Source of the DNA: Crossaster papposus | Taxonomy: Eukaryota > Echinodermata > Asteroidea > Velatida > Solasteridae | Length of the DNA stretch: 64,000 nt | Assembly: GCA_037893245.1 (NCBI GenBank) | Contig: JBAIAA010000599.1 | Coordinates: 2,046,001-2,110,000, forward strand | Direction of reading: 5' to 3' | Part shown: positions 1 through 64,000 of the stretch, piece after piece | Layout of the letters: each line of letters opens with the position of its first letter | Position numbering within the stretch: the first letter of the stretch is position 1 | The notes under the pieces: model-generated | What the model was told of the DNA's origin: nothing | Database searches by the model: none | What the model saw: the letters and a program-made list of their open reading frames with translations, nothing else | Made by a program: the position numbers and the translations under genes

Positions 1-413
1 CGTGGAAGGAGTCGTGTGCTGTCGTGGAGCTGGGATTGTGGTCTATATTATCCACAGCTGATGTGGTGAACACTCCACCGTGGAGCTTTGGGGGACAGAC
101 CACCTTCTCCGCCCGAAAGCGCTGGCAGACCCCGTTTCGCAGCTCAGCAGAGATCCGTAGCACTCTATCATAGAAAATGATGATCCCTAGTCCGGATACT
201 GTGCCAACCAGTTTCCTCTTTATCGTATGGGCATGAAGCAACCAAGATATATTGGCAAGGGATTATCTTGACTGATGCTGTATCGTCTGTGCCTGCACCT
301 CTCCTCTCATGCTTCAAACCGTTGTATTTGAGAAGTTGAGCTATTGTCACAGACGCCGATGCTGATTGTGAATCCCCCGAATTCTCATGATTTGTATTAT
401 GTATTAATTTCAC
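1..413 (-). pseudogene. Fragment of a widespread repeat-associated metazoan protein (family unnamed)
   Basis: On the minus strand the segment nearest the window edge reads through the motif VDNIDHNPSSTTAHDSFH, preceded by VVCPPKL and YDRVLRIS. I recognise this block from uncharacterised, high-copy proteins in marine invertebrates and fish; no function is known to me. The upstream part (about 240-413) encodes a related stretch containing TIAQLLKYN but in another frame, and LPIYLG between them lies in the third frame. At least two frameshifts are therefore needed to read the family through, and there is a TAA in the frame of the downstream block. The gene is also cut by the window start. I regard it as a decayed copy, probably carried by a mobile element. 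Confidence 0.6.
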
Positions 414-1400
414 GTAAATATTGGTATTGTATCAGTGGTTGTAGCATGATTTAGGGACCAATGACATCTTGGGATCCAACATAGCAGCAGGTGAATCGAA
501 TACTCAGTAGAACCATTCAATTCCTTGACCTTAAATGTGTACATCTAGATGCCAGAATCAAGTCTCTAGCTGACACAGAACCAGAGATATTGATAATTAG
601 ATTCTCACAAGCCTCCATTTTGAAACCCAATATGGCAGCTTTAACTTCAACTTAACTTCAGCAAATCAACTTCTAAGTAGAATTAGTCAATTCCTTGACC
701 TCAAATATGTACATCTAGACACTAAAATCAAGTCTGTAGCTGGAATAAACAATAAATATTGGCAAGTACAGATTTTCGAAAGCCGCCATTTTGAAAATCC
801 AATATCGCGTCCACTTGTATTGATTTGAAAGTGGTTCCATATCTGAAAATGTTTTCAAGATAATAATGTATCATTGTGCAAACTTTGGTGCTTCCATCAC
901 CAAATGCACAATTCTTATTAATTTGTTGCTATGCCGCTGCACTATCTGGTGTTTCATTATATTATTTTGTTGTAGGATAGAGAGAAAACCATAAAAGAAA
1001 TAATAAAAACAATGCAAGCCACTATATGTATGTATCTTTGTTGACCGTTGTTAGTTGCTGCTGTTTAACATTGTTGAAGTTATATGCAAAATGTTATTAT
1101 ACCGAATTGGTAACAAATATTGTTAAGTTTCAGTCTCAAAGCTTACTAATTATAAAATTATAAAATAATCATATGAAGCATTGTTCTCTGGAATGCTGTC
1201 GGCATCGCGAAAAAAATGCAACAGCTGATTTGTATTGTTACAAACAATGAAGATTACCATGAACATACACAAAATAACTGTGGAAACAGAAATCTCCATC
1301 CATTGTTTTCTTGAAAACATGCTCTGACTGACTTTGATAAAATGTTTACTAAAGTTTTTTTAAAAGTGTATTTTTGACGATTGGTTTGAACGAATGCCTT
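414..1400. repeat. Non-coding DNA with a diverged ~170-bp tandem duplication
   Basis: No coding region is visible. The stretch at about 500-670 recurs at about 670-815: both contain TCAATTCCTTGACC, then TGTACATCTAGA, then a segment ending with CCATTTTGAAA. The copies differ at many positions, so the duplication is old. The rest is AT-rich and featureless. Confidence 0.5.
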
Positions 1401-1407
1401 CTTATTT

Positions 1408-1857
1408 TTGTATAACTGTGACGGACCGAGCCGTCAGTATACCGCCTGGGTGGCAAACAAAAGGGGGTTGAGTCCCAAGCTTAGGCTGCGTTGGGAAGGA
1501 CCGTATATGATCCTGGACAAACTGTCGGACGTGACCTTCAGATTTCAGCTAAAGAGAGGCAGTAAACCTCGTGTTGTCCATTCGGACAGATTGAAGCCCT
1601 ATCTGGGTGAAGCTATCGAGCCGTGGAATCGACAGCTCAGGTCGAGTACACCAGTAAGCACGAATGTTGTGGAGACAAACCGAGAACGGGGTGGAGAAGA
1701 AAAATCCCAGGAACAGAGCCCGAGTGAAGCCGTACCAGAAGGGACTGGTGGAGACTGGTGCATCTGGTGGAGAACAAAGACGGTATCCGAGGAGACAGCA
1801 CCGTTTACCTGCCCGGTACCTGGACTGTTAGAGTACAGTTTGTTGTGTTCATATTAA
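1408..1857 (+). pseudogene. Ty3/gypsy pol C-terminus (integrase GPY/F-type end)
   Basis: The frame opens just after 1400 and includes GLSPKLRLRWEGPYMI, then LSDVTFRFQLKRG, then RVVHSDRLKPYLGE. This is the classical C-terminal end of Ty3/gypsy integrases, the GPY/F module that contacts DNA and host chromatin. The catalytic integrase core, RNase H and reverse transcriptase are absent upstream, so the element is 5'-truncated near 1410, where the sequence turns AT-rich and loses similarity. After the module comes a Glu/Ser/Pro-rich tail ending at TAA 1855-1857. A pyrimidine-rich tract ending TTTCCTACCAG (to about 1909) follows, which may be an acceptor site for the downstream zinc-finger ORF. Confidence 0.85.
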
Positions 1858-1937
1858 CTGATGTACTTATTCCTATTTGTTTTCTGTATTTTTGTCTTTC
1901 CTACCAGGGGGTGAAGCAGTGGACAGTGGAGCTGAGA

Positions 1938-2420
1938 ATGCCGCCAAAAGGGAGTCCTGCGAAGGGAAGGAAGATATTTTGCAATGCCTGTGGGCAAGGT
2001 TTCGAGCAGAAACAAGGCCTGTGGCGGCACAAGAAGAGCATACATGGCCCGAATGCTGATCTCTTCTGTAGAAGGTGTTCCTACCACTTCAACCGGAGAG
2101 ATAATCTCCACCGACACTATCGACAGCGCCATGCAGAGTACCTGAGGGAAGTAGACCAGATTGAGAGGAAAGCGGTGAGTCCTAAATCTGGTGACAAGGA
2201 GGTGAGGTCAACTACTCGCCGGGTGTTAAACAGAGAGGCACCATCCCGCTCCGCGGAGGAAGCCGAAGTGGGAATCCCGACGCCCAAGACAAGTACAGCC
2301 CCACCAGAGCATGCCAGCGGTGATGTGGCGATGATCAGAAAATCCCCAGGATTTTCTCCATGTCCTCTTGAAAGACATACTGTACAATACGACCTCTCAT
2401 TTCGAGACCCGGAGGCTTAA
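1938..2420 (+). CDS. C2H2 zinc-finger protein ORF downstream of gypsy pol
   Basis: The first ATG after the putative acceptor (1938) opens a 160-codon frame starting MPPKGSPAKGRK. It has two adjacent C2H2 fingers, FCNACGQGF..WRHKKSIH and FCRRCSYHF..LHRHYRQRH, each C-x2-C-x12-H-x4-H, followed by a polar tail. Small C2H2 ORFs placed after pol are, from memory, found in some invertebrate gypsy elements, so this is probably an accessory retrotransposon protein that binds nucleic acid and not a host gene. The last ~85 bp (2335-2420) overlap in antisense the terminal exon of the transposase gene on the other strand. The original C-terminus has therefore probably been replaced by the neighbouring transposon. 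Confidence 0.65.
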   Translation: MPPKGSPAKGRKIFCNACGQGFEQKQGLWRHKKSIHGPNADLFCRRCSYHFNRRDNLHRHYRQRHAEYLREVDQIERKAVSPKSGDKEVRSTTRRVLNREAPSRSAEEAEVGIPTPKTSTAPPEHASGDVAMIRKSPGFSPCPLERHTVQYDLSFRDPEA

Positions 2421-5400
2421 GCACGCACAAGACATCGGACCTTGGATGGGTATATATTTGTTCACCTTTGGCCCTATCTGGCCAGATAAATGTGCAGCGA
2501 GCAACCTTCTCCATGAACTTGAGGTTGACAGTCTGAGTCCCAACATTCTTCTTTACAACCTGTAAAATAAATACGTCTCAAATTAAGAATGCTGAAGTCC
2601 TAGCCAGGGAAACAACAGATATCGCTAAATATAAAACCAAAGGTATTCTCGTGGTTGGAATGACGTCACTAAGGGGCAAGCTGTCGATTACAACATACAT
2701 TAAATCTCACATTGTCTCCTTAGCGCTTAATGAAGAAGATAAACGAGGTTCCCAGATGTCCAACTGTGAGAATTTCAGCTATTGAAGAATTCAGTTTTGA
2801 GAAAGCACTGTGAAATTTGTACTTACAGCAGCAATATAGACTGTTTGAGGCATTCCCTTCCGGTTATCGTGGGACAGCATAACCGCCACATAGTCCCCCT
2901 CGTTGGGCGTTAATCTGTAAAGAAATACCATTGAACATGTCAACGTCCTAAAAAGGGTAATTATTTATACTTTTTCCAAAAGCGTTATCAGATTTACTTT
3001 TTTAATTATATTATATTATATTATATAATGACATTTTGTATGTCTAATGAAACATAGTACAGATTACATACATGTGTACATGTATATGATTGTATGAATT
3101 TAGAAACTTAATTGTTTGTGTATGAACCTTTTTTTCTTTTCCGGGTTGTCACCGTCACCCCCTGCCTGGTTGTCACCGTCACCCCCTGACTGGTTGTCAC
3201 CGCCACCCCCTGCCTGGTTGTCACCGTCTCCCTCTGCCTGGTTGTCACCGTCTCCCTCTGCCTGGTTGTCACCGTCTCCCTCTGCCTGGATGTCACCGTC
3301 TTCCTCTGTCTGGTTGTCACCATCTCCATCTTTCTGATCAGCCAGTTTCTTGTTCTGGTTTTTGGTAGTAGGCATACTTGTACCTGTGTATATTAAAAAC
3401 AATAAAATCTAAATAAATAACCATATTTGTGTTTAAAATTTGTAGCTGTAACATGCACATGGTTGTAGTTCACCAAGTTGAGAAATGCCTTACATTTTAG
3501 CATCATTTTTTTATGTTATTTCAATTATTTATTCAGTTATCTTGTTTTATAACTCGATACATCCTTCTCCCTGTACTTTAAAAAAACTTTACCTAAAGAA
3601 AATTATTTTATTAAATGTACTTGTATAATAAATCTCCACTGTTTACCCTAAAGTGTATCTGTATTTACCTTTTTCCAAGACAGACCTCTTTCCAGTTGTT
3701 CACATAGGCTATATTAGAACATGTTCCATTATTGTTAAGGCAGTATGCGCAGAAGCACGACAGGTTTCTGATAGCCACAACACCTTGCTTTACAGTTTTG
3801 ATGCAATGCAGAGACATCGTCCCCTTTACTGTTTCTACTACACGGTCCTTGCGTGTACGGTCAATAGTTTCACTCGGAATATGAAATACTGACCGCCGAT
3901 GATGACAGCACTCGTCGAAGCGTGGTTCTTTGACAAGATTTGCAGTACAAAACTCAAATAGCTCCTTGGCATTGCTGATGACGGCTTTGCCCGTCTTCAC
4001 AGCACTGGTGGCATTACGTTTGACAACTGCACTCTCGCCATCACTGGCACCTTTTCCATGTCGAGACCCAGAATAGCTATGCTCAATGGACACACCAAAA
4101 TCATCGAGAGCATAACTGATATCCGAGATTGGACCTTTCGACTTGTATTGTTGGCCACATCCATCTGAAAACCTGTATAGCTTGCTGAGGTTTGGAACCC
4201 TAGATATGAGGTGTTGAATGGCCTTCTTGTTGAATTCATTAACGGCGTGGTAATCATGTGTCAAGTCATTGGAGATAAACACAAGTAACTCGGTTACCAG
4301 CTTTTCGCAAGTGGGTACTTCACATTTGTAGTAGGCAACTGTAGGATGTACTGTAGCCGAATTCTGAGACCAGTAGGCCGACTGTACTTCGTCCTGGTAA
4401 CCACATTTGTAGTTTTCTGCAAAATCCATAATGCAGAGTGCTGTGTTTTCTGGAAGGTGCGTCTTCAGTTGGGACAGCTGCTTATCCTGCCATTCTTTAT
4501 TGAACAGATGTCTTGCAAAAGGTTTAGCCTCTTCCTTCAGCTCTGTTGTAAGTGTCTTAATTGTCCCATGAACATTCACGAGTGCCCTCTTCTTGACCAT
4601 TGATGTTTTATTTTTCTTCATGCATTGTGTGGTTACTACTTTCCACATCTTCCAGCTAACAGCTGTATTTTCCACTGCTTTTAGTGCTGCAAGATGCAAA
4701 TCCAATTTGTTTATACCACATTTTCTGCAACTTCTGTCGACACAAGCCGTCTTGTTGAATTCCTCATCTCGGATGCACAGTGTATTGCGAGCCAAGTCAT
4801 AGTGGTCTTTTATCATGGTGTCTGAATGTGCGGCCGAGAGGTGATAGTTTACTACTTTTAATTTTAAGTTCACATTCTCACAATATTCACATAGACATCC
4901 CCTGTATTTAGCCTCCTTCATTTTTTTCACGTGGCGTGGGCGATGTTTGAAGAAGTTGGCTGCACCGACTTTGATATCTGGCTGTTCTTTCTGAAATTCA
5001 CTGTACAGTGAAGAAATGGACCTGTCCAAGATGCTCGCTGGCAATCCAGTTTTTTTACTAACCAGCTTCTTGTCCGGAATTTTTGTAGCGCTGCAATCAT
5101 AGAAGTTGTGAATCCTTTCGATGGTGGATTGAGGTAATTTACGACGTCCCGCCCTTCGTTTTTTTGCTTTCTGTAGCAACTTTCTGCTTACTCCAAACTT
5201 ACTAGCTGTTTTACGTTGCAGTCGGTACTCCTTCATGGCTGACAAAGAGGATGCCAAGGCCTTTCGCTTATGTGATGTATGCTCTTCAGCTAGTCCAGAA
5301 GATACAACTTCGAAAACTGCCTTGTGAAATTTGCCATCTGTGCATATCCCCGCTTCCCTAAATGCAGTTTGTTTACAAGGACTGGCTTTGGATATGAGAT

Positions 5401-6244
5401 CGATAGTTGTGCTGACAAAACTTGCATGTTGCCTTGGCATCTTATTGTTCATCCTTTGATAGCTTTTCTTTCGTGCAGCTTCTGATCTTTTATCTTCTAG
5501 AATTTCCAGCTCATCTATTTTATTTTGAAGTCTGGTCTCCTTTTCTTTCAAACGTCTTTCTAGCATGTTCAGTTCTTTTTTCTTTGCAACCAGTTCCCCT
5601 TCCAATTGCAGATTTCTTTTCAAAGATACTGTTTCAGCATATCTTTCTCTTCTTCTTCGCAATATCTCTCGTTTTTGTTTTCCTGACAATCGATCCCTCT
5701 GATCCCGCTTTCTTAACCTGTCTTTCAACTTCTGGTTTCTGGTTGTAGGTTTTTCTGCTCTCATGCCGTTTTATTTTTCTTCCTTTCGCTTTGCTCGCAG
5801 TTTCCTCATTCTGGCAGCAGCAGTAACATTATTTCTTCTTTTTTTCTCCACCAACTTTTCCAATTTCAGCCTTTCCTCGGCTGAACAATTTCGCTTGGTC
5901 CGCAAGTCCCGTTCGGCAAGAGACATGTTTATTCTATCAAGCTTGTTTTGTATTTTCTGCCCATTAAGCAACTTCTGGTATTTGTCTGGATCGTTTTGCT
6001 TCATCTTATCTCTCCAACTCTTGGATTTTGACTTTGAAGTACTTGCAACACTGCTGGCCCGTTTGTTGGATTTGCGTGCTGATCGTTTTCGTTTGGATGC
6101 ATTTTCTCTGTTTGTTGTCTTCTTTAATTTAGCAGTATTCAATTTTTTCTGTTTCTGTTTTGACCTGGATGTACTACTAGGCTGGCCATGTTCATCATCT
6201 TGCCTGTGTTGGCACCTTATCCGCAGTTTAAACGGAAGTGGCAT
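2335..6244 (-). pseudogene. DDE/RNase H-like transposase gene, three exons, one in-frame stop
   Basis: Exon 1 is 6244-3669, exon 2 is 2914-2827, exon 3 is 2559-2335; all junctions are GT-AG and join in frame (phase 2, then phase 0). Exon 1 begins MPLPFKLRIRC and has a very basic, coiled-coil-like N-terminus. A Cys-pair region follows (CLCEYC..., CRKCG), then candidate catalytic blocks IMDFAENY and FSDGCGQQYK and the motif GSRHGKGASDGESAVVKR, a signature I associate with uncharacterised high-copy invertebrate transposases. Exons 2-3 supply LTPNEGDYVAVML, VYIAAVVKKN, CTFIWPD and SDVLCVLKPPG, a typical C-terminal module ending at TGA 2335-2337. A single TAA (5771-5773) lies in frame between codon 157 and a downstream ATG at 5764; without it the protein would be about 960 residues. 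I cannot assign a superfamily. It could still be expressed from the second ATG as a protein of about 800 residues. Confidence 0.75.
3140..3335. repeat. 24-bp minisatellite in transposase intron
   Basis: About eight copies of a 24-bp unit containing CCTGGTTGTCACCGTC lie within the intron between exons 1 and 2 of the transposase. It is open on both strands (Gly-Asp-Asn-Gln-rich on minus), but neither frame continues the transposase frame across a splice site, so I treat it as intronic. Confidence 0.8.
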
Positions 6245-6274
6245 AATGAATTAGTGCCCAAATCACCTAACCCG

Positions 6275-6365
6275 AAAAAAAAAAAAAAAAAAAAAAGTAA
6301 ATACAAATAAATAAAGAAATAGATCTTGGACTAACCCCCCCCTCCCCCCACCCCCCACCAAGAAA
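6275..6365. repeat. Poly-A and poly-C tracts beside the transposase start
   Basis: A run of 20 or more A at 6277-6297 and a C-rich stretch at 6336-6358 lie just upstream of the transposase start. They may mark an element end, but I could not find matching terminal inverted repeats at 2.3 and 6.3 kb. Confidence 0.4.
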
Positions 6366-6698
6366 AATAATAAATATTATTAAGAGTAATGCATTGTAAT
6401 TGCAACATTCCTATCACAGTTGGGTTACGAGTCACAACACAATAAAGATCAGGTAAGTAATAACATTTATCATTGTTGAACATTTGCTCTCACACCAAAA
6501 CTTTGTTAAATAAAATTCCTAATATTATTAGAGATGATAAAAAACAACTCTTCTTTATGATAAAACCGAAAAAATAGGACATAAAATCATTCAACACACT
6601 CGCAAATGGATGAAAAATATTGTTCACCCCCATCATTTATCGATCATTCCGCCCAGATAAGGTTTTGTGTCTCAGTTGCGTTAATAAAAGGGAGCATG

Positions 6699-6832
6699 CA
6701 CAACTCGACTGGAGGCACAACTCAACTCAGGACAACTCGACCGCGCGCTATATGCATCGTGCATAAAATACCGCGCTGTGCGTGCACTTACCGTAACGGT
6801 CGAGTTGTCCAAAGTCGAGTTGTGTCCCACCG
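6699..6832. mobile_element. Small hairpin element with CACAACTCGACT ends
   Basis: The left side contains CACAACTCGACT and then GGACAACTCGACCG. The right side contains CGGTCGAGTTGTCC and then AGTCGAGTTGTG, so the roughly 130-bp unit folds on itself. The loop is CpG-rich. It looks like a short MITE. No target duplication was identified. Confidence 0.45.
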
Positions 6833-7658
6833 GTCGCGTTGCACGAAATTCGTGAAAAAAAGAAAAACAAATCTAAAATACGGACGTTTTAACTTATTAA
6901 TAAACCATTGAACACTAAACCAAAACTAAATGGGTTGAATCTTGTAAATGGATGTTTATTAAGGAGATTTGTTTGTTCACGAATGCAAAAATAACATCAA
7001 AAGGTCTCAATTGAACCATGGAGGAATAAGAGCAGATTGAACATGCGTAACAATGACACTGGTGTCTCAATGACGGTGTTAAAAAAACTACATAATTTGT
7101 TGGATACGATGATTTTTTACGATCTGAAGAACACAATTATGAATTCCTTTGTGCATTTTGACAACAGTTTTACTGCAATATGTTCAAAGAGAAGGGAAAA
7201 GTTTGTTACTATAATTGCTTTTGTGAGGAATTCTTCCATTTACGGTCATTCAAAGTGAACACGTAATGAGACACGAACAAAAATAGTGTCGCAATGGCGT
7301 TGTATAGGACTCGCCGTAGTTGAATTGTAGTTTTGGGCGATTGGGTGCAAGAAATTCATCGTAGTTTTTCAGGCTGGAATAGGTATGACCTTAATTTTGT
7401 TTGTCACTGCAAGAAAATAGTAACATTCAAAATTATATTCAGATTGATCATGGACAATATACTTACCCTGCAACTCGGGAAAACTACGTACAGTACGGCC
7501 CGAAATTAAGTGAACTCCGCGCGTGGCATCACGCACGGTCAGAGCTACTCCTCGCGTGGCACCACGCATGGAATTAGCTATCCCGCACGTGAATGAGGCT
7601 CATTATCGAGAGGGCATTATAAATGGTTCGTCCAAACACGCAAGGGATTACCGCAGAG

Positions 7659-8617
7659 CCACGCGAGGGACCGCGCGAGGGCCGCGCGAGGGACCCGCGA
7701 GGGACCACGCGAGGGACCACGCGAGGGACCACGCGAGGGACCACGCGAGGGACCACGCGAGGGACCACGCGAGGGACCACGCGAGGGACCACGCGAGGGA
7801 CCACGCGAGGGACCACGCGAGGGACCACGCGAGGGACCACGCGAGGGACCACGCGAGGGACCACGCGAGGGACCACGCGAGGGACCACGCGAGGGACCAC
7901 GCGAGGGACCACGCGAGGGACCACGCGAGGGACCACGCGAGGGACCACGCGAGGGACCACGCGAGGGACCACGCGAGGGACCACGCGAGGGACCACGCGA
8001 GGGACCACGCGAGGGACCACGCGAGGGACCACGCGAGGGACCACGCGAGGGACCACGCGAGGGACCACGCGAGGGACCACGCGAGGGACCACGCGAGGGA
8101 CCACGCGAGGGACCACGCGAGGGACCACGCGAGGGACCACGCGAGGGACCACGCGAGGGACCACGCGAGGGACCACGCGAGGGACCACGCGAGGGACCAC
8201 GCGAGGGACCACGCGAGGGACCACGCGAGGGACCACGCGAGGGACCACGCGAGGGACCACGCGAGGGACCACGCGAGGGACCACGCGAGGGACCACGCGA
8301 GGGACCACGCGAGGGACCACGCGAGGGACCACGCGAGGGACCACGCGAGGGACCACGCGAGGGACCACGCGAGGGACCACGCGAGGGACCACGCGAGGGA
8401 CCACGCGAGGGACCACGCGAGGGACCACGCGAGGGACCACGCGAGGGACCACGCGAGGGACCACGCGAGGGACCACGCGAGGGACCACGCGAGGGACCAC
8501 GCGAGGGACCACGCGAGGGACCACGCGAGGGACCACGCGAGGGACCACGCGAGGGACCACGCGAGGGACCACGCGAGGGACCACGCGAGGGACCACGCGA
8601 GGGACCACGCGAGGGAC
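7659..8617. repeat. 12-bp minisatellite, about 76 perfect copies
   Basis: After four imperfect units the 12-bp word CCACGCGAGGGA is repeated without a single change from about 7700 to 8617. Because 12 is a multiple of 3 and the unit has no stop in most frames, long ORFs arise on both strands (Asp-His-Ala-Arg, Gly-Thr-Thr-Arg, Val-Val-Pro-Arg, Trp-Ser-Leu-Ala tetrapeptides). Perfect identity argues for very recent expansion or active homogenisation, and each unit has two CpGs. The flanks (7520-7660) contain looser relatives such as CGCGTGGCA. Confidence 0.9.
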
Positions 8618-8619
8618 CT

Positions 8620-9411
8620 GATTACTTTCGTGTACAAACATGTACATTCACTCAGTAAAGTAGTTCGGTATTCGATAGTGACCGAGTGTTCAGCTTCTTT
8701 AGAAATTGCTTCTTTTGTGGTCTACAGCTTGGCGGCGTTACAAAGTAAACATGTGGTCGGAATTCAGGGAATAAAATTGTATTCCGGAGCAACAAAATAT
8801 GCTGCGGTTTGGGTAGCATTTGTGAAATCCGTACAGCTGGGAATATATACAACATCCTTCGTAATTCAGCTTCACAGCTGCCAGTAAGGATGATTATTAT
8901 AATATTCTTGTCACTGTTGTGTGTTGTTTTTATTACAATTTCACTAATATTTATCGGATCGGAGTTAAATTTACACAGTGCTTATTTATCCACTAGGGTA
9001 ACAATTTGGCAAAGTTTGGAGGATTTCGAAAAAATTTGGATTTCGCGACTTGGTCGATATTTACAGACGAGCGCTCTTAAGCTCCTGAACTGCACTCAAA
9101 GGCAATGTAATACAATAGTGTTACATATTATGGCATGGTCTCGTTATTGACTGTGTGTCCCCCCCCCCCCCCCCCCCCCCGCCCTGTACCTACCCACATC
9201 GAAAATAAACCATCCCATAAAAAAGAAACGTCCAATCTTGTTCTTCCCTTTTAACAATGGGTGTAATTGTATGCCACAAAGTGACATTTCCCAGCCTATT
9301 GAAATTCCAAAGTGGTCGGCCACATGTTGGCCGGCTTCTACTAAGTAGTACATTTTGTAGGTCAGCTGTCAATTATTGTCTGGATTTCTTGCCCCTATTG
9401 GAATTTATTTA
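8620..9411. other. Non-coding interval with a long poly-C tract
   Basis: I see no gene. A pure C run of more than 20 bases begins at about 9159. Short open frames here have no recognisable domain. Confidence 0.4.
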
Positions 9412-9777
9412 GAAAATACTCCCGAATAATTCTCCCGTGGTTTTACTTTATTCCTCTTGCACGATAAAGCGTTTATTATGTAAAATTACACCACAGAACC
9501 ATTATACATTAAAAAATGTAACAAGATCTTACAATTTCCACGAAATAGAACGTTTTTGTTAAAGACAAGAAAAACGGAAAATAAATCGTATTTGGAAAAT
9601 ACTCCCGAATAATTCTCCCGTGTTTTTACTTTATTCCTCTTGCACGATAAAGCGTTTATTATGTAAAATTACACCACAGAACCATTATAAATTAAAAAAT
9701 GTAACAAGATCTTACAATTTCCTCGAAATATAACGTTTTTGTTAAAGACAAGAAAAACGGAAAATAAATCGTATTAA
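9412..9777. repeat. Tandem duplication, 183-bp unit
   Basis: Two copies (9412-9594 and 9595-9777) are nearly identical, sharing CTCCCGAATAATTCTCCCGT at the start and ACGGAAAATAAATCGTATT at the end with only a handful of substitutions. A third weak echo of the terminal AAATCGTATTATT occurs near 9980. Non-coding. Confidence 0.85.
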
Positions 9778-10877
9778 ATTTCCCCCTTAAATCTGTTTGA
9801 AAAATGTTTAGAAGCTCAAAATAATAGGTGTTAAGGTTCCGTTTCCTTTTTTTCCCTTTTTTTTTAAAAACAATGAAACCAGAAATAAATGTTAATAAAT
9901 AAACCTGGAATTTATTTCGCTAGCCTCGTAATTTAATGGTCAGGTGTATGTCGATTTTAGATATCAGAAAAACTAAGAATAAATCGTATTATTATTTATC
10001 CCTGAAATCGGTTGGGGACATTTTAGAAGTTCATTCAAATAAGTCTTTAAGTATCCTTTCTCTTTTTTCTTTCTTTAAAAACAAGGACAATAACATAATT
10101 AACATTAGGAATATAACCTTTAAATTTTTACATCTTAATACATTTTGTAAATAAGTACGGCAAACTTTTGCAAAATTACTTACAGCCAATTTAATGACCA
10201 TTGGTTGGGTCTAGAGATAAATAAATTCGCTCCCGAAATACACCGACCAGGGCCTTTTAAATAAATTCTGTATCTGCCTGGCAAGGGTTGGCGTAAAGTA
10301 AATACAATGTATCTTTGTTGGAGATAAGCGGGCCTGGAAGCGGGCCTCAGAAGAAATTCAACACCAAATGGCAATGACAATTTTTTTAACTGGACTTCAG
10401 GATTGGATAACAATCTGTCACTGGGGAAGTGGTGTAGCGGTGCCGAGGCTTTGGATGTTGGTCTTTTCAAGAAACTTGGTCGGGTCATCGTAATCTTTCA
10501 TGAACTGGTATTGCGATTTTCGATGAAATCTGCCTATGATTTTCAAGACAATGGTACTCAGTTACCAGTGACCATAGGCCTGCGATGTAGGTGTCAGAAG
10601 AAAGCTTGTAGCTCCTTCTTTCTGATATTGATTTCAGTTTTTCCATGAAATATATACTTTCGGAATTATGGCCATTTTCCGGTGGGTTTCGTTTTTTTAG
10701 GTTCACCCTGTATAGGTAGAATAACGAGCAATGGAAGCTATTTTGAAAATTTTGAAAATTGGGTATTGTTTTTTCTACTTTTTAAAGGAATAATATAAAA
10801 GGATGACATTGTCACACAGTCGTAATATGTCATGAAAAAAAGAGGAATTTTTGGGCCATTACAGATTTGGCCTTCAA
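9778..10877. other. Non-coding interval
   Basis: AT-rich sequence without a supportable gene. A short stretch near 10430-10480 (GTGGTGTAGCGGT) resembles a tRNA A box, but I cannot find a matching B box, so a SINE is not claimed. Confidence 0.3.
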
Positions 10878-11122
10878 CCAGTTCGCGCCGGGATTATTTT
10901 AACATCACCGAGCTGAGGGGCGGGATTATTTTTAACGAAACCCGAAGCGGGTTCAGGCCGATAGTGCCGGGAAGCACACCCACGCATTATTGGCCTTGCT
11001 CGCTGCTGACCGACATTTCCGAACTTGAACTTGGCATGTCTATGCGTCATCCGTTTGGGGAAAACTTTGGGGAGAATTTGGGGAAATGTTTGCGTTTATA
11101 TACGTCATCCGGCGCGAACTGG
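10878..11122. mobile_element. MITE of the CCAGTTCGCGCCGG family (TTAA type), copy 1
   Basis: The ends are CCAGTTCGCGCCGG and its complement CCGGCGCGAACTGG. The right flank is TTAA; the left is TTCAA, a mutated TTAA. The interior matches the other copies (ACGAAACCCGAAGCGGGTTC, GCTCGCTGCTGACCGACATT). TTAA flanks with CC/GG ends point to a piggyBac-like or other TTAA-specific superfamily. Confidence 0.75.
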
Positions 11123-11213
11123 TTAACAAAATATATAGGTAGAATAACAAGCAATGAAAGCCAGTTTGAAAAATTTGAAAATTGATAGTTATTCTTCTGA
11201 TCAAATGTTTTGG

Positions 11214-12450
11214 TTATTGCTCAGCAATTCTACGTCGTCTTCTGAGAATTTCTCTACCTGCTGTGTCAATTGCTTTTTTGCAAAGCTTCCATTGCTCTGA
11301 CTTCAGTCCCTCCGGTACCTGTATAAGACGAAAAAAGTGGTGTTCTGCCAAATCTAACCGTACTTGGTCTAATAGGCCTCTCTCTCCTACTGCTTGGTTG
11401 CACCTATTGTTTGCCAACTCGTCCTCGGTGAAAATCTTACGAGATAGTTTTACTGCAAAATTTACATAGGATGAACTCCCACGGTGAATAGCTGTCAACT
11501 CATCGATGGTAAATTGTTCATCCGCTTCACCTTCAACATGGTTTCGGCCATTGGCTGCATTAATATTATCATCAACAACGGCCGGAACCATGTTGAAGCC
11601 ATCTCTACCAGCTGGATGTAACTGAGCCAACATTCGCTCCAACATGTCAAAACGTGTATTGAGTAAACGTTGGTTTTCTTTTATTGGTGTTGAGATCATT
11701 TATTATCCGGTTGTAATCTCCCCCGTACATTATGGGGAGAAAGGGATCAATTTCTGCCATTTCGTTTTGACCATCAACCTCAGCTGCTGCATTTATGTTA
11801 TTGTCATGTCCGTCTTCACGTTCGTCATCATTGTCACTCCCGTCATCATTGTCACTCCCATCACTTGTATCCCCCTCTTGTCTGTCATTTTCATTGTCAA
11901 CATCTTGGTTTGTGTTTTGGTTTTGACTATTCTCGTCATCAGTGTTGTCACTGTCATAATCATTCTTGTCATTGTCACCTTCTTCGTCTGTTTCATGGTC
12001 TCCACTATACTATCACTGTCTTTGTCAGTGTCTGGGTCATGATCCCCACTGTCATTCTCTTTGTCAGTGTCACCTTCTTGGTCTGTGTCATTGTCTCGAT
12101 TGTCATCCTCGTCTTCAGTATTGTCACTGTCTTGACTATTCTCTTTGTCAGTGTCACCTTCTTGGTCGGTGTTAGGGGCCTGACTATCATCGTCATTGTC
12201 AGTGTCACTGTCATTAAATTTGTATACGTCATGTCCGTCATCACTTTCCATCTCGACATCATATGTCTCTCCTTCCTCTTTGTCATCTCGTTTTCTTTTT
12301 TTACCCCGTTTTGCTTCTTCTTCACCATTTGTTCCTTATTCCTAACGGTCCCCTTCTTCCCGACGGTCCCCTTGTTCCCGACGGTCTCCTCCTTCTTCCC
12401 GACGGTCTCCTCCTTCTTCCCGACGGTCTCCTCCTTTTTCCCGACGGTCT
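11214..12450 (-). pseudogene. Truncated tandem copy of the BEN-domain exon
   Basis: This minus-strand segment repeats, at well above 95% identity, the last exon of the BEN gene at 12786-14632. It carries the complete BEN domain (to TGA/TAA at 11214), the linker and part of the acidic region, but stops abruptly inside the GDRREE repeat at 12450, where it abuts MITE copy 2. It also lacks one of three short DNA repeats present in the other copy, and has an extra base after TTTTATTG (about 11681) that shifts the frame just upstream of the BEN part. With no upstream exons of its own it is presumably non-functional, unless reached by read-through splicing. Confidence 0.75.
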
Positions 12451-12694
12451 CCAGTTCGCGCCGGGATTATTTTAACATCACCGAGCTGAGGGCGGGATTA
12501 TTTTTAACGAAACCCGAAGCGGGTTCAGGCCGATAGTGCCGGGAAGCACACCCACGCATTATTGGCTTTGCTCGCTGCTGACCGACATTTCCGAACTTGA
12601 ACTTGGCATGTCTATGCGTCATCCGTTTGGGGAAAACTTTGGGGAGAATTTGGGGAAATGTTTGCGTTTATATACGTCATCCGGCGCGAACTGG
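12451..12694. mobile_element. MITE of the CCAGTTCGCGCCGG family, copy 2
   Basis: Nearly identical to copy 1 and located at the same place relative to the adjacent BEN exon, so both arose by tandem duplication of MITE plus exon. The right end is followed by TTAA. The left end directly joins the CCGACGGTCT satellite with no TTAA, which marks the duplication breakpoint. Confidence 0.75.
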
Positions 12695-12785
12695 TTAACA
12701 AAATATATAGGTAGAATAACAAGCAATGAAAGCCAGTTTGAAAAATTTGAAAATTGATAGTTATTCTTCTGATCAAATGTTTTGG

Positions 12786-15700
12786 TTATTGCTCAGCAAT
12801 TCTACGTCGTCTTCTGAGAATTTCTCTACCTGCTGTGTCAATTGCTTTTTTGCAAAGCTTCCATTGCTCTGACTTCAGTCCCTCCGGTACCTGTATAAGA
12901 CGAAAAAAGTGGTGTTCTGCCAAATCTAACCGTAATTGGTCTAATAGGCCTCTCTCTCCTACTGCTTGGTTGCACCTATTGTTTGCCAACTCGTCCTCGG
13001 TGAAAATCTTACGAGATAGTTTTACTGCAAAATGTACATAGGATGAACTCCCACGGTGAATAGCTGTCAACTCATCGATTGTAAATTGTTCATCCGCTTC
13101 ACCTTCAACATGGTTTCGGCCATTGGCTGCATTAATAGTATCATCAACAACGGCCGGAACCATGTTGAAGCCATCTTTACCAGCTGGATGTAACTGAGCC
13201 AACATTCGCTCCAACATGTCAACACGTGTATTGAGTAAACGTTGGTTTTCTTTTATTGTGTTGAGATCATTTATTATCCGGTTGTAATCTCCCCCGTACA
13301 TTATGGGGAGAAAGGGATCAATTTCTGCCATTTCGTTTTGACCATCAACCTCAGCTGCTGCATTTATGTTATTGTCATGTCCGTCTTCACGTTCGTCATC
13401 ATTGTCACTCCCGTCATCATTGTCACTCCCGTCATCATTGTCACTCCCATCACTTGTATCCCCCTCTTGTCCGTCATTTTCATTGTCAACATCTTGGTTT
13501 GTGTTTTGGTTTTGACTATTCTCGTCATCAGTGTTGTCACTGTCATAATCATTCTTGTCATTGTCACCTTCTTCGTCTGTTTCATGGTCTCCACTATACT
13601 ATCACTGTCTTTGTCAGTGTCTGGGTCATGATCCCCACTGTCATTCTCTTTGTCAGTGTCACCTTCTTGGTCTGTGTCAGTGTCACCTTCTTGGTCTGTG
13701 TCATTGTCTCGATTGTCATCCTCGTCTTCAGTATTGTCACTGTCTTGACTATTCTCTTTGTCAGTGTCACCTTCTTGGTCGGTGTTAGGGGCCTGACTAT
13801 CATCGTCATTGTCAGTGTCACTGTCATTAAACTTGTATACGTCATGTCCGTCATCACTTTCCATCTCGACATCATCTGTCTCTCCTTCCTCTTTGTCATC
13901 TCGTTTTCTTTTTTTACCCCGTTTTGCTTCTTCTTCACCATTTGTTCCTTCTTCCTGACGGTCCCCTTCTTCCCGACGGTCCCCTTGTTCCCGACGGTCT
14001 CCTCCTTCTTCCCGACGGTCTCCTCCTTCTTCCCGACGGTCTCCTCCTTTTTCCCGACGGTCTCCTCCTTCTTCCCGACGGTCTCCTCCTTCTTCCCGAC
14101 GGTCTCCTCCTTCTTCCCGACGGTCTCCTCCTTCTTCCCGACAGTCCCCTTCTTCCCTACGGTCCCCTTCTTCCCTACGGTCTCCTTCTTCCCTACGGTC
14201 TCCTTCTTCTTCCCTACGGTCTCCTTCTTCTTTCCGACGGTCTCCTTCTTCTTCCCGACGGTCTCCTTCTTCTTCCCGACGGTCTCCTCCTTCTTCCCGA
14301 CGGTCTCCTCTTTCTTCCCGACGGTCCCCTTCTTCCCGACGGTCCCCTTCTTCTTCCCTACGGTATCCTTCTTCTTCCCTACGGTCTCCTTCTTCTTCCC
14401 TACGGTCTCCTTCTTCTTCCCTACGGTCTCCTTCTTCTTCCCTACGGTCTCTTTCTTCTTCCCGACGGTCTCCTTCTTCTTCCCGACGGTCTCCTTCTTC
14501 CCGACGGTCCCCTTCTTCGTTTCTTTTGTCTCCGTGTTCTTGTAGTTTCTCCCGCACCACCCTTCCAACTGCAATAATTTCGGCTTTTGCTTTCGCCTTT
14601 GTCTTCCTTTTGTTCTTGCCTTTTCTAAGTGGCTTTAATAAAATGAAAATTAGACTTTTGTTGACTATTCATATGCGGGTGTATGGTTTCTTTGTTCAAA
14701 TATCAATGTTCAAAATCAATAATATTCGCCCTAACATCGTGAAAGTGTGCTGTTGACACATAGTCCAGGCAAAATACTTAATTCGGTTTTGTTGACCTAA
14801 CACAAATTGCAACAAAATTGTTTTCACCACTGCACTTCTATAATGTCCCTAGAATAACCTACTAAATTTTTTTTTAATCCAAGTGGTTGAAATATGACTA
14901 ATTTGCATAAATTATTTTGGTTATTCTCCTTACATATCCTTACATTTTCTAAAGCTTGTAAGTGACTGAATTATTATGAAAATATAGTAATGGTCCAAAA
15001 TGACCACAATTATACCCTATAATTTGCATGCATTTACGGTGTCTCCAGATGTCATCAAGTAGTCAGTATTGACGAGCTTCAAATTCACCAAGTTGCTTAC
15101 TGGCACAGTTATTGTATTAAAACCTTATTGAAAATCATATAAACAATGATAACATTGTGATATTTAGCCCAGCAAACAAAAACTTTGAAAAAATGGTGTG
15201 TCTATAAATTGGGCTAAAAGATAGGTGAAGGGTTGCCTAAGGTGAGAGACTTGAACAAGTTCATGGAATCCCCCCAAATTAAAGATTTTTGTAGTTTGCA
15301 ATAATTATATCTACGTTAAAAGGTATTTTGGGGATTTTCTTGAACTTGTTCAAGTCTCCCATGTTGGGCAACCCTTTAACTACTTTTTCGCTCAATTTAT
15401 GGACACACCATTTTCCCCTTTTGCTAAATATCACAACGTAATGTTATCATTGTCCATTAGGTTTTAATATAACTGTGCCAGTAATTAAGCAACTTGGTGA
15501 ATTTGAAGCTCACCAATACTGACTACTTTGTGATATCTGGAGACAGTGTAATGTGCGCACATTTATGGGTTCAGGAAGTTGTCATTTTGGATAATTACTA
15601 TGTTCACATAATTATTTAGTCACTTATATGCTTTAGAAAATGTAAGGATATGTAAGTAGAATCACCAAAATAAACTTTTCAAAAAAATATATAAAAAATA

Positions 15701-16604
15701 ATATACCCAAATATATGAAAATAATTATATTACGCGACAGGGATTAAAGATTTATGCAAATCAGTCATACATGTATTTCCACCACTTGAATTTTAAGAGA
15801 CTTTTAATATGTTATTGCGGGGACCTTTTACAAATGCATTGTGGTTAAAAAGATTTTGTTGCAATTTGTGCGAGGTTAAAACTTATTTTCCCTGGACTGA
15901 CGGGCACGATGTAGAAATGAAACACTAATACATTTACAGGTCAAATGCATGCGTTGGGTATGGTCAATTTACACGTACACAGAATAACCGAATATTTTTT
16001 CTCTATATTCACAATATATTTATTACATATTCCAGGCCTAAAACTAAACTATACAACATTAATAAAATTTAAAAAAATATTAAAAATCCCAGAGTAAATA
16101 AATATCGTTGGAGAAACTAATTACAAACGAAGGTTTTGAAGCTTTTTATAGTAATTACCTTTTTACCACCTTTGTTTAACTTCCCCCAGTCCCGATCTGC
16201 TTGGTTTAAGATCGTTCTGTCATCTAATCAAAGCAACAAAATAAAAGGTATTAATGCCTGATTGTTGGACAAGTACGAAATATTTTGTTACTAAGCTAAA
16301 CATTATTTGAATTGTTTGTGCTAAATTATAACAATTGCTGTTTTAGGCCAAATATAAATTGCTGTTTCACTGCGTAAAACCGAGAAGCTGTTATTATGAG
16401 ACTAAAAATAAACCCGGTATTTGTTGCTAAAGGACTTACCAGACATGCAAACCACCTTGGCTTTAAGCAGTTTGCCTTTCCAGGGTGCCAAAACCGATGT
16501 TCCAACTTTAATTTCGTTGTGGGGGTGGTCATGTTGAAGTTGTAGAGTTTTTATTATTGCTGTTAACGAGTCTACCTCGAATATCACCAAACTCTCCTTT
16601 GGAA
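12786..16604 (-). CDS. BEN-domain protein gene (3' exons; shared frameshift)
   Basis: Exons joined in phase on the minus strand: 16604-16440, 16223-16159, then 14632-12786. Exon 1 here carries KVGTSVLAPWKGKLLKAKVV, a small beta-barrel-like segment often seen ahead of BEN domains. The next exon gives DDRTILNQADRDW. The last exon opens with a Lys-rich segment, runs through a GDRREE repeat and a long Asp/Glu-rich tract, and ends with the BEN domain (about 110 residues: AVKLSRKIFTEDELAN, LIQVPEGLKSEQWKLC, REILRRRR). BEN domains bind DNA and act in chromatin repression. Near 13590-13610 the acidic frame must shift by one base to reach the BEN frame, and the same shift exists in the duplicate copy. 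The 5' exon preceding 16604 (which must end in phase 1) was not found. Function as a nuclear DNA-binding protein is inferred. Confidence 0.7.
13955..14520 (-). repeat. 18-bp coding minisatellite (Gly-Asp-Arg-Arg-Glu-Glu repeat)
   Basis: About 30 copies of an 18-bp unit around CCGACGGTCTCCTTCTT, with 15-bp variants, lie inside the BEN gene's last exon. On the minus strand they encode GDRREE or GDRREEE repeats in frame with the flanking acidic sequence. Length differences keep multiples of three, as expected under selection on the reading frame. Confidence 0.75.
14762..15899. mobile_element. Fold-back element, ~1.1-kb imperfect palindrome in BEN intron
   Basis: The left arm starts AGTCCAGGCAAAAT and the right arm ends TTTTCCCTGGACT. 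Further paired blocks are CCAAGTGGTTGAAAT with ATTTCCACCACTTG, TTACATATCCTTACATTTTC with its complement near 15640, and CACCAAGTTGCTTACTGGCAC with its complement near 15480. The centre is near 15320. The right arm has an extra ~70 bp at about 15680-15750. It encodes nothing and lies wholly within an intron of the BEN gene. Confidence 0.8.
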
Positions 16605-16933
16605 CTTGATGAACAAAAAAAAAAAATAGTTGCAATCATCTTTCTGCTGTTGCTGCTGCTGCTAGTTGTAGTATTATTTTGGATTTAGGCCAATAGTTTC
16701 TTTTAACATTGACATCACTTGCCTGCTGGACCAGTTATCGTTACTTTTCACTGTTGTAGTTTTTATGTACTTTTTGTCTGTTCCAGAGTACAAAGAAGCA
16801 GACATAACCAACTCTGATTGTTTGATTACGTGTGTGGCGTAACGCATTTTTTTCAATTTCTATTGTTACCGCATTACAATTTTCTTTAGTAAAATGTTTA
16901 TATATTTTGGGGTGATATTGTTTGTGAATAGCG
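16605..16933. other. Non-coding interval upstream of the BEN exons
   Basis: No exon with matching phase could be identified. Short minus-strand open frames here have no domain that I recognise. Confidence 0.3.
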
Positions 16934-17042
16934 TATCGCAAATACCGCTGCCGATGGGAAAGAGGGCAAACATTGCCTCTTTTTCCTTCCCACAATCCCC
17001 TGTGACCATTGTGACGTCACAATGGCAGGGGTATTTGCGATA
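16934..17042. mobile_element. 109-bp element with perfect 13-bp inverted ends
   Basis: Starts TATCGCAAATACC and ends GGTATTTGCGATA. Inside, CATTGTGACGTCACAATG is a perfect palindrome containing a CRE-like TGACGTCA. It may be a short MITE or a regulatory hairpin. No target duplication is evident. Confidence 0.5.
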
Positions 17043-17574
17043 TAATCTATGGTATTTAGCCGACTCTTTTAATGTATGACCCTACTATACATGTACTAAG
17101 TACTAGGCCAACAGGTTTTGTTTACACTGAATGACATTTTATTTATTTAGGCCTATTTTTTGTTATTTGTGGAATTATTTCTATCCTTGAAAAATGGAAT
17201 ATGTTAGGCCTAAAAATTAAATGAATTGCACCATCCATAGATTAGAGCAGATAAACCCTGTTTCAATTTTTAATTTGCCTGTAATTTTTCTGCCTGAATT
17301 TTTCTCTGCCTGAATTTTTCTCTGCCTGACGTTTGTGAGATATATCACAACTTTTAAAAGCCAGAGACAGAGTTACTAAAATCAATAACAGCGCCGACTG
17401 AATTCGCCCAAAATAAATTAGGGTAGGCCTAATTACCAATGATTTGGCCTTATTTTGGTTGTCTAACATTAGCTTTAACAAACTTTAGCAAATTTAACAA
17501 ATATTAAAAAGCATCAATAACATACATGTACTTAATATAACAAATATCCAGGTCAGCCTGTGCTACTGTTAATA

Positions 17575-17665
17575 CAATGCAGTCGTCCTACGCGCGAGGT
17601 CCCTGCGTGGTAGTCTACATACATGTAATTACATGCAGTCGTCCAACGCGCGAGGTCCCTGGACA
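17575..17665. repeat. Pair of ~27-bp direct repeats
   Basis: ATGCAGTCGTCCTACGCGCG and ATGCAGTCGTCCAACGCGCG, each followed by AGGTCCCT, occur at 17577 and 17634. The ACGCGCGAGGTCCCT core resembles the reverse complement of the 12-bp satellite at 7.7 kb. A TACATGTACATGT-rich stretch follows (17685-17775). Confidence 0.55.
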
Positions 17666-18182
17666 TGCTGTACTTGTACATGATGATGACTATGTGCAAC
17701 ATGTCGGCCTCCATACCGTACCGTACCTGTGTGTACATGTACATGTTACATGTACGCGTTACATGTACATTGTACACATACACACATACGTGGGGGTGTG
17801 TTTGTCTTTCGTACTCACCGAGGAGTTGTGCGCGCACACACACCCACGTTTCGAGGAGTTTTTATTGTGTGACCAGTAATTTGAGGAGCTCCTCAATCTT
17901 TCATGTGCGTTAAATCACTTCTAGAGGGCGCTGTTTATCAATTTTTGGTTACTTTGAAAAACTCCTCAAATTTACTAGAGTCGGCACAGTTTTTCTCAAA
18001 TTGCCTGTGTGCGTGCGAGCAGCGTGTGTTTTTCTGATGGACTCATGTTGCATAGCGCCCTCTGGGAAACTCCTCAAGTTGTGGGCCGGTTTTCGCGCGC
18101 TCCAGACATTGCTGCCAGATATCTGAGGAGGATTCGAGTGCGGACCATCCATCGATCAACATTTCAACGTGCCGTAACAAAA

Positions 18183-18303
18183 ATGAACTTCGGAAAAAAA
18201 CATCTGACGAAAAAGCACCCAGACGAGAAAGCCCTGCAATATCATGTTAACTCTAGTTACGATCGAGTGAGGGACTTTAGTGTCCGCGACACAGAACTAA
18301 AAG
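18183..18303 (+). CDS. Possible short first exon, unrecognised
   Basis: An ATG at 18183 opens 40 codons of polar, compositionally protein-like sequence (starts MNFGKKHLTKKHPDEK) that end at a plausible donor, AAAAG|GTAGGA. The surrounding 17.9-18.4 kb is richer in CpG than its neighbours, as at a promoter. I found no downstream partner exon and no domain, so this is weak. Confidence 0.2.
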
Positions 18304-19282
18304 GTAGGAAAAAATACTACCCGGCCGTAGCGTACTGCGTAGTCCCGTACATGACATGGCACTAGACCACGTGGCACGTGATTAGCGAAAACGTCCAAAT
18401 TTGTATGTTAGTTTTTACGACTGTAAAATTTAAATATCTTTCGTTATGGTTGAGCTACAGTACAGTGAGATACCACCCACCATTGTAAATCATTTTGTAT
18501 GCTTTACAAAATGGACATGGTTTAAAATGTTTTTAATCGAACTTAAAAAAAATTGGTAAACTTAGACGTACTACGTAGGGTAGCCCAGGCCTAGTCTTAG
18601 TCTAGATGGCCCCGCACTAAAGTACACTCTGTGCCAGGGGGGAGGGGGAACAATTTTCTCACGCGAAAAATAAGAGTTTTTGGCATCCAATCTTAACATC
18701 TTGTCTTTTGTAGTTGTAAAAGGTTGTTATTTACCTTAATTTTTATCATCTAGTAATGACAAAAATTGTATTGAAAATTTAAAAAGCAGTCGAAATTTTT
18801 TTAGCGTTGACGTACCGTTGTTGCGCGTGAAGATTGTGCACAAATACTCAAACAACGTTAACAAATACCTCCCCTAAAAAGGGCAATAATAATTGATAAA
18901 TTGTGAAAAATCGTGCTTCGAACCTACTCATTTTTTTCCATGGATACGTTAAAAAAGGATGTAGCAGTGATATACTGAATTTTTTTAAAAATCTGCCTGT
19001 GAACCCCTTACGTTTTATCGTGTTGTTTTCGAACTAAAATGGCAGAAAATTACATCGCCCCAAAAAAACTTTGTGTAGATCGTGCCTGTGTACCTGGCTT
19101 TGCGGACGTTGTATAAATCACTGAATTCGGGAAGCGAGCACGGAGCAAATTTGTACGTGTTTCAATGGTGCAGTTCGAGGTAGCGATCTATACGTATTTA
19201 CTGTGTGCGATGTGTGGCTCATGAGCGTGGAAGAATGAATGAGATACATTTCAACGTTGGTGGCGCACTTTGTTGGGGCCCC
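18304..19282. other. Non-coding interval
   Basis: Nothing supportable as a gene or repeat beyond short A/T tracts and a G-rich patch near 18640. Confidence 0.3.
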
Positions 19283-20405
19283 CCCTACTCTGTGCTATAG
19301 GCCTTACGTCCATCAGTGCAAAAAAACCTGGATTAGTTTCACTTATTTGATGTAAATCATTCGGTCTCAAACTCGGCTTGCAGGTTCATTTATTATAGCG
19401 CATTAACCCTAACTCCCTACACAACAAAGGAAGTTGGAGGATTTTGAAGGAATTGTATTGTTCAATAACAATGGTGAGGGACTTTTTCGTGATTTCGTCT
19501 GGTATAATTTCTCTAAATCTGCTTAAAAAAATTTCAAAAAAATAGGGATAAATGCAAAACAATATAGCGGAACAAGTCTGTGCAAGCTCGTCGCACCGAA
19601 CAACAGAATTCGATGAGCTGTGCATGCCTGCGCAGACTTGATCCGCCATATTGTTTTGTGTTCATCACGAATTTTTGGAAACTTTATAACGCAGATTTAG
19701 AGACAAATTACACCAGACGGAACCACGGAAAAGTCCTAATTTTAGGGAAATATCGATGAGCTATAAGAAATGAACCTGCATGCCGAGTTTGAGACCGAAT
19801 GATTTCCATGACATAACTTAGTTTGAGTAACTTGGACCCAAAAATCACCTTTTTAAACATTTTTTGGACATGGTCTGGTGATATTAGGGTCCAAGCAAGA
19901 GCCATTTGAATCGCTGTACGAAATGTCTGCACATCGATCCCCCATGGCCATGACCTGCAGTAGATGGCTGTAGCACAGTGCATGGAACAGGTAACAGCCG
20001 TTGACTTTGCTCAACAATGGCTACGTGCATTTGAATCGGCGAACATTGCTCCACATTTTGAGGCCAGATTTTCTCACTTTCTTCAAAGGTAAGAACACAC
20101 CGATAGTGTTAGTGTCTTCATTGATCCTTAGTGCCTACTCGGGACTTAACAAGCAGCATTTTTGTAAGTGGCCGTTTTCCGTGACATTTTGGGGGAAAGA
20201 AAAGTGTGGGAGCTAGGTCATGTGGGAAATCGATGTGCAGACATTTCGTACAGCGATTCAAATTGCTCTTGCTTGGACCCTAATATCACCCGACCATGTC
20301 CAAATGTTAAAAAAGGTAATTTTTAGGTGCAATAAATTTACTCGGACTAGACATAACTTATGTTTTTTGCACTGATGGACGTATGGTCTATAGCACAGAG
20401 TGTAC
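19283..20405. repeat. Nested inverted repeats around a candidate first exon
   Basis: One inverted pair spans 19360-19806, with TCATTCGGTCTCAAACTCGG complementary to CCGAGTTTGAGACCGAATGA and a centre near 19600. A second pairs 19840-19950 with 20222-20335: ATCGATGTGCAGACATTTCG is complementary to CGAAATGTCTGCACATCGAT. The outermost pair is CTCTGTGCTATAG with TACGTCCATCAGTGCAAAAA near 19290-19330 against its complement at 20350-20400. The loop of the second pair contains the 19964-20088 exon. Confidence 0.65.
19964..20088 (+). CDS. Candidate first exon of the B-box/tyrosine-recombinase gene
   Basis: An ATG at 19964 starts 41 codons plus two bases (MAVAQCMEQV...ending ARFSHFLQ) and stops at a strong donor, CAAAG|GTAAGA. 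The phase-2 end matches exactly the phase required by the B-box exon at 23855, whose first base completes an Arg codon. Composition is ordinary globular/helical protein. The assignment rests on phase and order alone. The exon sits between arms of an inverted repeat, so it might belong to a duplicated promoter region. Confidence 0.4.
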
Positions 20406-20567
20406 TCTATTGCGGGTCATAGGCTAGGGCTAACGTAAGGAGTAAGTACATGATCGATGATATTTGCATTTCTATTCATTATGCTTTAGGTAGGCCTAGT
20501 CCTTACGTAAAGCTACCTCAGTCATACATGTAGCTAGTCCGAGTTATCGTTCTTTTTAACATTTTAA

Positions 20568-20772
20568 CCAGTTCGCGCCGGATGACGTATATATAAACGC
20601 AAAAATTTCCCAAAATTCAAAACGGATGACGCATAAACACGCCAAGTTCAAGTTCGGAAATGTATGTCAGCAGCGCGCAAGGCCGGAAATGCGTGGGTGT
20701 GCTTCCCGGCACTATCAGCCTGAACACACTTCGTCGGCTCGGCGATGTAAAAATAATCCCGGCGCGAACTGG
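20568..20772. mobile_element. MITE of the CCAGTTCGCGCCGG family, intact TTAA flanks
   Basis: TTAA (20564-20567), then CCAGTTCGCGCCGG, and at the other end CCGGCGCGAACTGG, then TTAA (20773-20776). At 205 bp it is the cleanest copy in the window. It is in the opposite orientation to copies 1 and 2 (GTGTGCTTCCCGGCACTATC reads as their complement). Confidence 0.85.
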
Positions 20773-20776
20773 TTAA

Positions 20777-21539
20777 CAAACTTTACTTTCTGGCGCAAGT
20801 CCAGACCAATGCATTGTTCTCATGTATGTGACGTGGGCGAGTGCTCGACCATTATTTTAAGGGGTGAATTATCTTGTTTTCATTAAGCGCAAGTAGATGC
20901 ATGATATGGTGTGCTGCATACACAACTTCCAGCGTTGGTCACTTCAACGTGCCTATTAGGTTGTTTAATGTTATAAAAATGGACGCAATTTTTTAAAACA
21001 TTAACAAAAATGAAAGCTATGTAGTACAACAGCACATCACATCCACGTTGCCATTATTAAATGTCTTTCGTAGCGAAAATGAAAAAAATTGGAGCACGAT
21101 ACATGCATGCGACTTGCGGCACAAGGATATATACCTTCTACAAACTGGTAACATGTAATTGTGCATGCAAATAAAGCCGCATTGCGGTTCCCAGTGTAGT
21201 GTGGTATTTAATCAGCACACAAATATTTTGCAAACAAAATAATCTTTCCGACCTACCGACCCTATTTTGAAAATTTCTATGCTTTAGTGGCCTACCTGTT
21301 TCAACCTGTTTTGTCATTTTGTCATGATGTGAAGTGAATTTCAGTCAATGATGAAGATTCAAGGATTAAAATGACTGACGGACACTCGGTGCTGGTATGT
21401 GCTACATGTATGTTAGATAGAAGCTATACAACTTTACAAGTTCTTTCTGAAATTTCTTCATTACATAGTTTGTATATTATCCGCTTTCAACCGGGATCTA
21501 GGTGTAAATAATACTTTATCACATTACACTCTGTTCCAG
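20777..21539. other. Non-coding intron-like interval
   Basis: No gene seen. The stretch 21235-21275 (CCGACCTACCGACCCTATTTT) is related to the interior of the GGCATAA MITE. Confidence 0.35.
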
Positions 21540-21552
21540 AGTCTACACATGT

Positions 21553-21668
21553 TTTGCAGCCTACACATGTACATGTATTGCAGCCTACACATGTATTGCA
21601 GCCTACACATGTATTGCAGCCTACACATGTATTGCAGCCTACACATGTATTGCAGCCTACACATTCTG
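21553..21668. repeat. 18-bp tandem repeat
   Basis: About six copies of CCTACACATGTATTGCAG, with a 6-bp expansion (ACATGT) in one copy. It gives a spurious Cys-Val-Gly-Cys-Asn-Thr reading on the minus strand. Confidence 0.85.
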
Positions 21669-21989
21669 TCGTCACTACACAGGTTACCGGGATATCACCC
21701 CCAAGGTAAGATCCTATTTTTTCAATGACCGATTGAGGATCTTAAAATGCCCTGCTATTATTCCTTGTCTTTTTCCTCAAGAAACCCCCACCAACCCCTC
21801 TCCCTCTAACAGAAACATTTGCTGTTTTGTTTTCGTTTTAAATAACTGCTTGAGATTTCTCTTGGGCCTACTCTATGCTGAGACAAAAACACTTTTCAGC
21901 ATTACATTGTACATGTACATGCTTGATATCTCAAACTACTATTTTGTTTTTAAGTTGTTTTAGGCTTAAGAGGTTGACTGTGTGCAGCA

Positions 21990-22480
21990 GTGATTGGGGT
22001 TTTGAGACCTGGTCTCAGTCTGGAGACCATCTCCATATCGTTTTTGTTTAGGTCTCGGTCTCGGTCTTGTCCAAGCAAAGTCATGGGTCTCACAGTCTCG
22101 TGTTTTACCCTCGAGACCCGTCGTGACCACAGCAAAATGTGTTGCACCACAAAAATCTAGTCTTCATCCTGAACATAAACGATGCTGTACGACACTGTAG
22201 AGAGAAAGAGAGGTCAAATGTTGTGAATTAACTCCAAACTGTTCTGTCTCTATCAATGTTAGTTTTTATGAGGTCGACCTGTTTTGCTATATGTCGGTCA
22301 TAGACTAGTTTCAATATTTAGATTTAGTAATGGCTCAAACACCATACATTTTTGTCATGTTTGGTCTCGGACTACAAAATTCTAGTTCTCGGAAGTGCTG
22401 TCTCGGTCTCGTAAGCCTTGGTCTCGGTCCCGGTCTTGAAAGCCTTGGTCTTGGTCTCGGTCTCGGACATACATGTAAGA
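21990..22480. repeat. GGTCTC/GAGACC-rich region
   Basis: The hexamer GGTCTC/GGTCTT recurs many times at 22000-22115 and 22365-22475, separated by about 250 bp without it. The two clusters could be ends of one degenerate repeat-derived element. No coding content. Confidence 0.5.
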
Positions 22481-23194
22481 GTCTTGACTACAACACTGGT
22501 GTGTTGCGAAAGAAAAATCACAAAACATTAAAAACAAATGGTGGGCCTGGTAACGTGTATTTCCTAATCACCAATAAATGAATTTTAATCGATAACGTAT
22601 TGACTATGAACAGTTCAAAGTTGTTTTGAATACCTTAGTTCATTTTAGACAGTATATCAACACATGCAACATACCCATTGAGGAGTAGTCTTGCTCCCAG
22701 ACCGAGCTGTTCATCTGTTCCGGGGAGCGCCGTCCCCTTGACGGTGCCCTTAATTATCGCCAGATTCAGTTCCCAGCACGGTCTTGACGCAAGAGTCACG
22801 TGAACCCGTAAAATTCCGAGGACATTCCAAGTATGGCTCAAATAGCTCCTCGCCCCCGCATGCACACTGAGTCGTTTTAATATGTTGGGCTGAAATGCAC
22901 CAGCCCAGAATATTATTTCACTCATCCTGATTTGAGCAACTACTGCTTGAAACTCATGGCTGTTCTTGAAAATTAAATCCTTGCAAAGAGCTTATAAATG
23001 ATTTAAGGCGTGCAATCGTACCCCCACGCCTCGCAAAAGTGGCATTTGTATGTCTGAAATCAATCTGTACTGCATAACTCGGCATACATTTACAGCATAA
23101 TTATACTTTACCACATTAAATTGTTCAGTCCCAGCTTGGACCACAGAATCACATACACTCTACATGGAGATAAGTAGAGATAATTACTTTTGTA
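22481..23194. other. Non-coding intron-like interval
   Basis: A GC-richer patch at 22690-22870 has an open minus-strand frame, but no domain and no clear splice context; otherwise nothing is seen. Confidence 0.3.
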
Positions 23195-23498
23195 GGCATT
23201 AAAAAAAAAATGTTTTGTTTTCAAGGGACGAAATTTAATATTTCAAATCTATATAAATCTAGTTATAAATACGTTTGAAACCATTTCTGACCGTTTCTCA
23301 TTGTTGTGTGTGTGGATTGTGTATATATTGAACCTGGACACGCTATCGTGTATCACTACCGGCTTAAACAATTAGAAAACATATCATTTTAATTGCTGGG
23401 ACGAAACAAAATAAAAAAATAAATAAAAAAAATCCCTACCTACCTACCCTATTTTTTTGGGCCCGTTACGCCAACATAACAATTTTTTTTGTTATGCC
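23195..23498. mobile_element. GGCATAA MITE (PIF/Harbinger-like), copy in intron
   Basis: The right end GTTACGCCAACATAAC...GTTATGCC followed by TTA matches the terminus seen in the copies at 29985 and 32087. The left end is partly degenerate (GGCATTAAAA). The interior GCTATCGTGTATCAC and CCCTACCTACC blocks are shared. Confidence 0.7.
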
Positions 23499-23854
23499 TT
23501 AGGAGAGTGACCTGTCACGTGAGAGGGTTTAACCAATAGGAAAAAGAGTCATTTTCATAGGAGTCTGATATTCATGTGACACCGGCCGTGGCGTTTGAGA
23601 AATAGGCCGTATCCGAATCTCTTGTCTATGGCTATTGTGTAGCGGTTTGTCCATTACAACTATGTGTGAGCAGGCAAGCAATTTACACAGCCATAGCTGT
23701 AGCTGTTTTGGACACCGGCATAACATTCATTAAAATTAATCGTATATAGAATACAAATTGAGCCATTACAGCCAGCTTGTCTTGACAGAGATTCTGATTT
23801 GTAGCATTTGTGAATACTGATGTTGTCTCCACGTTGCTGTCGTTCCCCTCGCAG

Positions 23855-24050
23855 GTTCAAGCTAACAGCCAAGAAGACTATCAGCATCCCCTGTGGCCTG
23901 TGTAAGGTCCGACCCCCATTGGATGCCACCAATAGCTGTCTGGACTGCAAGTTGAGCTACTGCAAGGAGTGTTACATGCGCTACCACCCCTGGGGCACGT
24001 CGAGGGCACGGCACAAATGCACTAGGAAGATCACCAACTTCAGACACAAG
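23855..24050 (+). CDS. B-box zinc-finger exon
   Basis: Acceptor TTCCCCTCGCAG| precedes and donor CACAAG|GTAGGA follows. The 65 codons contain CGLCKVRPPLDATNSCLDC, then YCKEC, then RYHPWGTSRARHKC: the C-x2-C-x10-C-x2-C-x4-C-x2-C-x4-H-x8-H spacing of a B-box, as in TRIM-type proteins, where it mediates zinc-dependent protein interactions. It starts in phase 2 (fits exon 19964-20088) and ends in phase 0 (fits the DxPTCTNHVK start of the exon at 27093 and its three upstream copies). No RING or coiled coil was found, so this need not be a ubiquitin ligase. Confidence 0.6.
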
Positions 24051-24333
24051 GTAGGACAATTATACACATTTAAATTTGAAGTACAATTATGTTTTTCAAA
24101 TGGTGTATCCTACCTTTAAGCCAATATAAGCTTACATCCCAACAGGTTAAAATGATTTTGTTTTTGTTTTTATTTGTTTTATAGGATGTACCAACATGCA
24201 CAAACCATGTGAAAAGTGACAAACCAGAGAACAGATCTGTGGACCAAGTACAAGTACGTGTATATGTAGAGGATAATTTTGTCCGTGTAGAGAAGGTGGA
24301 GGACACTTTAGATATAATCAGTTCATCTGAAAT

Positions 24334-25031
24334 CTGGGGCGTAACGACTTGGAGGTGTGTCATCCCCCCCCCCCCCCCCCCAAATAATTTCCCTCAGTCG
24401 GCATTTCGAGCCTCAGTGGGCAATGTGACCACAACAACTCAGTCGACAAAATGGGCCACCAAATTAATAATTTGGTGGCCCATTTGCGGACAGAGGCTCC
24501 AAATGCTGACTGAACAAAATAAGACAGAAAGTCCTCTCTGTAATTCTCCAGCATACTTTATTCATTGTCTATCATCCTATGTACATTGACCCCCATTTGA
24601 CCCTGAGTTATTGCAAGACTTCAGACTAAAGTGACCATTAGGCAGGTCACTGAGAGTTCAAAGTTACCACAGAACAGTAAATCTTAATGTCCCTACCTCA
24701 GTTCAAGTTTCTACAGAACTATCTGAATTCTTAACCTACAATGTGTACACTACAGTGAATTGATAAAAGTAGGCGGTTTTGCAGAGAACTGTTTAATAGG
24801 CTATGATGTCTTGATGTTGATCACCTTTTGATCAGGCATGATGCCAGTCATCCCCCGCTCTCAATATGAGTTCTACTCGGAAGAAAAATAATGCAATAAA
24901 AAATGCCAAGAAAATGTTGGCAAATTTGATAAAAAATGTCAGAAGAAATTACCCAGGAAATGCCTCAGATTGCACCACAGAGCATCTAGAATACACTTTT
25001 TTCTGGGCCCAAATTCACTTCCACACCCCTG
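24334..25031. mobile_element. Non-autonomous hAT-like element (copy A)
   Basis: Ends are CTGGGGCGTA and CCACACCCCTG, roughly inverted as in hAT elements (CAGGGGTG-type). Flanking octamers are TCTGAAAT (left) and TCTAAAAT (right). Inside is a perfect palindrome around 24450-24490 (ATGGGCCACCAAATTAATAA and its complement) bounded by TCAGTCGGCATTTCGAGCCT and its imperfect complement. There is also a poly-C tract. Confidence 0.65.
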
Positions 25032-25576
25032 TCTAAAATGATAGATACATGTAGGCCTGTTCTTAGTGATAAAGACATGTTTTCTGACAAAGATGAATCC
25101 AGTGATGATGTACATATGAGCCACCTTCGTGGAGCGAAGATGACTCACAAAGCAGTGGCAATTCAGTCTGTGAACATGACTTTCCTAAGATAGCAGATGT
25201 ACCCAGCAGTGACATAAAAGCTGGGACTTCTTAGATTACATCCCAACAGGTTAAAATGATTTTTGTTTTTGTTTTTATTTGTTTTATAGGATGTACCAAC
25301 ATGCACAAACCATGTAAAAAGTGACAAACCAGAGAACAGATCTGTGAACCAAGTACAAGTACGTGTATATTTAGAGGATAATTCTGTCCCTGTAGAGAAG
25401 GTGGAGGACACTTTAGATATAATCAGTTCATCTGAAATGGTAGATAGGCCTGTTCTTAGTGATGAAGAAATGATTTTTGACAGATGAATCCAGTGATGAT
25501 GTATATGAGCCACCTTCGTGGAGCGAAGATGACTTAAAAAGCAGTGACACTTTAGTCAGTGAACATGACCTTCCTG

Positions 25577-25888
25577 AGTTAGTCTTGCATACGCACTGTG
25601 GACCTCCGAACAAAATAGGTCCACACGATGCGGGAAGAGGTTACGGTTTGTGGACTCGCCCAGGTCCACAATCCGTTTTTCAGTTTCCGAAAAAGAACGC
25701 TAGAGGAAAAACGGGTTAGGGTTATATATAGAAAAGATAGAAGAAACAGCGGAGAGGCCCAGAATCAAATTTTGAGGGTAAATTTGTTTTGGGGAAGCGA
25801 GAAAAATTAGTATTTAGTCAACGTTTTTGTAACTATACGAAGACAAAGGAAAGTCCACAGTACGTATGTAAGGTAATTAAAGCTGCGT
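25577..25888. mobile_element. 312-bp MITE in the second exon copy
   Basis: Compared with the intact exon (CTTCCTGGGATAGCAG at 27378-27393), this copy has 312 extra bases. They are bounded by TTGCATACGCACTGTGGAC on the left and GTCCACAGTACGTATGTAA on the right, an imperfect terminal inverted repeat of about 20 bp. Target duplication is unclear. Confidence 0.6.
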
Positions 25889-26128
25889 GGGATAGCAGAT
25901 GTACCCAGTGACATCAAAGCTGGGACTTCTTAGATTACATCCAACAGGTTAAAATGATTTGTTTTTGTTTGTTTTATAGGATGTACCAACAAGCACAAAC
26001 CATGTGAAAAGTGACAAACCAGAGAACAGACCTGTGGACCAAGTACAAGTACGTGTATATGTAGAGGATAATTTTGTCCGTGTAGAGAAGGTGGAGGACA
26101 CTTTAGATATAATCAGTTCATCTGAAAT

Positions 26129-26835
26129 CTGGGGCGTAACGACTTGGAGTTGTGTCATCCCCCCCCCCCCCCCCCCCCCCCCAATAATTTCCCTCAGTCG
26201 GCATTTCGAGCCTCAGTGGGCAATGTGACCACAACAACTCAGTCGACAAAATGGGCCACCAAATTAATAATTTGGTGGCCCATTTGCGGACAGAGGCTCC
26301 AAATGCTGACTGAACAAAATAAGACAGAAAGTCCTCTCTGTAATTCTCCAGCATACTTTATTCATTGTCTATCATCCTATGTATATTGACCCCCATTTGA
26401 CCCTGAGTTATTGCAAGACTTCAGACTAAAGTGACCATTAGGCAGGTCACTGAGAGTTCAAAGTTACCACAGAACAGTAAATCTTAATGTCCCTACCTCA
26501 GTTCAAGTTTCTACAGAACTATCTGAATTCTTAACCTACAATGTGTACACTACAGTGAATTGATAAAAGTAGGCGGTTTTGCAGAGAACTGTTTAATAGG
26601 CTATGATGTCTTGATGTTGATCACCTTTTGATCAGGCATGATGCCAGTCATCCCCCGCTCTCAATATGAGTTCTACTCGGAAGAAAAATAATGCAATAAA
26701 AAATGCCAAGAAAATGTTGGCAAATTTGATAAAAAATGTCAGAAGAAATTACCCAGGAAATTCCTCAGATTGCACCACAGAGCATCTAGAATACACATTT
26801 TTTTTCCTGGGCCCAAATTCACTTCCACACCCCTG
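26129..26835. mobile_element. Non-autonomous hAT-like element (copy C), 8-bp target duplication
   Basis: Same element as 24334-25031. Here both flanks are exactly TCTGAAAT (26121-26128 and 26836-26843), an 8-bp target duplication as expected for hAT. The uninterrupted site is at 27230-27245 (TCATCTGAAATGGTAG). Confidence 0.75.
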
Positions 26836-27092
26836 TCTGAAATGATAGATACATGTAGGCCTGTTCTTAGTGATAAAGACATGTTTTCTGACAAAGATGA
26901 ATCCAGTGATGATGTACATATGAGCCACCTTCGTGGAGCGAAGATGACTCACAAAGCAGTGGCAATTCAGTCTGTGAACATGACCTTCCTAAGATAGCAG
27001 ATGTACCCTGCAGTGACATAAAAGCTGGGACTTCTTAGATTACATCCCAACATGTTAAAATGATTTTTTTGTTGTTTTTATTTGTTTTATAG

Positions 27093-29777
27093 GATGAACC
27101 AACATGCACAAACCATGTGAAAAGTGACAAACCAGAGAACAGATCTGTGGACCAAGTACAAGTACGTGTATATGTAGAGGATAATTCTGTCCGTGTAGAG
27201 AAGGTGGAGGACACTTTAGATATAATCAGTTCATCTGAAATGGTAGATAGGCCTGTTCTTAGTGATGAAGAAATGTTTTCTGACACAGATGAATCCAGTG
27301 ATGATGTATATGAGCCACCTTCGTGGAGCGAAGATTACTCACAAAGCAGTGACACTTCAGTCAGTGAACATGACCTTCCTGGGATAGCAGATGTACCTAG
27401 TGACAAGACCGGATTTAGATCTTTAGAAAATGGGGCCAATTCAAGTGTGCAAAATGAATCCTGTGATTTTTCTGAAGCCTCAGATTTTTCTGAAGATGAC
27501 CACTTTGTATGTAGTGTACCTATTGGAAACCATGGACAACCACCAAACGAAAAACGTAAACATGCATTGCAGGGTCAGAAAGGGGCAAACAAAAAAAGGA
27601 AAAGAAGTAATAAGGAGAATCGAATGGTACAACAAAAAACAACAACTTGGATTGTGTCATCAGCAAGCACATCCAAAACTGGAGAGAGGGTGTGGGACAA
27701 ACGACACTACTGCCTTTTTTGTCACAAGCCGTATAAGAAGATAACAGAACATTGGGAAGACAAGCACTCAGAGGAAACAGAGATCGGAAAAATACTTGCC
27801 CTTGAAAAAAAATCAAAAGAAAAAAGGGATCTCATAGCTGAATTGAGAAAAGCAGGCGATTATGAGCACAACAAACGTGTCTTAGGTGGTAGTGAAAAGG
27901 GCGAGATTATTGTCCATAAACGTCCAAAGTATGGCGACAAACATAAGATCAAACAGTACATGTTTTGTTCTGATTGTAGAGGTCTGTACAAAAAGGCTGC
28001 TTTGTACCGCCACAAAAAGAGGTGTCCCAGTCATAAACCAAACCCCAAAAAGACGAGACATTTAAGGGCAGGGGCTGCTCTTATGCCTGTGTCGGAAAAT
28101 GTGTCAAGATACCTGGCAAATGTCCTGAATGGGATGGAGCACGATGAAATAACTCTCATAGCAAGGAATGATAGGTTAATTTTAAAATTGGGCGAACACT
28201 ATGCCGCAGCTGCTGGACATACAAATAACAGCAACCACTATGTGTCTCAGAAAATGAGAGAAGCTGCCCGCTTATTGAACACTGCACGCACCTTTGATGA
28301 CCATATCTGTACAGCAAGGGACTTGGTTAATCCCAGAAATTTTGATGCAGTAGTTGAGGCTACCTTGAAGTGTTCAAACTTTGATGACCACACATTTCAG
28401 TTTTCAACTCCATCCCTAGCCAGAAAACATGGACACATACTGAATAGAATGGCTGAAATAATTGATGCACAGTCTCTTAAAACTGGGATTTCTGATAACA
28501 ATGGTGCGGGGTTTAAAAGACTCATGCAGCTTGAATGGCCAACAAGGGTGTCAGGTCATGCTTTGCGGCAGGCAGCCACCTCAAAGTGGAATGAGCCAAA
28601 AAGGCTTCCACTTACAAAGGACATCATGAAGCTACATAAACATATGTGCAATGAAGAGCGTGAAATAAAGGGCCAAATAAAGCAGTGTGGGATTACTGGG
28701 GAAACTTTCTCGCAATTGGCAAAGCTAACCCTGGCACAACTGATTGTTTACAATCGACGACGACCAGGAGAGACACAGTTTTTGAAGGTTGAAACATACA
28801 GAAAAAAGAAATCACGCGGAATGGATGCAAATACTGATGTTGTGGAATCTCTGTCCCTCTCTGAACAACTTTCAATCGAAAGACTTAGCCTAGTGTACAT
28901 ACGGGGAAAGAGAAACAGAGGAGTGCCACTTCTACTGACTCCTAATGTTAGGGAATCAGTTGATCTCCTAGTCGGATCACGTGAGGCTTGTGGAATAAAC
29001 CCAGAAAATCCATATGTTTTTGCAAGAACAAGTGCAGAATCATTGGGACCTCATAGGGGGTGTGATTGTTTACGCTTACATGCGCAAAAGTGTGGAGCTG
29101 AACACCCGGAAACAATCACTTCAACAAGACTCAGGAAGCATGTTGCGACGATGAGTCAGTTGCTCAATTTGAAAAAACATGAATTGGAGCAACTAGCGAA
29201 CCACCTCGGTCACGATGTATCCGTGCACCGAGAATATTACAGACTTCCTCATGAGGCCCTGATTCTGGGTAAGGTTGGGAAACTTTTGGATGCTCTTGAA
29301 AAGGGAAAATTACATGAGTTTAAGGGAAAAACATTAGATGAAATAGTGCTTGACAATGAGGTAGTGCTGGATGGTGGGGTAGTGCTTGATGGTGGGGTAG
29401 TGCTTGATGACGAGGTACCGGTAGTGCTTGATGACAAGGTAGTGCTTGATGATGAAGCAGCCAAGAAAACTGAGTGTGAAACCAATATCGCCTCAGGAAG
29501 TTGCAAAACAGTAGCCCCAGTTCTAAAATGTAAGAACTCTAAACGCACATGTACCAAAACAGCTTGGACTACCGAGGAACTTGCAGCTGTAACAAATCAC
29601 AAAGGCTTAAGAAAATGTTTTCTTTTGGGCAAAACTCCGACACATAACATTTGTAAGGACGCAAAGGAAGAGTACAACGCTTTGGCGGGTAGAACCATTT
29701 CCCAAATAAAGTCAAAAGTGTGGAATCTCATCAAAGCTGAGAGAAAGAAGATGGACAAAGAAAATGCTGCAGTATAA
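27093..29777 (+). CDS. Zinc-finger / tyrosine-recombinase-like / Myb-like protein, large terminal exon
   Basis: Acceptor TTTTATAG| then 894 codons to TAA 29775-29777. In order: CTNH and an acidic Ser-rich region; a C2H2 finger (YCLFCHKPYKKITEHWEDKH, about residue 206); a charged linker; a second Cys/His finger (FCSDCRGLYKKAALYRHKKRC, about 295); and a tyrosine-recombinase-like catalytic region. In the catalytic region the first Arg lies in YNRRRPGE (about 558), the Arg/His pair in STRLRKHVAT (about 680), the GH in LANHLGHDVS and the Tyr in HREYYRLP (about 714). The C-terminus has an Asp/Val-rich repeat and a Myb/SANT-like domain (TAWTTEELAAV ... LAGRTISQIKSKVWN). Such proteins are common and unnamed in fish and invertebrates and resemble Crypton-type recombinases. 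Catalysis is inferred only. With the exons at 19964 and 23855 the protein would be about 1001 residues. Confidence 0.8.
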   Translation, partial: DEPTCTNHVKSDKPENRSVDQVQVRVYVEDNSVRVEKVEDTLDIISSSEMVDRPVLSDEEMFSDTDESSDDVYEPPSWSEDYSQSSDTSVSEHDLPGIADVPSDKTGFRSLENGANSSVQNESCDFSEASDFSEDDHFVCSVPIGNHGQPPNEKRKHALQGQKGANKKRKRSNKENRMVQQKTTTWIVSSASTSKTGERVWDKRHYCLFCHKPYKKITEHWEDKHSEETEIGKILALEKKSKEKRDLIAELRKAGDYEHNKRVLGGSEKGEIIVHKRPKYGDKHKIKQYMFCSDCRGLYKKAALYRHKKRCPSHKPNPKKTRHLRAGAALMPVSENVSRYLANVLNGMEHDEITLIARNDRLILKLGEHYAAAAGHTNNSNHYVSQKMREAARLLNTARTFDDHICTARDLVNPRNFDAVVEATLKCSNFDDHTFQFSTPSLARKHGHILNRMAEIIDAQSLKTGISDNNGAGFKRLMQLEWPTRVSGHALRQAATSKWNEPKRLPLTKDIMKLHKHMCNEEREIKGQIKQCGITGETFSQLAKLTLAQLIVYNRRRPGETQFLKVETYRKKKSRGMDANTDVVESLSLSEQLSIERLSLVYIRGKRNRGVPLLLTPNVRESVDLLVGSREACGINPENPYVFARTSAESLGPHRGCDCLRLHAQKCGAEHPETITSTRLRKHVATMSQLLNLKKHELEQLANHLGHDVSVHREYYRLPHEALILGKVGKLLDALEKGKLHEFKGKTLDEIVLDNEVVLDGGVVLDGGVVLDDEVPVVLDDKVVLDDEAAKKTECETNIASGSCKTVAPVLKCKNSKRTCTKTAWTTEELAAVTNHKGLRKCFLLGKTPTHNICKDAKEEYNALAGRTISQIKSKVWNLIKAERKKMDKENAAV

Positions 29778-29933
29778 AATGTTTTTTACCCTCCAAAGTT
29801 TCATTCATGTAGGAGTCATATTGTACATGACATGCACCCAAAATAATAATATAAAAGCTTAAGCAGGAGAAGGGGAGAGAGGGGTTGGTGGGTTAGTTAG
29901 TGGTGATGTTTAGCCTTATGATTCAATTAACAA
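29778..29933. other. 3' flank of recombinase gene (template of later rearrangement)
   Basis: Begins with CCTCCAAAGTTTCATTCATG soon after the stop; the same block follows the second copy. Its reverse complement is found inside the ORF of copies 2 and 3. Confidence 0.6.
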
Positions 29934-31939
29934 TTCGTCATCCACCACTATGTATCTCAGAAAATGAGAGAAGCTGCCCGCTTAGGCATAATAAAAAAAA
30001 TTACGTTGGCGTAACGGGCCCAAAAAAAATAGGGGAAGGTAGGTAGGGATTTTTTTTATGTAATTTAATTTTTTATCCCAGCAATGAAAATTATGTTTTC
30101 TAATTGTTTAAGCCAGTTAGTGATACACGATAGCGTGTCCAGGTTCACTATTTACACAATCCACACACACAACATTGAGAAACGATCAGAAATGGTTTCA
30201 AACGTATTTATAACTAGATTTATATAGATTTTAATCATTAAATTTCGTCCCTTGAAAAAACAAATTCAGGGTCGGTCGGGTTACGCCAACATAACATTTT
30301 TTTTGTATGCCTTATTGAACACTGCAGGCACCTTTGATGACCATATCTGTACAGCAAGGGACTTGGTTAATCCCAGAAATGTTGATGCAGTAGTTGAGGC
30401 TACCTTGAAGTGTTCAAACTTTGATGACCACACATTTCAGTTTTCAACTCCATCCCTAGCCAGAAAACATGGACACATACTGAATAGAATGGCTGAAATA
30501 ATTGATGCACAGTCTCTTAAAACTGGGATTTCTGATAACAATGGTGCGGGGTTTAAAAGACTCATGCAGCTTGAATGGCCAACAAGGGTGTCAGGTCATG
30601 CTTTGCGGCAGGCAGCCACCTCAAAGTGGAATGAGCCAAAAAGGCTTTCACTTACAAAGGACATCATGAAGCTACATAAACATATGTGCAATGAAGAGCG
30701 TGAAATAAAGGGCCAAATAAAGCAGTGTGGGATTACTGGGGAAACTTTCTCGCAATTGGCAAAGCTAACCCTGGCACAACTGATTGTTTACAATCGACGA
30801 CGGCCAGGAGAGACACAGTTTTTGAAGGTTGAAACATACAGAAAAAAGAAATTAGTGGAATGGATGCAAATACTGATGTTGTGGAATCACTGTCCCTCTC
30901 TGAACAACTTTCAATCGAAAGACTTAGCCTAGTGTACATACGGGGAAAGAGAAACAGAGGAGTGCCACTTCTACTGACTCCTAATGTTAGGGAATCAGTA
31001 GATCTCCTAGTCGGATCACGTGAGGCTTGTGGAATAAACCCAGAAAATCCATATGTTTTTGCAAGAACAAGTGCAGAATCATTGGGTGCATGCCATGTAC
31101 AATAAGACTCGTACATGAATGGAACTTTGGAGGGTAAAAACCATTTTATACTGGTTGATTGTTTACGCTTACATGCGCAAAAGTGTGGAGCTGAACACCC
31201 GGAAACAATCACTTCAACGAGACTCAGGAAGCACGTTGCGACGATGAGTCGGTTGCTCAATTAGAAAAAACATGAATTGGAGCAACTAGCAAAACACCTC
31301 GGTCACGATGTATCCGTGCACCGAGAATATTACAGACTTCCTCATGAGGCCCTGATTCTGGGTAAGGTTGGGAAACTTTTGGATGCTCTTGAAAAGGGAA
31401 AATTACATGAGTTTAAGGGAAAAACATTAGATGAAATAGTGCTTGACAATGAGGCAGTACTTACTGAAGATGTAGTGCTTGATGGTGGGGTAGTGCTTGA
31501 TGACAAGGTACCGGTAGTGCTTGATGACAAGGTAGTGCTTGATGATGAAGCAGCCAAGAAAACTGAGTGTGAAACCAATATCTTCCCGGCAAGTTGCAAA
31601 ACAGTAGCCCCAGTTCTAAAATGTAAGAAATCTAAACGCACATGTACCAAAACAGCTTGGACTACCGAGGAACTTGCAGCTGTGACAAATCACAAAGGCT
31701 TAAGAAAATGTTTTTTGGGGGGCAAAACTCTGACACATAACATTTGTAAAGACGCAAAGGAAGAGTACAACGCTTTGGCGGGTAGAACCATTTCCCAAAT
31801 AAAGTCAAAAGTGTGGAATCTCATCAAAGCTGAAAGAAAGAAGACGGACAAAGAAAATGCTGCAGTATCAAATGGTTTTTACCCTCCAAAGTTTCATTCA
31901 TGTAGGAGTCATATTGTACATGGCATGCACCCAAAATAA
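29934..31939 (+). pseudogene. Second copy of the recombinase gene body, MITE-interrupted
   Basis: Starts at the HYVSQKMREAARL segment, is split by the GGCATAA MITE (29985-30311) and resumes at LNTAGTFDDHIC. One base is lost near 30853 (AAATTAGTGG versus AAATCACGCGG), and there are stops near 31101 (TAA) and 31263 (TAG). The recombinase Arg, Arg/His and Tyr motifs and the Myb-like tail are still readable in pieces. Between SAESLG and DCLRLHAQ it has a ~70-bp insert that is an inverted copy of the gene's 3' flank. Confidence 0.8.
29985..30311. mobile_element. GGCATAA MITE with TTA target duplication (filled site)
   Basis: Left end GGCATAATAAAAAAAATTAC then GTTGGCGTAAC; right end GTTACGCCAACATAAC then GTATGCC. 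It is flanked by TTA (29982-29984 and 30312-30314); the paralogous empty site is CGCTTATTGAAC at 28270-28281. A 3-bp TTA duplication fits PIF/Harbinger (TWA). Confidence 0.85.
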
Positions 31940-31963
31940 TAATATAAAAGCTTAAGCAGGAGG

Positions 31964-31987
31964 GGGGGGGGGGGGGGGGGGGGGGGT
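31964..31987. repeat. Poly-G tract
   Basis: About 23 consecutive G; the corresponding position after the first copy (29872) is a mixed GAGAAGGGGAGAGAGGGG. Confidence 0.9.
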
Positions 31988-32039
31988 TGGTGGGTTAGTT
32001 AGTGGTGATGTTTAGCCTTATGATTCAATTAATAATTTG

Positions 32040-33647
32040 TCATCCACCACTATGTGTCTCAGAAAATGAGAGAAGCTGCCCGCTTAGGCATAATAAAAAA
32101 ATGTTACGTTGGGCCCCAACAAAATAGGGGAAGGGTAGGTAGGATTTTTTTTTTTTTTAATTTAATTTTTCATCCCAGCAATGAAAATTATGTTTTCTAA
32201 TTGTTTAAGCCGGTAGTGATACACGATAGCGTGTCCAGGTTCACTATTTACACAATCCACACACACAACAATGAGAAAAGGTCAGAAATGGTTTCAAACG
32301 TATTTATAACTAGATTTATATAGATTTTAATCATTAAATTTCGTCCCTTGAAAAAAACAAATCCAGGGTCTGCCGTATTTTTAGGGTCGGTCGGGTTACG
32401 CCAACATAACATTTTTTTGTATGCCTTATTGAACACTGCAGGCACCTTTGATGACCATATCTGTACAGCAAGGGGCTTGGTTAATCCCAGAAATTTTGAT
32501 GCAGTAGTTGAGGCTACCTTGAAGTGTTCAAACTTTGATGACCACACATTTCAGTTTTCAACTCCATCCCTAGCCAGAAAACATGGACACATACTGAATA
32601 GAATGGCTGAAATAATTGATGCACAGTCTCTTAAAACTGGGATTTCTGATAACAATGGTGCGGGGTTTAAAAGACTCATGCAGCTTGAATGGCCAACAAG
32701 GGTGTCAGGTCATGCTTTGCGGCAGGCAGCCACCTCAAAGTGGAATGAGCCAAAAAGGCTTTCACTTACAAAGGACATCATGAAGCTACATAAACATATG
32801 TGCAATGAAGAGCGTGAAATAAAGGGCCAAATAAAGCAGTGTGGGATTACTGGGGAAACTTTCTCGCAATTGGCAAAGCTAACCCTGGCACAACTGATTG
32901 TTTACAATCGACGACGGCCAGGAGAGACACAGTTTTTGAAGGTTGAAACATACAGAAAAAAGAAATCACGTGGAATGGATGCAAATACTGATGTTGTGGA
33001 ATCTCTGTCCCTCTCTGAACAACTTTCAATTGAAAGACTTTAGCCTAGTGTACATACGGGGAAAGAGAGACAGAGGAGTGCCACTTCTACTGACTCCTAA
33101 TGTTAGGGAATCAGTAGATCTCGTATTCGGATCACGTGAGGCTTGTGGAATAAACCCAGAAAATCCCTATGTTTTTGCAAGAACAAGTGCAGAATCATTG
33201 GGTGCATGCCATGTACAATATGACTCGTACATGAATGGAACTTTGGAGGGTAAAAACCATTTTATACTGGTTGATTGTTTACGCTTACATGCGCAAAAGT
33301 GTGGAGCTGAACACCCGGAAACAATCACTTCAACGAGACTCGGGAAGCATGTTGCGACGATAAGTCAGTTGCTCAATTTGAAAAAACATGAATTGGAGCA
33401 ACTAGCGAACCACCTCGGTCACGATGTATCCGTGCACCGAGAATATTACAGACTTCCTCATGAGGCCCTGATTCTGGGTAAGGTTGGGAAACTTTTGGAT
33501 GCTCTTGAAAAGGGAAAATTACATGAGTTTAAGGGAAAAACATTAGATGAAATAGTGCTTGACAATGAGGCAGTACTTACTGAAGATGTAGTGCTTGATG
33601 GTGGGGTAGTGCTTGATTTTCAGCAGATGCTGATATATGTTAATTAG
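32040..33647 (+). pseudogene. Third copy of the recombinase gene body, truncated
   Basis: Same organisation as the second copy, including the MITE at the identical site and the inverted 3'-flank insert. An extra T near 33042 breaks the frame, although the frame recovers downstream through the Arg/His and Tyr motifs (KHVATISQLL, LGHDVSVHREYY). It ends inside the Val-Leu-Asp repeat at about 33615, where unrelated sequence begins, so the Myb-like tail is missing. Confidence 0.8.
32087..32425. mobile_element. GGCATAA MITE, third copy
   Basis: Flanked by TTA on both sides (32084-32086, 32426-32428), at the same site as the second gene copy, so the insertion predates duplication of the filled gene. 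Confidence 0.85.
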
Positions 33648-34029
33648 TATGCAAAAACATTTAAATAAAACTGTCGTGAAATGACATGTGCAGCATGTAC
33701 ACGTACAACATGTACACCCACATATAAAGGCTCATCAGTAAGTTGTAAGATAGAATCTCCTTTATTCACTCAAACCTTCTTGATGTTTACAAAGTAAACT
33801 ATCATATTTATCTGTGTTGACATTTTTAAATAAAACATTTAAGTGTTTCTCTTTGGAGATTCCACTGCAGCTCATTTTCTCATGGAGTATAGGCTTCATT
33901 GGTACGGTACAAGTTTTAAGGTGTTGCGATATAAAGATATATTGTTCTTTAAGATTGTTGACATTTGTTATATGCCCTGTTCATGTGTTGCACTTACTTA
34001 AACGTTCTAAAACAGCATTTCTGTTGATA
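33648..34029. other. Non-coding interval
   Basis: AT-rich sequence after the truncated third gene copy. No gene is evident. Confidence 0.35.
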
Positions 34030-34184
34030 ATAATAATTTAATTATACACTAAAAATTAAAGTGTTGAATCCATCACTTGCATATGTGTGCCTTCAGTGCC
34101 TACTCTTTGAATGTTTAATTCAATGTTTAATTCAACATTTCAAATAATAACTCCAACATTTAAAGAGTTATTTTAATAATTTAA

Positions 34185-34418
34185 CCAATTCTTGCCGGGA
34201 TTATTTTAACATCACTGACGCGGGATTATTTTTAACGAAACTCGATCAGAGTCGGGTTCAGGCCGATGGTCCCGGTAAGCACACCCACTCATTTATACAG
34301 CCTTGCTCGCTGCTGACAGACATTTCCAGCCTTGCTCATGACTTGTTGATGCGTCATCCGTTTTAATTTTTTTGGAAAACTTTGCGTACATGTATATACC
34401 TCCTCTGGTGCAAACTGG
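34185..34418. mobile_element. TTAA-flanked MITE, diverged subfamily, unit 1
   Basis: TTAA then CCAATTCTTGCCGGG; the other end is GGTGCAAACTGG then TTAA. The interior keeps GGATTATTTTTAACGAAACT and TTGCTCGCTGCTGAC from the copies at 10.9, 12.5 and 20.6 kb. Confidence 0.75.
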
Positions 34419-34422
34419 TTAA

Positions 34423-34498
34423 CCAGTTCGCATAGACATTTTATTAATTTAAAATGGATGACTGATAAACATGCCACGGGAAAAACGGTGCAAATTGG
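34423..34498. mobile_element. 76-bp internally deleted MITE sharing the TTAA of its neighbour
   Basis: Starts CCAGTTCGCATAGAC directly after the TTAA that ends the 34185 copy, and ends GGTGCAAATTGG then TTAA. The interior is a deleted version in reverse orientation (GATGACTGATAAACATGCCA). The same pair recurs at 37223-37298. Confidence 0.65.
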
Positions 34499-35128
34499 TT
34501 AAGTGCAAATTCAACATTTTTGTACGTGGAATTGTCAAATCAGCCTTTAAAACGTTGAATTAACAGTCTAAAAGTTGGATTTAAAAATAAAAATGCTACA
34601 TTGAATATTTAAAAAATGTTTTCAAAGTGTAGTCCCTGACCGCATGCTAGTAGGCTTGTATGTATTGGATTCAACACTTCAGTTTTTAGCATGTACTGCT
34701 CAATTGTTCTAAACAGTATTGTTTTGTTTATAAACAAAAATGTAATTACCGGACAGTTGATACATGTACATGTATGTACGGTAGCTATGTTTATTACTGG
34801 TTTACACAGCGTGCAATGATTCTCTCTTGCAAGTGTTATTTTCTTTGCTATTATCGTGATTATGATCATTCCTACTGTACTGTACATTTAAAAAAACTAA
34901 TCATGTTTGCAATGATAAAACATGTTTTTTATAATGTTTCTCTAAAGACGTTTATAAAGATGTTTCTTAAACAGCATTTCTGTTGATCATTAATAATTTA
35001 ATTATACACTAAAAAGTAAAGTGTTGAATCCAACACTTACATGTGTGCCGTCAGTGACTACTCTTTGAAAGAGTTGAATCATTTTGAATGTTTAATTCAA
35101 CATTTCAAATAATAACTCCAACATTTAA

Positions 35129-35561
35129 AGGGGAACTAAAAGGTTTTTTTTTTTTCAATTTGTTGTGTTTTTGTGGCAGAGTATAGATTAAATAATAAAT
35201 ATAAAACAAATTGGGTAAATTAGGTAAGAAATACGTTTTTTAGAGGCATTTTCTTTCTGCGCCTGCACAGCCAGAATTCTGAAAAGTCTGTATGTAAGCA
35301 TATGACTACATTCTGGGAGACGGTGGCACTGCATACATGTATGCAGTGCCACCGTCTCCCTGAATGACGCCATAATGTTTACATACAGACGGAGATTTTA
35401 TTTCGCGCTTTTCAGATTTCTGGCTTTGCAGACGCAGAAAGAAAATGCCTCTAAAAAACGTATTTCTTACCTAATTAACTAATTTACCAATTTTTTTTAA
35501 AATGTATTATTTAATCTGCCACAAAAACACAAATCGAAAACAAGAAAATCTTAGTTCCCCT
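35129..35561. mobile_element. Palindromic MITE with AGGGGAACT ends and TTAA duplication
   Basis: TTAA then AGGGGAACTAA; the right end is TTAGTTCCCCT then TTAA. The whole 433 bp is nearly self-complementary: TTTTTAGAGGCATTTTCTTT pairs with AAAGAAAATGCCTCTAAAAA, and the centre is the palindrome GGTGGCACTGCATACATG plus its complement. The empty site is at 34155-34170 in unit 1. Confidence 0.85.
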
Positions 35562-35586
35562 TTAAAGAGTTATTTCAAAAATGTAA

Positions 35587-35820
35587 CCAATTCTTGCCGG
35601 GATTATTTTAACAGCACTGACCGAGGCGCGGGATTATTTTTAACGAAACTTGATCAGAGGCGGGTTCAGGCCGATGGTCCCGGTAAGCACACCCACTCAT
35701 TTACAGCCTTGCTCGCTGCTGACAGACATTTCCAGCCTTGCTCATGACTTGTTGATGCGTCATCCGTTTTAATTTTTTTGGAAAACTTTGCGTGTATATA
35801 CGTCCTCGGGTGCAAACTGG
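35587..35820. mobile_element. CCAATTCTTGCCGGG MITE, unit 2
   Basis: Same as 34185-34418, but both flanking TTAA sites are degraded (left GTAA; right TTTT), and the adjoining small element is only partly kept. Confidence 0.65.
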
Positions 35821-36524
35821 TTTTTGCATAGACATTTTATTAATTTAAAATGGATGACTGATAAACATGCCACGGGAAAAACGGTGCAAATTGGTTAAGT
35901 GCAAATTCAACATTTTTTTTCGTGGAATTGTCAAATCAGCCTTTAAAACGTTGAATTAACAGTCTAAATGTTGGATTTAAAAATAAAAATGCTAGACTTA
36001 ATATTTAAAAAATGTTTTCAAAGTGTAGTCCCTGACCGCATGCTAGTAGGCTTGTATGTATTGGATTCAACACTTCAGTTTTTAGCATGTACTGCTTAAT
36101 TGTTCTAAACAGTATTGTTTTGTTTATCAACAAAAATGTAATTACCGGACAGTTGATACATGTACATGTATGTACGGTAGCTATGTTTATTACTGGTTTA
36201 CACAGCGTGCAATGATTCTCTCTTGCAAGTGTTATTTTCTTTGCTATTATCGTGATTATGATCATTCCTACTGTACTGTACATTTAAAAAAACTAATCAT
36301 GTTTGCAATGATAAAACATGTTTTTTATAATGTTTCTCTAAAGACGTTTATAAAGATGTTTCTTAAACAGCATTTCTGTTGATCATTAATAATTTTATTA
36401 TACACTAAAAAGTAAAGTGTTGAATCCAACACTTACATGTGTGCCGTCAGTGACTACTCTTTGAAAGAGTTGAATCATTTTGAATGTTTAATTCAACATT
36501 TCAAATAATAACTCCAACATTTAA

Positions 36525-36959
36525 AGGGGAACTAAAAGTTTTGTTTTTTTTCAATTTGTTGTGTTTTTGTGGCAGAGTATAGATTAAATAATAAATATAA
36601 AACAAATTAGGTAAGAAATACGTTTTTTAGAGTCATTTTCTTTCTGCGCCTGCACAGCCAGAAATCTGAAAAGTCTGTATGTAAGCATATGACTACATTC
36701 TGGGAGACGGTGGCACTGCATACATGTATGTAGTGCCACCGTCTCCCAGAATGACGTCATAATGTTTACATACAGACGGAGATTTTATTTCGCGCTTTTC
36801 AGATTTCTGGCTTTGCAGACGCAGAAAGAATATGCCTCTAAAAAACGTATTTCTCACCTAATTAACTACTTTACCCCATTTTTTTAATATTTATTATTTA
36901 ATCTATACTCTGCCACAAAAACAAAAAAATTGAAAACAAAAAAATCGTTAAGTTCCCCT
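36525..36959. mobile_element. Palindromic AGGGGAACT MITE, unit 3
   Basis: 435 bp with TTAA on both sides, in the same position as the unit 2 copy. The central hairpin is perfect (GGGAGACGGTGGCACTGC and its complement). Confidence 0.85.
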
Positions 36960-36984
36960 TTAAAGAGTTATTTTAATAATTTAA

Positions 36985-37218
36985 CCAATTCTTGCCGGGA
37001 TTATTTTAACATCACTGACGCGGGATTATTTTTAACGAAACTCGATCAGAGGCGGGTTCAGGCCGATGGTCCCGGTAAGCACACCCACTCATTTATACAG
37101 CCTTGCTCGCTGCTGACAGACATTTCCAGCCTTGCTCATGACTTGTTGATGCGTCATCCGTTTTAATTTTTTTGGAAAACTTTGCGTACATGTATATACC
37201 TCCTCTGGTGCAAACTGG
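36985..37218. mobile_element. CCAATTCTTGCCGGG MITE, unit 3, with adjacent deleted copy
   Basis: TTAA-flanked on both sides; the adjoining 76-bp deleted copy occupies 37223-37298. Nearly identical to unit 1. Confidence 0.75.
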
Positions 37219-37740
37219 TTAACCAGTTCGCATAGACATTTTATTAATTTAAAATGGATGACTGATAAACATGCCACGGGAAAAACGGTGCAAATTGGTT
37301 AAGTGCAAATTCAACATTTTTGTACGTGGAATTGTCAAATCAGCCTTTAAAACGTTGAATTAACAGTCTAAAAGTTGGATTTAAAAATAAAAATGCTACA
37401 TTGAATATTTAAAAAATGTTTTCAAAGTGTAGTCCCTGACCGCATGCTAGTAGGCTTGTATGTATTGGATTCAACACTTCAGTTTTTAGCATGTACTGCT
37501 CAATTGTTCTAAACAGTATTGTTTTGTTTATCAACAAAAATGTAATTACCGGACAGTTGATACATGTACATGTATGTACGGTAGCTATGTTTATTACTGG
37601 TTTACACAGCGTGCAATGATTCTCTCTTGCAAGTGTTATTTTCTTTGCTATTATCGTGATTATGATCATTCCTACTGTACTGTACATTTAAAAAAACTAA
37701 TCATGTTTGCAATGATAATACATGTTTTTTATATTACATG

Positions 37741-39220
37741 TTTCTATAAAGACGTGCTGACCCAGAACTCCAGGATGTGCATTATATCCAAATCACACCA
37801 AAAACCTTTAAACTAGAAACTATGTAAACAAAAAACTGAAATTCACTTTACTGACTGCTGCATTTGCACCAAATTGTTGTCGCCAATTAAAACCCCTGTC
37901 CTGTAGACATATATAAACATACTTTGAATAAAGGTTTTAAATTAAACGTTGTTATTAACTGGGGTTTATAATACCTTGGGACTAAGACACACATTTATTT
38001 GACATACATACCTAGACGGGGTGGGGGGGTACACATTTGTGCACTATTCTAAACTTATAATTTACAAATGTAGAAGTAAAGCTGATTTGCCCTTTTAAGA
38101 ACATTTTGGTTAAAAAGGATATTATTTTAAAGAGTACAATTGTAGTGATAATTGGGGTATTATAATCCAGTTAGAACTATTTCATGGCAATCTCCTGAAT
38201 TTGCCACTTTGTCACGATGAGTCTCCCAACAGTAGCCTATTTTGTTACAGATTTTGAATGGGTTCTAATTGGTATGGTCCAGTTGTGCACAAACTTCAAC
38301 ATCCATGGAGTGTGTGGGACTTACTACAATGTTCATTGGCTAATATTGTACAATTTACTGTTTAGACAATTTTGTCCCCATGCATTTTTGTAGCTCTAAT
38401 GTTGGGTAGAGAAATTATTTTCTCAATATGTGACCCGCTCTGCAAAAATGAGTCTGTCACAAAATACATTTTTTACGTAAAGGGCTGTTTATTGTCTCGA
38501 AGGTGATTTTTTTTTCTTAAACAAATTTATATTTTCAGATCTGATCGATTGAAAATATTGTTTTGATCCCTAAATTAAATTTAATACAGGTTTTTTCATT
38601 TTCTTACTATAGTATCTGATGGAGCACTACAAGTACAACTGTAAATCTACATTTCTTTTCGAAGACATTTTGAATAACAGAAAACAAATTCCAAAAATTG
38701 TAAAAGACCAATGCATTACACGTTCTACAGAGTTATATCAAATGAAAGCTTATTTCCTGCTTTTTCTGACCATCAGATTCATTTTTGCAGAGTGGGTCAC
38801 ATATAAATACACTGAAAGCAGCTAATGTCAAAAACTTGTATAGAGGTACTTGTAAAATAAAAATTACCGGTACTTTTCAGCATTAATTATGTGTATATTG
38901 TGTTGTTTGAATTGAGTTCTACTGACTGTTGACCAAGGACATGTAATGCACTCTGTAGGCGTTTAATGACTCCACCCCACCCTTTCATCTCGATAAAAAC
39001 AACCCAGATCATAGGTACAGTTAATTTGTCTGCTCAATTGGAACCAGTTTTGGATGCAGAGATTTTTAAATCTTATAAACCTTCATGTTTATATTGTTTC
39101 CTTTCTTGAATGAAACTAAAAGAGACTTTCGTCTTCCCTTTTTCTTGAAGTAAACATTCTGATTGCTAACCAGCTCACTGCTTCAAAAATCGTCCAGAAA
39201 TAAGTGTTTTTTTCCCCCAG
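37741..39220. repeat. Non-coding interval with a dispersed ~187-bp repeat
   Basis: The segment 38166-38352 recurs at 40302-40486 in the same orientation at about 95% identity: both contain CTTTGTCACGATGAGTCTCC and TCCATGGAGTGTGTGGGACT. The remainder shows no gene. Confidence 0.65.
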
Positions 39221-39634
39221 ACAAAAGTTCTAGGTGAACCCCAAAATCATCTGGTCGACTTCATCTGGTCCAGTAAAAGACATCTACTTAAACTAAAAAC
39301 TGTTGTTGTGAACCTGACAGAAGAGGACTTGGTCTCGCGAGCCTCCAAGCACGTGTCCTCACTTTCTGCTCTAGTTTTATTTAATGTTATTATAACCATC
39401 CTTCTGTTATTCTTGTTGATCATTATTTTCATCAGTATAAGAAACTTTGACTTGGAACTGCTTGTCTGCCAAACCGATCCTAAATTCTTCACTAGTTTAC
39501 ATTACGTTTATAGTGTAGTGTTGCATGCTTGGTCAGCCTGTAAAGCTCGTATCTGTCAACCATGTCCTCAACTTACCTCTCTTCTGACCGACATTTTCAA
39601 CAGTGGCAGCAACCTCGGCTCTCGGTGTGTGTAA
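39221..39634 (+). CDS. Possible terminal exon encoding a membrane segment
   Basis: After a good acceptor (TTTTTTTCCCCCAG|) there are 137 open codons to TAA 39632-39634. The reading has an amphipathic start (TKVLGEPQNHLVDFIW), a charged stretch and then a long hydrophobic segment (LVLFNVIITILLLFLLIII, roughly residues 50-75), which looks like a single transmembrane helix. No family is recognised and no upstream exon was found. Hydrophobic runs are common in T-rich DNA, so this may be chance. Confidence 0.25.
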   Translation, partial: TKVLGEPQNHLVDFIWSSKRHLLKLKTVVVNLTEEDLVSRASKHVSSLSALVLFNVIITILLLFLLIIIFISIRNFDLELLVCQTDPKFFTSLHYVYSVVLHAWSACKARICQPCPQLTSLLTDIFNSGSNLGSRCV

Positions 39635-40671
39635 TCAGGCTGGTTTGTCATCTTTTGAATGCAGACACTGGTCGCTGGCTCAACCTGAATAAAATTTACC
39701 CGATCACCCCCGTCTACCTTCACGGCACATTCTTCATTTCCACCTCTGTCAGGTTTACCGTACTCTAATTTTCGTCTTCCTAACAATCTTTAGAGTGGAC
39801 GGCATGTTTACCTTCATATTCGATCACTTCTTTTGCTATATTGTTTTTTGAAGCTGATATTATACCCTAAACAACTGTTGTTATATTTTTGTAGGAAATA
39901 AAAATATATTATATCTTAAGTGCTCCAGCCAAAGTTCCTCAAATTTTTCAAACATTTTGCTTAATTGATTTGTTTAGGTGTGTCATCGAACGAAAAATTC
40001 GTCCACGATACAGGGTAATTTAATTAAAATTACTAATTATAATGATCGTCGTTTTGTCAGTTTCAATGAAAACTTTTCTCGGTGTCATTTGTGGGTTTTG
40101 TTTTACCTTTTTTGGACAGGCTCAAAAGCCAAACAAGTCAATCTTGAATGCTTTTAGAAAAATAAATATAATTTCAGCTACAGCAGTATAGTATATCTTT
40201 AAGGTATGTCATGTGTACGGGGTGTGTCACAACAGACAAATTGAGGTGTTGGGAAAATGTGTTTCAGTTGTGTTGACGCATGAGGCAAATTGAGCTGTTT
40301 GATCCAGTTATAACTATTTCATGGCAATCTCCTCAATGTGCCACTTTGTCACGATGAGTCTCCCAACAGTAGCCTATTTTGTTACAGATTTTGAATGGGT
40401 TCTAATTGGTATGGTGCAGTTGTGCACAAACTTCAACATCCATGGAGTGTGTGGGACTTACTACAATGATCATTGGCTAATATTGTACGACGAACTCCAA
40501 GTTTCATTTCTGGAGTTCAATGTGATAAGAAGAAGGTGGCCCTGCAAGATATTCAAGGTTTGCTTTGAATGAATCAATCTTTTGCTATTAAACAAATACT
40601 CCACAGTTCACATACATGTATGTCACATTTAACATCTACATACATGTATGTCTTTTTGCCTGAACAACAAA
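39635..40671. other. Non-coding interval
   Basis: Contains the second copy of the dispersed repeat (40302-40486) and no other recognisable feature. Confidence 0.35.
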
Positions 40672-40789
40672 TGTGACCTGCTCCCACAAAGATGGCGTAA
40701 AGTTGCGCTATGCTATATTAAGTTATGATTTAAAATAGCCCATCAAAAATATCAAATTGTCAACTTTACTTTTGTGGAAGCAGGTCACA
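40672..40789. mobile_element. 118-bp MITE with TGTGACCTGCT ends
   Basis: Left end TGTGACCTGCTCCCACAAA; the right end is its near-complement, TTTGTGGAAGCAGGTCACA. AAAGTTG/CAACTTT pairs further in. Confidence 0.75.
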
Positions 40790-40955
40790 AATAGCAACGG
40801 GATACACCAATCAAGACAAAAAATACCCCCCCCCCCCCCCCCAAACAAACAAAAAAAATTGCCTGAGTCTATGTTGGCCGTACATACCCACTTAAAAACC
40901 TGTGTGGGCCAGGCCAGTGCCTGTGATAATTCTAGTTAAATTTAAATTAATAGAT

Positions 40956-41123
40956 GGGAGGTTTGCATTAACACCATGTGGTAAATCTCGTGTGGTTCTG
41001 AAAAGAACAGTATACTCTGTTCGTCAGCATACTGTTTGAAACGTCACGTTCACTCCGGTTCTTTTTCAGAACCACCCAAACTCGCAAAAAAGATGTACCG
41101 CATAGTGTTACTGCAAACCTCTC
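40956..41123. mobile_element. 168-bp palindromic MITE with GAGGTTTGCA ends
   Basis: Left GGGAGGTTTGCATTAACACC pairs with right AGTGTTACTGCAAACCTCTC. Inside, GTGGTTCTGAAAAGAAC pairs with GGTTCTTTTTCAGAACCAC. Flanking TTTAAATTAA and TAATTTAAAT are also roughly inverted. Confidence 0.75.
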
Positions 41124-43480
41124 ATTCTATGCAAACCCTCAAGTCTAATTTAAATTTGAATCACAAAGTTGTGGTTTGTATTTTCAACATTCAGCTAAAC
41201 GACTTGGTGTCTTAGGATAAAGCTGAACATCATGACTGGACAACATCACATCAATGGCATTGACAGGCTATGGCTAAGCAGGCACAGCACACCAGCTTTA
41301 TGAACAGCTGGATCCTACATTGCATCAGGACATGCATAACAGTTTCAGCTAGCAGGCACTACCTTAACAGGTCTGATGAGCAGGCAGCAACAGGACTCGT
41401 ACACTGTCAAGTTATGAGAGGGTTAATTTTAACCAAAACCTAATCCTGTATATTTAGCTCATTTTTATTAGCTCAAATTTAATAAGGTATAATTATCTTT
41501 AGTGTAAAAAAAGTGTTACCAGTTAGTTTTTCAACCCAAATCCTCAAAAATCCTCTTTGTAAAATGCAGGACTTTGCAGGATTGAGGGCACTTGGAAGTT
41601 GATGCATCGGAGGACTTTGCAGGATTGATTATTCCCAAATTAAAAGATGAATGTTGCTAATTACAATAATTATGTCAATGTCAAAAAAAATTCACGCGCA
41701 GTGAATAGTTTTTTCTAGATACCAGCGCTTTATAAGATTTATTATTATTATTATTATTAAAAATGTTCTTTTTACCAAAAATTCTGGGAATTTTCCTTGA
41801 ACTCTCCCACGTAGGCAACCCTTCACCCAATTTAAGGACACCTCGTTTTTCCTTAATTTTGTTAATGTGTTTTATGTTACTGTGCAATAAGTGTAATTTT
41901 TTATTTCAGTACTTTCGTTACTTTAAATTTGTCATTGTTTTGTTTTGTATTTTGTCATAATAAAATAAGTACAAGTACTCCATCTGAAGTTCTTCAAATT
42001 TCTGTTTCAAATTTTGTAGCATTTCCATGTAACCCTGCGAGTCAAAATGACTTGTGACTCGTCATGCAATTATATTTAATAGTTTGAATCATAACTGCTG
42101 ACACCACTGTTGTTCCACCATAAGAAAAATCCATGACGAGATAGATGAAACCTTAATGGGTTAGTTTACATATATTTTTCACTAACTAGATTGTTGGAAT
42201 CACAACAAATCATTCATGACTAAACCGAACTTGTATGACATTGATTATTAGCTTCCTTTGCTGACTATTCATGATGTGACGTCATGCAAATATATACTGG
42301 AAAAACCAAAAAAACACACACACACACACACAATCAGACGAGGTGTTCTTAATTTGGGAACAATTTGAGGGCTCCTCAAAAAGTTGGTATTGTGCTTAGG
42401 GGCTCAAATTGTATGCTGAACAAGTATGCGTGCGTGTACATGTACATGTACACACTGGTACATTCAGTGGTACAGTGTTGTTCTTTTAATTTTTCGTTAA
42501 ATATTGTTATTCAGAATATTTAAACACGTATATTGTTCTCTTACCCTTCAGACGTTGCCTAAGTGTTATTATTTTGACTGACATCTTGCCGACCAGGTAC
42601 CGACCACCGTTAATTATCGTGGAAAAGTACGATACAAGTACGCGTGGTACGGTAGGTTGAAAGTTGCAGTGACGTCACTTACGAACCGGATTGATGAGTT
42701 CTCGTCGTACGTACGTACGCTCTTGTATTACATAATTTCCGAGGATCAACTCTTGACAACACACCAAACGACCGAGGACCGAACATACCAGCGAGGACAA
42801 AACACTCGTCCTCGATAGTTATGTCCTCTCACAAATAGTGGAATTTCAACTTATGCCTTCCCATTAATTTCTGAAGGCGTCCTCTGACGGGCGATAATTC
42901 CTGATCACTTGGGTTTCGTCGCACACAGTTTCCCCTGTGGTAGTTAATTTAAACTAGCGCCCCCTAGACACGCTTTTGTAAACCAGCGAATGTTGTATGG
43001 TCTTTACCAGTATTCACACACGAATACCAGTCAAACGTTCCCCGGGACTATAAATACAAATCGCTAGTAGTGGCAACTCAATCCCATGTGAGGACGAGGT
43101 TGAGCTATCACGCGCGAGCCCGTTACTATGGGCGTTTACCAAATCCTTGGCTGGGGCTCCAGCCCATTGGTTAACTGCATGAACGAAGCCTGCACCAAGA
43201 CGAAGCTGAGGTTTGGAAAACGGTCTAAGTTACGGCACCACGTGCGGTTATGGCGGGTCAGTGGCGCGAATATTGCGCTAACAACGAACGATTAGATGTT
43301 GTCCAAACCTACGTGGGGAGGTTAATAATACTGGTTTTTATTTTATATCTCTGGGCGTTTGTGTTAACGGTTGGTGGTGCTGTGATAGTAGCATTTCTAT
43401 AGAGATAAATGTATTATTGCAGGCCGAAGTTGTTACGGTTTATTGGCAGTTTTTGAGTCCGTTCGATCAGCAGCAGCAAC
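41124..43480. other. Non-coding interval; CpG-richer and promoter-like from ~42.6 kb
   Basis: At 41640-41860 there is a half-copy related to the centre of the 14.8-15.9 kb fold-back (CAATAATTATGTC, then GGGAATTTTCCTTGAACTC and AGGCAACCCTTCACC). A short (CA)n lies at 42315-42331. From about 42600 to 43480 CpG becomes frequent, and the stretch is a possible promoter, without a confirmed gene. Confidence 0.35.
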
Positions 43481-43504
43481 ATGCCGAAGGAAGAACGAAG
43501 CATG
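43481..43504 (+). CDS. Possible 8-codon first exon (MPKEERSM)
   Basis: ATG in the context AGCAACATGC, eight codons, then a donor (CATG|GTAAAT), immediately downstream of the CpG-richer stretch. The phase-0 end does not fit the SET exon at 49641 (which needs phase 1) without an intermediate exon that I could not find. Speculative. Confidence 0.2.
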
Positions 43505-43720
43505 GTAAATGTATATTTAATAACTAAGCTTAACCTATTTACTCAGCATACTACATAAAGTATTATTAATCAAAGTGGATATTTTTACGTGACCGTAAAC
43601 CTACTAATGTTTACGTGATATAACTGGTTCCCGACACAGACAAGCGAAACTCAATACGCGCGGAACGTATAAAAAAAGACTAAACGACGATTGACAGCCA
43701 TACACCAAAATAAATTGTTA

Positions 43721-44305
43721 CAGTCCCTAGTTAATTGTAAATGTATACAGTCCCTAGTTTTTCGTATACACGACTTTTATACCTTTTTCTAATAACCAAA
43801 ATCATTGGTTAGTAATCTCATCTAGATGGGTCTTTTACTAGAAAAAGGTATACAAGTTGTGTATACAAAAAACTAGTCCGAGTAACTAGGACCCTACTTA
43901 TTGTTTTTTTTTAACATCTGGACATGATCGCATACCGACACGGCAGCAAAGTGTCCGAGGCAGCTTGCAGAATTAACCTGGAAATTTCACTTTTTATCCG
44001 AATCTTAAGTAGACCTTAGTACAACAATCTTAATCGTCGATGTGTACTTGTATCTCAGATGTCTTATCGAGTACTTTTGTGGCCGTTTGAGGGTGAAATC
44101 TGATGTTTCTTTTGGCAAACATTTGTGAAAAGTGGCGATTCTATTTAAAAGAAAAAACAACAATGGAACTCTCTAGGACCCTACTATTGCCAGATCAAGT
44201 CCAGATGTTAAAAAAGCAATAAGTAGGGTCATAGTTTATTCCTCCATGGTTTATACTGGGACTACCAAAAAAACGGACTGTATACTATAATTAACTGTAG
44301 GGACT
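43721..44305. repeat. Fold-back element related to the 19.3-20.4 kb inverted repeat
   Basis: ACTAGTTTTTCGTATACAC-like sequence pairs with GTGTATACAAAAAACTAGT across 43755-43876. TAGGACCCTACTTATTG with TTTAACATCTGGACATG near 43890 pairs with CAAGTCCAGATGTTAAAAAA and AATAAGTAGGGTC near 44205. Outermost, TACAGTCCCTAGTTAA pairs with TTAACTGTAGGGACTG. The AGGACCCT ... TGTTAAAAAA blocks resemble those at 19.85 and 20.3 kb. Confidence 0.6.
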
Positions 44306-45189
44306 GCGTACGTATGCGCAACCGGAACTTGCGTAAAAATAGACAAAGTACGTAGGTTTACGGTCACATAGCCTTGGTCAAGGCGTTCATGGTTACCCGT
44401 CCGTACGTACAGCACAGCGGTAATCAAAGCTCAAACAACGACCTCACGCGGCCACTATTAGTATTATGCAAATTAACTGAAGATACTTGAACGCCTTGGA
44501 TCAATGGTTAAATTGAGGTTTTTGGGGGCGGTGCTCATTATGTTAATAGATTAAGCTGACCTTTATAGTCGTTTTTTTATTGGTCGATCGTTGCGTAGAA
44601 ACTGCATAATTTGAGCTAGCGGTGAAAGATCATAGCTAGCTGGCAAGTGTTTACGAACGGCCGCCATCGTTGACATAATATTTTATCGGTTGAGTGAATT
44701 ATACGAAGGCTTTTACTAATTACACATGAAGATTTGAACTGTCTTGCTAATTGATTGGTGAGGGTCGCAGTTATTTTCGCTCGTTTTGCTGGGTATTTGT
44801 TTGAATGTTGACAATGTTATGGTCAAAACTAGTTGTGTTTACATGTAGCTGCTTAGTTTTGAGTTTTCAACCGCGGCGACTGGAGAAGGCCGCGACTCTA
44901 TTGAAGCGTGACGAACTCGGCCCTACATTATATCGCACGCATCTAATCCATAACTTGCCCTGGTAAAACGCGGAACTCTGATAATCAAATGCCTTGCCAG
45001 CTGAATTTTGCCAAGAAAATAATTAGAGGAGTCATTGAGGATATAAGACACTTGTCCCTGTTCAAATTACGATATTGCGATCATTTTGAAGGTTGGTTCT
45101 GCAGCCGTAAACATGCCCCCTCCCCACAGCGTTGGACCATGCTTGGACCATACAATGTGGCGATAACGCGCAGACCAGCATGCTTGGGT
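44306..45189. other. Non-coding interval
   Basis: No gene recognised. The region is GC-variable with scattered CpG. Confidence 0.3.
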
Positions 45190-45345
45190 TAATGCCGATT
45201 ATGCAGCGATAATGGGCTGCCTGAAAAATGACGGATTTCCCATAACCTGTCGGCAAATTCACAAAAATTTGCTCGTGTCTGAAAATTGGAGGGATAATAT
45301 TTTCGCTGCAGAATTCAAACAACATGACAGATCTTCGGTCGACAG
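45190..45345 (-). pseudogene. RecQ/SF2-type helicase N-terminal fragment
   Basis: On the minus strand FRHEQIFVNLPTGYGKSVIF is a helicase motif I (Walker A) with the aromatic-GYGKS form typical of RecQ-like proteins; a degenerate motif-Ia-like region (MLVCALSPHC) follows. The upstream Q-motif region is poorly kept, there is no helicase core, and the open frame continues into fold-back repeat sequence. This is a fragment, probably carried or broken by mobile DNA. Confidence 0.55.
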
Positions 45346-46599
45346 ACGAGGCTGAATAGCGCCATTTTGTCTTAAAGGTCATCCTGCAAATAACTGCATC
45401 AAATTTGATGACGTCGGGATTCAACCGCATTGTGATTGGACACTCCACTATGGCAAGCCAAAGCGGAATCAATTCAAAACCGTATTTATTGGCCAACACC
45501 CAAAATTTCATGCAAGACTAACTCGTTTTTTCGTGCAAGACCCAATATTTTGTGCAAGACCCCCAACAAAATACGTCCAAGACCCAATTTTTCGTGCAAG
45601 ACCCAATTTTTCGTGCAAGACCCAATTTTTCGTGCAAGACCCAATTTTTCATGCAAGACCAAAATTGTGTGCAACACCAAAATTTCCGCGCAAGATGCAC
45701 GTGACCTATAGTGTATGGTGGCCCTGAAGAGACATCGCACATTTCTGCGTAGATTTGTTTCAACGGAACGTGTTTAGCATTCGAATGTTGAATAAGAAGC
45801 TGGTAGTATGTGTTGAACATCAAACGTGGAAAGCAGCTTCGTACAGTAACGTTCATATTTTGACCTTTTCCATCTGTTACCACTCAAAATTAAATGCAGA
45901 ATACTACGCAACTATGGACAAATATTCAAATAAAAATAACCACCAGGTAGATACACTTCTATTCTTCAATGTTTTCTGTTCTTTTCAACTTTTATTTTAT
46001 TATTAACTTAACAAAATACAAAAAACAAATATATAATAATTGTTATTATTCAATCTGCACAAACCTTTCAAGAATTTTCAATTCAGTAGATACAAACTTG
46101 TGCACAGTATTAGTAGCAATAGCTATCTCCTCCCCCCCCCCCCCCCCCACGTAATTGAATGTAACTAAATACTCAAGTGTAGGCACCTGTGTTAATTAAA
46201 TCTACAGTTAAAAATAAATTTCAAATAATGCAAAAATTCAATATTGTATCAAAAACAATGAGATTGACATTACATAATTATGTTTAAACGCACATGAGTA
46301 TGGCTTTCCCACCAGTTTCTAAATTAAATCCATTTGTTTAAACTTGTTCAAAATCAAACAAAATATGCTTCATTGCCTAGGGAAAAAATTGAACAAAAAG
46401 AGGGAGAATCATCGTTCCTAATTTTAATTTGGAAAAGTCTAACATTCGTCATTAACCCTAACCATTGCAGGATCATTGAGGGACTAAACTAATGATTTTG
46501 CAGGATTGGGGTTACTTTGGTATTTATCTAAGTGAGGATTTGGGGGGATTTAGGTTATTTGTTACTTTGTACTTTCACACTGCTCATGCTCTATGTACA

Positions 46600-47460
46600 T
46601 TCTCCATGGAGCTTCAGTCAAGGTGCAAGTTATGTGACAAGGACAGAAAACGTGCTTTCAAAATCCTAAAAGGTGCCAGACAGGGTGATCCAATTTCTCT
46701 CAAACTGGATTGGCAATCGAAAGGAATTGCAATAAATGGGGAACATCTGAGTCATTTAAGGTTTGCAGATGACATCATGCTTGTCAGTCATAATCCCTAG
46801 GAGCTGCAGATAATGATTCGTAAGTTGAGTGCAGAGAGTAAAAGGCAGGACTCGAAATGAACATCAAGAAGACCAAAGTAATGATGAGCAACAAGCTACA
46901 AGACAATACAATAACAGTTGTTGGCACGACAATCGAGAAGGTGAATAGCTACATAAAAAAACAACACCCTTGAAAACAAAACGGCAGGTGAAGTGCAAAG
47001 AAGAATACAGTTAGCTTGGGTGAAATTTGGGAAACTCAGCATCATACTCAGATACGAGGATCTCCCACTCTCCCTAAAAAGTCAGATCTTCAATCAATTA
47101 ATAATTCTGGTACTATCCTACGGGACAGAAACTTAGAAATTGGAAAAGAAACATATAGAGTCACAGAAAGAGCAATGGAGAGGATCATGGAAGAAGTTAC
47201 AGGAAAGAACAGGGTCAGAAATGAGGACTTACGAAAGAAAACAAATGCTCGGGACATCATACAGGAAATAAAAACAAAGAAATGGAGATGGGCAGGCCAT
47301 CTTGCAAGGCGTCATGACAACAGATGGACACATTGTATAACAGATTGGACCCCAAGACCACAAACGAGACGAAGAGGCAGACCAAGTAGGCGTTGGATGG
47401 ACGACATCAGAGAATTTGGAAGCGTTAAATGGATGCGACAAGCACACTGGGGCACTGTGG
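46600..47460 (+). pseudogene. Non-LTR retrotransposon (LINE) 3' fragment
   Basis: A reverse-transcriptase piece (KGARQGDPIS, then GIAINGEHLSHLRFADDIML, the FADD catalytic motif) ends in a stop at 46798. After a frameshift, the typical C-terminal region of endonuclease-reverse transcriptases follows at 47100-47450: RNEDLRKKTN, KWRWAGHLARRHDNRW and RRGRPSRRWMDDI. The 5' two-thirds is missing and the frame is broken at least twice. Confidence 0.8.
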
Positions 47461-47758
47461 TCCAGTGGTTACCGTGTTTGACTCCTGTACGGTGGTACGT
47501 GGGTTCGAACCCTGGCAGGGAACATGGTGCTTGTGTTCTTGGGCAAGACACTTTGCTACAATTGCCTCTCTCCACCCAGGAGTAATGGGTACCTGTGAAG
47601 GTAGAGACCACATGCGCTGATCTTGAGCTGCTGCAGAAATGGTCTCGTTCCTGGTGAACAGGGATAATAGATGTAAAGCGCTTTGATACACCCACACTGT
47701 GGGAGTCTAAAGCGCTATATAAAAAAAACCGAACGAACGAACGAACGAACGAACGAAA
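47448..47758 (+). mobile_element. tRNA-derived SINE with conserved central domain
   Basis: A-box-like TGGTCCAGTGGTTACCG and B box GGGTTCGAACCC, spaced as in a tRNA promoter. Next comes a core containing ACTTTGCTACAATTGCCTCT and CCACCCAGGAGTAATGGGTA that is shared by SINEs of many metazoans. The 3' part has AAAGCGCTATATAAA and the end is an (ACGA)n tail. It begins at the point where the LINE reading ends. Confidence 0.8.
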
Positions 47759-48354
47759 AACGATGAAAGATCAAGGTGGAATGGTGATGACGAGGCCTTC
47801 CTTCTGCAGTGGAATGACATATAGGCTAGATAGATAGACATGCATACATGTACCCATATTAAGGCGTGTCTCCTAGTGTTTAAAAATCTAGCCCCACCCA
47901 CAAAAGGGGGGTAAAAATAAGAGAAGTTTCATTTGTGATCAATTTCCATTTATTCTGTGCCTATTTGAGTAACATTAATGAACAAATAATAGTGATAATG
48001 CACAAAGATACAATTTTGTTAAAATAAGGACGCCCACTTTTAGGAATATCAAAACTCCGCCCACAAAAGGGCAATTTTTGACTTTTAATATTACCAAAAC
48101 AAATATTATGCTGTTCAAGCTTATATTTATTGCCAAAAAATTTACAATCTTTCAATTCTAGAATAAGTTTTATCATTGTTTACATTTGAGACCCCCCTTT
48201 TTATGCAAATGAAGCTCCGCCCCCAAATAGGTGAGACCCAACGTGGGTCCACGTCTAAAAATGATATTTAGCCCAATACCAAGCACCATGGCAAATTTCA
48301 TGCTTTTACCACAAAGTGCACAATTGTTACCTTAGCAGCTGCTAGCTCATTGGT

Positions 48355-48636
48355 GAGTGAGTGAGTTTTTAGGGTTTAACGCCGTACCAGCATCAATGGC
48401 CATATTCACGGCGGGAACAAATTTCATTTAACAATTTTTTATTTCATTCAACAATTAATGTGAAGAAGTTACAGTTTTAGAGGTGGGAGGAAAACCCCAG
48501 AAAAATATCCTGGGGAAAAACCCACGGAGTCAGGCAGGGACTGAAAACCCAATCCACATATTGGCCCAGGCCGGATTCGAACCCGGGTCATAGTGGTGGA
48601 AGGCGAGGAAAGAACCGCTACACCAACCCGACTCCC
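48355..48636 (-). mobile_element. tRNA-derived SINE, minus orientation, 13-bp target duplication
   Basis: Flanked by CTAGCTCATTGGT at 48342-48354 and 48637-48649. A B-box-like GGATTCGAACCCGGGTC lies near the right end with an A-box-like complement beyond it. The body contains GGAGGAAAACCCCAGAAAAA and TTTTTAGGGTTTAACGCCG, motifs I associate with invertebrate SINEs. Confidence 0.75.
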
Positions 48637-49640
48637 CTAGCTCATTGGTAAACCCACTGCAAGATTTTGCAGGCTTGAGGTTATATGGAGTTTAACAGTT
48701 TGGATTTGCAGGATTTTGCAGGATTTAGATTTAGACCTAAATCCTGCAAAATCCTGCAAATCTGGTGGTTATTTTTATTTGAATATTTGTCCATAGTTGC
48801 GTAGTATTCTGCATTTGAAATGAAGTAATTTTGAGTGGTAACGGATGGAAAAGGTCAAAATCTGAACGTTACTGTACGAAGCTGCTTTCCACGTTTGATG
48901 TTAAACACATACTACCAGCTTCTTATTCGACATTCGAATGCTGAACACGTTCCGTTGAAACAAATCTACGCAGAAATGTGCGATGTTTTTTCAGGGCCAC
49001 CATATACATTATGTCACGTGCATCTTGCGCGAAAATTTTGGTGTTGCACACAATTTTGGTGTTGCATGTAAAATTGAGTCTTGCACGAAAAATTGAGTCT
49101 TGCACGAAAAATTGGGTCTTGCACGAAAAATTGGGTCTTGCCCGAAAAATTGGGTCTTGCACGAAAAATTGGGTCTTGCACGAAAAATTGGGTCTTGCAC
49201 GAAAAATTGGGTCTTGCACGGAAAATTGGGTCTTGCACGAAAAATTGGGTCTTGCACGAAAAATTGGGTCTTGCATACAAATTTGGGTCTTGCAGGAAAA
49301 TTTGGGTCTTGCAGGAAAATGTGGGTCTTGCACTGTTTAGTTTTTTTTTATAGCGTGCAGCGGGAACTACATGTAGGCTTAGCGCATCTTAGTCAATCAT
49401 AGACCAGTTTCCGGTCCCTCCATCATTTTCTAACTTATGCAAAGCAAGCATTAGTAACGTGCACATGTTTACAAGCCGAAATAAATTACTAACCCGTGAA
49501 ATACAAAATGTACATCCCTGATGTACATCCCCATTTATTTTAAATTTTGTAATAACAAACAAATGGCCTTAGGGAGGTGGAAATGGCAAAAGCTGCAAAA
49601 GATACATTTAGTACATTTCTTTTGTAAAATATTATTGCAG

Positions 49641-49873
49641 GTAAAGGGGTGTTTGCTGAACAGCCCTTTGAACAGGGGGATTTCCTCCTCCAGTACCATG
49701 GAGATTTCATCACGGAAGACGAGGCCCACAGGAGTAAAATAAAAAAACTCCTCTTGGACAATTCACCAGTTCTGGCATTGTTTGCAAGCCGGAAGATCCA
49801 CATTAGGGAGCAGTTACTCTATGATTATGGAGGAGATGACCTCCCGTGGAGAAAGGATCCAGTTGATATGACG
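49641..49873 (+). CDS. Exon of a KMT5A-like SET protein lacking the catalytic core
   Basis: Acceptor TATTATTGCAG| and donor ATGACG|GTAAAA bound 233 nt (starts phase 1, ends phase 0). The first half is the N-terminal SET strand set (GKGVFAEQPFEQGDFLLQYH, then GDFITEDEAHR). The second half is the C-terminal end (LFASRKIHIREQLLYDYGG, then DDLPWRKD). The middle of a normal SET domain, including the Asn-His (NH) AdoMet/lysine-binding segment, is absent and replaced by about 18 residues, so a methyltransferase activity is unlikely. KMT5A-like SET genes without known targets are numerous in marine invertebrates. No upstream exon was found. The downstream exons (50226 onward) fit in phase. Confidence 0.65.
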
Positions 49874-50225
49874 GTAAAAGTGATAATTTTCATTACATGA
49901 TAACTCTATTTTACGGAGCGCAGACAAAAATCTCTACAATTACCCCCAGTCACACTTCTTTGGTAGTTATTTCCTTTGATATTCACCCTGGTCTCTTTCC
50001 TTGTGGTTTCTTCACCCTTTCCTTGTTTGTTTCCCCACCCAGTTTTTACCCCTTGGTCTGTCTTTGATCATACCCATTCTGACCTCTTTCATTCCTGGAC
50101 CTAATCCTTCTTTTGTTGGTTCTTCTACCCAACTTCTGCATCCCTCGTTTGTGTTTCTTCTCCCATCCATGTTATGCATCATACTTGTATATGTCCCCCT
50201 TTATATGTTTGTTTTATGTACACAG

Positions 50226-50318
50226 CCATATCATCATGATCCGACTGTGACCCATACAAAACTCTCAAATGTACATCAAAGTCCTTTTTCCTCTGAGGTA
50301 GTTTATAACTTGATCTAA
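50226..50318 (+). CDS. Divergent terminal exon of the SET-linked gene
   Basis: Acceptor TGTACACAG| then 30 codons and TAA: starts PYHHDPTVT and ends QSPFSSEVVYNLI. Phase 0 fits the donor at 49873 directly. It is related in the same frame to the five amplified terminal exons (PTVT and QSPxSSEVVYNLI conserved), which supports that frame as coding. It lies upstream of the array and may be the original gene end. Confidence 0.5.
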   Translation, partial: PYHHDPTVTHTKLSNVHQSPFSSEVVYNLI

Positions 50319-50635
50319 GAGTTTCTGTGTACATTGTCATTGCATTCCTATGAATCTTATGAAGACGTGATGGTCATCCTGTTTTCATGCTTTGGCTTTC
50401 TTCTAACAATTACATAGCAATTGTCTTGTTTGTGCTTTGCTTTCAGAATCCTACTGGTACTACCTCTGCAGAAACTGTAAGCGATATACAGGTAAGTCTA
50501 CCCATGTGTCGTTGTCCTCAGTAGTATAGTATTGCTTGATACATGATGCTATTCAACAAAGTTCTGTGTCCTCTGAGGAAGTTTATAACTTGATCTAAGA
50601 GTTTCTGTGTACATTGTCATTGCATTCCTATGTAT

Positions 50636-50899
50636 TGTAACGAAGATTTCTCTGGGGTCGACTACACACACAAGAAGGACTCCTGACACAAGTGTTCCTC
50701 TATTTCCTGTGGTTCTCTGCCGTTTATTGTGGACTCTCGCCTACCAAACATGGACTTCAGGCTCACACAATCACGCGGCCCCCAGAACTGGTCAGAACCA
50801 GTTCGGCGCTTGCGCAATCCAAGGCGGGTTTCCGGGGCGATCCCACCACCGTGGAATCGCTCCAGCGCCCTCTACCGCCCAACCGGCACGGGCGTTACA
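50636..50899 (-). repeat. LTR (3' LTR in element orientation)
   Basis: 264 bp, TG...CA ends, near-identical to 52513-52776. Confidence 0.85.
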
Positions 50900-51203
50900 C
50901 AGCCCCCCACGAAGACCTTGTTTGCCCCCAAACAAGACCATGGGCGCTGCTGCCGCACCCCGGCCAACCGCCCTGGAAAACGCATAACGCCAACAATTAC
51001 ACAACAATTTACATTAACAACAATTTCCATTACAACAATTTACATACAACAATTTTGAAAAGTTCAAAAGTTCCCGCCTAGTAGGTAGGAAGTGGCCTGA
51101 AGCTGCTCCCAGAATTCCGGTGGAATGTCTCTCCACGCCTGGGCCGTCTCCCCGAGGCGCGTGCGCGGTCCAACTCCGTCGCGCATGCACAGTCCGACTC
51201 CGA

Positions 51204-51697
51204 GCATGCTGCCATGCTGCTGCCATGCTGCCATGCTGCTGCCATGCTGCCATGCTGCTGCCATGCTGCCATGCTGCTGCCATGCTGCCATGCTGCTGCC
51301 ATGCTGCCATGCTGCTGCCATGCTGCCATGCTGCTGCCATGCTGCCATGCTGCTGCCATGCTGCCATGCTGCTGCCATGCTGCCATGCTGCTGCCATGCT
51401 GCCATGCTGCTGCCATGCTGCCATGCTGCTGCCATGCTGCCATGCTGCTGCCATGCTGCCATGCTGCTGCCATGCTGCCATGCTGCTGCCATGCTGCCAT
51501 GCTGCTGCCATGCTGCCATGCTGCTGCCATGCTGCCATGCTGCTGCCATGCTGCCATGCTGCTGCCATGCTGCCATGCTGCTGCCATGCTGCCATGCTGC
51601 TGCCATGCTGCCATGCTGCTGCCATGCTGCCATGCTGCTGCCATGCTGCCATGCTGCTGCCATGCTGCCATGCTGCTGCCATGCTGCCATGCTGCTA
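51204..51697. repeat. 19-bp minisatellite inside the LTR element, about 26 copies
   Basis: Perfect repetition of CATGCTGCTGCCATGCTGC. Because 19 is not a multiple of three and the unit lacks stops, all frames on both strands stay open, giving several overlapping ORFs of about 200 codons that are artefacts. Confidence 0.9.
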
Positions 51698-52512
51698 GTC
51701 CGACTCCAAGGCACATGCGTGGTCCGCCAGACGACCCCAAGCTCTGGCACCCCCAGCTCCGGCACACCCCCAGCTGTCAAGACTTGACTGGCTCCTGTGA
51801 CTGGCTCCTGTGACTGGCTCTTGTGACTGATTCCTGTGACTGGCTCTTGTGACTGATGACTGGCTTTTGTGACTGATGCCTGGCTTAGAGAGCGTGGGCG
51901 TCCCGGCGAGGCCCCGCCCCCGCTGCGCCGACGGGCACGGCTCGGGCTCGCTCCGAGTGTTGCGAGCCGTCTGCCGCGCCGCCGTCACAGCATGGGCCGG
52001 ACCCCCCCACTCGGTTTCATTCCTGCAGAAGATCCAGAGAATGTCTCGACGAGGCCCCGCCCCCCACTGCATCCACGGGCACAGCTTGAGATTGTTCCGT
52101 GTGGAACCCTCCGTCTGCTGCGCCGCCGTCTACAGCATGGGGCGGCCCCCCGACAGACCTGGTAGCGGACCCGGACAAATATGGAGAAGGGCGCCCTCTC
52201 TCCAAATCGGAGTGGACGCACTGAAGCCCCCAGCCATTGGCGCATGTCCCGAAATTCCCGCTATCCTTCTCCAACTCCTCCCCCAGGAAACATCCAGACT
52301 CCCAAGTCCCCATAACCTCCCTAGAGTTCCCCTGGCGTAATGCACGGCGTGCCTGAAAGCTTCCTGCTCTGGTCCCCGTTCCCCGGGCCCATGCCTTGGC
52401 CTGCCCTCTCGCCGTGGGGCGAGTTGGCTGCCGTGTTATCGTGGTTTTCTGAAAACATGAACACTTCACCTGGTCTTTTCCCGTCCTTCCGTATGCCGAC
52501 CGCTGCCACCAA

Positions 52513-52776
52513 TGTAACGTAGATTTCTCTGGGGTCGACTACACACACAAGAAGGACTCCTGACACAAGTGTTCCTCTATTTCCTGTGGTTCTCTGCCGT
52601 TTATTGTGGACTCTCGCCTACCAAACATGGACTTCAGGCTCACACAATCACGCGGCCCCTAGAACTGGTCAGAACCAGTTCGGCGCTTGCGCAATCCAAG
52701 GCGGGTTTCCGGGGCGATCCCACCACCGTGGAATCGCTCCAGCGCCCTCTACCGCCCAACCGGCACGGGCGTTACA
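52513..52776 (-). repeat. LTR (5' LTR in element orientation)
   Basis: 264 bp, identical in length to the other LTR and flanked outside by GTAT. Confidence 0.85.
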
Positions 52777-53912
52777 GTATCTTATGAAGATGTGATGGTC
52801 ATCTTGTTTTCATGCTTTGGCTTTCTTCTAACAATTACATAGCAATTGTCTTGTTTGTGCTTTGCTCTCAGGATCCTACCAGTACTACCTGTGCAGAAGC
52901 TGTAAACGATATACAGGTAAGTCTACCCATGTGTCTTTGTCCTCAGCAGTATAGTATTGCTTGATGTGCTGCATGATGCTAGTCAACAAAGTCCTGTGTC
53001 CTCTGAGGTAGTTTATAACTTGATCTAAGAGTCTGTGTACATTGTCATTGCATTCCTATGTATCTTATGAAGATGTGATGGTCATCCTGTTTTCATACTT
53101 TGGCTTTCTTCTAACAATAACATAGTAATTGTCTTGTTTGTGCTTTGCTCTCAGAATCCTACTGGTACTACCTCTGCAGAAGCTGTAAGCGATATACAGG
53201 TAAGTCTATACCCATGTGTCGTTGTCCTCAGTAGTATAGTATTGCTTTATACATGATGCTAGTCAACAAAGTTCTTTGTCCTCAGGTAGTTTATAACTTG
53301 ATCTAAGAGTTTCTGTGTACATTGTCATTGCATTCCTATGTATCTTATGAAGATGTGATGGTCATCTTGTTTTCATGCTTTGGCTTTCTTCTAACAATTA
53401 CAAAGCAATTGTCTTGTTTGTTCTTTGCTCTCAGAATCCTACCGGTACTATCTGTGCAGAAGCTGTAAACGATATACAGGTAAGTCTACCCATGTGTCTT
53501 TGTCCTCAGTAGTATAGTATTGCTTGATACATGATCCTAGTCAACAAAGTCCTGTGTCCTCTGAGGTAGTTTATAACTTGATCTAAGAGTTTCTGTGTAC
53601 ATTGTCATTGCATTCCTATGTATCTTATGAAGACGTGATGGTCATCTTGTTTTTATGCTTTGGCTTTCTTCTAACAATTACATAGTAATTGTCTTGTTTG
53701 TGCTTTGCTCTCAGAATCCTACCGGTACTACCTGTGCAGAAGCTGTAAACGATATACAGGTAAGTCTACCCATGTGTCTTTGTCCTCAGTAGTATAGTAT
53801 TGCTTGATATGAAAGCATTTTGGCACATGTCATACATCTCTGGTGTTCTTCTACTAATAGCCTTTATTTTGTTCACTCAATGACAATTATATCGATTGTT
53901 TTTTTTGTTTAG

Positions 53913-56900
53913 TATCCGACAGTGACCCCCATGGAACTACAAAACGCTAGTCTACAAAGTCCTGTGTCCTCTGAGGTAGTTTATAACTTGATCTAAGAGT
54001 TTCTGTGTACATTGTCATTGCATTCCTATGTATCTTATGAAGATGTGATGGTCATCTTGTTTTCATGCTTAGGCTTTCTTCCAACAATTACATAGCAATT
54101 GTCTTGTTTGTGCTTTGCTCTCAGAATCCTACTGGTACTACCTGTGCAGAAGCTGTAAACGATATACAGGTAAGTCTACCAATGTGTCTTTGTCCTCAGT
54201 AGTATAGTATTACTTGATGTGCTACATGATCCTAGTCAACAAAGTCCTGTGTCCTCTGAGGTAGTTTATAATTTGATCTAAGAGTTTCTGTGTACATTGT
54301 CATTGCATTCCTATGTATCTTATGAAGACGTGATGGTCATCTTGTTTTTATGCTTTGGCTTTCTTCCAACAATTAATAGCAATTGTCTTGTTTGTGCTTT
54401 GCTCTCAGAATCCTACTGGTACTACCTGTGCAGAAGCTGTAAACGATATACAGGTAAGTCTACCCATGTGTCTGTGTCCTCTGAGGTAGTTTATAACTTG
54501 ATCTAAGAGTTTCTGTGTACATTGTCATTGCATTCCTATGTATCTTATGAAGACGTGATGGTCATCTTGTTTTTATGCTTTGGCTTTCTTCTAACAATTA
54601 CATAGCAATTGTCTTGTTTGTGCTTTGCTCTCAGAATCCTACCGGTACTACCTGTGCAGAAGCTGTAAACGATATACAGGTAAGTCTACCCATGTGTCTT
54701 TGTCCTCAGTAGTAAAGTATTGCTTGATATGAAAGCATTTTGGCACATGTCATACAGTACATCTCTGGTGTTCTTCTACTAATAGCCTTTATTTTGTTCA
54801 CTCAATGACAATTATATACATTTGTTTTTTTTGTTTAGTATCCGACAGTGACCCCCATGGAACTACAAAACGCTAGTCTACAAAGTCCTGTGTCCTCTGA
54901 GGTAGTTTATAACTTGATCTAAGAGTTTCTGTGTACATTGTCATTGCATTCCTATGTATCTTATGAAGACGTGATGGTCATCTTGTTTTTATGCTTTAGC
55001 TTTCTTCCAACAATTACATAGCAATTGTCTTGTTTGTGCTTTGCTCTCAGAATCCTACTGGTACTACCTGTGCAGAAGCTGTAAACGATATACAGGTAAG
55101 TCTACCAATGTGTCTTTGTCCTCAGTAGTATAGTATTACTTGATGTGCTACATGATCCTAGTCAACAAAGTCCTGTGTCCTCTGAGGTAGTTTATAACTT
55201 GATCTAAGAGTTTCTGTGTACATTGTCATTGCATTCCTATGTATCTTATGAAGACGTGATGGTCATCTTGTTTTTATGCTTTGGCTTTCTTCCAACAATT
55301 ACATAGCAATTGTCTTGTTTGTGCTTTGCTCTCAGAATCCTACTGGTACTACCTGTGCAGAAGCTGTAAACGATATACAGGTAAGTCTACCCATGTGTCT
55401 TTGTCCTCAGTAGTATAGTATTACTTGATGTGCTACATGATCCTAGTCAACAAAGTCCTGTGTCCTCTGAGGTAGTTTATAACTTGATCTAAGAGTTTCT
55501 GTGTACATTGTCATTGCATTCCTATGTATCTTATGAAGACGTGATGGTCATCTTGTTTTTATGCTTTGGCTTTCTTCTAACAATTACATAACAATTGTCT
55601 TGTTTGTGCTTTGCTCTCAGAATCCTACCGGTACTACCTGTGCAGAAGCTGTAAACGATATACAGGTAAGTCTACCCATGTGTCTTTGTCCTCAGTAGTA
55701 TAGTATTGCTTGATATGAAAGCATTTTGACACATGTCATACAGTACATCTCTGGTGTTCTTCTACTAATAGCCTTTATTTTGTTCACTCAATGACAATTA
55801 TATACATTTGTTTTTTTTGTTTAGTATCCGACAGTGACCCCCATGGAACTACAAAACGCTAGTCTACAAAGTCCTGTGTCCTCTGAGGTAGTTTATAACT
55901 TGATCTAAGAGTTTCTGTGTACATTGTCATTGCATTCCTATGTATCTTATGAAGATGTGATGGTCATCTTGTTTTCATGCTTAGGCTTTCTTCCAACAAT
56001 TACATAGCAATTGTCTTGTTTGTGCTTTGCTCTCAGAATCCTACTGGTACTACCTGTGCAGAAGCTGTAAACGATATACAGGTAAGTCTACCCATGTGTC
56101 TTTGTCCTCAGTAGTATAGTATTACTTGATGTGCTACATGATCCTAGTCAACAAAGTCCTGTGTCCTCTGAGGTAGTTTATAACTTGATCTAAGAGTTTC
56201 TGTGTACATTGTCATTGCATTCCTATGTATCTTATGAAGACGTGATGGTCATCTTGTTTTTATGCTTTGGCTTTCTTCCAACAATTACATAGCAATTGTC
56301 TTGTTTGTGCTTTGCTCTCAGAATCCTACTGGTACTACCTGTGCAGAAGCTGTAAACGATATACAGGTAAGTCTACCCATGTGTCTTTGTCCTCAGTAGT
56401 ATAGTATTACTTGATGTGCTACATGATCCTAGTCAACAAAGTCCTGTGTCCTCTGAGGTAGTTTATAACTTGATCTAAGAGTTTCTGTGTACATTGTCAT
56501 TGCATTCCTATGTATCTTATGAAGACGTGATGGTCATCTTGTTTTTATGCTTTGGCTTTCTTCTAACAATTACATAGCAATTGTCTTGTTTGTGCTTTGC
56601 TCTCAGAATCCTACCGGTACTACCTGTGCAGAAGCTGTAAACGATATACAGGTAAGTCTACCCATGTGTCTTTGTCCTCAGTAGTATAGTATTGCTTGAT
56701 ATGAAAGCATTTTGGCACATGTCATACAGTACATCTCTGGTGTTCTTCTACTAATAGCCTTTATTTTGTTCACTCAATGACAATTATATACATTTGTTTT
56801 TTTTGTTTAGTATCCGACAGTGACCCCCATGGAACTACAAAACGCTAGTCTACAAAGTCCTGTGTCCTCTGAGGTAGTTTATAACTTGATCTAAGAGTTT

Positions 56901-58164
56901 CTGTGTACATTGTCATTGCATTCCTATGTATCTTATGAAGATGTGATGGTCATCTTGTTTTCATGCTTAGGCTTTCTTCCAACAATTACATAGCAATTGT
57001 CTTGTTTGTGCTTTGCTCTCAGAATCCTACTGGTACTACCTGTGCAGAAGCTGTAAACGATATACAGGTAAGTCTACCAATGTGTCTTTGTCCTCAGTAG
57101 TATAGTATTACTTGATGTGCTACATGATCCTAGTCAACAAAGTCCTGTGTCCTCTGAGGTAGTTTATAACTTGATCTAAGAGTTTCTGTGTACATTGTCA
57201 TTGCATTCCTATGTATCTTATGAAGACGTGATGGTCATCTTGTTTTTATGCTTTGGCTTTCTTCTAACAATTACATAGCAATTTTCTTGTTTGTGCTTTG
57301 CTCTCAGAATCCTACTGGTACTACCTGTGCAGAAGCTGTAAACGATATACAGGTAAGTCTACCAATGTGTCTTTGTCCTCAGTAGTATAGTATTACTTGA
57401 TGTGCTACATGATCCTAGTCAACAAAGTCCTGTGTCCTCTGAGGTAGTTTATAACTTGATCTAAGAGTTTCTGTGTACATTGTCATTGCATTCCTATGTA
57501 TCTTATGAAGACGTGATGGTCATCTTGTTTTTATGCTTTGGCTTTCTTCTAACAATTACATAGTAATTGTCTTGTTTGTGCTTTGCTCTCAGAATCCTAC
57601 CGGTACTACCTGTGCAGAAGCTGTAAACGATATACAGGTAAGTCTACCCATGTGTCTTTGTCCTCAGTAGTATAGTATTGCTTGATATGCTACATGATCC
57701 TAGTCAACAAAGTCCTGTGTCCTCTGAGGTAGTTTATAACTTGATCTAAGAGTCTGTGTACATTGTCATTGCATTCCTATGTATCTTATGAAGACGTGAT
57801 GGTCATCTTGTTTTTATGCTTTGGCTTTCTTCTAACAATTACATAGTAATTGTCTTGTTTGTGCTTTGCTCTCAGAATCCTACTGGTACTACCTGTGCAG
57901 AAGCTGTAAACGATATACAGGTAAGTCTACCCATGTGTCTTTGTCCTCAGTAGTATAGTGTTGCTTGATATGAAAGCATTTTGGCACATGTCATACAGTA
58001 CATCTCTGGTGTTCTTCTACTAATAGCCTTTATTTTGTTCACTCAATGACAATTATATACATTTGTTTTTTGTTGTTTAGTATCCGACAGTGACCCCCAT
58101 GGAACTACAAAACGCTAGTCAACAAAGTCTTGTGTCCTCCGAGGTAGTTTATAACTTGATCTAA
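53913..58164 (+). other. Five amplified terminal exons of the SET-linked gene
   Basis: Starts 53913, 54839, 55825, 56811, 58081, each after TTTTGTTTAG|. Phase 0 gives 27 codons, YPTVTPMELQNASLQ then SPVSSEVVYNLI and TAA. All five are nearly identical. Units without a full copy keep only the 3' half (CAACAAAGTCCTGTGTCCTC onward). Each full copy could terminate a transcript that splices from the SET exon with or without micro-exons. Confidence 0.6.
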
Positions 58165-58735
58165 GAGTCTGTGTACATTGTCATTGCATTCCTATGTATT
58201 TTATGAAGATGTGATGGTCATCTTGTTTTTACACTTTGGCTGTCTTCTAACAATTACATAGCAATTGTCTTGTTTGTGCTTTGCTCTCAGGATCCTACCA
58301 GTACTACCTGTGCAGAAACTGTAAACGATATACCGGTAAGTCTACCAATGTGTCTTTGTCCTCAGTAGTATAGTATTACTTGATGTGCTACATGATCCTA
58401 GTCAACAAAGTCTTGTGTCCTCTGAGGTAGTTTATAACTTGATCTAAGAGTCTGTGTACATTGTCATTGCATTCCTATGTATTTTATGAAGATGTGATGG
58501 TCATCTTGTTTTCATGCTTTGGCTGTCTTCTAACAATTACAAAGCAATTGTCTTGTTTGTGCTTTGCTCTCAGGATCCTACCAGTACTACCTGTGCAGAA
58601 ACTGTAAACGATATACCGGTAAGTCTACCCATGTGTCTTTGTCTTCAGTAGTATAGTATTGCTTGATGTGCTGCATGATGCTATTCAATAAAGTCCTGTG
58701 TCCTCTGAGGTAGATTATAACTTGATCTAAGAGTT

Positions 58736-59434
58736 GCTTGATGTGAAACTAGAGCTTCAAGGATTTTGCACATGTCGGTCGATGGCAGTTAAATGCACAA
58801 CTTGCGTGATTGCCCTGGATTGTCGGAGGTTGCAGATTTAGTTATACAAAATACAGCGCTTTTAATATTTCTATAATGAACTTGAGGTAGACAAAAAGGG
58901 CATACAAGATTAATTTCACTGGAAGAAAAACAAAAACAAAAACAAAAAAGACGGTAATACGGTACGTGAATGAAGCTTGAAATAGTGCGCGTCAGTAAAT
59001 TTAAAGAGGAAATATACACCTACCTGGTTTATTAGGATGATTCGTATTTTTAAGAAGGTAATACTACCCTTTCCCCGATTTAAATAGTAACATTAGTATA
59101 ATTGTCGATTTTGTTGTACAAAAAAGCGATCAAAAACGAGCATTTCTCAAACGCGATTTCCCCCGAATCCAAAAAACAAATTATGTATTCATTTATGCGT
59201 GTGACCCCTGTGACGACATTCTGGGACACAAGAACAACATCAACCACACACGTCCGGCGGTACGTACTACGTGTGTACACAGCCGGCCATAAGTCCCATC
59301 TCCTGTTCACGTCACGTTGTTTGGTCGCTCGCAAATACAAACTTCTACTGCTCGAATTTCTTCTTTTTTCCTCCCCCTACAATTGCTGATCTTTTGTGAT
59401 GACATTGAAGAAAGATTGATTGATATTTTGTGTA
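58736..59434. promoter_or_regulatory. Upstream region of the THAP gene
   Basis: No gene is visible. The 59200-59350 stretch is CpG-richer (CGTCCGGCGGTACGTACTAC) than its surroundings and lies just upstream of the THAP start, so it is a likely promoter. No specific element can be assigned. Confidence 0.3.
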
Positions 59435-61669
59435 ATGCCTCGGTCGTGTGCAGTTGGGGGTTGTTCGAGAAACAAGGCCAAAAACCCCGACTTAAGTTTC
59501 TTCTCCTTTCCGCGGGACAACAAAAGAAATCGTGCGTGGAGCAAGTTTGTGAACACAACGAGGTCTGACTTCAAGGCAACGAAGTGGTCCGAAATTTGCC
59601 AGGAACACTTCACTGAAGATTGCATCGACCCATCTAGCGTTCTTCAGAAACAGCACGGCAGCAAGCACTTCATCAGAGTCAAGCGGGACGCAGTGCCGAC
59701 CAAAAAAGCCCCGTCAGACGTCCGCTCATTCACCGGCTTCGGCACCGCGAGTGCGAGCACAAGCACCGGACACGACGCGAGCGCTGCAGTTGCAGGCTCT
59801 CCATCACCGAGTCGGCGGCGCAAGCTGCGTCGTCGTAGGCTTGCGTACGAGAAACGAGAGCGAACCAGGGTAAATAAAAACTAATACAATTTGTTTGTAT
59901 ATTGCCCCATATTGTATGACTGAAAACGAGCACCATTTTGTAAAGAGTACTAGCTATATAAATTAATTAGTCTATCCAAAACAGAATAAATAAAAAAACA
60001 TGTCGGCCTACCGTTTACAGAATTGTGCAATGAAAAGCGTTGCACCTATTTCGTGAAAATTATTTTATGTCTACTTTTTTGAAAGATTTTACTATCATAC
60101 CGGCATACCCCCCACCAAAACACACACCAAAAAAATATCCTAGAAAATAACCATCTATTTGGGTTCAGAACTGTTCAAACACATGGCACAACCTTACTAT
60201 TCAGGATTTCAAGACTTTTGTTTGAACAATTTTGAATGAAAATACATGTAGTATTGTTTAGGATTTGTTGGTTTTTGATGTGTTTTTGTGGGGGGTATAG
60301 TAAAATCTTTCCTTTTGACAATGAATAATGTAATCTGGATTGTATGGATAACTATTCAATAAATATGGAGGGAAAAGTTTGACATTTTATGTCAGTTAAT
60401 ACTGGCACTTTCTGGGATTTGGGCTCAGCTTTAGCCAGTTGTACAACATTTTGTGCACATATGTACTGTACGTGCATTTATATGCAAGACATTCTTAATG
60501 GCAGGTCGTTGATGAAGCTGTATCTCAGTACGAGAAGACATATGAGCATGACGAGGGTTCTGCGTCAGACTCCACAGTTACTGCACTAGGCAGCCCAAAA
60601 TATTTGCAGGTAAGAAGTTTATTTTTTTGGTTTGTGTTGATGACAATCTCTCAAAAAATAGGTTGTGAATTTTTTGGCGGCACCTGCTTTCGTTTGGTAA
60701 ATGATAATTTTCGGACGCTCCTTCAGATTGGCTAGGCCGCGTCGGCCTTTTTTCAGTAAATGCTAATCCTCCATGGATTGCCAGAGCTCGTCTCTGCATG
60801 ATACTGCCCTGCACTGAACTTGTGCAGTGACAATTTTTTGGACCTACTGAAAGAAGGTTGGCGCTACCTAGCCGATCAGAGAAAGCGTCCATGAAAATAG
60901 TGCTTAAAGTAAAACCGGCACTGGCAAAATATCCACTGCCCAAAATATACATGTATGTAGCTTAGTACAACATGTTTAGGGTAATTTGAGCAACTTTACC
61001 TTCGTTTTCTTTGACCAAATAACAAACCTGATTGTATTGTCGTGTTTGTATTAATGAAACTTGACTGTGTATCGTCTTCCGGGCAAATAAAAAGACTTTT
61101 AAGGTACTGCTTATTTTAACATGAAAAAGAATGTTTATAATTTCTATAGAGGCAATAATCTGTATACTGCACTGTTTAAGTGTGTGAAAAAGATGAATTG
61201 TTTATGATGCAAGACTGCTTTTCTAGATGCTGCATGGCCTCGACCTGATTGATTGGCTTTTCAATCAATTTGTTCCTCAAACAAGGGGTATAGGGTCCAA
61301 GCAAATGGTATTCTTACTACAATTAAATTTTTAATTTTTACTACAGACTACAGCAAGAGCATCCTCACCAAGGCAATAAACTTGTGTGAAGATGGGGTGA
61401 AAGAAGCGTGGAAGGGATACCCCGTCTTGTGTAAGAATCTCGGGCCGCTGACAGCCAAGCAGCAGCACCCAGTAAAGGAGGTGGCTGTTGCCCAGTTTGT
61501 GTCTAGGTTTGGCCAGAGTGTAAGCCAAGTCAAACGACCAGATGGCACAGAGGGACTGGTAGTAGAGGACGAGACAACGAAGAAAATAAAACGTAAGAAA
61601 AAGGAAAAGCAAGAGATGAAGAAGCTGAAAAAGAAACAAGAAGCACAAAGAAAACAACAAGATAAATAG
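59435..61669 (+). CDS. THAP-domain protein, four exons, complete
   Basis: Exons 59435-59869, 60505-60609, 61227-61287 and 61347-61669 join in frame (phases 0, 0, 1) to a 307-residue protein. The N-terminus MPRSCAVGGCSRN ... AWSKFV ... ICQEHFTEDC ... AVPT is a C2CH THAP zinc finger (C-x4-C, then C-x2-H, with the invariant Trp, Phe and Pro), a sequence-specific DNA-binding module; the start is the ATG directly ahead of it. A Ser/Ala-rich linker and an Arg-rich patch (RRRKLRRRRL) follow. The C-terminal half (LHGLDLIDWLFNQF, LTKAINLCEDGVKEAWKGYP) is unknown to me and ends in a Lys/Glu/Gln-rich helix. It has no THAP9-like transposase. Probably a nuclear DNA-binding protein. The donor AGGG|GTATAG of exon 3 is the weakest junction. 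Confidence 0.75.
60706..60905. mobile_element. Imperfect palindrome in THAP intron 2
   Basis: TTTTCGGACGCTCCTTCAGA then TTGGCTAGGCCGCG pairs with CGCTACCTAGCCGATCAG and AAAGCGTCCATGAAAA. Outside this, CAGCCCAAAATATTTGCAG at the exon end resembles the complement of GGCAAAATATCCACTGCCC. Fold-back MITE; it may have helped create the exon edge. Confidence 0.55.
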
Positions 61670-62003
61670 TAACGAAACAAAACCAAGATGGTCGGATAGT
61701 TGGGGGGGGGGGGGGGGGGGGGGTGGAGTTTAACAACTGATAATATTGTACCACTGACTGATGCTGCATTACTAACGGTGGCATACTTCCAATACCTTGA
61801 GACTAAAACCACCTGTACCAATAGATGGATAATCTTTGTATACAAGAAATATGACTCCAACATCTTATAACAAATTATCAAAGTTTCATTAAATTTTATT
61901 TTCCAAGGTGGCGGTTAGCCCTGAGCGCACAGGGCTGATGGTTGAACTAGTATTCTATTTCTTATGTTGTGATAAGGAACAGATATATTTTGTTGTAATT
62001 ACA
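61670..62003. other. 3' flank of THAP gene
   Basis: Contains a ~20-base poly-G tract (61702-61722) and nothing else notable. Confidence 0.4.
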
Positions 62004-62017
62004 TTATCGTTTACATG

Positions 62018-62525
62018 TGAAATAAATATGGCAAAGTGGACAATTGCTCGTGTAGCACCAAGTAAATGTTCTACGTAATAAAAGAATAGTAAATATGGCA
62101 AAGTGGACAATTGCTCGTGTAGCACCAAGTACATGTTCTACGTAATAAAATAATAGTAAATATGGCAAAGTGGACAATTGCTCGTGTAGCACCAAGTACA
62201 TGTTCAACGTAATAAAATAATATGGCCAAGTGGACAACTGCTTGTGTACCGCCAAGTACATGTAATAAGTATAATGATAAATATAATAGTCAGCTGCTTT
62301 TGTAAACATGGCAAGGTGGACAACTGCTCGTGTAGCACCAAGTACATGTAATAAGGATAATAAATAATGGTGAGGGAAGACAGCTGCTTGTGTAGCACCA
62401 ACTTCATGTAATAAGGATAATAAATATAATGAGAGGTGGACAACCAAGCACATACAAAATTGTAATGCAATAATAGTAAATATGGCAAGGTGGACAACTA
62501 CTTTTGTATCACGAAGTACATCATG
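62018..62525. repeat. Minisatellite, ~65-bp unit, about eight copies
   Basis: The first three units (62026-62220) are almost identical: AATATGGCAAAGTGGACAAT, then TGCTCGTGTAGCACCAAGTA and CATGTTCTACGTAATAAAAT. Later units diverge and shorten. Minus-strand frames through it are by-products. Confidence 0.8.
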
Positions 62526-62927
62526 TGGAATGTTATTAAGCACCCTTTGAATATGGGGAACAAAGTGTGAATGTAATTTAAACTAATAAATTTATACTAA
62601 TTCTGTTGTCAAATTTGTTGTTAAGCCAAAATGAAAAAAAATCATACTGCTCGTTTAAATTACCAAAATCATATTTATCAGTTAACACGATACTGTATAA
62701 TTTCTGATTTAAAACAGTTGTAACTACATGTACATTTACACTAAGCTAAATTTGCTAATGTTACAATGAAATGTAACTGCCTTCCAAATAAATTAGCAAA
62801 GGCCTCTCAGTTAGAGGGGCCACAGAAGAGTGATTTACAAACATTGTTGTGTTGTGATGGTCATCGACTGATCCCTACCCACACCCCTTCCCCCTGCAGT
62901 AATTAAACCAGTTTCCCCTTTAACTTT
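62526..62927. other. Non-coding interval, 3' flank of the minus-strand gene
   Basis: No gene or repeat recognised. Confidence 0.35.
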
Positions 62928-63905
62928 TTACAAATCTTCTAATGGAGGGTACTGGAAACCTTTAAAAGTTCCTTCGGGATCTGGGTAGGTTTCCCGCACC
63001 ACTCTCATGACACATGAAGGTAACGGCACACGGTTGTGTCTCCCGAGAAACCCCCAACACCAACGGACCACCTGCCTGTATGCAACATGTCGGAATTTCC
63101 TGGAAGGGGGGGGGGGGGGGGGGGGGGGTTGAAAGTGAAGAAGAGCAAATTTAGTCCAATGTGTAGAGAAATGACTTTCATACATTGATTATATACACAC
63201 AAATAATTGAAAGGTGTTTCAAGTAGGGAGAGGTAGGGAGGAAAATTCCCCCCCCCCCCCCCCCTTCTCATTTTGAACAAACATAAGCCACCGTTAATTT
63301 GTTAGTGTGTGTGTATATTGAACAAAATTGTACAAACGGAACTCGCCACAATGAGTAATTTTGCTGTCATTCCCCCCCCCCCCCCCTCCCCCTTCTATTT
63401 ATCAAATTATTTTCTTCTGGGCAAAAACAATGGACATGGACATGCTACTGCAGTGCAATATAAGTTCATGCACATAACTAAATCTTCAACCTGGGTAGAT
63501 TGCTGTTCTACTGCTGTCATCTCTATCTGAAGCATCTGAATCGACTGGATTTTTGTTTACCTTTTACCCATGTGTTTTGGGGTTTTGTGGGGGTGATATA
63601 TGAAACGATATAGCTAAAAGTTGTGGAAAAACTACACCGTGACTGTCGTGATCTCATTACAGCACAATACGTACTTGTCTCTTTCTCCCTCAATGGCCCT
63701 GGCACCATACTGCTGCCTGTATCCATAGTATGCAGTCTGTAGTGTCCCTGGATTGAGGCAAGTTGCCTCGAACCAGGGGTGCTCTGTGAAACAGACAATT
63801 GTGCCGATGTTGCTTTCTTCCAACTTTTGTGCCATCTCTGGAATCTCGGCACAGCATTTGCAGGAAACAACATCTTCTTCGACGATACATCGGCCACAAG
63901 AACAC
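62928..63905 (-). CDS. P2X7-type cytosolic C-terminal domain protein (3' exons)
   Basis: The minus-strand exon starting 63905 (acceptor TTCTTGAAG|) gives CSCGRC, then SCKCCAEIPEM, then CFTEHPWFEATCLNP and YGYRQQYG. The last exon, 63099-62928 (acceptor CCCTTCCAG|), gives KFRHVAYRQVVRWCWGFLGR, then RVPLPSCVMRVVRETYP and stops at TAA. The Cys-rich C-x-C-x2-C cluster, HPxFExxCLN, YRxxAYRQ and the LGR...P.C...IR signature are those of the cysteine-rich, zinc-binding C-terminal domain of P2X7 receptors, which also exists as stand-alone proteins in many invertebrates. Whether a channel part exists upstream is unknown: the gene continues beyond the window. The donor of the first exon is uncertain (around 63645-63655). 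Confidence 0.75.
63100..63640. other. Intron with poly-G and poly-C tracts
   Basis: Homopolymer runs of 15-23 bases lie at about 63106, 63248 and 63371. The first serves as the polypyrimidine tract of the last exon's acceptor on the minus strand. Confidence 0.6.
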
Positions 63906-64000
63906 CTTCAAGAAAAAAAGTTGGATTTAATATTACATAAACACATACACATTTAAAGTTTAATTGATTGTATTTATATATTTAACTAAACACTAAAACT

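Follow-up and report, generated by a model that had tools for sequence, protein, structure and literature searches.

The window analysed here, a stretch of 64,000 nucleotides of Crossaster papposus DNA, contains a SET exon followed by a tandem array of short exons on the same strand. A search for the 45-nt segment of this array, in which up to 8 substitutions but no indels were allowed, found 20 forward copies and no reverse copy; an indel-bearing copy would escape such a search, and the alignment of the 20 units is gapless inside the exon. Micro-exon 1 (NPTGTTSAETVSDIQ) is located at 50447 to 50491 on the + strand. Micro-exons 2 to 20, each of 45 nt and in phase 0, lie between 52872 and 58618 on the same strand, and start at positions 52872, 53155, 53435, 53715, 54125, 54409, 54635, 55051, 55336, 55621 (micro-exons 2 to 11), 56037, 56322, 56607, 57023, 57308, 57593, 57876, 58291 and 58574 (micro-exons 12 to 20). 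The acceptor ends in TCTCAG in 19 of the 20 copies and in TTTCAG in one, the donor GTAAGTCTA directly follows every copy, and no copy has a stop in frame 0. The spacing between micro-exons is 280 to 285 nt without the 5' half of the stop-bearing exon described below and 410 to 416 nt with it, except for one spacing of 226 nt and one of 2425 nt. The latter contains an insertion at 50636 to 52776, in the intron after micro-exon 1, which is flanked by LTRs (262 of 264 positions identical) and by a target duplication, GTAT; this insertion does not figure in the original prediction. The higher-order unit of the array is 986 bp, and it is repeated with 978/986 and 980/986 identity.

A strict scan of the window for exons of 15 to 120 nt, with an acceptor, a branch-like site and an AG/GTAAGT donor, gave 16 candidates in the array and none across the remaining window on the + strand, and none anywhere in the window on the - strand. 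Twelve of the candidates are 45 nt long and the other four (96 or 97 nt) are longer versions of others; thus, 8 of the 20 micro-exons fail the scan in their 45-nt form. The 20 intact copies, together with the contrast between the array and the remaining window, rule out a chance origin. In the 1.02-Gb genome the array was found at one locus only: all of the DNA matches (28/28) and peptide matches (16/16) fall here, and neither kind of matching found dispersed copies elsewhere. As for other features, minisatellites are abundant in the window, and the search for structured RNAs gave no Rfam match at the gathering threshold and no tRNA.

Six copies of a stop-bearing exon, five of them intact, accompany the micro-exons, and all end in YNLI followed by a stop codon. 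The copy at 53913 to 53996 (84 nt, + strand), which encodes YPTVTPMELQNASLQSPVSSEVVYNLI and the stop, is identical to those found by copy search at 54839 to 54922, 55825 to 55908 and 56811 to 56894, and the copy at 58081 to 58164 has three substitutions (all + strand). The sixth, found by its tail at 50226 to 50318 (+ strand), is divergent, with 30 codons and a stop in phase 0. The tail of the stop-bearing exon occurs at 21 places, namely 3' of each of the 20 micro-exons and at 50276; in 15 array units the tail is present and the acceptor half is absent. Both counts of the original prediction, 20 units with a 45-nt segment between an intact acceptor and donor and six terminal exons with a divergent one at 50226, were thus reproduced by the copy searches. 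A CT-rich dispersed repeat, recognised by genome matches at 49937 to 50229 (+ strand), provides the acceptor and the first 4 nt of the exon at 50226. With the window's own row counted, this repeat gave 41 match rows; of 1454 first-look candidates, 40 were scored. The CACAG/CCAT junction of the exon was also present in three of seven aligned copies. A motif search found a single AATAAA between 49870 and the array end, at 58687 to 58692 (+ strand) in the last unit, and no ATTAAA in the array; the variant AGTAAA is present at 54711.

The SET exon (49641 to 49873, + strand) is 233 nt long and has a phase-1 acceptor and a phase-0 donor, ACG/GTAAAA. It matches PF00856 (E 6.5e-8), and two pieces of it match KMT5A (5teg_A), at chain residues 36-65 and 111-146, with no counterpart of chain residues 66-110. 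The exon is a member of a SET family distributed over the genome, in which the SET domain is split into two exons, A and B, with an IDA...ND segment. At this locus the two exons are evidently fused, with about 45 residues, including this segment, and one intron missing. A complete KMT5A-type SET core carries an N-H cofactor motif, and no complete core with this motif is present in the SET exon. With its central segment lost, the shortened SET part is probably not a working methyltransferase. An upstream exon of the SET gene was found neither by pattern between 33.5 and 49.6 kb of the window nor by tblastn over the whole window with 50 kb of its surroundings; the relatives L041 and L046 share a similar exon 5' of SET. 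No further SET exon was found in the window or in the 50 kb fetched around it, the next match having an E value of 0.98.

Family members that could be read out far enough have the order SET, repeats, zinc-finger-like (ZnF) sequence and tyrosine-recombinase-like (YR) sequence. Downstream of SET and in its orientation, ZnF or YR-like sequence was observed in L035/L071, L037/L072 and L052/L070, and coordinates place it likewise at C278, C447, C117, C381 and C520. A phase-1 SET acceptor that immediately precedes xx-[K/H/N/Q/Y]-G-x-[F/Y] is common to the window and to L037, L041, L046, L047, L049 and L057; this comparison covers 6 of the 12 distinct relatives, those whose exon A was recovered by the pattern. 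In 9 of the 12, a phase-0 GT follows within 5 residues after PW (8 residues in the window), the exceptions being L039 and L052, which read through, and L046, whose exon B was not seen. Tandem repeats occur within 1.5 kb downstream of SET in 7 of the 12 relatives (six by the finder and L035 by reading), compared with 4 of the 12 upstream, which is little above background. At the window locus, tandem repeats between SET and ZnF are present as the micro-exon array, together with the repeat inside the YR exon described below; for the family they are a weak trait. When three array queries were compared with seven family tails, the highest score was 32.0 for L039 with the stop-exon peptide, reached by 23 of 500 shuffles; L054 had a lower score, 25.0, reached by 12 of 500. 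Because 21 comparisons were made and shuffles reach these scores, we claim no homology of the array tail to the family repeats. The ZnF-YR open reading frames carry the stretches RRRSGE/RRRPGE, LRKHVAT, MGHD/LGHD and REYYRL, which fit the tyrosine-recombinase pattern. Searches of Pfam, PHROGs and PDB for a recombinase match returned only irrelevant or sub-threshold ones, and a single-sequence structure model of the recombinase-like region (pLDDT 33) was unusable.

An intact ZnF-YR exon, with 713 open codons and a phase-0 acceptor (CAG/GCC), lies outside the window at 66516-68654 in extended coordinates, beginning at C599:2112516, 16.6 kb downstream of the SET exon and on the same + strand. It contains a 24-nt repeat coding SGSRSPEP. 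Comparison with its closest copy, C165, over 609 codons gave a dN/dS of 0.35 (P 0.0036), which indicates constraint, although this could stem from C165, since that copy differs upstream of the repeat stretch. The match to C165 begins at the repeat stretch, and in the next 8 kb upstream C165 shares no more than two short segments, of 102 and 51 bp, with the region fetched here; it thus fails as an allele or haplotype for a comparison of copy number. The 821 bp 5' of the ZnF-YR exon have 39 partial matches besides the self match, at 72-85%, and the 16.6-kb SET-to-YR interval holds several repeats, among them a young THAP transposon. Given the intact phase-0 exon downstream and the order of domains in the family, the array most likely occupies the intron between SET and YR rather than forming a mere C-terminal tail. 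The original prediction of such a tail was not supported, as relatives read out far enough continue into ZnF-YR, an intact ZnF-YR exon lies downstream, and the array lacks ATTAAA throughout and AATAAA before 58687.

The further claim of the original prediction that the SET donor, the 45-nt units and the terminal exons all agree in phase 0 was upheld by the phase check, and thus candidate transcripts could carry from 0 to 20 copies of the 15-residue repeat; in principle, a single gene could splice in a variable number of them. The best explanation of the locus, to which we give an even chance, is that a short pair of exons, the 45-nt cassette and the stop-bearing exon, within the SET-to-ZnF-YR intron of one family gene was amplified in tandem, and that unequal exchange raised the numbers to 20 cassettes and six stop-bearing copies. 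Transcription from the SET exon would then give products with 0 to 20 cassettes, with all junctions in phase 0, which would continue into the ZnF-YR exon at 66516 or terminate at a YNLI exon, the latter giving a truncated SET-repeat protein. In this reading, the duplicated pair lies in a SET-YR gene related to mobile elements and is possibly spliced in variable number. The locus would be transcribed, with SET spliced to the array and the ZnF-YR exon in the same transcript, and the number of repeats would vary by splicing or between individuals.

Variation within the array bears on whether it has a product. Variable columns are as frequent in the micro-exon (8/45) as in the intron (23/104, P 0.66), and their lower number in splice sites (2/31 vs 23/104) is not significant (P 0.064). 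Because seven of the eight variable micro-exon sites are nonsynonymous, there is no sign of protein-level purifying selection on the micro-exons. This pattern is expected if the exon-pair stretch is a neutral intronic satellite, recently amplified in a decayed SET-YR copy, with splice sites kept by its youth and no product. The higher-order repeat typical of unequal exchange, the SET domain without its middle, the failure to find an upstream exon in the window or the 50 kb surrounding it, and the many minisatellites point in the same direction. However, the donors and acceptors are intact in 20 of 20 units, all free of stops, and the phases agree at SET, cassette, stop-bearing exon and ZnF-YR exon; we regard the satellite as a tentative explanation, somewhat short of an even chance.

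The inhibitory ITIM-like pattern is S/I/V/L-x-Y-x-x-I/V/L, and both IQYPTV, made at the junction of micro-exon and stop-bearing exon, and VVYNLI at the end fit it. The two exons might thus be the 3' end of another gene, such as one for a receptor whose tail carries phosphotyrosine sites, with the SET exon an unrelated neighbour. However, the motif was recognised only in hindsight and the stop-exon peptide matches at this locus only, so that we consider this origin improbable. Similarly doubtful is an elaborated form of the amplified-pair explanation, a gene of the form SET-(n x 15 aa)-ZnF-YR. There the symmetric cassettes of the array would carry the repeat that separates SET from the recombinase-like part, splicing as well as copy number would set its length, the stop-bearing exons would release a SET-repeat form, and the phosphotyrosine (ITIM-like) site at the junction would be made only with a cassette. 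A stop and an acceptor are present in five copies, and the AATAAA at 58687 lies 3' of the last micro-exon, as would suit a SET gene that ends in the array with several true terminal exons and nothing downstream. Against this, several relatives continue into ZnF-YR, a ZnF-YR exon follows here as well, and AATAAA is absent before 58687 and ATTAAA throughout the array, though the AGTAAA variant is present; such an ending seems the least probable.

If spliced as in the amplified-pair explanation, the array would be a natural case in which a choice among near-identical cassettes during splicing determines how long a protein repeat is; relatives of the gene have a repeat at a similar position in one exon. 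Neither a comparable array nor a family in which a SET domain is joined to variable repeats and to a recombinase-like domain was recognised in the open-licence PMC literature searched. The SET exon shares two flanking SET-domain pieces with KMT5A/SETD8 and differs from it by the absence of the central segment. The ZnF-YR open reading frames resemble Crypton and other tyrosine-recombinase elements in the recombinase-pattern stretches, but differ from these elements in having no curated recombinase match and, in some copies, a SET exon upstream. The array next to the SET exon consists of 20 copies of one exon, whereas the micro-exons of schistosomes are mostly unlike one another. Schistosome micro-exon genes encode secreted proteins and consist of many short exons, mostly multiples of three and open to splice variation (PMC10526429); short exons in multiples of three are shared by the array (20/20 of 45 nt). 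MLL5 is a divergent SET protein without intrinsic activity (PMC5094779), a precedent for a SET domain kept without activity, although the SET domain here is internally deleted. Among tandem exon duplications, the terminal exons of Drosophila pip form eight clusters, and nine initial exons are present in hydra (PMC9013439). The array likewise has homologous exons side by side, their splice sites intact, as is the mark of tandemly duplicated alternative exons, and terminal exons are repeated in pip as well; the array differs from both genes in its 20 near-identical symmetric cassettes, with stop-bearing exons interspersed and no sign of mutually exclusive choice.

The array behind the SET exon (49641-49873) was borne out as originally predicted. 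All 20 copies of the 45-nt micro-exon segment have AG and GTAAGTCTA, and none contains an in-frame stop; there are also six copies of a stop-bearing exon, five intact and one divergent. The copy search tolerated substitutions only, and across the alignment of the 20 copies there is no gap inside the exon. A strict micro-exon scan gave 16 candidates within the array and none in the rest of the window; 12 are 45-nt exons and four are 96-97-nt variants, and thus eight of the 20 micro-exons fail the scan in their 45-nt form. At position -43, seven of the 20 copies have C, so that the branch-like TTCTAAC becomes TTCCAAC there. Genome searches (1.02 Gb) placed the array unit at this single locus (28/28 DNA matches), as well as all 16 matches of the stop-exon peptide. 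Elsewhere in the window, a 12-bp repeat (7659-8618; about 80 copies, 99% match) has several open frames.

The micro-exons are spaced at 280-285 nt, or at 410-416 nt where the 5' half of the stop exon is included; the exceptions are a 226-nt spacing and a 2425-nt spacing that holds an insertion. A 986-bp higher-order unit recurs in the array (identity 978/986 and 980/986), and we infer that the array was produced by unequal exchange. A non-coding element flanked by long terminal repeats (50636-52776; 264-bp repeats, 262/264 identical; duplication GTAT) was probably inserted after array formation, because it is present in one unit only. It contains a minisatellite with a 19-bp unit (about 26 copies); 19-bp minisatellites are also carried by inverted copies at 45518-45883 and 48800-49340, which resemble DNA transposon ends of an element around 45.5-49.3 kb, beside a weak helicase-like match (45062-45511) below Pfam's cut-off. 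In the divergent stop-exon copy at 50226, the acceptor and first four bases lie within sequence matching a dispersed, CT-rich repeat (41 matches including the window's own; 40 scored of 1454 candidates). Since CACAG|CCAT is shared by three of seven aligned repeat copies (three differ there and one is in the other orientation), this acceptor is probably not ancestral.

The SET exon has a Pfam SET match (E 6.5e-8) and aligns to KMT5A in two separate pieces, lacking the intervening segment of about 45 residues. A genome search found 26 places, 25 besides the window, and a second search with a relative as query gave 54 matches, a count that takes in the window itself and a few places that were split. 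When near-identical loci were merged, the 25 represented 12 distinct relatives, in which the SET domain consists of two exons, A and B. The place and phase of the exon A acceptor are those of the window exon in 6/12 relatives (those recovered by pattern). In 9/12 a phase-0 GT comes after exon B, at most five residues from PW; one of these nine (L050) has a stop within exon B. The reading continues past exon B without an intron in L039 and L052, and exon B was not seen in L046. The window exon is exons A and B fused, with the segment carrying the IDA and ND stretches gone; it therefore encodes a shortened SET domain that is probably inactive. Neither the window nor the 50 kb fetched around it yielded a second SET exon, and searches for an upstream exon of the gene, by pattern in the window (33.5-49.6 kb) and by tblastn in the window and surrounding 50 kb, found none.

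In the original prediction, the array formed the expandable C-terminal tail of a SET gene. The SET exon before it is a family exon, but a tail is not supported, as a family exon also lies downstream. In the DNA just beyond the window (L029), a zinc-finger-like and tyrosine-recombinase-like (ZnF-YR) exon on the + strand at 2516-4654 (66516-68654 in extended window numbering) is intact, with 713 open codons behind a phase-0 acceptor, CAG|GCC. The array thus lies between a SET exon and a ZnF-YR exon that both belong to the family. The latter carries its own 24-nt repeat, so the array looks like an addition, not a replacement. Against a 98%-identical copy on contig C165, its coding part gives dN/dS 0.35 (609 codons, P 0.0036); the 3' flank is 94% identical. 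A good donor, GATG|GTGAGT, near the exon's end (L029 about 4643) and a possible small acidic exon at L029:5038-5086 indicate that the gene may continue; a partial second ZnF-YR copy lies at L029:9105-9749. Part of the interval from the array to the ZnF-YR exon is taken up by a transposon with a THAP-domain ORF (59001-61235 and beyond; ORF 59420-59881), a recent insertion, given its 98-100% identical copies on seven or more other contigs.

Tandem repeats also follow SET in several relatives, and the unit differs from one to the next: 58 residues in L035/L071, VESEP in L037, a long repeat in L039, SPSASCVP in L041 and AEAHSEVAP in L054. Repeats occur within 1.5 kb downstream in 7/12 distinct relatives (six by repeat finder, L035 by reading; L046 has just 2.6 copies) and upstream, by the finder, in a member of 4/12 groups (L045, L048, L049 and L056); the downstream excess is therefore modest. 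Near-identical SET loci on two contigs, L037 and L038, have 27.7 and 31.7 copies of a 15-nt unit. Three relatives were read further: behind the repeats or repeat-like text comes sequence that is acidic, zinc-finger-like and YR-like, reaching the YR part in L037/L072 and L052/L070 but only its beginning, with a frame change, in L035/L071. By coordinates, the SET matches at C278, C447, C117, C381 and C520 are also followed on the same strand by YR matches, at a distance of 2.6 to 6.2 kb. Behind the SET exon of L049 lies a kinase-like ORF (2531-3091) with HRDIKPANVLL, presumably a kinase motif.

The recombinase label comes from motifs that fit the tyrosine-recombinase pattern; searches of Pfam, PHROGs and PDB turned up no recombinase, the hits being irrelevant or weak. 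The ORF occurs in very many copies (among 1075 candidates, 97 places were scored, many of them identically), which makes it a mobile element or a derivative of one. The SET exon accompanies only some copies. In the window, a ZnF-YR cluster (24209-33647) comprises an 886-aa ORF (27117-29777) and two broken copies, with pieces 81-98% identical and short upstream pieces repeated.

From 49870 to the array end there are one AATAAA (58687), one AGTAAA (54711) and no ATTAAA, and thus the stop-bearing copies before the last are not obviously terminal exons. Alternatively, these copies might act as poison exons or be internal exons of 63 nt that end at GAG|GTAGTT, also in phase 0. If joined, the micro-exon/stop-exon junction would encode IQYPTV, and the stop exon's end VVYNLI; both match the ITIM-like pattern, a likeness that is noted without being claimed. 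Among units, 8/45 exon columns vary (seven nonsynonymously, one synonymously), similar to 23/104 intron columns (Fisher P 0.66; downstream, one unit with a deletion was excluded from the count), and so the cassette is without protein-level constraint. With 2/31 splice columns varying (P 0.064), the splice signals show at most a hint of constraint. This pattern argues against strict function at the protein level, or in favour of rapid change, without deciding between the two. Spliced use of the array has roughly an even chance.

The array itself is confirmed and its proposed interpretation partly supported. The open-licence papers searched gave no description of a SET exon combined with a cassette and stop-exon array. 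The locus represents a variant form of tandem exon duplication, within a SET gene related to mobile elements. Among known systems, Drosophila pip shows tandem duplication of exons that includes repeated terminal exons (PMC9013439), and schistosomes have genes composed of numerous short exons, most with lengths divisible by three (PMC10526429).
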